Made by a program: the position numbers and the translations under genes. The notes beneath the pieces are model-generated. The model searched no databases. It saw only the letters and a program-made list of their open reading frames with translations, and had not been told where the DNA came from. Below, piece after piece: positions 1-64,000 of a DNA stretch of 64,000 bases. This DNA comes from Apostichopus japonicus. Its lineage: Eukaryota; Echinodermata; Holothuroidea; Aspidochirotida; Stichopodidae. Each line of letters begins with the position of its first letter. The first letter of the stretch is position 1. Location: the NCBI RefSeq assembly GCF_037975245.1, contig NC_092565.1:11092499-11156498 (forward strand). Direction: 5' to 3'.

Positions 1-1640
1 CCCTGCACCTGAAAATACCGGTGTTTTTTTCTCTCTTGCATGCTTTCAAAGTGCTCTTCACAAGGGTATTGTGTTGAAAATTTTCTCAGATTTACAGATG
101 GAATGTATGAAAGTTTTTTCGTTAAGGATGGTCATGTGATGTGCTAAAAGATAATCTAATGCATAAAGAGTCTGTAAATTCAGAAGAGAGGAATTCATAA
201 GTATTCTATGCCGGGAATCTTCGATTGATTCTAGCCAAAGTGCAAAAGGAATCTAGGCGTGTATGTATGCAGGTAAACGTATGTATATGTGATGTTCCAA
301 CTTGTAAATGGGATGACTCACCAAGCATATCTTGCATTAATTTCGTGAAAATTAGGATGTAAATTTACAGCACTGAATTCTTTGGCTGCTCCAGTTATTG
401 AGCGGAGTCAAAAGTCAATTGAGGTCATCAGCGGCATCTGTAGCATCGGTAAAATGTCATAGTTAGGTGGTAGGTCTCCCTCACTGAGCATTACACTTTG
501 AGCAGTTCTGTTAAGAGGTCAAATGTTAATTGGAGTCATCAGCTGCCAAAAGCCTGAAATCCTTGTCGACATAGCTTCAAAATCAAAGCTGCGATTATCC
601 TCATGCTCAGAAATGTACAAGAACTGAATGTTCTAGGAAGAGGTCAAAGGTTACTTAAGGTCAAATTCTGACCACCTTGATAACTCCAAAAGTTAAGGTT
701 GGATGAATCGCACACCTGGTATGATGGTGCCCCCACTGCGAGTTCTCCATTGCAATCATTTCCTTTTGGTGAACATAATTTGGTCAACTTCAGTTTTAGT
801 TTGTGAAGTGGCCCAATTTACAGATAGGTCTGAAGTAACCTAAAACAATGCATAAACAATCAATCAGGTAAATGATATCTGCTTCAGAAGTGATAATCAT
901 GTGTTGGATGGTCTGAAAACACACCTCAAGTGATCCCTGGCAGTTGTCACTAGTTGAGTCTCAAGGTGGTAAACAGGTTGTCTGAAAAGTTGCCTTCTTC
1001 TGTGTAGTCCATATATACTAGATGGCTTTGGTTTTAAAAATATGTTAGTTTATTGAAGGGGTAGGTTGGTGGCAGAGCTGATTTGCTAGCTCAAAAAAAG
1101 GTAAAAGGTCATGTCCATTTGCTCATACATATTCAACATCTATGGGTCTATATTTCACATAAAAGGAAGACTGTTCTTTCTGGATTTTAAACCTTTTTTG
1201 GCCATAAAACTTATGTACTGTAAAAACGTTATCAGTGACTGAATAGGTTGATGTCCAAAGAGTGCGTTAGTACACTTGTTGTGGTCTAGGGAGTTTGGAA
1301 TGTCTGAACATTTCTGGTTATCACTTAATTTCTTGAACAAATGTTAACTCACTAGACTCTACATCAGTCAGATAGTCAAGTGGGATTTTATGCAAATTAT
1401 ATTGCAAGGAATCACTATTCTTTGCCCCCTGTCTAGAGAATGCTAAAACTCCATTCTTTGGGTGGTTTGATGTATATGCAATATTTGGTTGGCACTAAGT
1501 GGACATATTTTGTTTATTTGTAAGTTTTGGTTAAGTTTTTTTTACTTGTATTAAAGCATTTAAAGCTATTAAAGTATTAAAAGAAAATGTGAAAAATCGG
1601 TGGTAAGTTTTTTTTTTTTTACTTGTGCTTTCACTGGAAG
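1..1640. other. No gene recognised; ordinary intergenic or intronic sequence
   Basis: I see no coding exon with a recognisable protein. The only structure is a set of degenerate AGGTCA-rich repeats near 400-680, listed separately. Open frames here are short and have no family resemblance. Confidence 0.5.
400..680. repeat. Degenerate tandem repeat rich in AGGTCA half-sites
   Basis: Three diverged copies share the pattern gaggtcaaa...aattgaggtcatcag, near 403-450, 512-550 and 637-675, spaced by roughly 110-130 bp. AGGTCA is the nuclear-receptor half-site, but its recurrence here is more simply explained by decay of a tandem repeat. Confidence 0.45.
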
Positions 1641-1655
1641 AATAAAAAGAGAACA

Positions 1656-1729
1656 TGAGTTGAAATTGAACCAGGAACCTTGTAATGCCTAATTTTTTTT
1701 ATCTACCACTAGACCATATGGTGAGATGC
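1656..1729 (-). repeat. tRNA-like sequence (SINE head or tRNA pseudogene)
   Basis: On the minus strand there is an A-box-like TGGTCTAGTGGTAG and, about 35 nt later, a B-box-like GGTTCAATTTC. The start resembles the Glu/Asp tRNA 5' half. A run of eight A interrupts the anticodon region and the arms do not fold cleanly, so this is a derived copy and not a working tRNA gene. Confidence 0.5.
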
Positions 1730-1808
1730 TTCAGCAAGATGCATTCCAAATATATAAAGATCCAGTTGTTGGGACTTAGGTGTTTTATAAAATATTTTCT
1801 CCTCCACT

Positions 1809-1990
1809 GAACCTTGTCAGGGAGAGAGGTAGTAGCCAACTCGCTTCACCCGCTTGGGAACCTTGTCAGGGAGAGGGGTGGCAGCCAACTCGGGTACTGC
1901 TTGGGAACCTTGTCAGATAGAGGGAGGCTGTGCAGCTCCAAGGCTGCTTGGGAACCTTGTCAGGGGGAGGGGTGCCGGCAAACTCCTTTT
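1809..1990. repeat. Short tandem repeat, unit 46-49 bp, four copies
   Basis: The motif gaaccttgtcaggga recurs with starts near 1809, 1858, 1906 and 1952. Each is followed by a G-rich stretch and gccaactc or a variant. Units differ in length and sequence, so the array is old. It lies directly before the tRNA-like repeats. Confidence 0.8.
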
Positions 1991-2013
1991 ACAGAATTCA
2001 CTCACTCGCCCAT

Positions 2014-2079
2014 CCAGGGCTTGAACCGAGCTGCTCAGTACCATTGCAGACGACACTACCCATTACACCATTTTGGTTC
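2014..2079 (-). repeat. tRNA-like sequence, second type
   Basis: The minus strand shows an A-box-like TGGTGTAATGGGTAG and a B-box-like GGTTCAAGCC with tRNA-like spacing. It differs from the unit of the adjacent 152-bp array. It is most likely a tRNA-derived SINE head or pseudogene. Confidence 0.45.
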
Positions 2080-2109
2080 CCAATGAAATAACCTTTGTTT
2101 CTTACCTTT

Positions 2110-3100
2110 ATACTTCCACCTGCTCCAAAGAACAGAAAAGTAAAAGGCTCTGGTTGGGTCTTGAACTCATGACAGTGTGTTTGTCTGTCTCTCTCAGTCC
2201 AGAGCACTAACCACTGCACCACAGCAACTGTTGAGAAATAATGCTCGTTTCTAATATTTCAACTTCAGAATGGAAGTAGGAAATTGCAAAAGATCAAAAT
2301 GTTGTTTGGGGATCGAACTCATGACAGTGCGTTTGTCTGTCTCTCTCAGTCCAGAGCACTAACCACTGCACCACAGCAACTGTTGAGAAATACTGCTCGT
2401 TTCTAATATTTCAACTTCAGAATGGAAGTAGGAAATTGCAAAAGATCAAAATGTTGTCTGGGGATCGAACTCATGACTGTACGTTTGTCTGTCTCTCTCA
2501 GTCCAGAGCACTAACCACTGCACCACAGCAACTGTTGAGAAATAATGCTCGTTTCTAATATTTCAACCTCAGAATGGATGGAGGAAATTGCAAAAGATCA
2601 AAATGTTGTCTGGGGATCGAACTCATGACTGTGTGTTTGTCTGTCTCTCTCAGTCCAGAGCACTAACCACTGCACCACAGCAACTGTTGAGAAATACTGC
2701 TTGTTTCTAATATTTCAACTTCAGAATGGAAGTAGGAAATTGCAAAAGATCAAAATGTTGTTTGGGGATCGAACTCATGACAGTGCGTTTGTCTGTCTCT
2801 CTCAGTCCAGAGCACTAACCACTGCACCACAGCAACTGTTGAGAAATAATGCTCGTTTCTAATATTTCAACCTCAGAATGGATGGAGGAAATTGCAAAAG
2901 ATCAAAATGTTGTCTGGGGATCGAACTCATGACTGTGCGTTTGTCTGTCTCTCTCAGTCCAGAGCACTAACCACTGCACCACAGCAACTGTTGAGAAATA
3001 ATGCTCGTTTCTAATATTTCAACTTCAGAATGGAAGTAGGAAATTGCAAAATATCAAAATGTTGTCTGGGGATCGAACTCATGACAATGTGTTTGTCTGT
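2110..3100 (-). repeat. 152-bp tandem array with tRNA-derived unit (about 6.5 copies)
   Basis: The motif gatcgaactcatgac occurs at 2311, 2463, 2615, 2767, 2919 and 3071, exactly 152 bp apart, with a diverged first copy at about 2159. Read on the minus strand, each unit has an A-box-like TGGTGCAGTGGTTAG and a B-box-like GAGTTCGATCC, the internal RNA polymerase III promoter layout of a tRNA. The flanking segment alternates between two variants (aatggaagtagg and aatggatggagg) in the later copies, suggesting growth by dimers. The last copy is cut at about 3100 by the next repeat family. No full tRNA cloverleaf is visible. Confidence 0.85.
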
Positions 3101-5470
3101 TGGTGTATAACAAAGACAAGGGTGTCTTCTACTCCACGTCTAATTTTAATGTCGATGGGTGTTTCAGAGAGGACAAGAGAGGGACTGAAAAGAGGGGGTT
3201 TTCCAAATTGTGCACTTATAAAGAACACGTATTTCTATCTTGAACTTTGGGACCACGTATCTCCCGAACGGAAGCAGATATGGACCTGGGAGTTGCAGAT
3301 TTGGGCTCCTGAGCATCGATTAACTCCTGTTACGTAATTTGGGCGAAATCGAGTTTGGGTCAATTTTGGCAAAAATTGCAAGGGATAGGTACCCTTACGG
3401 GTTTTTTTAAATCAGGTTTTTTGCCTCCCACGACCTCACACAACACCCAATTCGGAAATAAATTTCAGATTCGTAATCAGCGTGTCGCGAACTACCAGAA
3501 AAGATACACATTTATCGCCTTTGCGACTACAAGTTTTTTCATCTCAAAAAAAGTAAGACCGAAAAACTTTTACGACGAACAAAGGATTAAAATCTTTTGT
3601 TGTCCCTAAAAGTTTTTCGCTTTTCTATTGTCCCTATGAAGTTGCAAACTGAGCGGTAAAAGTGTCATAAGAGGGCGCAAAGGCGATAAATGTGTATCTT
3701 TTCTGGTAGTTCGTGACACGCTGATTACGAATCTGAAGTTTATTTTCGAATTGGGTACCAAAAAGAGGTACTTTTTTAACTTTTCAAGACAAAACACCTA
3801 TTTTTGGTGCAAATAGAAATAATATGTACAAAAACCCTTTCCCGGTCATATAATTACACGAAATTGGTGTATAACAAAGACAAGGGTGTCTTCTACTCCA
3901 CGTCTAATTTTAATGTCGATGGGTGTTTCAGAGAGGACAAGAGAGGGGGCTGAAAAGAGGGGGTTTTCCAAATGGTGCACTTATAAAAGAACAGGTATTT
4001 CTATCTTGTACTTTGGGACCACGTATCTCCCGAACGGAAGCAGATATGGACCTGGGAGTTGCAGATTTGGGCTCCTGAGCATCGATTACTCCCTATTACG
4101 TCTTTTGGGCTAAATCGATTTGGGGTCAATTTTTGGCAATTTTTATTTGCGCCCAAAATAGGTTTTTTGTCTGAAAAGTTAAAAAAGTACTTCTTTTTGG
4201 TACCCAATTCCAAAATAAACTTCAGATTCGTAATCAGCGTGTCGCGAACTACCAGAAAAGATACACATTTATCGCATTTGCGACTACAAGTTTTTGCACC
4301 TCAAACTTGAAAAAGTAAGACCGAAAAACTTTTACGACGAACAAAGGATTAAAATCTTTTGTTGCCCCTAAAAGTTTTTCCGTTTTCTATTGTTCCTCTG
4401 AAAAGTTGCAAACTGAGCGAAATAAAAGGGCGCTCGACGCATCTTGCCAGTGATACGTGATTTCAAAGCAGTCAAATCAAACCTTTGTTTGTCATCTTGA
4501 GTTTTATCTTGACATTTATGAATAAATGGGTCAAATTTTGGCATAAATTTTGGAAAAAACTGCTTACGGTTTTTAAAGGTGAAAAAACTTTTTGTCGCAA
4601 AGACGATAAATGTGTATCTTTTCTGGTAGTTCGCTACACGCTGATTACGAATCTGAAGTTTATTTTGGAATTAGGTGCTGTGTGGGGGTGTGCAGGGGGG
4701 GAGGGCAAAAAAGAAACCTGATTTATGATTTATGAAAAAATAGAAATCATATAGACAAAAAGCCTTTCCCGGTCAGATAATTACACGAAATTGGTGAATA
4801 ACAAAGACAAGGGTGTCTTCTACTCCACGTCTAATTTTAATGTCGATGGGTGTTTCAGGGGGGACAAGAGAGTGGGCTGAAATGAGGGGGTTTTCCAAAT
4901 TGTGCACTTATAAAGAACACGTATTTCTATCGGGTCTTTGGGACCACGTATCTCCCGAACGGAAGCAGATAAGGACCTGGGAGTTGCAGATTTGGGCTCC
5001 TGAGCAACGATTACTCCCTGTTACGTCATTCTGGCGAAATCGATTTTGGGTCAGTTTTGGAAAAGCTGCAAATCATGTTTTTTTTGCCCCCACGCCCCCA
5101 CACAACACCCAATTCCAAAATAAACTTCAGATTCGTAATCAGCGTGTCGCGAACTACCAGAAAAGATACACATTTATCGCCTTTGCGACAACAAGTTTTT
5201 TCACCTCAAAAAAAAGTACGACCGAAAAACTTTTACGACGAACAAAGGATTAAAACCTTTGTTGTCCCTAAAAGTTTTTCGGTTTTCTATTGTTCCTCTG
5301 AAGTTGCAAACTGAGCGAAAGAAGTGTCATAAGAGTGCGCTCGACGCATCTTGCCAGTGATACGTGATTTCAAAGCAGTCAAATCAAACATTTGTTTGTC
5401 ATCTTGAGTTTTATCTTGACATAAAATGGGTCAGTTTTGGCAAAAACTGCAAGGGGTACGTACCACGTGA
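3101..5470. repeat. Three-copy array of large units with inverted arms
   Basis: Units begin with tggtgtataacaaagacaag or a close variant at 3101, 3865 and 4792. Each has a forward arm (3463-3530, 4221-4290, 5125-5195) containing cgtgtcgcgaactaccag and acacatttatcgcctttg. The first two units also hold the reverse complement of this arm (3673-3745 and 4597-4672), so single strands could fold into long hairpins. The third unit lacks a clear reverse arm. A segment with gccagtgatacgtgatttc recurs at about 4447 and 5353. I recognise no transposase; this may be a non-autonomous foldback element or a satellite. Confidence 0.8.
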
Positions 5471-7021
5471 TTTCAAAGTAGTCAAATCAAACCTTTGTTT
5501 GTCATCTTGATTTTGTTGGTTTATAAGGTTCTAATTCTTGACAAAATTGTACTACTGAAAACTGGGGAGGAAAGGGTGAGGGGTGGCTTGTGTTGTATTA
5601 TGATTAAAAAACACATTACAGAATGTTTCAATAGGCTCAAAAGGTGTAGTAGACCTATTGTTTTAGTTACAAGGCCGTTCATAGGGGCAAAACGTTTATT
5701 GAGAAATATCATCTAGCTTTCATTTTGACTGCATTATCCTGTCTTGTCAAATTAGTCTGTCAGATTATTCATAACATCCTGATATATATACGATATTTGG
5801 GGATGTTAAGCGAGGTCATCTTCCAGTTCCATTTGTAAGGACCAGACAAGTTATCAAAACGCTCGTTTATCTTCTACACACTAGAAATGAGAGAGAGAGA
5901 CAGAAAAGAAATAAATACGGAAAGAAAAGGAATTTCAGGACTGCCTGCTAATTTTTCCACTTTTATTGGGACACGATATTGCAATATTTATTAAAGAAAA
6001 GTGCAAAAGAACCACACGTGTGAATCGCGTACAAAAAAGGCAGTTGCCATGGAGACAATGAGTACAAAATAGAAATCAGTGGTTACTGCAATTATTGAAC
6101 GTGCATAGAAAATTGTACACAGCTTCGTGTACTGTGATAGAAACGCTTCACCCCTCCTGCAAAAAACGCGACGAGACGTCGCGATGTCGGAGCGTCCCCT
6201 CCCATGTTGTACCTCGGTAGAGGTTACTTACGACAACGATGACATGGCGTGGGTGTTATCTGTGGTACAGGTCTATGCGTATTAACTTAAGCACCTAAAG
6301 AAGCCATTCCAATCCCACAAGCAATAATCAAGTCACAATATGAACAACAGAAGACATGTACATTCTTTATTTACAGAAAAGAAAAGGAAACATATGCAAA
6401 TGACTAAAATAAAAATAATCAAAACAAATCATTCCCCCATGCATGATTTTATTATGGTTGGTTTTTACTGGAACAAAATGTGTCAAGATTCTTTACCCCC
6501 CCCCCTCCCCCACCATTTTTGATTGAATATTAATTTCGAGTTTAGAAAGGCTAGGGTAACAGTACCTTTTGTCCGAAAACTATAAATATTGGGAAAGAGA
6601 AGACCCTGTCACTCCCCTGCCTGGGATTAAGAGTCGATCCAAAGTCTACTCTTCCAACCAACCAACCATTTCACAAAACAGAACCTCTTTGCTGAAAAGA
6701 AAAAAGAAACACTTCAGATCGACCTGGGTGATCTTGCTGTACAAATACAAAGTCACGATTTCTTTACAGCGTTTCTGACCGTCATCGATCACTCTTTGAT
6801 AACCATTTTATGTTACTTTATATTAATATTCAAAGTTGGTTACATAACACTAATTAACTACCATACAGGATGAACATTAAACTTTTTATCTCAATTTAAT
6901 AAAAATTATACAACTTATAATGCGCACACACCACTCAAAGAATGTTCATGGTGCAATTGACAATTAGAAATGATAAAAATAATACAAAAAAATGACAAAA
7001 GAAAAACTTAATGGTTCAAGA
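5471..7021. other. No gene recognised
   Basis: There are short frames without family resemblance, a C-run near 6490-6510, and a GA-rich patch near 5885-5905. A minus-strand GTAAGT preceded by a short open stretch with ATG lies near 6225-6265, but it is too short to support a first exon. Confidence 0.4.
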
Positions 7022-7432
7022 TTATATAAAAGCTTTTGCCATTAAGTGGGATTTGATGCTCTTCTTAAAGTTAGAGAGAGTAGCTGCTTGTCTGATTTTT
7101 AAGGGAAGTTGGTTCCATAAGTGAGGGGCAGAAACAATAAATGACCTACCCCCCCCCCAAGAATGTTTGGACTTAATTTCAGATTATAAAAATTGAAAGC
7201 TGGATCTTAGATTACGAGAGGGGACATTAATATGTAATAAGTCAGAAATATACATTGGACCATGTCCTTTAAGTGATTTACAAACAATAAGGAGAATTTT
7301 ATACATAATACGATATTTAACAGGTACAGTAGCCAGTGCAGGTTTTAAGACAGGGTGGATATGACAATGCTTATGAGAATGAGTTACAATATGCGCAGCC
7401 GAGTTCTGGATTAATTGGAGTCTATGAATCTG
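7022..7432 (-). mobile_element. 3' end of a CR1/L2/Jockey-type non-LTR retrotransposon (ORF2 C-terminus, broken)
   Basis: The minus strand encodes the typical C-terminal end of the reverse transcriptase protein of CR1/L2-like LINEs. Near 7430-7320 there is LQLIQNSAAHIVTHS followed by VPVKYRI and the ILL..CKSL..HGP.YISDLL block. After a frame break at the C-run (7149-7159) comes GRSFIVSAPHLWNQLPLKI and a stop at 7022-7024. The order and spacing match the family, whose last 130 residues normally read this way. The catalytic reverse transcriptase part is absent, as expected for a 5'-truncated insertion. It is a dead copy. Confidence 0.85.
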
Positions 7433-10400
7433 TTCTTTTTTATGAACTTTGTATCATTTTACAGCCTTGCAGTTATAACGGCCTTGCCTCACCTTCCCAA
7501 ATTCGTTTTGTTTCCATTCTTTTTCTTATATTTCTGTGCAAGAATCTATTTTTCCAAAAATTTTAGTTCAGCAAACTATATGCATGACCTATACAATATG
7601 TGGGATATCAGTTCCCATGGTGACTGCAAAACTCTCCACTTAAACACGAACACTTACATGACGACAACATGGAAAATCAGGCACAGGAATCATGCTAATT
7701 TTGATATATGACATGAATATTCATTGTGCTTGTTGCTTCAGTATATCTGTAATGATCTCAGTTGATCCAAACTTGTCTATAAATATTGCCTCTTTCTATT
7801 TGTAATATTTCCCTTCAACCTCTGCTATTGTTACAAATCTCTTAATAAGGCACCACCCCGACATACCCACAATGGCTGCAGAATGAGTCATTGCAACCAC
7901 ATCACCATGGAAACCTCACAAAAGGCAAATTACCATTAAGAAAGTTGTTGAATGAAATGGGATGTTTTCTACTTGGATGCTCTCTTCCTGTTGATTTCAA
8001 TACTTTGATATGTCAATACAAATTCATGAATATTCATTAGCACTGCACTAAACTAACATCAGCTTATAAATATTCATAGCCATAACACCAATATCCATAT
8101 ATCCCATGAGCACCTGTTCCTGGAGTGGCCTCTGCTCATTGTTTAGTTGTACATGTTTACTATGTGGACACAATGCAAAGTTTTTGGCTCTTGGTACGAC
8201 TGTTCCATTTATCCACGGTACAATGGTACAGCCCAGTCACTGAACTCGCCCAGAGGTACACGGAATGCACTTACTCGTGGTCTGAAGACAGCTATTCCCT
8301 TATTATTAAATCACAGCATGCATAACTACAGGTTTGTTCACACCCCCCATGCTGGCTTTTTAAACTTGTGAAATGCATTTGAAGTTTACAGGCAAATATT
8401 ATTCTGCATCATCATCATAGCTATACCTTTCATAAATCAAGAGCAAGACTAGATACAAATAGCGAGTCAACAGCGGGCTAACAGACTTCATATTTCACCA
8501 ACCGGTCGCCGTATTTCACTGCTTTTTCTGTGCTCAAACTTTAAAAAAAAACAGAACACAGTTTAATATTTCTATATATATGACATAGATGAAACAGCAT
8601 TGAAAAACTATCGAAGTAACGTCAATAATAAGGACTACAACTCGTAATGAAATACTTTATAACATGAATACATGCATCCAAGACGTAACCTAATAACACA
8701 AGGAATGAAGAATAAATTCTTACGTTTTACATGTCTAGCCATTTAATTATTATGAATTAAGAAAAAACACAGTAAAGAAGTTGTTTTTAAGCTTGGCTTT
8801 GTTGTACAAATGAAGATTACATCTCATATCCAAAGGAAAATAATAAAAAATTTCAACATGCAGTCATATTTGAAAAACAAAATACCCTTTGAAATGTTTG
8901 TTTCCTTCTTTCTTTTATTACAAAATACCAGGTTTCACAAAGCCCATTCATTCTTCATCCATTCAACAATTGTTTTATTCATGCTACGCTACACCACACT
9001 ACATTACTAAACAAACCACATTCCATACAGATCGGCCTCTGTTGACCAGATGCTGTTACTGAAATATTCCCCATTTTCTTTCTTTTGTTAAACCTTCAAA
9101 ATAAAAAAAAAAGACCTACAGTATATGATACTTATGGTATTGACCTGGCCTCGAAACAGAAACAAAAGACAAACTTTCTCTTCACAACATGTATGATATT
9201 AACAACAATGCAACAATGTAAACCTCAACGTAAATCTACAGTATTATTAAGAATTTGTCACTTTACTTCACTCCTATCTCACCTATATATATTTTAGAGA
9301 TGCTCTCAAATCAACCTAGCCCACATACAACTATACTACCAGGCTAATTTGCAATCCACTCATTGGTATTTCCGAAGTCTGTCAAGTTTCTGAAGACAGC
9401 AAGGACCCGAATTCAAGATCACATCACCTTTATCAAGCACTGATAAGTAGCCTGTTGAGTTTTGCATGTTTTTGGACATGAAAAATGTTATTATATGATC
9501 CTCCTTTCCTTACTATGTTTTCTAAGGGCCAGCAGTTAGAACATAGTCATATGTGCAGATGTAGCATATAGTGTACTTTGTTTGTTTTGTGTCTTCACAG
9601 GTTCTCTTCACTATATAAGCAGTCTGCTCTAATATTAGTTCTATTGATCTTTTCCAGGTGTTTATAACCTGGAGAGTTTGATAAGTATACTATTCTTGAG
9701 GAAATTAGCTTATAAATAAACCAATATTTGAGCAATGTCATCACATTTAACTGTTACATCATTTGCTTAAACAGTGACTATGGAGAGCAGTTATAATCAA
9801 AACGTCTTTTATATTTCATCAATCAAACGTAACTAGAAAGGAACTCCGATAGAGCTGAGTACAGGTACGCAGACTCCAAACTGATCAGTGTACTCAAAAA
9901 CTGATTCTTGGTACTCAGATCCTAACAATCAGTGCTACAGCTAAGGTATTTGGTACTTGGATTCTCCAATACCGAAAGTACCTGATTCTTGGATAAAAGT
10001 ACTTGACTACAACACTGTCATATGTTATTTATTTTGCGTATGCTAGGGCTTAGGGTGGAGAACAAGAGTTCAGAATATTGGGTTCTTTGTGTATGATCTA
10101 TCTAATGTTTGCTCACAATTTCTACAGTGGAAGTAAAGGAAATATGTCTATACTTGAAATATAGGGCAAATAGTAAATTGCATTTATGTCTAAGGTTCCG
10201 AATAACCTTTAACTCTGGTAACTCCATTCGAGAATATTATATATTACCTTGACACCTCTTTGTCTGGTCTCATATTTTCTCAAACAGAATTTAGGCAAAT
10301 GTTCCGATGCTGGCATAACTATATTAAATATTTAATCACAACTCACCTTTTATCCTTCTTTAATACCACCAAAAATAAAATTTCTCAAGACTCGATGGTC

Positions 10401-11069
10401 AGTGTATTTTACAGTGATGTCTTCAACAGATATGATACCTCGATCTGGCCAAAGAGTGGTGCCTCAGCGCCTGTACAGATGGTAAATAGGATTACTTTAA
10501 CATGAAAAATGCCATCAATCAGAAATGTGACAGTAAATATTAAGAACATTTGACAATGAAACTATGAACTTATGACTGATGGCACGGTGAACAATGCTGT
10601 TTTCTTTTACTTTTTATCGCGTTTCAGATTTTTTGTAGAATGTATAGGTTATCATCATGAGAGTTAACCTAGCCTGGTAGGCCTACCGTTGAGTGAAACT
10701 ACCTCTTTAAATTGTGATGTAACAACAACAGTAATACAAAGTAAAGATGTTTAGTCATCACAACTTTACCAGCAAATTTGTTCAATAATTAGTGGTTATA
10801 TGGTTACAAGCTTTTCAGTTACTATGAAAGTCAGAACAGCTGTTACAATGAATTCACCACTGATCATAACTAAGCAACGACACAGTTCATGCATACTTCG
10901 GCGAAATCTGCTTGTCATAGTGGCCAGGTATATTGTAGTACTTATGTAAATAGAGACAGGTAAGCCAAGGAATGAAGTTAATCAGATTGGTCTATTGCAT
11001 CACACTAGTAAAACAATCATCAAGTAATAGTCAATAAACCGTTACATTAGATAAAAGTTATTTGCAAAA
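7433..11069. other. No gene recognised; AT-rich sequence
   Basis: About 3.6 kb without a recognisable exon or element. Near 9860-10010 there are loosely repeated blocks around gtactcag and ctgattcttgg. The stretch could be intron or untranslated sequence of a gene outside the readable set. Confidence 0.4.
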
Positions 11070-12870
11070 ATGTTAACGTATGTCAGTGTGGAGCCAGGAA
11101 AAGCAAGGAATAGCCAGGTATACAAACCCAGGATAACCCGGGAAAAACCAGGTCCCTGTTTATGTCAGTGTGGAGCCAGGAAAAGCAAGAAATATCCAGG
11201 TATACAAACCCAGGATAACCTGGGAAAAACCAGGTCCCTGTTTACGTCAGTGTGGAGCCAGGAAAAGCAAGAATTAGCCAGGTATACAAACCCAGGATAA
11301 CCCGGGAAAAAACCAGGTCCCTGTTTATGGCAGCGTGGAGCCAGGAAAAGCAAGGAATAGCCAGGTGTACATACCCAGGATAACCTGGGAAAAACCAGGT
11401 CCCTGTTAACGTCAGTGTGGAGCCAGGAAAAGCAAGGAATATCCAGGTGTACATACCCAGGATTACCCCGGAAAAACCAGGTCCCTGTTTATGGCAGTGT
11501 GGAGCCAGGAAAAGCAAGGAATTGCCAGGTATACATATCCAGGATAACCCTGGATAAACCAGGTCCCTGTTAACGTCAGTGTGGAGCCAGGAAAAGCAAG
11601 GAATAGCCAGGTATACATACCCAGGATTACCCCAGAAAAACCAGGTCCCTGTTTATGTTAGTGTGGAGCCAGGAAAAGCAAGGAATAGCCTGGAGTACAT
11701 ACTCAGGATTACCCTGGAAAAACCAGGTCCCTGTTAACGTCAGTCTGGAGCCAGGAAAAGCAAGGAATAGCAAGGTGTACATACCCAGGATTACCCCACA
11801 AAAACCAGGTCCCTGTTTATGGCAGTGTGGAGCAAGGAAAAGCAAGGAATAGCCAGTTATCCATACCCAGGATAACCCCGGAAAAACCAGGTCCATGTGT
11901 ACATCAGTGTGGAGCCAGGAAATGCAAGGAATAGCCAGGTGAACATACCCAGGATTACCCCGGAAAAACCAGGTCCCTGTTAATGTCAGTGTGGAGCCAG
12001 GAAAAGCAAGGAATAGCCAGGTGTACATACCCAGGATTACCCCGGAAAAACCAGGTCCCTGTTCATGGCAGTGTGGAGCAAGGAAAAGCAAGGAATAGCC
12101 AGGTGTACATACCCAGGATTACCCCGGAGCCAGGAAAAGCAAGGAATAGCCTGGAGTACATACCCAGGATTACCCCGTAAAAACCAGGTCCCTGTTTATG
12201 TCAGTGTGGAGCAGGGAAAAGCAAGGAATAGCCAGATGTTCATACCTAGGATTACCCCGGAAAAACCAGGTCCCTGTTAACGTCAGTCTGGAGCCAGGAA
12301 TAGCCAGGTATACATACCCAGGATTACCCCGGAAAAACCAGGTCCCTGTTAACGTCAGTGAGGAGCCAGGAAAAGCAAGGAATAGCCAGGTATACATACC
12401 CAGGATTTCCCCAGAAAAACCAGGTCCCTGTTTATGGCAGTGTGGAGCCAGGAAAAGCAAGGAATAGCCAGGTATACATACCCAGGATTACCCGGAAAAA
12501 CCAGGTCCCTGTTAACGTCAGTGTGGAGCCAGGAAAAGCAAGGACTAACCAGGTATACATACCCAGGATAACCCAAGAAAAACCAGGTCACTGTTTACGT
12601 CAGTGTGGAGCCAGAAAATGCAAGCAATAGCCAGGTGTACATACCCAGGATTACCCTGGAAAAACCAGATCCCTGTTAACGTCAGTCTGGAGCCAGGAAA
12701 AGCAAGGAATAGCCAGTTATACATACCCAGGATTACCCTAGAAAAACCAGGTCCCTGTTAACGTCAGTCTGGAGCCAGGAAAAGCAAGGAATAGCCAGGT
12801 ATACATACCCAGGATTACCCCGGAAAAACCAGGTCCCTGTTTATGGCAGTGTGGAGCCAGGAAAAGTAAA
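11070..12870. repeat. 82-bp minisatellite, about 22 copies, partly dimeric
   Basis: A unit containing gtgtggagccaggaaaagca, then atagccaggtatacataccc, then aaaaccaggtccctgtt recurs at 11082, 11164, 11246, 11329, 11411, 11493, 11575, 11657, 11739, 11821, 11903, 11985, 12067, 12200, 12282, 12354, 12436, 12517, 12599, 12682, 12763 and 12845. Spacing is 81-83 bp, except for an extra 51-bp partial unit after 12067 and a 10-bp deletion in the unit at 12282. The junction alternates between tttatggcag and ttaacgtcag through much of the array, indicating a higher-order 164-bp repeat. Long open frames occur on both strands only because the unit has few stop codons. Since 82 is not a multiple of three, a coding role is unlikely. 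Confidence 0.95.
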
Positions 12871-13319
12871 ATTGTAAGTTAAATCTTCTGACCTTCTTCA
12901 GTCAATCTCTTAGCTTTGACCTAACCATGGAAAGGTCTATGTTATACCTTGATAGGTCCACAAGATCTCAAACAATAGGATAATAAATAAAGTTAAAATT
13001 TGATGGGTTGGTCAGAACCCTGAAAGCTAAAAACAGAGGTTTAGTTTGCTAAACATCCTACTTAAGTTACCTGAACATACTATCAAATAAAACTATTGTC
13101 TTTTTCATGAGTAAGTTTCTGCTGATGACTTCTTCTAGGTGATAATGAGCATATGGACTTTTTTTTGGTTAAATGAGTTTAACATGCCACTTTATTTGAT
13201 TGAATTGAAGCCTACACATTACATAAGAAAAGGTGTTATTCAAGAATTTTTCTAAGCTTTCATGAAGGGTTTTGGGAATTTAAATTTCATGTTCATAGAC
13301 ACTTTAGACATTTACTTAC

Positions 13320-13487
13320 TTTCCAGCTATTCCCTCAGCTCTTTGTCCAGTGCTGGCCTCAGCTCAGCATTTACGGTGCATTCCCAGCGTGACTTCAACT
13401 CCTCAGGTGTAAACAGCAGATTTGTCAACTTGAAAACTGCATGTGAAGCTCTGTGGTTAATGAACCAATTTGGACTTCTAGTTCTTT
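13320..13487 (-). CDS. Possible exon of a BEN-domain-like protein (partial or pseudogene)
   Basis: On the minus strand a pyrimidine-rich acceptor (CTCTATTTCAG) ends at 13488 and a strong donor GTAAGT starts at 13319. In one frame the exon encodes about 53 residues including NWFINHRASHAVFKLTNLLF, then TPEELKSR and RPALDKELRE. This resembles part of the BEN domain, a DNA-binding/protein-interaction fold found in chromatin factors and some mobile elements (hydrophobic helix, LLFTPEEL, then LD.E). That frame reaches a TAG at 13327-13329, seven bases before the donor, so the exon is terminal with an intron in its 3' UTR, or broken. I found no partner exons. The family assignment rests on motif resemblance only. 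Confidence 0.35.
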
Positions 13488-15745
13488 CTGAAATAGAGAA
13501 AATGTTATTAACTTACCACAAGGTTTCTACAATTGGAAAGTTCCATACCTCAGGGACATATATAGGTTTCAGTAATAGAGAGGAGTGCTGGAACATTTAA
13601 CTTTACTACACATTTAGAAATTGCAATTCAAGGTAGGAAAAGGGGCAGGGAGGGGTTACATAGTGGCAAATACTAATGTAGTGATGACTTCAAGGATGTT
13701 TAAAGTTTAAGGCAGACTCTCATAACTCCAAAATGCATTCACTAATTTCACAGTAACATCCTTAAAACTTGTGATTGGTCACTCTACATTACTTTCCATG
13801 AAAGCAGGGCAATTAAAAGCTAACATTGGTTCATGACATGTGCAGTGAGAAGACAAATATCCACAGCAGAGTGGATGTACAGAGATTGAAGGAGGGTCTA
13901 AAAGTAAAGAATTGGTGGTTGATGTCTGAAACAAGATCTATTTGGAGGGGTGATGTTCAAAACAAGAGTCATGACAAAAAAATTCTGAGAGGAAATGACC
14001 CAAAATTTTCAGCTTTTGGTTAATATATGTGCTTATGTTGTGGTTTGATTTTATGGTATAATTGTTTCAATTACTTTCAATTTTGTTCTTTAAAGAAAAC
14101 TGTTATAACTTTATTTCAGGGAAAATTGGAATATTTTCTCATCATAACATCATCAATATCATTGAAAACATGTCTGATCATAGCAAATTTTATGTTAATA
14201 AAGAAAATAACAACAGAATTCCCAAAATGTAGCAGCAATGGAGTGACACCACCATTTATAACAAAAGAACGACTTTTGGAAAATTTATAGATTGTCACAC
14301 TTTTCTACCATCTTGAATATAATTTCCAGAATGAAGGTCTGGTAAACTCTGATTCATAAATTGCAGATATTAATTATGTTTTTTATTTAGAATAGAAGTT
14401 CTTTACTGTAATTTGAAAATTTACTACCACTGTTAACCAATTTGGACCCTTAAATGTGAACAGACCCAATTTTGAAGATATATGCTGAGGTCATAACAAA
14501 CTTTCATAATTTAAGACTTGCAGTGAGAGTTTTACAGTAAACCACAAGAGTTGGCAGGCCTGCAAAACCCTAGCCAAGTTCTTTTGACTTTTGTTGGAAA
14601 GGATACTTGCAGATGGACTGGGCCCCAGTCTATGGCTAAACCCTATCGGTTTAAACTTTAGCCAGTGACAGTAGGCCAAAGTGTACAGGCCTAATGGAGT
14701 TTTTGGCTGGAACTGTAATTGTGTAAGGCCTAGCTAATTTAGAACTAGCCTATAACTGATAAGTCTGTTAACAACCTTCAATCAAAGCGATGTTGCATAG
14801 CTTGCCAGGTGTTACCCTAAGAGTATCTTAGGCTAAGCCATTACCATCTTCCCTAGCTAATTTACCTATAGCATTAATACCACCTGAGGCCCCTGTTGTT
14901 GGCCAAAAAAGGGGAGATTGAATATCTACCCCAGTTGAAAATGCTAGCCATACTGAACGCTCCTCTGCAAAAGTTCATGAATAAACACACAGAGTATTAT
15001 TTCAGTGGTCAAGCCAAATTTGTCTTCACAATCACACACAGGAAAGTAGTGCTGGTCATTAGACAAAAATTTAGAGCACTTGTGTTTACAAGCATACATG
15101 TTGACTGGTCAGATAATCAGGTGCGCTCAAGGATGAATCCTGGTGGCAGTATTTGGGGTAGTTTATGCTATCAAGTAACAAATTTTTAATGCTCAAGTGA
15201 ATTTGAGGACTTTTGTCTATAGACAGTCTTGACCTCCATACATAGCATTAGGCCTATGTATTGCTATGACCACCGACTGCAAGTCAGTAAGCCTAAAGGC
15301 TGGTAGTGGTAGCAGGATACTTCTTATGCCCATCTTCAACTTCAAGTTCAAGTCCTATGATCGAGATACGCAGCTAATTGTCTGCATATAGGTCCATTAG
15401 ACCTTACTCGGGACAGCTACAGTTAGACTTCAGAATCTTAATTGGTTTACATGGGTCTAACTTAGGCTTGCACTGGGCTAATTCTAACTAGGTCTAGGGT
15501 TGGCCTGGCTTGTTCTAACTCAGTCGTAGGACCAGACTTAGCAAGGTATAGGCCTATACTTGTTTGCTTTGATCTCAAATTAGTAGAAAGCCAAGCTTAA
15601 AATGGAACTGAAAATCCCGGACTTTAGAACCAAAACATTGCCGATCTGGTACTCTTACTGTCTTACTACTAGTCGTTAAAGCCTAGCCTAGTGCCTACGG
15701 CCTTATGCCTATCCTCACCTCACACAGCTTGGTACTATTCCCTTT
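13488..15745. other. No gene recognised
   Basis: Non-coding in appearance. I see short open frames and many copies of aggcctA-type words near 14540-15700, but no exon with family resemblance and no element ends. Confidence 0.4.
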
Positions 15746-15825
15746 AGACCTGGGGTGGGCAACCTACGGCCCGCGGGCCACATGCGGCCCGCCAGGTATT
15801 TTTTTGCGGCCCGTGAGATGTCTCA
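15746..15825. mobile_element. hAT-like transposon end
   Basis: The stretch with ggggtgggcaacctacggcc, followed by cgcgggcc and tgcggcccgcc, closely resembles the terminal sequence of hAT-superfamily DNA transposons, which begin CAGGGGTSGGCAACC...GGCCCGC. No transposase frame and no opposite end are seen nearby. It is probably a fragment or a short non-autonomous copy. Confidence 0.55.
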
Positions 15826-16439
15826 AGAAAATCAATCTATTGACATCACAAAAACACGAGCTAGCTGCTTAGAATTTATCGGCACTATAATGATGCTGTT
15901 AGGTTGGCCTGTTATCCCAATTAATTTTAAACTGTACTGTATTGATATTATGTTTTTGTGAATACAGATTAGTACACACACCTATATTGCTTGAAAGTGA
16001 GTCTAGACCGTCATGCAGTTGAACTTTTGTCTCCCAAATCGTTCGTCTTTGGTAGGCAAACCAAAGAAACGAACTCCATCTCCATTTCGGCAAGGCATAG
16101 CCTACTTTAGGCTATAGTCGGTTCTGTTTTCTTTAAAACAATACAAAACCATTGTAAGCCTAGGCCTAAGCACGTTTGCCAAAGAAAATACCATAAAATC
16201 TTATTCATAGTCTCATGATATTAATAAGGCGAAACAAGTGGAAATCCACTTGCCACTCGAGGAAAAATTCATAACTGAGCTGTAATAATCCACAAAATCA
16301 CCCCGAGGGAAATTTGAGAAATTCCATTTTTGGTCCAAATTTGACTATTTTGTAAGGCCCTTGTTATTTTTACAAATTTTGGCCAAAATCGAGACTATCT
16401 CAACTCTCCTCAAAATCATGTCAATGGGGTAGAGCGCTC

Positions 16440-16815
16440 TCTTATCGAGACTGAAATACAAAAAGCTTGATTTTTCGTCGAAAATTGATTATTTTGTAGG
16501 GCTATATATTGCCCTATGATTCTTTTTAATTTCGCCCGGAATGTGATGCGGAGAACGCATGGCGACCTTCGTATTACATATCAGATAATAAAAGAGTAAA
16601 CAATAGGTCCCTATTCTTTGGCAAGACTGTATAACTTGAATATCAATTGTTTATGTCATAATTTAATATATAGGCCTATCATTTGGAGGCGAAAACTCGA
16701 GTAAAATGTCACTTTCAACTTGATAGAAATTAGTTTCTGAACCCTTTTTGATCCATGAAAAACATCGAGACTGGAATATAAAAAGCTTGATTTTTCGTCG
16801 AAAATGTGATAATGT
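16440..16815. repeat. Direct repeat pair about 320 bp apart
   Basis: A segment of about 42 bp (tcgagactg, then aaaaagcttgatttttcgtc and gaaaat) occurs at 16447-16490 and 16767-16807 with few differences, and the sequence after each copy is also related. It could be a local duplication or the ends of a small decayed element. Confidence 0.7.
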
Positions 16816-17019
16816 TGTGAGGCGATTAGCCTTATCATATTGCATACTACGTACGCTTACCGTCGAGCACACGAAGCAAAAGACCACATTCACAAGTAGC
16901 AGGATCACCTTGCAATTTATTCATCATCCCAATTTCAGATATACTGAGTGAAAACTTTGCAACAATTTTGCAATCATTTGTGTATTGAAATGGTTTTCAT
17001 CATGACCTTGTATCCAGTG

Positions 17020-17150
17020 GCGGAGCTAGGGGCATTGTTCAGGGGGGGGGGCGAGAATGGTCTGTAGGGGCGCTATCTACACTATCTAAGCGGAGCGCCA
17101 CCACAGCGGGTTGGCGCGGAGCGTACAAAAAAAAATGAGTAAAAACACTG
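17020..17150. repeat. Interspersed repeat with G-tract and ggttggcgcggagcgtacaa
   Basis: It contains agtggcggagctaggggc, a G-run at 17042-17052, then ctatctaagcggagcgccac and ggttggcgcggagcgtacaa. The same words occur at 56985-57200, near 54800-54830 and near 58960-58985, so this is a dispersed family in the window. Confidence 0.7.
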
Positions 17151-17490
17151 GCGTAGGAAGGTACTTTTGAGTGGGGGGCTGAAGACTGATGGCCGGCCTG
17201 GGGGAGGGGTTTAAGGGGAGGGGGTGTCCCCCTCCCCTTTGGAATTTTTTTCATTTCCAGGTGGCCTCAGATGCAATTTGGTGCAATATAGCACACTTCA
17301 ACCCACCCACTCCATTCTGTATATAATTTTGCATTTTCACCTTGCCTTAAATGCAATTTGGTGCTCCAAATGAGATTTTTTTCTCATTTGGAAATGAAAA
17401 AGGGGTTTTCTGACTTGCGAAGCGGGGGGGGGGCGGAATGATACTTCCGCCCCTCCACATTTTTCACAGCCCCCCCGGTTCCTACGCCCT
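17150..17490. repeat. G-tract-ended interspersed repeat, copy 1
   Basis: It starts ggcgtaggaaggtacttttg and ends near ccggttcctacgcccttg, so the outermost bases form short inverted ends (gcgtaggaa/ttcctacgc). The interior carries tgtccccctcccctttggaa and two atgcaatttggtgc words. A near-identical copy lies 690 bp downstream. It is likely a non-autonomous DNA transposon; no protein is encoded. Confidence 0.8.
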
Positions 17491-17844
17491 TGAGTAAAAA
17501 TACTCCCTAGATCGCCGGAAATGACCCTTTCCGGGCCTTGCTAATTTGCAGATAAACGAAGAATAAATAGGTGTCATCGCCAACAAAATGTGACAAATGT
17601 CAATAGGTAGATGAAAGCGCAATAAAAGAGTCAATAATCGCGAATAAGTAAAAAGTGGTAAAAAGCTGAAAAGGGCGCCAGCAGTCCATTTGAGTCCGTC
17701 AGGGGGGGGGGGGACGCTGACTGTATGGACGCTCCGCCACTGCCTGTATCGCGCAATATGTACTGTTCTTGTAGAGAGCCTGTATAATGCCCTCAGTCCA
17801 GCTGAACTTGCAAAGGAACAGCCGTTGTGAGATTGCTTTGTCGC

Positions 17845-18220
17845 AGTGACGTAGGAAGGTACTTTTGAGTGGGGGGGGGGGGCTGAAGACTGATGGCCGG
17901 CCTGGGAGAGGGGTCTAAGGGGAGGGGGTGTCCCCCTCCCCTTTGGAATTTTTTGCATTACCAGGTGGCCTCAGATGCAATTTGGTGCAATATAGCACAC
18001 TTCAACCCACCTACTCCATTTTGTATATAATTTTGCATTTTCACCTAGCCTTAGATGCAATTTGGTGCTCCAAATGAGATTTTTTTCTCATTTGGAAATG
18101 AAAAAAGGGGTTTTCTGACTTGCGAAGCGGGGGGGGGGGGGCGGAATGATACTTCCTCCCTCCATATTTTTCACTGGGGGGGCTGGCGCCCCCAGCCGCC
18201 CGGTTCCTACGCCCTTGCTT
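17845..18220. repeat. G-tract-ended interspersed repeat, copy 2
   Basis: Near-identical to the copy at 17150-17490, with a longer G-run (17872-17882) and a few substitutions. It runs from gacgtaggaaggtacttttg to ggttcctacgcccttg. The two copies share orientation and are separated by about 350 bp of unique sequence. Confidence 0.8.
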
Positions 18221-19520
18221 TGTCGTGTAACGTATAGTTGTATGTGAATACTGTGTCTTACGGATTCAGCCACAGAAACTACATTTGTTATAGAAGGGCT
18301 GGGAGAAGGAAGATTGAACAGATTGGCAATTGAAATGAAGGAACAACAAAGACAGCGAGGTAGACAAACAGTAATATTTTCCTCCTGTATTTCTCATCTG
18401 TCCAAAGAAAAAAAAGGGCATAGAATTAAATTTAAGACAAACAAAAGAAAAACACATTTGCAACACAATGAGTACATTGAGATAAGATCTGAAACCTTTG
18501 CGCGACCTCCACAGTCAACACACCAACCTTATACGGTCCCATCGCCAAGCAACAAATTTCAAGGTATGGTTGTTCAAGAGAATGAATTAAATTGCTTGAA
18601 AAATCTGGTATTAAAATTGCTGTACTGCGGCGTAGGGAACGAAATAAGGTTGTAAAAATCAATTGCATGGTTCAAGTGAAAACCGCAAAGTCTCGATAGC
18701 ATGCTTTATCAAGGATGACATATATACGACGCATGTAAAGTGATATTCCGACACAGAATATGTGACACTTACATGATAGACACAAATAATTGACATTTTT
18801 TATAAATCGGTAACCCCCAACTCAGTACCTTGTTCCTAACTCTAGATATGTGATTATTGAATGTGCCCTAGGAAACTGAAGCCTTTTTTTTAATGTAAAT
18901 GTCACGTGTCGTCTGTTATTTAGAAGTTGTTCCACTGAATGAATTCTTCTGAAGTTATTGATGAAGCGGGTGCAGAGATGAGGTGCTCTGCTGCTCCAAG
19001 CACATATGATCAGGGTGACGTAGCAACATAGCTGTGTGCGGCGCTCTCACCTCCCCCCCCCCCCCAATAATTGACTTAGACAAGACAGTTGGATAATTTT
19101 ATCTATGCAACATCTCTTAAAATAAGTTAAGCTGATCGCACTCTTGACAGGATAAAATTCTGAGTCAAATAATATTAGGCTACAATTCTTATAGGTTTAC
19201 TTTATATCAAGATTTTACGAAATTACAATTAATCGAAATCTTGTTTCTAACTCCTGGTAAAACACATAATAAAGTTGAAAATACTACAAACTAACTTTAA
19301 AAATTGTCTAAATACGACCAATGGGTGTTCGATTTAGCACCTCAGCATATTATTAAGTACGGTACCTGCTATAGCATATTTAAGGTACCAAAGAATCACA
19401 AACTCGTGTTATGCTGCTGAAAATTTCGAACATGATAAGTCCAGCTGTATTAACATCCTCCAACCTGGAATCGGAATCTGCCTCTGTTGCTGCTGGTTGG
19501 AGAAGATTGGACCCGAATAT
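18221..19520. other. Downstream flank of the guanylate cyclase gene; no gene seen
   Basis: This contains the 3' UTR of the minus-strand guanylate cyclase gene and sequence beyond it. A C-run lies at 19053-19065. No convincing minus-strand AATAAA was found close to the stop codon. Confidence 0.4.
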
Positions 19521-19601
19521 CTAAGTATTGCTGTTATTTAACGTGACGTCAGCTCCATTGACCTTCCCTAGCAACCAGTACGTGTACATCTCACCCTTGC
19601 C
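19521..19601 (-). CDS. NIT guanylate cyclase coding exon 6 and stop
   Basis: Residues 603-628, [13 protein letters not shown] followed by a short tail and TAG. GKG-x-x-x-TYWLLG is the standard C-terminal strand of guanylate cyclases. Acceptor CTCACAG. Confidence 0.9.
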   Translation of the reverse strand, partial: GKGEMYTYWLLGKVNGADVTLNNSNT

Positions 19602-21737
19602 CTGTGAGGAGAAATCAGTGATTGTGAATAACGTATCTCCATAAGAAGGCTTGTCTCCATGCCTACCGTACATGCGCAAAGTGAAATTGCATATGCGTAA
19701 GGCAAACAACCTTACCAGTATATATATTACGTGAACGCGAAACGAATGAACTGGAAGAAATAAACCAACGGAGAGAACTTCGAAAATATTTCAATTAATT
19801 TAATATACCTACACATCGGCCACACAGCTGCCGTATATTTTGGCTTTAAAAAAATTGGACTGCATTAACAGGTTCACCTGGATGCAGGAATCACCTGCTA
19901 AACAAACTGAATTTAGACCGCGGCAGTGAATGCAAACATTCACTTTAACAGATATTAATCATTTCATTGAGAATATGTTACATATAAAAACCCGCGTAGC
20001 TCTTTTACAATTTTAACAGGTATCGATTGACCTTCGAAGAAAACTTGAAAAAGAAGAGCTGCCGAAAAGCTTTACGTGTCGCAAACGTATTTATCAAATT
20101 TCTTCTTTTAATTGGCCGTGGATATTGAACGTTAATTAGGTTAGTATTTGTCAATCTACATTAAAGCAAATTTTGTGGTTCTGCCGCGCTGCTGAATATA
20201 AGCTTGAAAAAACATGACACTAGTGAATACGATTTCCAGCAATTTTGCATGCATGTTGACAGGCTACCACATGGTTATGAAATAAAAGTAACATTTACTT
20301 TCACCGTAACCGATCTCTACTTAAGCTATTTGGACCTGTTGCCAATTAGACAACATACTCAAGGAATCGAGAGAACAATGTCGTATAATGTACAGTTATA
20401 TGCGGTATATTTGGAAAAGACAATTGCCAGTTCTTGTTATCCTACTGAATCATTGAAATGCCACAGAGTTAAATTGCGCATGGAGCAATGCACAAGTATC
20501 AATTCCAAAGAAAGATGAATCGCGTCACTTAAGACTCGTAGTAATCAATACCAACACTACTATCTGGAAGGGCTTTATAGGTCACCTATACTTGAAGTTG
20601 GCGTAAACAGTATGACTCATATTGGCTACTAGTATATGCCCATGCCATATTACAACTCATATAATTAATTTATTCTAAACTATAAGCTAATAATCATTGT
20701 TGGAAGCACTTCATTATGGATATAAAAACTTTTATCCAAAAAACGTAAGTTAGTAAGTTGTAGATGGTCTTGTATCGTTCGTTGGAATGGACATTTTAAA
20801 CCAGTGGCAGAAATTATGGCGGTCACCGGGCCGGGGTACGGGGGCATGCCCAGTGCATACTACTGGGTCCCTCCCCCATCTGTGCAAACAAAAGCTCCAA
20901 CGACGTGGGTAATGAGCCACTCCTTAAACCAATGTTGCCTTTCTAACCCTGAAAGTTTAATTATACGGGCCTGTACCGGGCCGTAGTCCTTGGACCCACA
21001 TATTAACGGTCCCTCTTAATATATTTCGGCATCGTTGTCTTATAAAGGAACTGCAATAGCGCATTTACTAGAGAAGACTAAAAGCCCACACTTTGCAGCA
21101 CATCATCTCTCGCCACCTACCCCCCACCCCCCCCCCCCTCTGTCACTCTGGCCTGCCATCCACTCTTGCTTAGTACTTATAGTGATCTCTTTTTACTTTC
21201 TCAAGACAGGAACACTTTGGGAGTAACCATGGAAATTTTTTGGAACTCAATGCATCACACTCTGTTATTCCTTAGTGTTGTGATATGCGAATACTTTACC
21301 CATGCATACGTAACGCATACCTTGACGCATACGACACCTCTGGACTCAATGATGAAATCATTAACGGATTCACCAAGAGCAAGGAATGTCTCTGAGCTCA
21401 TATGAATCTTTGACGCTGAAAGGAAGAAAAATAGCAAGATTATATAACAAGTAACAAGTTAACAAAGTGTTTGAATTGCAAAGAAATTAATTTGTACACA
21501 GACCATCCATGCAGGGGGGTTGTCTTATTTGTACACGACATGCATGAATATTCATGACGTCCCGTATGTTTTAGATAAAGATGATTTTGTCTTGAAATTC
21601 TTTAAAAAAAAATAATAACCACTTCAATAATGTTATATTTCGTACCAAGTTTTGATCGCGTCTGCGTCTTTTTCGTATCACTTTTCTTACAGGTAGCGTA
21701 ATCCACTTCACATGTAAATGTACAGCTCATTCCAGTC

Positions 21738-21821
<84 letters not shown>

Positions 21822-23628
21822 CCATTCGATCCATTTTAATTCACTTCCTTTCATAGAAAAATATATGTACGATTGTTTTTCCGTTTGTTTTAAAGAGCGT
21901 TAGCATACTTGATATATGGAAAATGTCAAAAATAAATCAATGAAAATGAATGACATATAAACTGTTGACAACTATGTTTTGAGCAATTGACTTTGAGATT
22001 TTGATTTTAGAGACATTGTTACGAAAACAATCAGCTCCACGGTAAGTGTGCACTTCAAGCTCAGAACAATAAACCAGGCTACTTCATCGTTAAGTTCACT
22101 TCAAATATGAAGTAAAAGAAATTCAACCACGAAAATGACCATCTAAGAAAATCCAATAACCTTTAAATCTGAAATCCCTCAGTGCTAAATTACTCTTCAC
22201 TCGACAAAAGATATCACGGAATGTAGTAGGAATCTCTTCCGTTGAGTTGATTGCAAATAAATCAAATCTTAGCTTATTCTCTACAGTTAACGAGAGAAAC
22301 TTGAAAGACCGTATAGGACATGTGAATATTTGCGAATATAATAAATTTCAGAAGTCCTTGGATGGAAATAGATAATAATGAATATTTCACGAAGCTAGAT
22401 GGCATACAATTTAATATCAGTGTAGAGCTGCTTAAGATGTAGGTCAAAGGGACTTACAAATGACATAATAATTATGGGAAAGATGCAAAGTAGATAAAAT
22501 ACGAATTCCAAATGCATGCATGGGCTATCATTATACGACATCTTTCATGTACAACAAAAACAACTTTATATTCCCAGAACTAGACAGTAATCACATATAT
22601 TGAACATGTTTGCTGCAGTGGCGTAGCGAAAGTGGAGGGGAGGGGGGGGATTATGTGCTAAGGACATTAGGTGCTTAGAACATGAAACTGTTTCCCCATA
22701 TCAAGCTCCTAAGCACTTTTACTGACAGCAGAAACAGTTTATAACATTTACATGGTATGAACAGGATGTCCGTATCGCTCATACTGTCAGTACGAGTGCT
22801 TTAAAGCGGGACATGAAAGAACGTTCTAGAATATATTGTCCCAACTAGGTGCAGAATAACATATAATTTTGATGAATATTCATTTACTAGGCCTATGGTA
22901 TGTCGTCAGAGATATGGACATGACAACTTTCGGTCGTAGTAATATTTCAGTTTGATAATAATATCCGATATATTTCGCTTGTAAAATCTAGTTAACGACT
23001 GTCCATTAATTACTAACAGTTTTATAAGCTTGAAATGTAATCAATAAAATTGAATTTGGAAGCTATAAAATACATACATACTACATACATACAACTAATC
23101 ATGTAACGGTTTCTCACTGTAATCTCACTTTGTTTAACAATGTACTACCTCATGTGTACATAATTTTGATTGGAAATGTAATTAATGATACTGAATTATA
23201 AATCTATTTATTTAATGTAATGCGAACAATATTTGTCGAAAAAATGAAACGATATATCACACTCTCACCTTTTTTTTTTTTAAACAATGTATGACGACAT
23301 AGGGTAACAGCGCGATGCTATAAGAGCACAAATGCCTATGCTTAATGAGTTTGTTTTAGCCTATACAACTGCCTGATTCCATCGACTGCCTGATTCCATC
23401 CAATTTTGATCAGATAACGCCAGAAGTGATATCAGAGGTTTACTTGTAAACGTCGCCAGGAATAACCGTTGCTATGCAATTAAGTGACATGTTTGCTAAA
23501 ATCGTGCATGCGTTGAAGCTTGCTGTATAGTTCGAGTACTGAGTTCCTACATTATCGCATGAATGTGCTAGAAAAAAACATGTTCCATCGAACATAGAGT
23601 ACTATGCGCCAAGATATCGACAATCAAC

Positions 23629-23678
<50 letters not shown>

Positions 23679-23702
23679 TTTGCCTTTGGCGTTTACCTCC
23701 AT

Positions 23703-23750
<48 letters not shown>

Positions 23751-25466
23751 TTTGCCTTTGTCGTTTACCTCCATTGCATATATATATATATATATATGCC
23801 ATCCAATCACAACCAAACTTAAAGAAATGGTAAACTATACCATACCATACCATAAATTAAGTAATAAATCCGACATTTTCTTGAAAAGATCTTTTACTTC
23901 TACATGTGTTCACATCTTGAGAACGCTTATTCTTACCTATTTTACTTATTACCAAGATAATAAAGAAATATGATACCGACCTTGACCAGTGGATTCCATT
24001 CTGGAAGCGGTGTTGATAGTGTCCCCGAACAAGCAATATCTTGGTAAAATATAGCCCACTATACCAGCTGCACAAGGCCCTGCCGGAAATGAGTAACAAA
24101 GAGAAAATATCTAATCATTCTTAAATAAAAAGTGTCCACTCATTTTGGTAACCATGCCAACAAGCAGACTACCGTATACCATTTTAAAATTTAACATTTT
24201 TTTAGCATTATTATTATTTTTTTTATTTGTCTTCAAAGTTTATAAAATACTCTTTTTGTTTTTTCTAATGGAAGTTTATGTGATGGATTATGGAACTGCC
24301 CTTCGTCCAAAGATGACGTTCGCATAGTGAACGGGGTATTTTGGTCGAAGATAAAACAAAATTAAATAATCGTATACAGATCATTGGCTATCATGCATCA
24401 GGAATAATAAAATACAAATTTCTTTTGCGAAGGCTGCGCTATCACGTTTAAATAGAGAGATGGGATTTGTCTGAAGAGGGGGGGGGGGGGTGGGGCGGGG
24501 AGAAGGGAGGTTATACAAACTATCTGTTAATTGGGCCTGTACGCGTTAGTATATTGGGGTTTAGGGTCAATGTGTGCGCTGTGATATTTCAAGGGCCACT
24601 GATAGTTACGTCAAGTCAAGTTATAACAAAGTGATTTTCGTTTGTCCATCTGTTTCAACTGGAAGTATTTGGACAAGGGATTTAAGTAAAATCGTCCACG
24701 ATATGTTAATGTACACATGTATGTTTTAATAAGTATATTGAGCTAGGCTCGTTACGTATAGATACTGTCTTCCGCGGTAACCAGGTCGACGGTCGGATAT
24801 AAGCCTCTCGTGTGATGAGAGTATCACTGCATGAAGATGGGTATTGTTAGGTCTAAGCAGTCGCAAATTTTGTTACCCCTGCTGTGGTGGTTTTTGAAGC
24901 ATCTCGCAAATGAAATAAGCCATTTCGTATCCATTTAGAGATGGAGTTATTCATCACAATTCTGATTATTAAAACATGTTTTTCATATTGTAATAACAAA
25001 AAAATGGCGATTGAGTCTGCCTTTTCTTTCAATAAACCCTTTCGAAGAAATCCTTACATACATTTATTGTCTATCGATCCTGTGTGTAGTTTGTGATTTC
25101 ATGCGGTATAGCATAGGATAGAAATATTATTAAAAAAAATAAAGTATGAAGGCCGAACTGTGGTACGTCAACCGAAAATGAATTCCCGAAACTGATAAAC
25201 CTCTGCAGTATCTTTCTACCTTGAAAAATATTAAAAATTTGATTAATCTAATTATGCACAGACTCTTGAACGTGCCTGTAATGAATCTTTACACATTTAA
25301 TTAAGTTAGCAATATACTGCACGAAATTGTACCGTCTTATAGCGTATAAAAACACATCAAGAAAGGGAAAGTGTTTCTGCTATAAGAGCTGCTATAAGAT
25401 AAACTAAACGAAGCATTTGAACATAGCAAAACACAAGTTGTTGTGTATATATGTATCTATATATAT

Positions 25467-25509
<43 letters not shown>

Positions 25510-28500
25510 TATATATACATAAATATATATATATATATTATATGTATAAATATATATATGTATATATAACGAAAATTGGCTTGCAATCGTTCTATGGAGG
25601 GGGCCTAAGGGGAGGGTTTCTCATCACTTTTGAGAAATATTTTGTTTCGGTAAAGGGACTTTAATGCACAAAATTTGCTATCATTTCCATCATTATAACT
25701 ACATTTTTGTAGTATAAAATTAAACTGTTCCCGTTTCGTCCCCGAAAGTTTCCGAAGAGGCACTCTTTCCCGTTTCCCGCTACCTCTGTCTGGCTACGTC
25801 ATTATTAATTAAAGTGGGTGCTCAAACAATCTGATAAATAAACTTGTGAAATTCCTGTACACATGGTGGTGGCACAGATGGAGGGGATTACATTAGTCTG
25901 CATAGGGATGGGGGACGGCCTCTTGTGTCCCTGCCATGATAAGGGCCTGTTTTAACACTTGTTTGTTCTGCTTATATACGAACTCCCATTGCCCATGTTT
26001 ACGCACAATAACCTTGATGATACCTGTTAAATCGGCCTATGTAACTATCTTCATGATTGTGAATGTAAGATCCCATGCACGTAAATATTCTTACAGATTT
26101 ATATAGATTTTGTTTAAGCATTACCTGTATTTATACCAATCTTCAGTTTGAAGTATTCTCCTTCCCGATGTGGTATAGATAGGACATCACCGAGATCCCG
26201 GAGATCCACGGCCAGCGAACAAATTTCATAGACGTGGCGATTTCCGTTTCGATTTGGTAACCCTGAAGAAGACATAAAAACGTACAGGGCAATAACAAAT
26301 TTGAAGTGCAGTGCATGGGTTTTAGGATCTGCAAAAGATTTTCTATAACGAGACAGAGAGGTTTCAGGCGCTGATCCAGAGGGAAGGGTATACAACCCCA
26401 CCCCACACCACCCACGGATTGTCAACCGCACACCAAAATGAAAAAAATATTTATTAGCACAAACTTGCGTTCAGTCGTAATTACAGACCTAACATATAAT
26501 CTAAGTGTCTCAAAATACACCACTTCACGTCTAAATGTTTTTTCATATACTCTGAATTAAGGACCTCCAGACCCCCCTCCCCTCTCCTTCATTAGCGAGG
26601 CTTCAGCAACCTAAGGACCACACCCCCTTCGTTTATAAAATCCTTAATCCGCACCAGCTTCTTTTCAACTTTATTTCTTGTACATTATCCCGCCCTTCAT
26701 ACTTTGCTGATTAACGAATATTTCGCAAGAAACGCCAATGTGAAGGATCGGAGGATTTCTGTTCACCAACAGAAAAAAAAACTATGTTGATTATACAAGA
26801 CAAAATGATACTTGAAATAAATTTCAACTAAAGAGAATGAAACAGAAATCAAAGTACTGTTTGCTACTTTGACTATATAACACCTCTTCTGTACACCACA
26901 CATAATGCCTATTCTTATTAATGTAATAACATCAGTAGCGTTTTCTCAGATGACCTCTAGCTAACACTCGGTCGTCTTCTTCGACCTTTGACTCACTTTC
27001 AGCCCCACCCCCACCCCGTCTTCTCCAGCCCCTGTACTCCTCTGATGCGCAGTGAATTACTGAACTCAATACTTGTACATTTGAATCATAGATAAAAAAG
27101 TTAAACAAAACATGAAGTGAAAGCAAAGCATTAAAAAACATATATATTTTTGATATACCGAGTCTGGAGGCAAAGCCTTGACGAATTTTCAGCTAAGCAT
27201 AAACAAAAACAAAAACTTAAATAACAACAAGCTTCATTTTTCCTATCAAGGATTAGCATTTATTTGGCTTAATAGATGAAAAAGATCCATCTAAGACTTA
27301 TCTTTGAAAAAAAAGTTTTAATATATAAAAATAAAAAAAGTGTAAAACTATACAGAGTGGACTTTCCAACCTCCATAATGTGTTTCCTTATTTAGGAAAA
27401 CATTTCCTGCCCTGCAGGGTTGTAACTGAAAGGTCTATAAATTAATATTCTACATATATTGTTTCAAAGACGCTTAGTAGATGATCAAGCTTACTCGTTA
27501 AAACTACCAGAAACTAAAGATTTGAAACTGACAAAAGGCTTTTGTTACAATTTAGTTGACCCGCGCTCTCTATAGGCCTATATTTCTTCATCTTCTTACG
27601 TGAGCTGCTTACCTAAATTTAAAGTTTTTTGTATTATATTGTTCCCTAACCTTAACAATACCCCGAACAAAAGATTTTCGTCTGAGGACGTGGGTATTCT
27701 TTTGAGATGACATCTGAGGATTTTAATTTGTTTTGTTACAGTTCCTCAATTAGAACACAAAACAACTGCTAACGCACAAAAACAAACACACAATAATACA
27801 TTTTAATTATATATTAATACAAATAAACTTGATTTGGTATCCATAAAACCTTGAAGAAAACGACCTTTTTGTCATAACCTAGCACGAGATGTAATATTCT
27901 CTACTTTTATTTGTATCGTCAGTCTTTTGAAACGAGTGTTTCATTAGCTAGATTAAGAAACAGAAATAAAATTTATAAATAGATCAACTCAATACAATCA
28001 AAATGAACTTTTCAATAAGTTCAGCTTCACCCATGCATCGTTCAAAATTAGATCGGGTTACATTCCGTGATCCTGGTAATTTCAAGTTTCATGGCGGAGT
28101 GGACTACAACTATATATGAGCTAAGGAAGACGTTATTATTAAATTTATTTTGACGCACCAGCCAGTCATAAATAAGTTATCTTTTCAGCATAACTTGGCA
28201 AAATATGACTTATAAATATCAAACATAAAGAAAGTATTTTCTGTCGGGTCACAGCAATGGCAGTCGGGACACTTTTGACGCCTTACTTAATCATTTCACT
28301 TATTTTAAACATTGATATAAGAGTCGATATTTCGACGAATTATGATTGAAAAAATCTAGCCTTGAATTGACTGTTAAATTTGTCATATTCGTGGTGTCAA
28401 CTTCCATGATGCTTAAGTTAAAAGTTGTCTTTACGGGAAAATTATGGGACTTTTTTGGCCGGGACAAGCCGAGATATTGTAGAGTAAAATTACCACCACC

Positions 28501-31500
28501 GCTCATGTCGTCGAACCTTATAGTGACGCCCCTCCAAAGAAGTGATCTCGATAAAAAAAACTAGCAATTTCTTATCTTGATGTTTCCAATAGACAAACAA
28601 CATATAATACGTTATAGAAATGTTATAAAAGCGCATGAAAACAAAGACATGTATAAAAAAGTGAGCTATGAAACATCCCTTGTTTGAAACTAAAACTAGT
28701 ATGTGGTCGATGGAGAGAAAAGAAACACACATACTCAAAACATTAAAACAAAACCAATATCATTCTCGGTTATGCATCAACTCACGCCTTCTTAAAATTT
28801 CCTAAATAATGTGCTAACAGGATCACCAATACAACGCGCACACACATAACCCCTCCCCCCCTTCCAAAAAGAAAATGCTTCGTTTTGTCTTATGTTAGTA
28901 TCACATCACATTACGTTTACCCCCCCCCCCACCCCACCCCACCCCTTCCATCAGCGAAAGTTCGTTATTTCCAAACAGAAGATTACCAAGAACACCCTTT
29001 ATATGTAGCGTAGGACTATGCCATACATTCAATCCATATGCAGCCCCAGTACCGATTAATTTCATCACAGAGTGAAGAATTAGATTTTGGCCTAATTTAT
29101 GAGACAGACTTGTGACGCAAGGCAAGGGACTCTTTCTTCAGATTATATAGGGCAAGAACATTTTAACTATAATAATTATTTTGTTTTTTACAAAACAGAA
29201 CTAGTAAGATGGCATGCTCTCTAAGAAGTAATGTCTGGATGTCAGTTAAATCTGTATTTTGCTCTACTGTTATTAATCATGTTCGTTTTGCGGGTGAATA
29301 AATATCGCAGTTGTTATAGCAACATTACAACCGATCTACTTAAATGTGGAAGTCACCTTTTCTTACGAAATCATTGCAAGTTGAAGAACGGCAGTTCGGT
29401 TCTTGTCATTTAAGATTCATGATGTCTGCTGTTTGAGTACAAAGGAAATATTAATAAATTATAAATGTTGGCGTGCACGTTTTACAAGAATTATTAGGTT
29501 TAAGGGGAAAAACAGATGCAAAGAGATCACTTGTGCTCTCCAAAGAGTCCTTGTAAGTGAGCACAGTAAGTGATTATTGGACTGTTATACTTTCGTACGG
29601 CAGATTAAAGCAATCTATGTGAACAACCTTGGTTCATAAATTAAGAGAAAGTAAGATGAAATGGCAACTGACAAAAATAAAATAACAAGACAATCATTGA
29701 CGTAAAAAAGTTTCAAATTGTTGTTTTTTTTTGTTTGTTTTTTTGTGTGTGTGGCGTGCAGCAAATTTGTATACTTACGAATCGGGCAGGAGACATTCTT
29801 TTCATTAAATGTATCTTGAAGCTTACTATGCACTAAATTCCTTGTTTCTTTGGGTGGTACATGACATCATCCCAGTGACTGAGAAAGTTGCGTTACAAGT
29901 ATATTCAATATTCTAACCAAGTCACTACGTCATATTGTGACCTAATTGGATTCTTGTCACGTTTATTTAGATCTATTTATGCGGATTAAACACCATTTAG
30001 CAGATCCAAACTATCGAGTTTAGCCCAAAACAGATCATAATTTCAAAGCCCGTCGCACACTGCCCGACTGAACGCTGACCGACTCAACTCTACCCGTCGT
30101 GCTCCAGTTTTCAATAGTCGTGAACAACTGACTTCCGAGCACTGCAGGATAGATGGATAAGACCGGCATGCGCCCAACGACCGTCTTCTGTCAACGCTCA
30201 TTTAGGAAAAGAACGTCAGGCAGCCAATTGACCAAGTACCGCTAAATAGTTTCATATAGAGCTGACTCATAATCCGTCAAAATTCCCACTTTTCTTTAAA
30301 AAAATAATTTTTGGAGATAATGCGTTCAAATATCGACAAACAAAGTCGATATTTCCAAGGTAACAGTCGCAATTTCCATGATAGGTCGAAATTTTCCAGG
30401 GGGTTGATCTCCATTTTGTAATCAAACTGTTGAAATTTTGAGCTGATATCGTACCGACTTTCTGACACCTACTATCAAGGGCTGTCTATAGCTAGCAAGA
30501 ATGTTTCTTTCTCTTTGTACTCACTTCTGTTTGTTTTCATTCTAATGTTATTCCAGTTGGAATAAATTGTGGAAAAACTGCAGAATTCAGCCGAACGTTT
30601 CTTTTTAACCTACTTTTAGTTTCGAAACTGTCGCCTATGGCTCAGGCTATGTAAAGTTGATCTGACCGACGATAAACAAAATTTCACAAAAGAGATTCTC
30701 CTCAAAAAAAAAAATAATAATAATTGAAAGAAAGCATAAAAACATAGGGTTTTATTTCTTTTAATTTAAGAAAGAAAGAGAGAAACTGGGAATTAGAAAG
30801 TTCAACTAGAGACATGAAGGCTGCATTAAGATTAACAATAACATTTTACAAAATGCACATGGGGAAAACGTGCTTCGATGGAAAGGTGGTACACAGGTGT
30901 AGTGAAATATGGTGATAGTTACAAGTTCACACAAAACATGAAGCGACCCTTTTCTCTTTTCCTACAGCACATGAAAACTCCGTCGCCCTGCTGCACGGTC
31001 GTTCGACACATGCATGCAAACTTACTTGGTGACTGAAATCTGACTATGGACAGTGAATGATGATATTTGACTCAATGTGCGTCTATAGACTTACCTGAGG
31101 CTAGCATATAAGCATCGTTAATTGTCTCAACTTTATAGGCGTCATATTGGTCCACACGAGAGTCTAAGGCACGGTAGAGTGTATTCAACATCGTAACAAC
31201 CTATCAAAATAAAAGTGTACGTAAGTAGTATTTGGTATAAGCCAAGAGAAGAGAAATGAAAATGTTTAGAAGATATATACTTGACCCCTGATATACCCCC
31301 TTCCCATATACTTTCTCCGCATGGTAACAATGCCTTACATAGATATATAGCTTAATTAAATGACCACGGCTGAGAACTATGACAACTTACCTCAATGGGA
31401 TTGCTCTCAGCGCAAATCTTCACAAAATTATCAACTTCTGAGAAATATATTGTCACAGCTTCGAATGTTTCAGCGTTAAAGTCGCACGAGTATTTTAGTT

Positions 31501-32758
31501 GATCCGCTACTTGCTGTGGTAACATTTGATACAATAATAAATCCGTCCGTTCTCTCTGTGTTTCTAGTTCCTCGAGTTGGGTTTTCATCTCCTCCGACAT
31601 ATCTAACGCTTTTGAGGATAATTTTATCATCACGTATAATGTAAGAGGTGTGCATGACAGAACGAATGACAAAAACATAGCAAATACCGCGGTAGAGGCT
31701 TGCGATGACGAAATTATGACGTCGATTTCTTGTAACAATTGTTGTTCGAGTTTTACTAATATTACTTCAAATTCCGAAGATAAGTTATTGGTAAGGTTTA
31801 ACCATTTTATCAAATCTTCATTCCTATCTTCCGTATAGACGACATTTTTTGTCAATAAATTGTTTTTATAAACCTCTATGGAGCTTAAAAGGTCACTGTT
31901 TACATCGACCCATTTGAAATAAGTTTCCTTCAAAGAATGCGAAAACCGAAAACTCGTCTCTAGAGACGATTTTCCGCGAAGACACCGCAATAATTGATCT
32001 GTATACAGCTTCATCTCATATCGATCCGATATAAGCAATCGGAAAGCACCGATGATTTTGAGAATTTCCAGTTCTTCCTTATATCGAAAGAAATAATAAT
32101 AACTGACCACCATTTCCGACAACCGTCCAAGGATGACCTTCCGAATATCGCCAATCAGTTTTGCGGTTATCGATTCAATAATAAGGCTATACCGGTGTTC
32201 ACACTGCTGTGGATCTATGCTACCAGCTATAACGTCTTGTCTCAACTTTGACAGAATATATGACTGAAATTCCAAGACATCGTTTCCTGAATTCTGTATT
32301 TCGTGAAGACCAGAATCAGTTTCTACGATTTTCTCAAAAAGTGAAGATGCGCTGAAATTTTCTGGTAATCTAAGGTGCAGAGAGGCATAATATCTTTCAC
32401 TCTGTAAATGAATCACAACAGATCGAGGTATAGTTTGTTCCATGATTCCTCTAAGTTTTGTTTCGCTTTTGGTTAAAGAGACAGCGTCTACGAAATGAAA
32501 TATCGCCAAGGGTATTAAAATACTGAAAGGTACCAGAATATACACTATTATCTTCAAAAGGTGAAACTTTTTCGGTTTTACGGTTTCTTCAATGCTATTA
32601 CTCCGTAGACGTTTACTTGTAGATGTTTGTGAACGATATATCGGGTGAATATCATCATCTCCCCTGTTCGGTGTCCGAAACATAACGGAAGATGATACCG
32701 TATGAATATTATCTTCGCTCGATGCCAGCGATATATCGATATCAGGCTTATGTTGCAT
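19521..32758 (-). CDS. NIT-domain membrane guanylate cyclase (full coding region, six exons)
   Basis: This enzyme makes cGMP from GTP at the membrane under control of an extracellular NIT (nitrate/nitrite-sensing) domain. Exons in transcript order: 32758-31391, 31200-31095, 26262-26125, 24079-23981, 21415-21321, 19601-19521; 1,887 nt, 628 residues, all phases consistent. The start ATG has an in-frame TAA 12 nt upstream. Layout: cytoplasmic N-terminus 1-66, first membrane helix about 67-90, NIT-like helical domain about 105-345, second helix about 355-378, signalling coiled coil 380-412 with [13 protein letters not shown], cyclase domain about 430-615. Cyclase residues seen: purine-recognition Glu481 (KVET) and Cys553 (CLFGDT), metal Asp485, and Asn560 and Arg564 in NTASRME. 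The first metal position is Glu441 (FSE) where FSD is usual. There is no kinase-homology domain. NIT-GCs are known from invertebrates and have been linked to nitric oxide signalling in an annelid; the ligand here is not shown by sequence. Confidence 0.9.
21321..21415 (-). CDS. NIT guanylate cyclase coding exon 5
   Basis: Residues 571-602, with [13 protein letters not shown] and [11 protein letters not shown], matching the end of class III cyclase domains (R-I-H-V-S then RG-x-x-x-VKGKG). Acceptor TTTCAG, donor GTATGC. Phases fit exons 4 and 6 exactly. Confidence 0.88.
21740..21819. repeat. (AT)n microsatellite
   Basis: An uninterrupted dinucleotide run of about 80 bp within guanylate cyclase intron 5. 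Confidence 0.97.
22615..22655. repeat. Short G-tract-ended repeat fragment
   Basis: tgcagtggcgtagcgaaagt followed by a G-rich tract matches the ends of the G-tract family seen at 17 kb and 56-59 kb. Only a few tens of bases are recognisable. Confidence 0.5.
23600..23800. repeat. AT microsatellites alternating with a 72-bp duplicated unit, plus dispersed flank
   Basis: Three (AT)n runs (about 23633-23674, 23706-23746, 23779-23797) are separated by two copies of a segment containing catttgcctttg and gtttacctccattgca, 72 bp apart. The 5' flank (23600-23640, tactatgcgccaagatatcg then acaatcaaccaaagg) recurs in reverse orientation at 54035-54074, again directly beside an (AT)n run. Confidence 0.9.
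23981..24079 (-). CDS. NIT guanylate cyclase coding exon 4
   Basis: Residues 538-570, with [25 protein letters not shown]: the Cys that selects guanine and the Asn/Arg pair of the active site. Acceptor GGCAG, donor GTCGGT. Confidence 0.92.
25443..25570. repeat. Imperfect AT-rich microsatellite
   Basis: TA repeats with interruptions (tatgtata, taaatata) in guanylate cyclase intron 3. Open frames here encode only Tyr/Ile runs and are not genes. Confidence 0.95.
26125..26262 (-). CDS. NIT guanylate cyclase coding exon 3
   Basis: Residues 492-537, with [14 protein letters not shown] and FKLKIGINT, the middle of the cyclase domain. Acceptor TTCAG, donor GTAATG. Preceded by a 4.8-kb intron. Confidence 0.92.
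26263..31094. other. Guanylate cyclase intron 2
   Basis: A 4.8-kb intron. It contains C-rich patches (26569-26584, 28848-28861, 28920-28945) and no recognisable gene or transposon protein. The other introns lie at 31201-31390, 24080-26124, 21416-23980 and 19602-21320; the last has C/G-rich patches near 20815-20880 and 21118-21142. Confidence 0.7.
31095..31200 (-). CDS. NIT guanylate cyclase coding exon 2
   Basis: Residues 457-491, including the purine-recognition and metal motif [10 protein letters not shown] (the usual form is KVETIGDAYM). Acceptor GATAG, donor GTAAGT. Confidence 0.92.
31391..32758 (-). CDS. NIT guanylate cyclase coding exon 1
   Basis: Residues 1-456: N-terminal tail, both membrane helices, the whole NIT domain, the coiled coil and the first strand of the cyclase domain (VTIYFSE). 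It ends ATTGAG before donor GTAAGT. A single 1.37-kb exon carries the complete sensor. Confidence 0.93.
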
Positions 32759-35700
32759 TGTCGTCGATTATCTATAATCAATTACAGATCCAGCAATAAA
32801 ATATCGATTATTGCATGTAAATCGTTTGTTTCCAGATAACGATTTGCGTTGGGCGAAAGATACAATACCGGTATTTTAGTGCGCAAAAATGTTCCTTTGT
32901 TGTTGAAGCAATTGTCTTTAGTTTTACGTTGACCTTTATGAACAAATCCAATCTGTTGCCCTCAAAAAATATTGGGGTGTGAACTAATCCAGAACTCGCA
33001 TTTGTTCATACTGTATAATTCCTGCCACTATTTAAACACGCATTACAACTGTAACTTGAATTAAAATTTAACAACAAATCTAAAAAATAAAATACAAAGT
33101 ATATAAATAAAAACACACACAAACAATCAGACAAGCAGAAAACCCCTGAGACTACGAAATGTTGACACGTAATCCATAATATCTGTAAATTAGTTTTAAA
33201 AAAAACTGTTATTTTTTCTTTCTACAAGTTCGCCTTAGTTGTACTGAAACGTTGATGCAAAGAAGGAAAAAATGGTGAAGGAAAATAAAAAGGAGGTAGA
33301 ATCCGACATATTAAATATGAATCTACTATAAATGATGCGTTATAACTTGTTCTACGCCCACAGTTAGATTAAACAACGTCATATTAATAGACAATGCTGC
33401 AGAACTAGTGAAGATGGTGACCACTCTTTGAGATATACAACGATAAATGAACTCAATGATTGTCCTTTCAAGTAACTACTTTGTTAGCCTATAATTTACA
33501 ATAAAACGTCGAGTTTTTAAAAAAATATTTTCATCGTTACATAAAAACCCGTTACGTCATCTTCCGCCACAAGATTCCCTTTGTATTACTAAAATTGAAT
33601 TATCATTTCATCTTTATACTGACCAAATTCATCCAAGTAATTAACTGGGTCGTTCCATCTACATGCGCTATGGATGATATAATAACATGTGGTAACATAT
33701 TACTAACGATAAATGGCAATAACATCATCCACCCGACCCTTATTTGCAAAGTAGGCTAGGGTGACATCGGTCACCGTCTTACATTTGGATGAAACTCGAT
33801 TGAGAGCACTGAGAATATTTTACAAGCTACAAGCCACCATTTACTGTAACTTAGTAACATAATCATATGATTCTGTTTCTTTGAACAGAGACCAGATGTA
33901 ACGTAATCATAACAACCAGCTTTTCTTTTAATAATGCTTGATGAAATGTACGCATAGTGAACACCAAGTTAATCGAACGACCAACATCCGACAAGTTGCT
34001 GAGTTTACAAGCAAGTCACCTATCGACACCGGCTACGACAAATCTTCACCCACAGCAGCATATGTACAGCAATGCAACTGATCAGATCGCTTTAATGAGA
34101 TAAGACTTTGAACCGATATAAAGAATACTTTCACTAAACACCCTTCCGAGTGGAATTTAAAATAAACTAGCTCAATACATATATAGATTTCTAAGCGAAG
34201 TAGACATGTTGTCCGCAAAATGTTAAGAATAATAATACATCGCATCTCTCCTTAACGCGACCGACCTATTTTTCAGTTGTAAAACCTGCATAACAATACA
34301 ATTTCCTCGATCCAGTTGTGTATCCGTAGCCTTGACATCGTCACGTTGCATGTATCGACACGTCATAAAGTGACGTCAAAACAAAGTATGTCCAAGAATG
34401 AAAAATGAGATGATTTACAAACAAGTCGAAAATTATCCTTAAAAGCACGAGTCATTTCACCTTAGACACACACACACATACATATATATGAGATTTTGCG
34501 TGAGAACCTGTCGAGAAATGGTTAGCTATGACACTCCGTAATAAGAAATACATGATCACAAACTATCACAGTCAAAAGATACCATAATTTAACCACAATC
34601 TGCAGTACTGCTTCCGTTACTTGATTCGTATCGGTATCGGAGAGAGAAAATTATATTCCGAAAGAAACTCAAACTCCCAGTAAATTGTTATTATTACATT
34701 TGATTGAAGTTCGAGACACTCAACCACTACCAGTGCTCATGCCTTCAAAGATCTATACAAAGCGATACACTAGCATACTACTTGTCGTGTGTGGGATAAG
34801 TGAACCGTGAATGAAGGTGAAATTACGGTATCGCATTAAAGCCATCGTAAAGAAACATCAACAACTCACGACTTTGGTGTTAGACTATTTCCCGATTTGA
34901 CTCTGCCATAGTAGGTATCTGAAACGGGCGAAAAGGAGGGGGCGGAGGAGGGGGTGGAGGTTGTTTTGACCCCCTTTTCCCCATATCAATTTGAGTTTTC
35001 GACCAAACCGAGTCAAATTTCAGGGAATGCCCTCTTTTGGGGGACGCTGAACAGATTTCGGACAAAATTGTTGAATACTAATGACAAGACATTTCATTTT
35101 TCGGAGATTCGAATGTAATCAATTTGTTAACATATATTAAAGAACACCCTTGTTAACTAAAACTGCAACAGCAATGGTTCAGAAGTTGAAACAGTGGTTG
35201 TCTTTTTAATCGGATTGATTGACCTTATTTGTAGACAAAGAAGGTAATCCATGTGGCCCTTGTTTGATTTGTCGAAACTAAAATGGCAATAATTTTGAAC
35301 AAAAATCATACACGGACCAATAAATAGTTTTTATAACAGGCTGGTTTCACACACACATACACGTAAAGAAACATATAAGAATTCACACAAAGTAATCAAC
35401 AAACGTATAATAATTACTGAACTTGTTAAAATCATTTTATTTGCAATCTTCATTTGAGCATCCTTGCTTTTAACAGGGGAGGGGATTACTAGTTCACCAA
35501 TTGGTGCTAGAGGTAGAGATAAGCTGGAACGGGGAGCACTATAGTCCCCTCGGTTAACTGAAAATAACAAGACATCAGTAAAGTACATAGCACACAAAAG
35601 GATAACACATCTATTTTCTCCTCAGTACACAAACGGACACATTTTGTACCAGGATAATGATTATTTACTTTTATCAGTTTATACCTCATTGCTCCCAAGG

Positions 35701-36250
35701 CAATGAGCTACTTTAATCAGGGTTGAAAAATTGAGCCTAGTTATGGCTTATCTCAGTTGTCATGGCAACAGATGCCAAGTTTCTATATTTCTCCCTCTGT
35801 CTGATGCATATTTTATCAAATAAAATGAATGCCCTGATAAAATCATAAATTAACCTATGAATAAAACAGTCATTAAAATTAACATGTATTTAAAGAAGGA
35901 AAGGAGAAACAAAAACAGGAGAAAATAATATATAAACCTTCCCCCTCCCCAGACCCCCTCCCCAGACCCCCTCCCCCACCTTTGAAATCCTGTGCACACC
36001 ACTGAGTCTTTCAGTTATGCATTGGAAATGCCTGTGCTGGAATTTGGAGTAAGATGGATTACCTATTAGATAATACCTTGTAAACTAACTTTTACCAGAA
36101 AGAATGATCTTTGACGAGAACTATAACTTACTACTAACCATTCTACAATGGAATTAGTGTGTCATTAACAGAATAAAATTAGTTTGCATGCAACTATTAA
36201 ATAAAAGGAACATGATTAATATATCAAGGATTGTACAAATCTTTGCTCTT
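32759..36250. other. Intergenic region between guanylate cyclase and SRP72; no gene seen
   Basis: This contains the upstream region of the guanylate cyclase gene and AT-rich sequence. A G-rich patch at 34935-34965 and a C-rich repeat at 35936-35985 (three tandem copies of about 14 bp with cccctccccaga) are the only structures noted. Untranslated exons of the cyclase may be here but cannot be recognised. Confidence 0.5.
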
Positions 36251-36256
36251 ACCAGA

Positions 36257-36545
36257 CTTGGAAGTACCAGTTCAACAGTTTGAGCATGAGTGCATTGAGA
36301 ATTCCCCTATATAATGAGGTATGAGTACAATACTACCATACTAAAATACTGTATCTATAGCTATACTTTCAAAATACCGGAGTATGCGTACAAATCCAGG
36401 AGGGAAAATACCAGTTTAACTACATGTGTATGAGTACATTGAGAATTCCCTTTGTTGATGAGTATGAGTGTACTACTATTATACCGTATCTATACTATAC
36501 TTTCAAAATACTGAAGTATGAATACAAATCCAGGAGGGAAAATAC
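36257..36545. repeat. Two-copy tandem duplication, unit about 150 bp
   Basis: Both copies contain accagtt, gagtacattgagaattcc or a close variant, actttcaaaatac and aaatccaggagggaaaatac. The first is 36257-36408 and the second about 36409-36545. Copies differ at many positions, so the duplication is not recent. Confidence 0.8.
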
Positions 36546-36896
36546 CATTGTCTATAAGGGTGCACAAAACTATATTGAAATACACCCATAAGTACAGACT
36601 CACTACAAGTCTGGGCTATTACCAATGAACTTGTAGGAAGTCAGGGCATACTTCGGAGTGCATGGCATACTATAAAACTGTTTGACGAGAATTAATATTA
36701 GTAACGATTAATCTGACCTTGGGGGTGGGTGGGGGGGGGGGGGTAAAGAGCCAACATTCATATATCCATAAACTACATGAAAAAGGAAGTCTTAACTTTT
36801 TCCAAAGTGTTAGACTTCTTCTCCACCATTTCAAATCAAACTTGCCTATAGCAGAGAAACTTAAGCTCTGCACTATTATGGGATTCAAGTACAGAA

Positions 36897-36946
36897 CAGT
36901 GCACAACAGTGCACAATAGTGCACAACAGTGCACAACAGTGCACAC
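36897..36946. repeat. 11-bp repeat of gtgcacaacag, five copies
   Basis: The unit gtgcacaacag or gtgcacaatag is repeated in tandem and contains the palindrome GTGCAC each time. It lies just beyond the SRP72 3' end. Confidence 0.92.
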
Positions 36947-36992
36947 TATCGACCAAAACAAGAAAAAAATAACACAGACAGTCGTGGGTATT

Positions 36993-36998
36993 TTTATT
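36993..36998 (-). terminator. Candidate polyadenylation signal of SRP72
   Basis: Minus-strand AATAAA, 75 nt downstream of the SRP72 stop codon. This is the first canonical hexamer after the stop, and the distance is compatible with a short 3' UTR. Not confirmed by transcript data. Confidence 0.5.
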
Positions 36999-37072
36999 AT
37001 CTGTAGTTATGAAGGTTCTTTGTAACATGTCGGATTATAAGTTGTCTTCAAGAATAAACTGTTGTTGTTGTT

Positions 37073-37232
37073 TTACCAGCCTCCTTTCTTCTTTTTCTTA
37101 CTTTGCTTCTTGCGTGCTGCTGCCTGAGCCGGCTTTTGTTGACGGGGTGCTTGCTGCTTTGATGGCGCGGGGGATGCGGGGTTGCTACTGGAATTTGAGC
37201 CTGGTTTGGGGGAGCCTGGTCCACTGGCATCC
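37073..37232 (-). CDS. SRP72 coding exon 17 and stop
   Basis: Residues 615-667: a Pro/Ser-rich stretch, then QKPAQAAARKKQSKKKKK and the terminal GGW followed by TAA. The GGW end is shared with vertebrate SRP72. Confidence 0.95.
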
Positions 37233-40200
37233 CTGTTCCAAAAAATGGAAAAGAGAGGTAAAACTGACAAATTTATCAGAAAAGTTTGACAAAGTTCTAA
37301 AAAAGTAATTGAGTGACTGTAAGGAAGTGTTATTATGATATCCACTGGACCAAACAATCTTCCATTTCATATCTTTGACTATGGTATAATAAGAAAAATA
37401 AAAGAGGGTAAATTGTTAATTTCCAATAGCTTTACATTTGGAGAAATTTTTATTTGTGAGATGGGTTTTTTCTTCTTCCGTTTTTGTGGTTTTCGATAAA
37501 ACTTTCCCTACAAGTTCATGCAAAGCTAACATGGACTCACAAAACATAGTGAACACAGAATGTTTGAGCACATTCTCTGTTGGTTTTAAGTGCAATCTTC
37601 AGATATATGTTCAATACAGACAGAAAACAAAGAGAACATGAAAACATTTGTGAAATTACTACTCATTGAAACTTATTTTTCTTCCAGCTGTTCCAGTCTC
37701 TAAATCTCTGTAGTGCCTATTTTGTTATGTTTACATATTCATGTAAGTGTATATATGTGTATGTGTTTATGTACATATGTACAAATTTATTTTATGTAGG
37801 TTTGTTTAAGGTGTTAATGCATGCTACATTGTCTAAGTGTGCTTATGTGTACATATTTATCTACTAACACAGGGGTCCAGAATAACAAGCGTTCGGTAGC
37901 ATTTTAGTGAATCTCCTCAACTATTCTGTGTATATGTGACAATAATGTTAGGGCATCCACCACATGTTTAAGTAAGTGTAACAATCAATCTATTCTTGAT
38001 ACTATTCTCAAAATCTTGTCACAGTTTGACCTCTCTCTTTGTTTTTACACATGAACTATATTAATCTTTCAGAGCCATTAAAACTTCTGAACAATAAAAT
38101 ATTCCCTGTGAAGTAACCTGTCTTAAGTTTAAGAACCATCCATTGTTCCTTCTCAGAGATCACCTGTTTACAATCCTGCCCTCAAACACTGACACACCGA
38201 TAGACATAAAACACTAGCCCGCTTGAATGGATAGATTGCCTGCATTCACCCGAAGATGAAAACTTACATTTCGCTTGCACCCGATGTAGCACCTTGAGTT
38301 CCTTTGCCTACACCAGTCTGTTTCTTGTACCTCTTTCTGGTTCTGAAGGCTGCCCTCTCTCTCATCGGCTGCCATCGTTCGGGGTCAGGGGTCGCAGATG
38401 GGTCATAGTTCTTTGGTAGCTTGGCTATCAACAACAACAAAAGTACCAATATGAATGGGAAAATAAATGATGCTAGAGTTTAACCTTCTCTTCAGAATTG
38501 CATAACTAACAGGTTATCATCTTAATCTAGATACTTCTCACTAATAGCAAGTTGAACAAGAACAGAAATGAACAAAACAGTACTGAATATGTTGCGCGTT
38601 ACGTTTCGAAAGTAGAAAATCAAAAGTGAAAATCTCAGCAGCCAGACACAAGACTACACATTCAACATTTTCTACTTCCCAATGGTGTTGTGTAAAGACA
38701 TCACCTCAAACCTTAACAATAGACCAGAGAAGATGAAAACAAGAGGACTCTATTGTAGCCTGGTGGTGTCTGGAATCACAATTTGATGATAATTTTGATA
38801 ATAATGCCTATTTCATGTATGAAACTTTCTGCAAATATGACTGGCTTCACCAAGCAACTGCCCTTTTTTTTCATTTTATTCCATATATACCTTTTCTCTT
38901 CTTTTTCCTCTTTTTTTGTTCGGTTTCTGGAGCCGCTGGTCCTCCGGTCGCTTTCTCCTCCGTGGCTGGAACCGTCGCCCCCTTCTTCAACTGACGGGTC
39001 GTGACAGAGAGCGGAGTCGTTTCAAGAGCATCGACATCGATATTTCCGGAGAGCTCTTTCACGGGTGGAAGTTCCTGGCTGAGTCTACGAGCAAATGTTT
39101 TGCTGAGGAAAAATCTAGTTGCTTATTTTGGCTACAATTGATCAAAAGTGGAATACAAAAATGGACATAAGAAAAGAAATTTTTACACCAATAAATTTGA
39201 AAAGATGTTGACATGGTCAATGCTAATGCTATAACTATGCTAGTTCAATTTCCACAAGTTCTCATCAGCTTTCTAGCACATAACTAACGCCTTGTTTCAT
39301 AGCGATGATATTTCCCCCAACCACTTGATGATATTGGTGATATTGATATTGGTTCGGGCTAGACACATCTGTAACAAGAGTGTTAAAGGTCTGGGCAAAG
39401 TATTGGAATTGAAATGTACCAAATGTTTGGAAGAATAAGGTATCTATTGTGACACTAATATGAAAAAAGGAGCAATATACATGTAACAATCATTTAGAGG
39501 GGTTGGGGGGGGGAGATTTAGTAGGGTGGGGGCAGGGATTGTGGGAGACATTACAATACAAACATTTAAGCAGCTGCTTTCAACATTTCAACCCAGACTT
39601 TAATTATACCCTTTCTTTCTTGAATGTATTTTTCAATTTCATTTTTAAAGGATACTCTTGAGCTCTTTTTGGATCAAACTTTGAATAAGCAGAAATCAGT
39701 TGAGCTAATGTCTTGATGTCATCAGGGTTAGCTCTGTCAAGAAAAGGAGAAAAAAAAAACTTTTTGAACCCAATGTACAATATATTCTTTGAAATAGCAG
39801 CATGTTGAATATGTCGTCACTTTAATGATATAAAATGAACCGGCAGTTTATAAGTTGCACTCAAGATGCTGCTACAACATAAGCAGATGGTATCAAAGCC
39901 GGGACCCAGAAACTAGCTGTCATTCGGCCCCTTGTTTAGGTCTCCATATGAAAAGGAGAATACATTATTACTCATCCCATATTTCCTTGGTCCCCTAATT
40001 GACCCTGGGCCTCATGATGTAGCCATCCTGAGCCCAACCACCCCCCCCCCTCTCCCTGACTCTGGTTAGGCCTGCAGTTATGAGGCAAGACATGTGTGAG
40101 GCGCATGAAACACAAAGAGAGATATAAAACATCCTTTGTGACTTAACGTCAGCAAAATTTCTAGCGACCAGATCCTACCTTGAGTGAATTTAACTTGTTT

Positions 40201-43200
40201 TCTACAAGTTTCTTAATATTTTTTTAATTACTTCGTAAGAATATGTCTTTTATAAAAAACGGTATGATTACTGAGAATCACGACAATGAACAGCAATTAA
40301 CTGCGCAGAATAATTATTGAATTATGACTAAATGCTAATTAGCTAATTAATCCATTAGTTGAGGAAAAACAATTTCTTACTTTCTCAAATCTTCCAATAG
40401 AGTTGTAGCAGCCTGTGATTGGCCATGTCTCATTTTGAAGTCTGTACTCTCTCGAAGCAGAGTGTTCAAGTCTTTCTGCGGCCCCTGCGACAAAGCCAGA
40501 ATAAGGATAAACAACCAGTTAAACTTAGGAAGATCTTGGTGAGCATTCTGTTGAACATTTGAAGACGGTTAATCATAAATGGCACCGGTTTCTCTCTACT
40601 TTAAGATATCCCAAGATCCTGACAAAAAACAAGTTTCCTCCAGCTCTTGTGCAAACTAATGTCTTGATCACTTACTCCTTGAGTCTTATACCAACTGACA
40701 GCGCCGTCAAGGACCTTCAGGGCAGAGTCCACGTCATCCATATTTGTGTATAGCGCCACCAAAGTCGACACGACACCCGGCGCATACTGGTCATCTCCCA
40801 GTGCTTGCAGAACGTCACAGGCTTTGTTGACATGTCCTGCTCAGAAAATATCAACCAAAATAAAAAGAAGATCCTGCTAGGATGAAAACGTCAAGCCCAC
40901 TTACTCTTACATAGAAATAATATCAGTCCAGGTGACATTAGCATAGTGTAGATTAAGAATGAACTAAAACCAGCAAATAAGAGGGACATGTTCATAATAT
41001 TAATCTCTGAAACGTTTGACAACGAAACACACATCTTTCATAAATAACGTTATATATGAACTAGAAATATTGTATACAGCTAGCTTCACCTTTTCCCTTT
41101 TTAACATTTTCTTGTTCCTTAGGGAAACGAAATAACTTTTTGCAGGGTCAAGACCATCAGTTTTGTACTGGGGAGAGGGGGGAGGGGGGCTAAGATGCCA
41201 TGTCATCCAAGTGAGGGGTGTAAGAGAAAGTGAAAAAATTGAGGGTGCGTATATGCTAAACAGCACCCACCCCACCCACCCCCTTCAAGAAGTATATGAG
41301 GTCACGCCCATATGTCTTAGGTCACTCCCAGGTCATCTGAGTTGTGTCAGGGTTCAAGACAAGGTAATGAGATGGGTCATCAACTAACAATGTGGAACAT
41401 CTCCAATAACAACCTGAGTTCAAGGTAAAGGACAAATACAAGTTAAAATATCACCAACCTTGAGAGAGGAAGAGTTGTGCTAGAGATAGCTTAACACGAA
41501 TCGAAGCATTCTCCTTGGAAATGTAATCCTACAAAACAAAAGTAAGATTTAATTTGTATGCATGGTTATTGTATTAAATGCTGAATGGTACGTAACAAAT
41601 GAACACTACATTATCTCCTTTTGCTTAGCACAAAATGTTATGAGATTATAGAAACAAAGAAGATCCTGCTAGGATCGAAACGTCAGGCAAACTTACTTTT
41701 ACACATTCTCTTACACAGGCTCTCTAGTGGATAAGCAGTTTGCTGACAGTTTTATTTTATTTTGATTATAGAAACATAATAAGATAGTCAGCAGATACAT
41801 AGGTAGATTATAATTTACACGGAAAAGCAAGTTTCTACGTAATATAAAAATCATCGTGATTGGAATAACAAAATTGAAGGTATCAAATTTTAAGCGTCCC
41901 AAATCTCACAACCTCTAAAAACTATGCAAAGTATTATTCATTCCACACTGTCAATCCATGCACGGCTCACGGTGTGATCCTCGAATACGGGAAACTTTTC
42001 TTGGCGTAACATAGCTTACACGTTGTGCAATTCTTTAGTAAGCTTCTTGAGGGAAAGGAATTCTTGAATTTGCAGGATACAACTTTCACTTCCCTGGTCT
42101 TAACTTGGAACCAGATTTAAATTTCATTGGTGTTTCAAAAAATGTACTGTTAACATAAATGAGTAATAAATTCTATGATGATAAAGGTAACTTTACCTGC
42201 AACGTCTCGAAAGCCTTTTCGATCCGTTTTTCTCTTGTAAACAGAGCTGCTTCGATCATGACCAAAGTGTCTCCATCTTCGCCTTTCAACTTCTTCAGCT
42301 GTTTGCGACAATTTTCAAACTATCAGAAAGACAAAAACAGGAATTCACTCGTTCAGAACAAAATATTAATGTGAAGCATCATCGAGAACACTCGGTACTT
42401 TGGTTGAGCTACAAAAAATCAAAAACAGTTTGTATATAAAATATCTTGGACTGAAGTTTTCTGATAAAGCTGGGCATTTTAGTATAATATGAAATGATGA
42501 AAAAAGAATGTTGTGTCTTGTTTTTGTATATGTCAAGACCTTCCTGACAGCTTAGTAAAGAGATACACATAATCAATTGAGCAATATGGCACAAGAGTGG
42601 GAAAATCTAAGGAAAACGTAGGTCAAAAGTGGGAATGAAAACAAGAGATGAATATTAATGAGAACAAACTTGCTATTTTTTTACGTAGTGCTAAGTTGAT
42701 ACTTGAGGTGCCACGGAAACGAAATGACCCCTAATAGTTCAATTTCATAATGACATGGGTGATAATCTGTTGTAGTTGAAATCAAACATTACAAAGTGCA
42801 GGAAATATATTAAAGGTATTTTTGTAAAAAGTTGGAAAATCTTGGATGGAGATAAAACAAAATTTCAAAAAATAGGGGTGGCAGGAAGAAAAGGTACAAA
42901 AAGAAGAAGCATATGTCAGCATGTGAGAACTATCACGCAATACGTCAGTTATCTGATACTATGTAGATCTTTTAAACTTCAAAGGGATAGAAATTCTAAA
43001 TATTGCAACTTCAAAAATGAAAAAGCACATAGAAACACAACAAACAGGTCGTTACTGTAGTTACCTGTTAGCCCAAAACGAAGAAGGGTTGTTGCCATAT
43101 GAGATTTTTGTGATTGGTATGTATCATAAATTTTGTTTATATCCCCCACAAATGAGTTTGCCATACGCCGCACGACAAGCCACGCCTATTTTCAACTCCT

Positions 43201-46200
43201 CATTGTTCAGTCACAATCAGGTTGTGCTGTCTTTCCAAAACACTGTGACTGGTTTTGACAGTGATTTCTGTTTTGTTGCCAGCAAAGCATGGCAGAAAAG
43301 TCCTTCACTTATATTTGTGTAAAATATCTTCTTTTGGGTGTATGATTAATATGTCACTTTGGCATAAATATCGTGAGCAAAGACTCGTATCGATATATAT
43401 GTATGGCCCATATCCTGTTTTATCCCAACAACAAATAGTTTTAATGACATTATGGTTAAAGGGGTAACTGATTGGATGAATTGTAGCCAAGGAGGCCAAT
43501 ATTGAAAGGTTAACCAGGATATTATCCATTAAATGTCCATTTATTGTCCATTTTAATGTCCATTAAATGATTCTCCTACCTGATTAGTGTACAGATAAAA
43601 GAGACATCTATTATATGACAGAGTATTCTGTTGATGTTTGGTCACTTTGTTCTCCAAACCAGCAACCTGTGTAGCTCTGATCTTCTTCTTGGAATCAAAC
43701 ACATTCTGATCCTGTTATTATTTACAGAACAAGAAGTACAAAGGGGAAGGTTAAAGACCATGTCATAAATACTTATTTCAAGGAGCAGCAGTTACTAAGC
43801 AAGCAATCATAAACCCCTTAGTTCTCTTTGCTTTACAATTTCATCTTATATTTACATGCATTAAGGAATAGTGCTTTGAATTGGCTTAACAGCAATTAAC
43901 AGACTTGAGACGTTTCTTGATAAAAAAGAAATTGTCAAATTTGTGTAAAAATTTGATTCATCGTGTGTGCTAAACTAATGAATTATTCTCTGGTCTTGAC
44001 TGGTTTCCCATTATTCATTTACTTATATGTTTATAACATTGATAACTGACAGATAGTCTGTAATATCTGTATTGTAAACAAACCTTAACTCAGTCTCACC
44101 CTGTACTACAAATCAAAGGTACATTGTTATGCATTGTTTGATACAAATATCCATTAGCACAGTCATGACCTGAGTACTTCTTATCCAGGAATTGTTCAGC
44201 TAATATCTGTTGTGCATGAATATTAAAGCCCATTTATCATTACTGTAGATGAAACTCACACTCACGCAAGGAGAGATTTGAAAATACAACCACAAGTTTT
44301 AACATACTAGACAAACCAACTGAGACTTTTTTGATTATAATCAACTCTTGTCACCAGCATATCACCTATCCAATTGTAAATTTCTTACAGTTGATTTTTT
44401 GTCAAATAGTTACACTTTGATATTAGGGTATACAGAAAACACGCACCTTATTAAGGGAAATGATGTTGTTTGATGCTACAGCCAGGAGACCAATATCACT
44501 CGGTCTGGAAAAAAAAAGAAAAAAAAGTTATTACTCTCAGTTGTTGCTCTTTGCTTCCAAATGTAAATCAATTTCAATAATCCTATCATTACAACGTGGA
44601 AAGATCATAAACAGGTACGTGATGTGCTGAGTACTAAACTTGAAAAGAAATAAGCCAAAATATAAAAAACGAAATGCTTACAGACATCGTTTAAGTATTT
44701 TAAGACACAAGAAATGTACTACAGCCATTGGCCAATCTGGGATTTTTAAAATCTGTAGTTTGTGATGTGTCACTCTGCAAGCCATACAATATTCACAACT
44801 AATTCAAGGAAATTTATACGTCTGATCATCCGAGTCGACCAAATTTCTTTTTGGACAACCAAAATGAGCTTTGGTGGTCGACCGACAGACGACCAGTTGT
44901 TAACATCAAATTCAGAATATATTGTAAATAACTACCCCCATCAAATAGGTAAAATGATAAATTGGGTATCCATGTACATCACTTTGTAAATAACTGCAAT
45001 AAAACAAACTAAAACTAGTTACAGGCCTATGATCCAATCAAAGGGGAGTTTTCAAAGGCCAAAACTGGTGTTCTATTCACCAAACCTACACATCTCTCCT
45101 CTCCTACAGTGTATACATTGGACATTCTTTGTTATTTTGCTATATTTTCTTTTCCAGACAGCCAAATTTGCCGATTGGGAAAGCAAAATGTAACCCCCGG
45201 AAAAAAAATTGTAAAAAATTGGCATACAATATGCAGTCATTTGGTTGCTCTTTAATCAATGAACTATTTGACAACGGAAGTCTTATACCCCATAATTTTC
45301 ATGTACTCATTGGTTTATTAGCCGGCATTATTTATTGTTTCTATCTTTTCTGGTTGTGACTTTCCATGTTATTCTTTATTTTCTCCATGGCACCCTATCT
45401 TATCTTAAATTGTAGGTTGGTGATATCTTGTTTCAATCTGGCCTGTTGCTCCAGCACCTATGGCCCCTCTTATGAGAGCCCCTGGTCTAGGGGGGGCATA
45501 ACTTTACCTTGCCTTCACCACCTGGTTGTAGAGGGCCATGGCCTTGTCTGTCTTGCCCATGAGTTGTAGAACATAACCCCTTTGAACTCTGATTATGCCT
45601 AGCTCTGCCTCTTCATCATCCTTGAAAAAATAATTATGAAATGAATTTCAAATTCCTTTGATAGCTAATGAATATTTAACAGGAGCAACAAATCAATGAA
45701 TATATAAATAAATAAATAAACTAAACCAAAATGAATTTAAACATTAATGAAAGGAGGTTAGCAATGTGTTAGATGAATGTATACCACAAAGAAAATTGAA
45801 AGCCTGCATATGAAATACTCAATAGTCCCCTCCCCCCCCCCCCCAACTGGTCCTCTGTGTACCCTCTACACACCCACCTCTTCATCTAGACCTTCTTTGC
45901 AAAGTTCTTCAGCATGATCCAGTTCTTCCAGGGCCTCTTTAAACTTTCCTTTTCCAGCCAAGAGGCTGGCTTTGTTGAAACTCAACTCATAATTCTCCTC
46001 ACTGAGTCCAGGATCCTCCTGAAATACAAAAACAATTGTTTTCTTAAAAACAGAAACTATAGTGGAGGATTTTTTTTTTTTAAGAATTAATTTGACACTT
46101 TGTCATTGAAGTTTAAGTTCAAAATTGAAGCCATGACAATGTTTCAAGCTTTCTTTTTTAATATCCTATCAATATATATAGATATCTATGTATTAGCCTC

Positions 46201-49200
46201 ACTTGTCTGGTAATTCTTGTCATCACCAGCAATTTCCAAACTTATAGCATAAAACAAATCATCCTCTTTTAAAAGTTCTGGTTGTAATTTGAACAGTGGT
46301 TATTAAATTTTCCAACCCCTCAGTTTGTGAATGTGAATGTAAGAGACTACTAACAGCTGGCAGGATAGGATATAAATTTCTGCATGTTTACCATAAAGGA
46401 GCAAAAGGAACAGAAAACTTTATAACACATCTAAAACCATCCAAGTCACAAGTCTTCCAGTAAATAGTGGCTGCTCATGCTAATCAAAATGGAACACCAG
46501 TATTCAAGTAATTTGTTTGGAGTTTTCAAAGAATGGTTTATAAAGGCAAAATGCTGATCATAAATGGAATCAAATTATATTACTAATGACATTAAATTCT
46601 GCCTCAAGCAAAGTCTTTGTTTTTCCCCAATATTTTCAGTTTTGAATCTACTTTGACTTTTAATCTATGACCTCCATAAAATGTTGTTGACTCATTGCAC
46701 TCAGTATAAAACATTCTACCTTTCTTTCACAACAACATTTAGTCAATGAGATCCAGTTCTTGAAAATACAAAATATTGACCTCAAACACATTAGCAAGAT
46801 TATAGGTCATACTACAGAACTGCTGTAACCCAACCCTACAGTTCAAGGCAGAACACAACATATCTTGCCATAAGTTGAGAACCCTTGACTGAAAGGAGAA
46901 CCTCATGAATATGAAATGTTTCAATGAAAAAAAAATAAGGACACTCACACTTTCCTGAGCATTCCATAACTGCAAGGCAGCCAAGACAGCAGAAAGATTT
47001 GTTCCTCTCTCCTCATCAAAGTCATCCTGCGAAAAAAAAAAAAAACCTGCAGATAAGCTTTCTACCTTTCTGAGATTTTGAGTCACCTGGCTAGCAGAGA
47101 GCATCACTAACATCAGATTAATAAATCAAGTTTGCCTGTATTACTCTAAAATAAATTTTCAAATGTGCATAAAAAAGAAAGGAAGAAGGGGCTTGAGATG
47201 GCTTTTACTCACACTGCTGTTTTTTATGAGGTCTTTGTAGATGTCAAGACATTCACTGTACTCTTCCAGACGATACAGCTAACAAGAAAAGGAGGGGAAA
47301 AAAGATTCAAAGAGAGAATTGAGCGTCAACTATATGAATACTTTAGTAGACAAAACTTGTTCAGTCTTGTCAGAGACCCTTCTGAGAAAAAATATCTTAG
47401 TGAATCACCTGTAACCAATGTCCAAAGCATTATGGAACCCACTGACACTATTTCAGAGCAAACAAGGGTAGGAAAAGCTTCTATTGATTTGCTAATGTCT
47501 ACGAGAAACAACTCCTGAAGAATACTTTCTACAGACAACTTTCTGAAAATTGAGACATTAAGCTTGTTCTAGAGACCAAATTTAAAGATGAAAAGCAAAA
47601 TATCAACAACAACAAAAAGGGGGGAGGAGTAAGTCCTCTACAAGCAAATTTGAAGTCTTTTGGATTCATCTCTTTTCATTAATGAGTAACTTTGAACATT
47701 ATCAATGATAATTCCAAATATGCTTGTACTCAAATGGTAAACATCTATAATCTTGGGATGTTGTAAGGATCCTGGTTTAGTCAAGATGTCGAAGCTGTAA
47801 TTAGTAGTCATTTTCTAGTGCTATCTCCAACGTACTCAGACATACATATAAACAAACACACTACAACATGAGTACATACTAACAATTCACAACTAACTGT
47901 TCTCCATAATGCAACTAAGTATACAAGCACCTGTGTCTCTATATGCTAGATTTTCCTTTTAAAACAATTGAAATTTGGGTAATGAAAAAACTAGTTTACA
48001 AATAAAGAGAGAAAAGACTGATTGAAAACAAACTGCTTATCTACTGCAAAATGTCTAGATGTAGGATCATAAATAAAAATACCTTCTTCAAAAGGCAACA
48101 AATAACGAACAAATTTGATGCACGGTAATTAACATGATAGCCACTTACCACTTGACCGAGTAATTCTTTCACCTTATCATCAGGTTCTGTGATATTACGA
48201 AGTGTTTTCAGAGATTCTGGAACTTTGTTCAGACGGTACTGGCAGTATGCTTTCTCAAACATCAGATCACTAAATGAGAAAGAGAACAATTGAATTTGGA
48301 TCATTTAGACAAACAGATAATCTTACATGTTGTAGGAGGATCAGGCTGATAGCCATGAGGTTGCAATATCTAGTGCTCACTGTTGTTTCAAAATAGTGTT
48401 TACAATAATACTGTAGTAGTTCAGAATGAACCATATGTTAGTAATCCAACAGGGTCTCCAGCAACTAATAATTTATAACAGACCTGTAAAAACACAAGCT
48501 CCTGTAAGCTGCCTGTCAGCAATGTTGTAAATATAGAATACACAAACAGCCCCTTACAACTTGCTCCTTACTATTCTCCCTTACCCCCACCCCCAAACAC
48601 ACACCAAAACGGAGAATAATACTAAGTAACCATGTTGGTGTTATGAGTAAAAGAAATTCCACATTTACTTATATTCCAAATATAGAAATTCATTCACTTT
48701 ATATGGAAGAAATTTCAAAAAATGTGTTATAACATGATCTCTCCTTTTTTTGCTTTGATGTTTATTTTCATCATATTTTCATAATATCTAACCAGAAACC
48801 ATTCATTATCATCATTTTTCTGCCGTGAAATTGTTTGATCCCATCTGTGTAATATAAACCAACAAGCCTTGCTTCATTGTTGTGTAATATTGAAAGGTTA
48901 TAAAATAAGTCTTTCAATTTGAGATGACACAAAAAGTTTATGTCGTTGGTGTATTATCTCAGATCATATTGTCCTCTTCAATATGAAATCAATTCAATAG
49001 AGTGAGATCAGTATCTCACCAATGGTAGAAGCTATGAAGTTGTAAGACTTATGTATTTCTTCTTACAGCCTTCTTATTTATCTAATGTCTTAATTAAGAT
49101 TCAAGATAATCCTGCACACAAGAAAATCTTTGCCAAATGATATTTTAGTAAAGGCATCCTGACCATTCTTATTTTCCCTAGGACGTTGTCAACTCACCTG

Positions 49201-52200
49201 GCAAGGTTCGGGTTATTTGCTATTTCCTTGATGGCTAGCGCAAAATCTGACTGATGTATAAGGCAGACAATCTTGCACTTAAAGGCTACGGCATCTTCTC
49301 GATTCAATTTCAATACTGAAACACAACAGGAAAGAAATATACCTTGTTTAGAGGGTATGTTGGCACAAATATATATTTTCAAGTGCCATGGATATGGCAT
49401 GTGATGTTCATTTATCAAGAGATAAATACAGTAAGGGGTTGCAATACTTATCTAATATATTACAGACCTTTTCTGACATTCTTAGTCCTAGTAGTACTTG
49501 CATACAGTATTTGTTCACTTCTCAATGCATTCTGACAGGTACTTGATATCTTAATAGTTAGAAAATTTCACTGGTTCACAATAGTAAGCATTTAGTAAGT
49601 ACTAAGTAGGCCTATGCTAGGCCTATTGTAGTTTAACATTAATTATGGGTGTAAAAGTGCAAGGGCCTAGGCTAGGGGTCACACTAATTAGCGTCAACTC
49701 ACGACAACTCAAGACAACAGGTTTAAAATACCATCAAATACAATTGATGTTATCAGAGTTACAGAGTATATCCGGAAACAAACTGACTAAAAAAAATATA
49801 TATATATATATATACTAAAAAAATATAAAACTGACTGGAACCAGCGTGCATACAGATCTTTCACGGGAAAAAAAGTTTTTGTCGTAAAAATCGCCAACTT
49901 TTTTCTAACGTTGAATTGGACGACGTGATGCCATTGCGCTTGCGCAATGACATTGGACCGAACCATTACACTACAGGTAAGTAATTTTTCAATCGAGAAT
50001 GGTGCCCACACACTGGTAACTTGGCAAAAGGCGACGAGCGCCATCTAATTTTACTTAACTACTTTTTATGACTGTTTTTCAGACAGAAACATGTCCAATA
50101 TAGAGTTTATTGCGTTGGGAAAGGGTCTGAAGTTCATAGCAACTCTAGTAAAACCTAAACGAAGTGATCTTTCTCATGTCATTAAAAGACCTTAAAAGAA
50201 AAATGAGAATCCGCTTCATCATGCAGAATAAAATGCAAAAAGGGATTACAAAATTCCGTCTACCCTCCACATGGTCACCTAACATGACTTTTAGTAAAAA
50301 TCTAGAGGACTATCTGGAAGCAACACAAACCGAAATGGCAAGTGTTACTATCCGAAACGCCAATAGCAACATGCATAAGGCGGAACGTTTTGCACTAAAC
50401 GCAATTAAAAACGACCGCTCTATTATTGTCAAACCCTTCGATAAAGGTACAGGCATTGCTATAATGAATCACTCAGACTATCAAGCCGAAATTGAAAGGC
50501 AATTAGCTAGTCACCACCAAAAGTTAAAAAGTGATATGACGTTTCAAACTAAAAGTTTAGTCCAGGAAACACTAATTGATATGTTCTCTGCAAAAGAGAT
50601 CGATAAAAAGCACCTTCGAGTACTTGTCACCATATAGCCACAAAATCCGCACACCGGTCATATATGTGCTACCAAAAATTCATAAAGCACACCGGCTAAC
50701 TCAAAATTTGCCGGTAGACCGATAATAAGTGGAAACGGATCACCGACCGAAAAAATATCGAAATTTGTGGACTATTTCTTGCTTCCTATTGTAATAAAAC
50801 AAAGCACTTATGTGAAAGACACAAATCACATTCTGCAAATTTTGGAAGCCACCCGTTACCCAAAACGGCAGTACTTGCTACACTCGATGTCGTCGCCATG
50901 TATACCAATACTCCCCACGAGGAGGCATTAGATATATGTCAAGAAGTCTCAGAAACTCTGCACACCCACTTGCCACTTTTAAAGGCTTCATTAAAGGGGA
51001 AATATTACGATACGCACGTCTCTGTAACAACAAGACTGACTTCTTAGAGAAAAAGAATGCGTTCACAGAGAAACTGTTACTCCGTAACTATAAGAAAGAG
51101 GAAATTGCCACAGCCACTAAAGGCATAAAATTTGAAAACCGTAGGCATTACCTCACTACCAATCCTAAACAAAAGGAACCACCACTGGTGTTCAAGCTTA
51201 CCTATACACCCCACATCAAAACCACGCATTCTAAAAAAGCACTTTTGAAACATTGGCACTTAATTTTGCAACACGCGGAATTATCCAAACTGTTTCCAAA
51301 AGAACCGATTCTTGCCTACAAAAGGGCCCAAAATCTCAAAGATTTACTTGTTAACTCAAGGTTTCATACTAACGAAGAATCAGCTGACTCTCAAGGTTCA
51401 CACGAAGCTCTTTTAGATGCTCTTATAGATGTACTATGAGTCCATAAAAGTCGTGCACAGAAAATAGATGCATTTTGAGAACGAGACGCTCATGCCGAAT
51501 ATAAAATATTCAAAGGCTTACTACTGATGAAGCTCCTCCTATAAAAGTTGAGAGCAGAAACCGGTCTAGTTGGTCATAACAACCTACGCTAGTCTTTCTT
51601 ACTATTAAAAGTACACTCAATTCACCTAATAGGTGCAATTATGTTTCACCATGATGGGCATACTATAAGTTCATGCTCTTCGGGCCCTCCCTTAAAAATA
51701 CATCAGGTTCTTGGCCACTACGTTGAGTTAGATAGTGTAAAACCGCCTACACCCCCATTTCAAGTTAATAATAATATATGTAAATTACAATGGAAAAACA
51801 ATAAGAAATATTCATAATTTTAAAAACATTCAATGATTTGACGGAGAGAATAATAAAACCAGGCAAAATGATAGTAAGCAAGACTCTGTTAAGTTGATAA
51901 TAACATATGTAAATTACAATGGAAAAACAATAAGAAGTATTCATTATTTTAAAAACATTCAATGATTTGACGAAGAGAATAATAAAACCGGGCAAAATGA
52001 TAGTAAGCAAGACTCTGTAAAATTAATAATAACATATGTAAATTACAATGGAAAAATAATAAGAAGTATTCATTATTTTAAAACATTAAATAATTTGATT
52101 TGGAGTTCATTCACCATACTTTGGTGCTTTATTACTACGACAACCCACCTTACCGACACTGTACACAAGGTACTTTCCAAACCTAGCACAAACCTACCCA

Positions 52201-53183
52201 TATTATAATGGTTCGGTCCGATGGTATTGCGCAAGCGCAATAGCATCACGTCGTCTAATTCAACGTTAGGAAAAAGTTGGCGATTTTTACGACAAAAACA
52301 TTTTTTCCCGTGAAAGATCTGTATGCACGCTGGTTCCAGTCAGTTTTAAACGTGTTTCCAGATATACTCTGATAACATCAATTGTATTTGATGGTATTTG
52401 ATGTTATTTTAAACCTGTTGTCTTGAGTTGTCTTGAGTTGTCGTGAGTTGTCGTGAGTTGATGCTAATTAGTGTGACCGTAGGCTAGGCATATGTTTTCA
52501 CTACATTGCTACAATTTGACCTCAGGTTACAAAACAACCTGGATGGCTGACTGACAGAATACTGCCCAAGCTACAGTAGTTCCATTGATACCTCGACAAC
52601 AATGCCTGGTCCTAACCACAGGCACAGGCACGTTATCTGGGTGTATAAATCCATGTTTATATATACTATACACCTAGACAACATTACGAAATACGAGTGC
52701 CTGTGGTCCTAACCGGGGAATAATTTATCCAGTATTGCATACCATGCCCTAGGCCTATGCAAAATGGGTAGGCCTAGACTACAATATAAGAGTAAGACTG
52801 TCAAGAGCAATGATGTTGGCTAGTACAAGGCTATAGCAGTTTTTGTACACAGGAACCATCATATTTTACAAGACACAAATTTCAGAACCCTTAAAACAGA
52901 TACATGCAATTTGAACAATACGTTGTTCACTGCAAACGACTACAAACGGAAAAGTACTGTCGGTACTTAGCCAGTTACTGTTTGCTACCGTATGTTACAA
53001 TTGAAGAACCTAGTAATAACGAGTTTTAATTATATTGGTATGCTTTATCGAGTTTTTATAATCAAACTTACATTTGCTGGTGACGGCAATTATTCTTGGG
53101 TTGGAAAAATCTTCATTAAGCTTGTATCGGTTCAATTCCGTGTATAATGGGGTAATTTTGTCCTTCGGTTGTTTGGCAGCCAT
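37073..53183 (-). CDS. Signal recognition particle subunit SRP72 (full coding region, 17 exons)
   Basis: SRP72 binds SRP68 and SRP RNA in the signal recognition particle, which targets ribosomes with signal peptides to the ER. Seventeen exons join in consistent phase to 2,004 nt, 667 residues, close to the vertebrate protein (about 670). Residues 1 to about 490 form the tetratricopeptide-like helical repeats that bind SRP68. Recognisable blocks are FEKAYCQYRLN, YDL-type IYKDLIKN, DDFDEERGTNLSAVLAALQ, IGLLAVASNNII, QNVFDSKKKI, and the DIKTLAQLISAYS block. The C-terminal part has the Lys-rich tract, then KLPKNYDPSATPDPERW (the conserved RNA-binding motif, PDPERW about 575-580), GKGTQGATSGASE, and a final Lys-rich tail ending GGW. 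The start ATG opens MAAKQPKDK in exon 1. All introns are GT-AG. Intron 1 (3.76 kb) holds a transposon insertion. There is no truncation or frameshift. Confidence 0.96.
38268..38424 (-). CDS. SRP72 coding exon 16
   Basis: Residues 563-614, with KLPKNYDPS, the RNA-binding motif PDPERWQPMRER, and GKGTQGATSGASE. Donor GTAAGT. Confidence 0.96.
38891..39102 (-). CDS. SRP72 coding exon 15
   Basis: Residues 492-562, from KTFARRLSQELPPVKEL through DVDALE to a Lys/Arg-rich end (QKKRKKKRKG). Donor GTATAT. Confidence 0.92.
39656..39733 (-). CDS. SRP72 coding exon 14
   Basis: Residues 466-491, ANPDDIKTLAQLISAYSKFD. The donor GTATCC is weak; it was chosen because it keeps phase with exon 15 and matches the spacing of other SRP72 proteins. 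A later GTATAA site would extend the exon. Confidence 0.82.
40381..40484 (-). CDS. SRP72 coding exon 13
   Basis: Residues 432-465, with LNTLLRESTDFKMRHGQSQA. Acceptor GTCGCAG, donor GTAAGA. Confidence 0.93.
40676..40836 (-). CDS. SRP72 coding exon 12
   Basis: Residues 378-431, with HVNKACDVLQ, PGVVSTLVALYTNMDDVDSA and SWYKTQG. Donor GTAAGT. Confidence 0.95.
40862..40915 (+). repeat. Hairpin repeat gaagatcctgctaggat, copy 1 (SRP72 intron 11)
   Basis: gaagatcctgctaggat is followed by gaaaacgtcaag. The stem GATCC/GGATN with a short loop is followed by GAAA. It matches the copy at 41652 and resembles the 3' tail of Penelope-like elements. Confidence 0.6.
41459..41528 (-). CDS. SRP72 coding exon 11
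   Basis: Residues 355-377, DYISKENASIRVKLSLAQL then FLSQ, plus the first base of codon 378. Donor GTTGGT. Confidence 0.93.
41652..41712 (+). repeat. Hairpin repeat gaagatcctgctaggat, copy 2 (SRP72 intron 10)
   Basis: gaagatcctgctaggatcga is followed by aacgtcaggcaaacttac. About 45 of the first 50 bases match the copy at 40862, in the same orientation. The stem (GATCC-TGCTA-GGATC) followed by GAAAC and GTC resembles half of a hammerhead ribozyme core. Confidence 0.6.
42197..42319 (-). CDS. SRP72 coding exon 10
   Basis: Residues 314-354, FENCRKQLKKL through REKRIEKAFETLQ. Phase 0 at both ends. Confidence 0.94.
43580..43711 (-). CDS. SRP72 coding exon 9
   Basis: Residues 270-313, beginning DQNVFDSKKKI and ending LFYLYTNQ. 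Donor GTAGGA. Confidence 0.95.
44447..44504 (-). CDS. SRP72 coding exon 8
   Basis: Residues 250-269, PSDIGLLAVASNNIISLNK, a strongly conserved block. Acceptor preceded by a long T-run; donor GTGCGT. Confidence 0.95.
45508..45620 (-). CDS. SRP72 coding exon 7
   Basis: Residues 213-249, with EAELGIIRVQRGYVLQLMGK and MALYNQVVK, a typical TPR helix pair. Donor GTAAAG. Confidence 0.95.
45878..46018 (-). CDS. SRP72 coding exon 6
   Basis: Residues 166-212, with YELSFNKASLLAGKGKFKEA and LDHAEELCKEG. Donor GTGGGT is followed within 40 nt by a long G-run on the transcript strand. Confidence 0.95.
46949..47026 (-). CDS. SRP72 coding exon 5
   Basis: Residues 140-165, DDFDEERGTNLSAVLAALQ, a highly conserved SRP72 block. 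Donor GTGAGT. Confidence 0.95.
47213..47278 (-). CDS. SRP72 coding exon 4
   Basis: Residues 118-139, LYRLEEYSECLDIYKDL then IKNSS. Exactly 22 codons. Of two overlapping GT sites, the one that keeps phase with exon 5 is used (GTGAGT). Confidence 0.94.
48149..48269 (-). CDS. SRP72 coding exon 3
   Basis: Residues 77-117, with FEKAYCQYRLNKV and KVKELLGQV. Donor GTAAGT. Confidence 0.96.
49198..49315 (-). CDS. SRP72 coding exon 2
   Basis: Residues 38-76, containing NREDAVAFKCKIVCLIHQ (compare the conserved KVVCLIQ block). Acceptor TTTCAG, donor GTGAGT. Confidence 0.95.
49677..49968 (+). repeat. Left inverted terminal repeat of the intron 1 insertion
   Basis: It matches the reverse complement of 52206-52478, including gactggaaccagcgtgcata, gatctttcacgggaaaaaa and a cattgcgcttgcgcaatg palindrome. 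It differs by an (AT)n run at 49797-49814 that is absent from the right copy, and by having fewer copies of the acgacaactc word. Confidence 0.92.
50091..51439 (+). pseudogene. Penelope-like element reverse transcriptase, frameshifted and internally deleted
   Basis: Fragments follow the order of Penelope-like proteins. An N-terminal block (IEFIALGKGLKFIAT) lies at about 50099-50143. KPFDKGTGIAIMNHSDY is near 50440-50480. PVIYVLPKIHKAH is near 50650-50690. RPIISGNGSPTEKISKFVDY is at about 50714-50775, TLDVVAMYTNTPHEEA near 50880-50930. The C-terminal part includes RYARLCNN, LLKHWHLIL and KRAQNLKDLLVNS (51007-51360). The reverse transcriptase palm with the catalytic YxDD-type motif is missing between about 50960 and 51000. 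No GIY-YIG endonuclease follows. At least three frame breaks are present, so it cannot make a working enzyme. Confidence 0.88.
51518..51580 (+). other. Hammerhead-ribozyme-like motif (degenerate)
   Basis: CTGATGA at 51524-51530 and GAAA at 51557-51560 are separated by a segment in which GCTC can pair with GAGC (helix II). Downstream, CC and GG before TC could give a short helix III. Helix I does not pair convincingly and the closing pair of helix II is A-A. Penelope-like elements are known to carry hammerhead motifs, and this lies just after the reverse transcriptase remnant. Probably inactive. Confidence 0.4.
51768..52100. repeat. 128-bp tandem repeat, nearly three copies
   Basis: taatatgtaaattacaatgg or a close variant recurs near 51774, 51904 and 52031, each followed by aacaataag and aaaacattcaatgatttgac. 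The third copy is incomplete. It lies between the reverse transcriptase remnant and the right terminal repeat. Confidence 0.92.
52206..52478 (-). repeat. Right inverted terminal repeat of the intron 1 insertion
   Basis: Reverse complement of 49677-49968. It has four copies of a 10-bp word (gagttgtcgt/gagttgtctt) near 52418-52460, against two in the left copy, and a repeated tttgatg word, so the ends have changed independently since insertion. Confidence 0.92.
53072..53183 (-). CDS. SRP72 coding exon 1
   Basis: Residues 1-37 with the first base of codon 38. It starts MAAKQPKDKITPLYTELNRY and ends before donor GTAAGT. Confidence 0.9.
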
Positions 53184-53298
53184 CTTCACGTCAAGTATAA
53201 CTGCTAATTTACATGCAATAATCGTGGGTACTCATTCTGCGAAATATTATTAATGCGGGTCTCGTGTACACGTCTGTGTAGACCTGTTAGCAAACCAG

Positions 53299-53306
53299 TG
53301 ACGTCA
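53299..53306. promoter_or_regulatory. CRE palindrome TGACGTCA upstream of SRP72
   Basis: A perfect cAMP-response-element octamer 116 bp upstream of the SRP72 start codon. Such sites bind CREB/ATF factors and are common in housekeeping promoters. The transcription start is not known, so its role is inferred from position. Confidence 0.45.
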
Positions 53307-53309
53307 CAT

Positions 53310-53530
53310 AGTGAGATACTCGAAGAAGGTTATATGGAACGCCAATAGAGCCAAAACAGCAATCGTAGAATCAAAAGTCGTCGCAGGTTCAAAACCACTC
53401 GCAGCGTACACAGTCGTAGCATCCCAAGATACCGCAGAATTTAAGCACTGTAGAATCAAATACAATCTCAGCATCAAATTTCTATCAAAGTCAATCGCAG
53501 CAATTTACTTCCAACAATCGTATTGTCAAG
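53310..53530. repeat. Cryptic short repeat rich in tcgtag/gcagaatcaaa
   Basis: Words such as gtagaatcaaa, tcgcagc and tcgtagcatc recur every 15-22 bp. The region is an open frame without family resemblance and is better read as a decayed minisatellite beside the SRP72 promoter. Confidence 0.4.
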
Positions 53531-54013
53531 AGTCCATGTTATCTTAATTTCTACTTTCCCGTGTAAACAAAATCTAATATAGGCCTATGCTTAATTCTTA
53601 GTAGTAAGTAGTAAGTTGAGTCTCGTCTATCCGACATGCTCAGTGATTAACCTCCGCCACGTATCACGATCTTGCGCTTGGTTTATGCATAATTTTTGGA
53701 CACAATAATACGTAATACATGCAGAGAACGGTCACATAATCCTTCTTCCCATCCGTCACTTGGCATTGTATCGTTATTTTTCTTAAAACTGACGAGAAAC
53801 CTTGACACCTGCATCACCTTGGTGAGGTATCCCCTTCCACATTTGATTTTTTTAATGTTTGTGGTTGCTTAGTTGCGTGGTGGTGTTATATAGTTTTAGT
53901 TTTGTTCAATATTACTACACTTTCCAATTGAATGCTAGGGATGTAATAATCATACAGAAATGTCCAAAACAGGAAATTTCACATGGGTGTAACGATATCA
54001 TAAGTCAAGACAT
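53531..54013. other. No gene recognised
   Basis: AT-rich sequence without an exon or element I can support. Confidence 0.4.
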
Positions 54014-54014
54014 A

Positions 54015-54045
<31 letters not shown>

Positions 54046-54074
54046 GTTGATTGTCGATATTTTGGCGCATAGTA
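54014..54074. repeat. (AT)n run with dispersed 40-bp flank
   Basis: An (AT)n run at 54014-54039, then the reverse complement of the flank found at 23600-23640 (cctttggttgattgtcgata, ttttggcgcatagta) with one mismatch over about 37 bp. The same order, flank plus microsatellite, occurs at both loci. Confidence 0.85.
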
Positions 54075-54201
54075 CCTCGTATCCTCGTATATGTATGTAT
54101 CCTCGCATATACGTTTAATTGTGTGGTCGTTTCGAGCGCTCGTAAAGTGAGACATCCGTTAGGGCCCCAGTTGGTGTGTCGTAGCCAATTCCTATACTCA
54201 C

Positions 54202-54309
54202 CGTCTAGTCCGATTTCTCTCAGTGTGTCTTCGAGCATCGAACGATCAACATAGAATCTTCCATTAGCCTCCCGTGAGTTTGGGCCCCCGCGAAGTTCAG
54301 GTATCGTCA
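54202..54309 (-). CDS. Exon candidate of unknown gene
   Basis: On the minus strand a long pyrimidine tract ending ATCGATTCAG precedes an open segment of about 35 codons (with PELRGGPNSREANGRFYVD and MLEDTLREIGLDG), closed by a strong donor GTGAGT at 54201. The splice signals are good, but I recognise no family and no partner exons. The hydrophobic stretch seen if the frame is read further upstream is the translated pyrimidine tract and not a signal peptide. Confidence 0.3.
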
Positions 54310-56395
54310 CTGAATCGATAATGAGGAAAAGTTGAAGATAGACAAAAAGTAGCGGTAGCAACCATTGAAATCCGTCTTGTAACCGCCATAGTTGCTTTGT
54401 AACGTTCTGTCTGTTTACCCTTCGAGGTAACAATGAATAAAATCAGCCCTGTGCGGATATTTAAGGCCGAGGTTTAAACTGTATTTTATGCGGGTGTGGT
54501 CCCTGAGCACCGCCTCCGATTTCTGAAATGTTCAGGTTAAGCTGTGAATGATTTGCGAACCGTTATCTGATAGGTGTTATCTTCATCACCCATGTACAGT
54601 TTACTTTCATAATTACTAACCAAGGTATCAGAAGCAGGGGCGACCGCACCCCTCCCCCCCCCCCCCTGAGCATATTTTCTTGTATGTTTTTATGATATCG
54701 CTAGTAAATTCAAGCTTATAGATGCAACTTACAATGCCTGGGAAGTGCCATTTCCAGCGATCTGGGAGGCATTTTCAGCCAACATTTTCGCCAATTATAG
54801 CGCCAACCATAGTGGCGCTACGCTTAGATAGTTAATGCAGAATCTACGGTTCTGATAGTTTGCCTACAGGTTCGCCCCTTCCTTGGCAAATTCCTGGCAA
54901 CGCGATTAATTGTGAGAAGCTCGTCTGCAACAATATCTAAGTTATACTGATCCTGGATAAACACCGCTTTATATCAAGACAAAGAGGTCAATGAGTAAAC
55001 CAATTCAGAGCATTATGAGGCACGTATGTAATTGTCGCACTCATTAACCAAATAGCAGTTAACATCCCAATCCGACGAAAAAAGCTTTTCATGTTTGCTA
55101 ATAGTAGTTGTACCAGAGGTCATTGTCTTAAACTCCAAAAGTTACAAAGTAGAATTAATATACGGCATAGCATGGTTGTGAATGAGTAGAATGGTTTGCC
55201 TGAGAAAGGTGTACTTGCAAGTAGTGTGAATGGGTTTAAGAATGCTTTGGGACAAATACTTCAGCATTGTTCTCTCTCCTATAGAGTCTTTGATATAGGG
55301 ACTTAAAAGTCCTTCCTGATCCTGTTTTCTACTAAACTAAACGAAACTAAGGGCCGGCGAGAGTTGGATCACTTTCTCAAATAATGAGTGAACACATCCA
55401 ATTCCCCAAGTTACTGTATGCCGTTCAGCCATGCATGGTGAACGAAGTTCTTACGAAACGGAACAGAACAAGACCCAAGCGAAACCCAGGCGCGCATCTC
55501 ATTTTCAACACCCCCCCCCCACCCCCATAAAAAAAAGGATTAAAGTAGCCTATACTTTTTAGCAGACTTGCGTGTATACCTTATCATAGACACCTAAATT
55601 ATAACCCTAAACATGCCTAAGAATACATTATTTTACGTCTGTATTTTGTTTTCTGATGGAGGGGAACGTCTTCAACGACCTCTGGATCAAATCCCCTTCC
55701 TATTTTTTGGATCAACACATGAAACCGCATTTCCCAAGTCGCAAACCAAAAATCAGAATACGAGCTGCTTATACAAGAAGTGGAGATTTATCATTTACAG
55801 AGTATATAATTTTACGCCTCAGGGTAAACTGCTGCTTCGGTCCGATGGTTGCATGATATGGTACCGTTATTTTTTTTCTTTCTTTCAACTGATGAGACGC
55901 CATGACATGGTATCAGCAAAATAACACGGATGGTCCCGCAGTTCAAATTGGTCATTCTTTTGAATCAGAAAGCTATAGTTCAACAATTCAAGATTGTTTT
56001 TTACACTTTCTACAGGGAAGGAACAATAGAGGATATTTTCCAAGTTAAGTTGCAGAGCTTTTTTGTAGCAAATTAACTGTTGTAGCCGATTAAAGGCATG
56101 GAAGACTCGCCCCAAACCGCGTGCCGCCCTCTGAAAAAAAGTTAACTTTCCGTTGCTTGCAAGTAAAGTTTTCTTTTTGTTGCTACAAAATGCAGACAGT
56201 AATGAAACTTGATACCTTGTTATCTTTTATCTGGACCTGAGGACCAGGGAGTTCCATAACAACTCCCTGCTGAGATGTCCATCGCTGCTATGTACACTGT
56301 GTTGTGGGTATTGACCTTAGCTGCATATATTGACTGTACACTAGTGTCTAATTACCGACGGTAGCAAGCTATGTGTGTATTTTCTGGGATCAATG
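54310..56395. other. No gene recognised
   Basis: It contains a C-run at 54650-54667, a fragment related to the G-tract family (ggcgctacgcttagatag near 54813), a C-run at 55509-55526, and open frames at 55613-55924 without family resemblance. No splice-bounded exon stands out. Confidence 0.4.
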
Positions 56396-56799
56396 GTGGT
56401 GTCTACAGTGGCGTCGCCAAGGGGGGGGGCGGGGGGGGGGGGGGCAGGGGGCATGTGCCCCCTGGAAAACCTAGTGCCCCACGAGTGCCCCCCCATCTGA
56501 GATTTGGGTTGGTAAAAAAATATATATATATTTTGTTATATTCAACTCCCATCATCTGAGTTGGTTTTTCATAAGGACAAAGAAGCACAGTAATTCGTAT
56601 TTTCTTCAAATGAGCTGCGAAAAAGTGAAAAAGTTTATCCTTGAACGTCGGGTATCGAAGTCGTAACCCGCGCCATCACAACAGGTGTCGATATTAACAT
56701 TGAATGTGTCAGTGCTCACGCCATACCAGCGGATATACACGTCCGCTTCGCGAGCTACATGACTGTGAGAAGGGAGGGTACTGCAATATGTTGCCTTGG

Positions 56800-56843
56800 C
56801 AGGGGCGTATCCAGGATTTTCCAATAGGGGGGGGGGGGGCGCC
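56800..56843 (+). mobile_element. Left inverted end of a 2.15-kb G-tract element
   Basis: caggggcgtatccaggattt, then tccaatag, a G-run and cgcc. It is the reverse complement of 58911-58950 apart from G-run length. Confidence 0.7.
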
Positions 56844-56999
56844 AGGCATGAATGATCGCCGTCCTGGGGGATGTGCTAAGGGGAGGGGTGTACAATTTTT
56901 GCTTTCAAAGAAGGGCTGAAATGCAAAATGGTGTCATATGCATGGGCGGCGATCCGTACTTCCGAGTGGGGGGGGGGGGGATATGACCTTGTTGACTAT

Positions 57000-57215
57000 C
57001 TAAGCGTAGCGCCACCATGAGTTGGCGCGAAGCGTACAAGAAAATTTTGGGATTAACAAACCCTCCATGGCCGGAAACGGCACTTCCCGAGGTTTCCAGG
57101 CGGCATATACCCAACTGGATACGCCCCTGGGTTGGCGCGGAGCGTACAAGAAAATTTTGGGTTTTTCAAACCCCCGGATGGCCGGAAACGGCACTTCCCG
57201 AGTGTTTTATGCTGC
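57000..57215. repeat. 110-bp tandem duplication
   Basis: gttggcgcgaagcgtacaag with the following gccggaaacggcacttcccg occurs at 57021 and again at 57131. The first half also matches 17060-17135, so a dispersed repeat has been duplicated in tandem here. Confidence 0.85.
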
Positions 57216-58910
57216 GAATACCTAGCCCTAAAATATGGGTCTCAAGCCTGCAATTTCTCAGATTGCACGTAAAAGTCTGTAAAAACATAGTAATTTGTAT
57301 ATTCGATGGTGTTTTAAGAGAGTAGCTATTACTCGTAGTGTACTCGCAAAGACGTTTTTGAGTGTAGTAAGGGGATGTTGGAGAACTGGCTGAAATGAAG
57401 CAAGTCATTGGCCTAAGACGAAGTTGTGTTGCGCTTACCGGTACTCACACTCACTGCTTCCACTTTTCACGGGGCGTGAAGACGCGGTTGGGGTGACAAT
57501 GTGGTCTATAGCCAGGGGACGGGCCGACGGTCCCCCCAGCATTTACTAAAATTATTACACCTATATAGTATACGTGTGCATCGGACAGATCGACAAGTAT
57601 GCATTGAAAAATGGGCAGATGCACGTTTCGGAGCCTTGGTAAATATTGGGGGGCTTATCATGCATTTGCCCCCTCAACTTTTTCATTGGGGGGAAGAGCC
57701 CCCCAAGCCCCCCGGTTCCGCCGCCACTGCCCCCTCCCCCTTTGGAAAATTTTCGCATACGGAGGATGGGCTAGATGCAAAATGCTGCCACATTTGATGC
57801 TAAATTCGATCTGAAGATATCTCCAGAAATTGCTATTTTTGAGGTAATGATTTTAACAAGGCGCAGAATTTTGCAGAGGATATGAACCACATGCTGTCGA
57901 TATTATGCCTAACCCTATCAATAGAACCTACATTTGTTGAATTAATGTGTGCATGACCCCCGACTCCTTTCTTGTCCTTCTCGTTTTCTCCCATTATCTA
58001 TTAAGATGTAACAGGTTCCAGCATCGTTATTGGCTCCTATCAGGGATCTCACCATGCAATCCAAAGTTGGATCACACATCGAGTATGGCTCAGTATGCAG
58101 GTGTGAACATTCGCCATTTGTTCCTACAAGCATCTGACCTCAAATGACCTCTGCACCCCCTACACAACAGGGTAAATATATGGGTCCACAAATATAGGCA
58201 AGTATGGTGCCTGAGGACCCTCACATTCTCACATTTCGTCAGCTCCTAACCTGTCAACCTCAGACCAAGCAGGGGCGTATCCAGGGGGGCGCAACAGGCG
58301 CGCCCCCCCCCCCTATTGGCCGTCATCAAAAAAAAAAAGTTTAGCAAAATAAAAAATAAAAAATAAAAACATTGATGACGACCTTTATGTGAGATGTCGG
58401 TGATCGCTCAACCCCCCCCCCCCCCCTCCCGTATGCTTTATTTTTTGTTTGCCAAAAAAAGGTTCTGGCGAAGTTCGGCGGCATAATAGTTTTAGAAACA
58501 TAGATGGTAATTGTGTTTGTATTATCACTATAAACACTAAATGACATGCCAGCCATACTAAATTGTGCATTTTGTGTCCATATTTACTGGAAATGTTGCC
58601 TATTATTAAGGTCGAAAAATGGATCACATATGGCCATGGGCGGCGATCCTGGGTGGAGGGGGGGATATATCCTTTCATGAAAATGGGTGGAGGGGATGTA
58701 ATGCACCATTTCCCCCCCCCCCACCAAATGCCAGGGATAAGAATATTTTCATGCCACATTTATGCATCTTCGTTAATGTACGGCTCTTTTTTAGCTTCAT
58801 TTCTCGCCTACCATACACGCAGTGCGATCTTTTCAAATAAAGCGTCTTTATAAAGCAAAAATAGTTGACTGTAGGCTTCATTGGCCCTATAACAACAAAA
58901 TGTATTATTG

Positions 58911-58950
58911 CGCCCCCCCCCCCCATTGGAAAATCCTGGATACGCCCCTG
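58911..58950 (-). mobile_element. Right inverted end of a 2.15-kb G-tract element
   Basis: Cgccc-run then attggaaaatcctggatacg and cccctg, the reverse complement of the end at 56800. No clear target duplication flanks the pair. Confidence 0.7.
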
Positions 58951-59165
58951 CAACCGATGGTGGCGCTCCGCTTAGACAGTCTCTACACATAAGCCCCCCC
59001 CTAATAATTTTCCCGTTCCGCCGCGCCTGGAGGGGGGCACCCCCTCCCCTAAGACCCCTCCCCCAGGACGGCGATCCGTATCCACCTAAGTGCCCCCATC
59101 AAATGCTGGTGCCCCCCTGTGCCCCCCCCCCCCCCAGACTGAAAAGTCTGGTGACGCTACTGGGT

Positions 59166-60952
59166 GTCTAACACTTCTGTTACATCTCATTCAGACTAGG
59201 TCAGATTACCAGCATCAGATGTTTGAATGTTTCTTTGTGCGCGAGTCTCCACTCCCTTTAATATTGTTTATCTAGATTCACACCTCCTGTGCGGAGTCTT
59301 GTTACAGTATTGCGGTAACCTGTTTTGGAAGTAATTGTAAATGTATCATACTGAGTACTTTTCTCTGTGTTTGTGTCGGCATAGTGAATGAGTGTAAAAC
59401 TGACTCAGCAGTTTGAATAATATTAAGCATTGAACCACTTGGGACCTGGAGACAATTTAATCCTGTCTTGAGGTTAAGGCCCACCCGTTACTTATATTGC
59501 TGACCCATTGTCTTCATTTCTCTGACAAAAGGAAAGGAAGGTTGCAGATACAATACATTATATTGATGGTTACACTGTTACAATTTCATACAAGTATAGC
59601 GTTTTCAATTCATACATATTGGTATAGTTGTAAATCACTTAATCTCGTTTGTTCGAATTAATGATATAAGCGCTGCAATCGGGGCGGCTGGACGTATTAC
59701 TAGGTCGAAAATATCGCGCAAGCGTATCTGATGCATTTGAGACGGCCAATGTGCCGCCAGGTTGAGACACATGCAAAGGCCCTTTCCCCATTCTCAGTGA
59801 TCGTGAAAGATGTTATAGCATATTCTGCAAGCAATGTGTCATCTTGGGCCTGTAGCGTACGTAGCCGCTCGGATCACTGAACCAGTAGAAAATTAATTCT
59901 TCAGTCCGCCCCTAATTAAACGTGGATGGGTCACCGTGAGGCGCAGTCGGTCCCCAACATGGAGCCGCCATCGTTGCTTCGGTAAGGGTCGCAGGCGTCA
60001 CGGTTTGTCGTGATCAAGATTGTCGTCGCCATCGTCTCAGCGCGTCACCGTGATATTACATACCATCGACAACGTCGTGCACCCGGTCATCGGCAATACG
60101 AACTTCATTTTAATCATATATCTTTATCGTCAATGACAGATACATCACTATCATCGTAACTGGTGGTCGCCATAATCATCGACAAGGACATTTTGATCGC
60201 CATGTCCCATCGTTACGTCGTATCCGCGATCGTCAAGGTTACATAATCCTCTTAGACATTTTGATCGTCATCATGATGTTAAAGGTCATGGACACCGCCG
60301 TCGGCGTAAGTATGCATGGTTATCATAGTCATGAAAGTACGATCATAGTTGTCACTTATCGTTGTCACGGTAACGGTCAAATCATAACGCCCCTCCATCG
60401 CCATGGTAATTCTGATGCTGGCGTTATTAACAATTTTGTTGCAACACGTTGAATTGAAGAGATTAATTAAGCTGTTAATTCGTCATTTTGTAACATTGAA
60501 ATTGTTACAATGAGGACTGTATGAGCGTAATCCATAATTTTGTCGCAAAATGATGAATTGTTGAATTTCATAATCGATCAATCATCTTTTTATTGGAAAT
60601 TGTTAAATAATAACAGATTGCATCATGGTCTATTGCAGAACTCCGTACATTCACAGTGCCCAACTGAAGAAGCGCCCTGATTGTAACATATTCCTATGAC
60701 GTAACGCCATAGGGAAACACACACTGTGCGTATCGTTCCCATTGCCTAACACACGAATCACGTATCGTTCCAACCATCATTCGCCACGTTATGGGAAAAC
60801 GGACCGTATCGTTCCACGTATCGTTCGAACAGTACGTTAGTATGTATTCTGCTATGGTGTTATATCATTGGACAATGCACAAATAAGACACCTAGACCAC
60901 CAGTTTTTCATCTATCAAGACAAGTTATAATGTGGCAAGTTGCATTGCCTAA
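59166..60952. other. No gene recognised; CG/ATC-word-rich segment in the second half
   Basis: From about 59930 to 60430 the words catcgtc, cgtcatc and catggt recur at irregular spacing on both strands, as in a decayed tri- or hexanucleotide repeat. Around 60730-60840 the word cgtatcgttc occurs five times. No exon is recognised. Confidence 0.5.
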
Positions 60953-62072
60953 TGCAGGCGTCACACTATCCCGAAGTTGACACCAGATGGCCATACGAAT
61001 ATGGAATTTTGAATTTCGCACGAATATGGTCCCGAACTTGGTAAACAGCCAATCAACAGCCGAAGCGAGTACGACGCCTACAGAAGGTCACGCGATGGCA
61101 CCCGAACCACACACGAAGGCAAAACGAAGACGTGCATTTCTATTAAGAAGTTTACCCGCAGGACACACGAATGCCACACGGAGGCCACGCGGTGGCTACA
61201 TGACGACGTATATCGATAAGTACATTATCGAATGCTATAGGAAGGCAAATAGAAAGAAATGACAAAGTAAAATAAGATAATGCTTTGTTATTGTAAGAGG
61301 AGGTGCTGGGCCTGTAAGAGTTGCCCATCATGCTCTCTGAGGTACATTAAAAGAAGCAATGCTGCTGCCTTCTTTTCCCTGGTTGTCTCATCACCAAAGT
61401 ATGCCATTCTGCAGGAACTGAATTGTGGTTAATTGTGATTGTGGTTTTGGGAGTTACATACGCCTCTACTCTGTAGAGTTGCTCAGGACTGACTGAGGAA
61501 GATGCTCTGAGGCTGGCCTTCATATGTCCACGTTACCATGACACCTGGGACACTTGAGGTTCTCAAATTCGGCGATATTCGCCGACACCATGGTCCAATC
61601 TCGATGTCATCGTACTATAATACGATGGTTATACGCGACGGCATTGCGAGGGCTTCACGTAGTCGTGTTGCCTTCATAAGACAATCGGCAGCTTCTTGTT
61701 ACCTTCGTATTTTCTTCGTTAGGCGAAAATGCGAGATGGCACCAATGATCACACGAAGTAAATACGAAGATGACACGATTTGATAAGATGCCCTCACGAT
61801 GGTATTACGAAGGGCAAAATGGACACACGAATGCAACACGAAAATGAACCTTCGCAATGTCTTCCGGCTTTTTTTTTTTGGCATGCCACAGATTTTGCCA
61901 CCGCTCACGAAGTTGCTGCCGGAGCCTGAAAAACTCCACCGGCGGTTATACGATGGCTTAAGATGCCCTCACCAATGGCCCGATGTTTTTACGATCAGAG
62001 CCGAATTTGAACATTTTCTTTATCGTGTGTCCATCTGGTGTCAACTTCGGGACAGTGTGACGCCGGCATAAA
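60953..62072. mobile_element. 1.1-kb element with terminal inverted repeats
   Basis: The left end (about 60957-60990, ggcgtcacactatcccgaag then ttgacaccagatgg) and the right end (about 62035-62066) are inverted repeats over some 35 bp with one or two mismatches. Inside both halves are many short words of the form cacgaa(g/t)gc and cacg(c/a)gatggc, as subterminal repeats. A short minus-strand frame lies in the middle. This is probably a non-autonomous DNA transposon; the superfamily is not determined. Confidence 0.8.
61288..61407 (-). CDS. Short frame inside the 1.1-kb element
   Basis: An ATG-started minus-strand frame of 39 codons (MAYFGDETTREKKAAALLLL, then a Leu/Gln-rich end). Its composition recalls the helical N-terminal pieces of PIF/Harbinger-type transposon proteins, but it is too short to assign. 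Base composition differs from the CGAA-rich sequence on both sides. It may be a leftover of the element's own gene. Confidence 0.25.
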   Translation of the reverse strand: MAYFGDETTREKKAAALLLLMYLREHDGQLLQAQHLLLQ

Positions 62073-62639
62073 ATGCTGTGGGTTCGTGGACAACTCTGAC
62101 ATCCACAGGGGGTCCGTGAGGGGATAAAGTTAGGGAAACCCTGCTAAAGAGAATTTCGACGTATTTAGATCATTCAATAGGAAGGAACAGGAGTACACAC
62201 ATGAGGTACGGATGTGAACATTAAAAATGAGGGAGATAACATTTATGTCACGAAGGTTTACACACCATCAAGAACACTGCTCATTCATTTCGAAGCTTTA
62301 CAAAATTCAAGTAGAATATTTGTATAGACATTCATATTTGGGATTTCAACTATGACGGGGATGGGTGGAGGGGGAAGAGGTTGGCGTGAAAGTTAGGGGA
62401 CCAAATTTGGAAAGGTTCAGGCCTATAGTCATGGAAACGTGTGAATGTCTCCTTACAATGAAAAGCAAAGCTTTACATCATTCCTTTATGAGCAAGAATC
62501 TTCATACTATTTTGTTTCAACATAAAAGATGAAAATGGTAGTTTTTTTGTACGAAAATGAAGAAATTCTTGGAAAACAAAGCGAAAAATATGGAACGCTT
62601 CACGATTTTGCGTGTCATCCTTGCGCTAAGAATCGCCAG

Positions 62640-62790
62640 ATCTTAGAGCTATTTTAGAGCAATGTTAGAACAGATTTGACCAATGAGGTATCTCCGTTGT
62701 TCTAAAATATATAATTTTAGATCAATGTTAGAACACGTCTCAGCCAATGACAATACAGTTTATATTTTTAGAGCATGACGTCAGTGCACC
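62640..62790 (+). promoter_or_regulatory. Possible promoter with two CCAAT boxes and a CRE
   Basis: CCAAT occurs at 62680-62684 and 62744-62748, and a perfect TGACGTCA at 62776-62783. A duplicated segment (tttaga(g/t)caatgttagaac) surrounds the CCAAT boxes. A related ttttagaac...caaccaatcg segment is at 63672-63725. The arrangement resembles a compact promoter, but it could be a repeat that happens to hold these words. Confidence 0.35.
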
Positions 62791-62932
62791 TGAAATTCTG
62801 AATACAACTTTTAGTTGCGAACAACTTGCGCTGCAGAAACTGTTATCTCTTCAAAATAATACAATTACAACGCGAATCGTAGACCAGTCTCCTGAAATTC
62901 GTAAAGGATTGATGGACATATTAACATCGCCG
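62747..62932 (+). CDS. Possible first exon of unknown gene
   Basis: A 62-codon open frame starting at ATG 62747 ends in phase at a good donor (CCG|GTAAGA, 62933). The later part (LALQKLLSLQNN, PEIRKGLMDILTS) has protein-like composition. I recognise no family and see no second exon before the window end. Confidence 0.25.
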
Positions 62933-62950
62933 GTAAGAAATAGTCTAAAG

Positions 62951-64000
62951 GATTTGACAAAGTAGATATATTCTGTATCTTTCTGTATCGTCACTAGGCA
63001 GGTATTTATCACAACGTTACTTTACTGATATAACGGTTCCGCGAATTTGTAATTAGACTTGGCCTACTGACACTGTACTGTGTCGGTTGCAGTACTGAGC
63101 AAGGCCTTGTTGTTATTAATTTATTATTAATTGCACTTAATTGTTAATGCTAACTGCTAACGTAAGTCCATAAAAGCCAACTCTGTAGTTCAGTATGTTA
63201 AACAAACCGAGGTTGGCTTATAATATTAACAAACAATACAGCACTCGATTTTATTATACAATTGGTGTTGTCACATTTGCATTTCCTAGGCAAATAATAA
63301 TTTCGGGAGAACACATGCGATTAAATTCCTCATTCGGTCGGTCGGTTGGTTCATTGATCGTCGCTCAACATAATAGCATAGGCTAGTGCTATGGTTACAT
63401 GATGTAGGTAATACTGAATGAAATTGGCATAAAAAATACTTGACAACATCGGTATTCTGCCCGGAGGCCGGAATGCCAAATATCATTGTTTGAGCTATGC
63501 TTTTTACTTTAATAAATGAGCTATCAGAGCATCTCCTCAAAGTGATGATATATCCACCCCCACTCCTCCACTACGGTATTTTAGCCACTGGTTAAGACAA
63601 TGAATTCCTTCGTTACCGTATCTATTTTATTTTCTTTCAGCCCACTAGCTTCATTATGCCTCTGAAATTTTAGAACATTTTAAGACGATTTCAACCAATC
63701 GCATTCATGGTATGTTCTAAAATTGAACAGTAGTTATCTGTATCACTATCAAGTGCTGTGACATTGAATCTTTGGTCTTTTTCTCTCACTAGTTGGGACT
63801 CGAGTGAATTACAGATATTGCAGTTTATTTCCAGTTTTCTGTGTGTTTTATTGGATTGAAGCTACCATTACTGAAAAGGAGTGTCTTTGTAAGTTTTTAA
63901 ATGAAAACAAAGTAATTTTCAGAATGAAATATGACGCAAACTTTTACAGTAGCGTCTATTCAAATAAGCACTGTATGTTTCGCATACTAGTTGCGCGAAT
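62951..64000. other. No gene recognised
   Basis: AT-rich sequence to the window end without a supported exon or element. The segment at 63672-63725 is related to the CCAAT-bearing repeat near 62660-62750. Confidence 0.4.

Follow-up and report, generated by a model that had tools for sequence, protein, structure and literature searches.

A Penelope-like gene remnant between long inverted repeats in a probable SRP72 intron, and its possible carriage by a foldback-type DNA transposon

Genomic setting

The window analysed here (the whole stretch of DNA, 64 kb in length) carries SRP72 on its minus strand. Comparison with solved SRP72 chains places residues 138-162 within 46742-47125 (E 0.001), residues 76-119 at 48146-48277 (E 1.3e-7) and, as a weak match, residues 34-70 near 49215-49325 (E 0.14). 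Upstream of this matched exon sequence lies a decayed element of about 2.8 kb that is bounded by inverted repeats (Table 1) and whose gene runs opposite to SRP72. Because it is upstream of the SRP72 residues matched, the element is probably located in SRP72 intron 1, as the original prediction had placed it, although exon 1 itself was not located in 52479-64000 using one loose pattern; the sole match to that pattern, at 55016-55123, was not accepted.

Table 1. Coordinates of the element, its component parts and its flanks. Positions are those of the window.
Feature	Position	Strand	Comment
Left flanking direct repeat, TAGGCTAGG	49668-49676		9-bp match, one-base offset
Left terminal inverted repeat	49677-49982	+	Inner edge carries a 5' splice-site hexamer
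10-bp tandem unit CAACTCAAGA, 2.4 copies	49695-49718	+	Outer part of left repeat
AT microsatellite	49796-49814		In left repeat
Predicted exon 1 reading frame	49835-49976	+	In left repeat; ATG at 49928; ends CAG/GTAAGT
Predicted intron, 106 bp, GTAAGT...TTTTTCAG	49977-50082	+	Frame kept on joining the ends
Probable Penelope-like protein remains	50083-51436	+	Six frame segments; named from motifs
Interior stretch after the Penelope-like remains	51437-51761		
129-bp tandem repeat, 2.6 copies	51762-52098		Adjoins right repeat on its inner side
Right terminal inverted repeat	52192-52478	-	GTAGGT on the minus strand where the left repeat has the donor
Second 10-bp tandem unit GTATTTGATG, 2.6 copies	52384-52409	+	In right repeat
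10-bp tandem unit GTTGTCGTGA, 4.4 copies	52417-52460	+	In right repeat
Right flanking direct repeat, TAGGCTAGG	52480-52488		One extra base, 52479, before the repeat

Among the other features of the window, we note a 471-aa open frame on the minus strand (31355-32767) with a match to HNOBA (E 1.9e-7) and sub-threshold matches to NIT and to the start of the guanylate cyclase domain; the gene to which it belongs, as one exon, is probably that of a guanylate cyclase. Region 11168-12627 contains open frames on both strands that are built of repeated peptides, for example CFSWLHTDVNRDLVF, and these point to a minisatellite array. Three open frames at 3002-5311 share the peptide ITKTRVSSTPRLILMSMGVS and the peptides next to it, which suggests locally duplicated sequence.

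Terminal repeats and flanking direct repeat

The two inverted repeats terminate at the same base, left and right, and share three ungapped pairs of arms: 49677-49718/52437-52478 (95% identity), 49726-49759/52366-52399 (100% identity) and 49817-49982/52192-52357 (90% identity). When 49677-49976 is aligned, gaps allowed, to the complement of 52200-52478, there are 234 matches and 15 mismatches, with gaps of 20, 10, 8, 41 and 2. The inverted-repeat score is 336, and the maximum among 473 other segments of the window used as controls is 50. The larger differences between the arms mostly reflect changes of copy number in short arrays; one 10-bp unit is present in 2.4 copies in the left repeat against 4.4 in the right, the right repeat exceeds the left by one copy of the second 10-bp unit, and the AT microsatellite of the left repeat falls within a 41-bp stretch that is missing from the right one. 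Neither a third copy of the terminal repeat nor a second copy of the element was found within the 64-kb window, where the other matches to the repeat are to AT microsatellite only, and exact patterns drawn from the repeat have no match in the viral contigs or genome contigs of the non-eukaryote collections.

The element is flanked by the 9-bp direct repeat TAGGCTAGG, in which the right copy is offset by one base, and the same arrangement can be described as an 8-bp duplication around 49676-52479. Five of the nine bases are G or C. Random pairs of positions match over at least 8 bp in 51 of 400,000 cases and over at least 9 bp in 20 of 400,000; when only the right position is varied, 0.035% of positions match the left flank over at least 8 bp, the left flank itself being among the positions counted. 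The shorter string TAGGCTAG is present four times on the plus strand of the window (two of these being the flanking copies) and twice on the minus strand, and the two flanks of the element, when aligned, also form an imperfect inverted repeat of 9 matches, 2 mismatches and 1 gap. Because of this recurrence and the near-palindromic character of the flanks, the direct repeat is described only as a probable target duplication, of 8 or 9 bp. The anatomy of the element is as the original prediction described it, in that the long inverted terminal repeats stand far above the control maximum and the probable 8-bp target duplication is still judged probable, here as a 9-mer with a one-base offset.

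The interior gene

The interior gene very probably derives from a Penelope-like element (PLE). Its frames include GKGLKF, IIVKPFDKG, VLPKIHK, GRPIISGNGSPTEKISKFVDY and LATLDVVAMYTN, which we take to be motifs of the PLE protein, together with a stretch ending in LKDLLVNSRF that presumably corresponds to the thumb. The reading frame has undergone four small frame changes and, as read from these motifs, a large loss between motif A of the reverse transcriptase (RT) and the thumb, such that the RT core following motif A appears to be missing. The Penelope remnant that had been proposed is recognizable from such motifs, whereas searches of the interior frames against Pfam, NCBIfam and PDB returned no match in support of the name. 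A scan of 15 of the 27 frames (the other 12 run antisense to those of the PLE, or lie in or beside the repeats) gave no match to a transposase, and none to a GIY-YIG endonuclease when sub-pieces and a read-through were also included; the endonuclease may have been lost through decay.

Weak Pfam, NCBIfam and Rfam matches in the element fall below curated cut-offs and are attributed to chance, the best of them (DUF2374, E 0.005) being to a frame that is AT-rich and lies on the strand opposite the 129-bp array. A weak PDB match (E 0.83) is likewise judged to be due to chance, and a structure predicted from the single sequence of the last protein piece was set aside (mean pLDDT 41.8).

The copies of the 129-bp array, which lies past the PLE remnant on the side of the right inverted repeat, show 93% matches, and no other part of the window matches the array at E 0.01. 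At 51407-51431, where the last PLE frame ends, a 12-bp unit is present in 2.1 copies, and because of this location the C-terminal residues of that frame may be a local duplication.

Six pieces of the protein were used to search the window for other PLE copies by tblastn, and none was accepted (best E 1.2). Pattern-matching stretches were recovered with three protein pieces in the viral contigs (21, 8 and 19) and with one piece in the genome contigs (130), with no tblastn relative in either, and two pieces gave no tblastn match among phages. Two degenerate PLE motif patterns are unmatched in the viral contigs and a third matches only a single record (L001), which was dropped as a PLE relative; its frames, read by eye, look like those of phage genes. 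No Rfam hammerhead was detected within 49400-52800 (E up to 5) or within 49660-50000 (E up to 10). A regular expression for the hammerhead core matches six times on the two strands of the window, including a core-like string at 51524 that is outside the repeats, has no Rfam match and was rejected.

A predicted splice joins the left repeat to the gene

Each strand of the window has the string CAGGTAAGT only once: the minus-strand copy is at 31097, and the plus-strand copy, at 49974, coincides with the inner edge of the left repeat. The last base of TTTTTCAG is 50082, and eight bases separate it from the ATG of the PLE frame. With the predicted 106-base intron spliced out, an open frame of 47 codons within the repeat would run on in phase into the PLE frame, and because the predicted intron joins both frames in phase, the terminal repeat and the PLE-derived gene look like one unit. 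The open frame alone is weak evidence, since 9.5% of 20,000 random positions likewise have, in a fixed phase, an upstream frame open for 46 codons or more, and the putative donor at the inner edge of the repeat appears to be the stronger part of the link between repeat and gene.

Toward the inner end of the repeats lie both the ORF start and the 5' splice site, as predicted here. Neither repeat contains a copy of 50083-50300, the segment after the predicted acceptor, above control levels (286 controls each), nor does 51437-52190 have similarity above control to the ORF start. The six frame segments, which were picked by hand and after the fact, include no stops in 444 codons, where 1.95 would be expected from the divergence of the repeats; this is consistent with a gene that was open at the time of insertion.

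Origin of the element

The interpretation we prefer, and whose chances we put at about even, is that this is a non-autonomous foldback-type (Mutator-like) DNA transposon with a Penelope-derived inner gene. The terminal repeats would be recognition ends bearing the 10-bp tandem arrays, and a transposase supplied from elsewhere would have brought the complete element into the SRP72 intron, leaving a duplication of 8-9 bp. Transcription of the inner gene would start within the left repeat, which would hold exon 1 and its 5' splice site, and splicing across the 106-bp intron would fuse exon 1 in frame with the PLE-derived frame; the copy would then have decayed after insertion. This scenario combines the repeats, the flanking direct repeat, the tandem arrays and the layout of frames and splice sites, which are read directly in the DNA, with a transposase acting in trans, transcription, splicing, class II ends and a PLE derivation of the gene (from its motifs), all of which we infer.

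Like foldback and Mutator-like elements, the element has long terminal inverted repeats that contain tandem arrays, and its one copy has a flanking repeat (9 bp with the offset, or 8 bp) within the 8-10 bp of their duplications. The tandem arrays of unequal copy number, which separate an outer from an inner part in each repeat, are newly recognized here and resemble a foldback-transposon layout, the likeness being one of layout. Also in favour of this reading are the termination of the repeats at the same base left and right, directly followed by the 9-mer, and the appearance of repeat and gene as one unit. Counting against a foldback-type transposon, no transposase was seen in the scanned frames of the element and no second copy in the window, and the flanking duplication could have arisen by chance in near-palindromic flanks. 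The repeat also seems to hold an ORF start, at the ATG at 49928, as do the pseudo-LTRs (pLTRs) of PLEs.

The same observation leads to a different account, in which an internally deleted PLE is bounded by inverted pLTRs and the repeats represent its 5' region (promoter, exon 1 and ORF start). The inverted copy would have arisen as the element was reverse transcribed, by template switching or self-priming, with the element's own endonuclease accounting for the duplication; we consider both this identity and this route to be real possibilities, if well short of likely. Hammerhead ribozymes are reported in PLE terminal repeats but are not known to be required in every family. Excerpts of PMC3846280 provide precedents in Adineta vaga, where inverted pLTRs occur with a 10-bp target duplication and internal deletion, and also describe head-to-head as the most frequent of the inverted layouts, because of which we infer that the ORF-start side of a pLTR belongs at the outer ends. 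Here, however, both repeats have the ORF-start side innermost, the window shows no copy of the repeat in direct orientation, no hammerhead is matched, the 10-bp tandem arrays are foldback-like and the duplication is not AT-rich. The foldback-type transposon is preferred for these reasons (the inward ORF-start side, the presence of two repeat copies only, the missing hammerhead and the base composition of the duplication) and because 50083-50300 has no copy in the repeats; the layout, the tandem arrays and the lack of a hammerhead match favour a DNA transposon moderately.

Nested insertions are common, and a Penelope copy could have inserted into a short non-autonomous inverted-repeat element already resident in the intron, in which case the 129-bp array and 51437-51761 need not be PLE parts. 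We find this improbable: a clear inner duplication is absent, the only direct match of at least 8 bp between 49940-50110 and 51400-52230 being the AT-rich 8-mer TAATTTTA, and the PLE ATG follows the predicted acceptor by just eight bases and in phase with the repeat frame. That two unrelated insertions have similar ends, or that the arrangement arose by chance, is highly improbable; we found no support for it, and it is largely refuted by the inverted-repeat score together with the matching 9-mer in the flanks.

The original prediction posed the right alternatives, namely that a PLE lineage makes these repeats or that a DNA transposon captured a PLE. Its premise that inverted repeats and a target duplication are foreign to Penelope fails, since A. 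vaga PLEs have both according to excerpts of PMC3846280. Because published PLEs have inverted pLTRs, inverted ends alone are not proof of a DNA transposon, and a test of whether repeat and interior always occur together is not a clean one, because PLE pLTRs also carry unrelated sequences (PMC3846280, in excerpts).

If the ends are of class II, then a DNA transposon would both carry a retroelement gene and express it, the repeat providing the first exon, and this would be a simple way for new hybrid elements to arise; if they are pseudo-LTRs, the element would be a PLE with a less usual inverted arrangement. More speculatively, there could be a chimeric family in which both class II repeats carry an inward promoter, a first exon and a 5' splice site, although we think its existence rather unlikely. 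It is similarly doubtful, if conceivable, that any interior would be expressed through the exon of the repeat, and that here a Penelope-type RT was captured and spread with the transposon. Among the titles and opening parts of abstracts listed, in sources outside subscription journals and Repbase, we found no class II element with a PLE gene.

Comparison with known elements

The closest PLE counterparts are Pen2, Pen2a, Pen5 and Pen6 of A. vaga, which like this element have a PLE between inverted repeats, theirs being about 200 bp in the excerpts of PMC3846280. Pen5 and Pen6 are bounded by inverted pLTRs, the Pen5 ORF contains a spliceosomal intron, and the Pen2a pLTR takes in the first 12 codons of the ORF (PMC3846280). 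Inverted pLTRs are described with 9- or 10-bp duplications, and one internally deleted copy has inverted pLTRs and a 10-bp target duplication; unrelated sequences, including an intron-containing host gene, lie between PLE pLTRs, and a host gene so carried is flanked by a duplication of 8 bp (PMC3846280). The authors of that study would expect the less usual inverted arrangement to come from self-priming on a sense template, and leave the matter open (PMC3846280). The present element shares with A. vaga PLEs the probable duplication (9-10 bp in some of them), the apparent internal deletion (in one) and the predicted ORF start within the repeat (in Pen2a). Pen2a, as far as the excerpts describe it, has a direct pLTR pair besides the inverted one, with the ORF-start side presumably outermost, whereas the element described here has its ORF-start side inward, two repeat copies only and 10-bp arrays. 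In the Poseidon PLE PAc of Anolis carolinensis the gene is also read from the region after the terminal repeat, but no counterparts of the tandem arrays, the hammerhead at the pLTR-ORF junction and the GIY-YIG endonuclease of PAc were found here (PMC11167929, in excerpts). PLE endonucleases are described there as preferring AT-rich targets (PMC11167929).

Foldback elements are described as having terminal, tandem-repeat and inner domains around a variable middle, and duplications of 8-10 bp (PMC4079207, PMC3169594, both in excerpts). In Tm1 of root-knot nematodes, 45 of 53 elements have target duplications of 8-10 bp, the terminal inverted repeats of one element are on average 93.15% identical, and both the exons and the introns of a transcript, Cg-1, lie within the element (PMC3169594). 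The excerpts of these sources report no Penelope-type gene in the middles of Tetris or Tm1 (PMC4079207, PMC3169594). With Tetris of Drosophila virilis and Tm1, as these are described, our element shares long inverted repeats, internal tandem repeats, duplications of 8-10 bp and a variable middle that often lacks a transposase, the likeness being one of description. The tandem unit of Tetris is given as about 220 bp, compared with 10 bp here. In the TU elements of sea urchins the long inverted repeats have an outer domain of tandem repeats, the duplications are of 8 bp and the middles are unrelated, and the likeness of our element to them is drawn from these features. For sea urchin foldback elements, PMC4079207 (in excerpts) cites Lieberman et al. 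1983.
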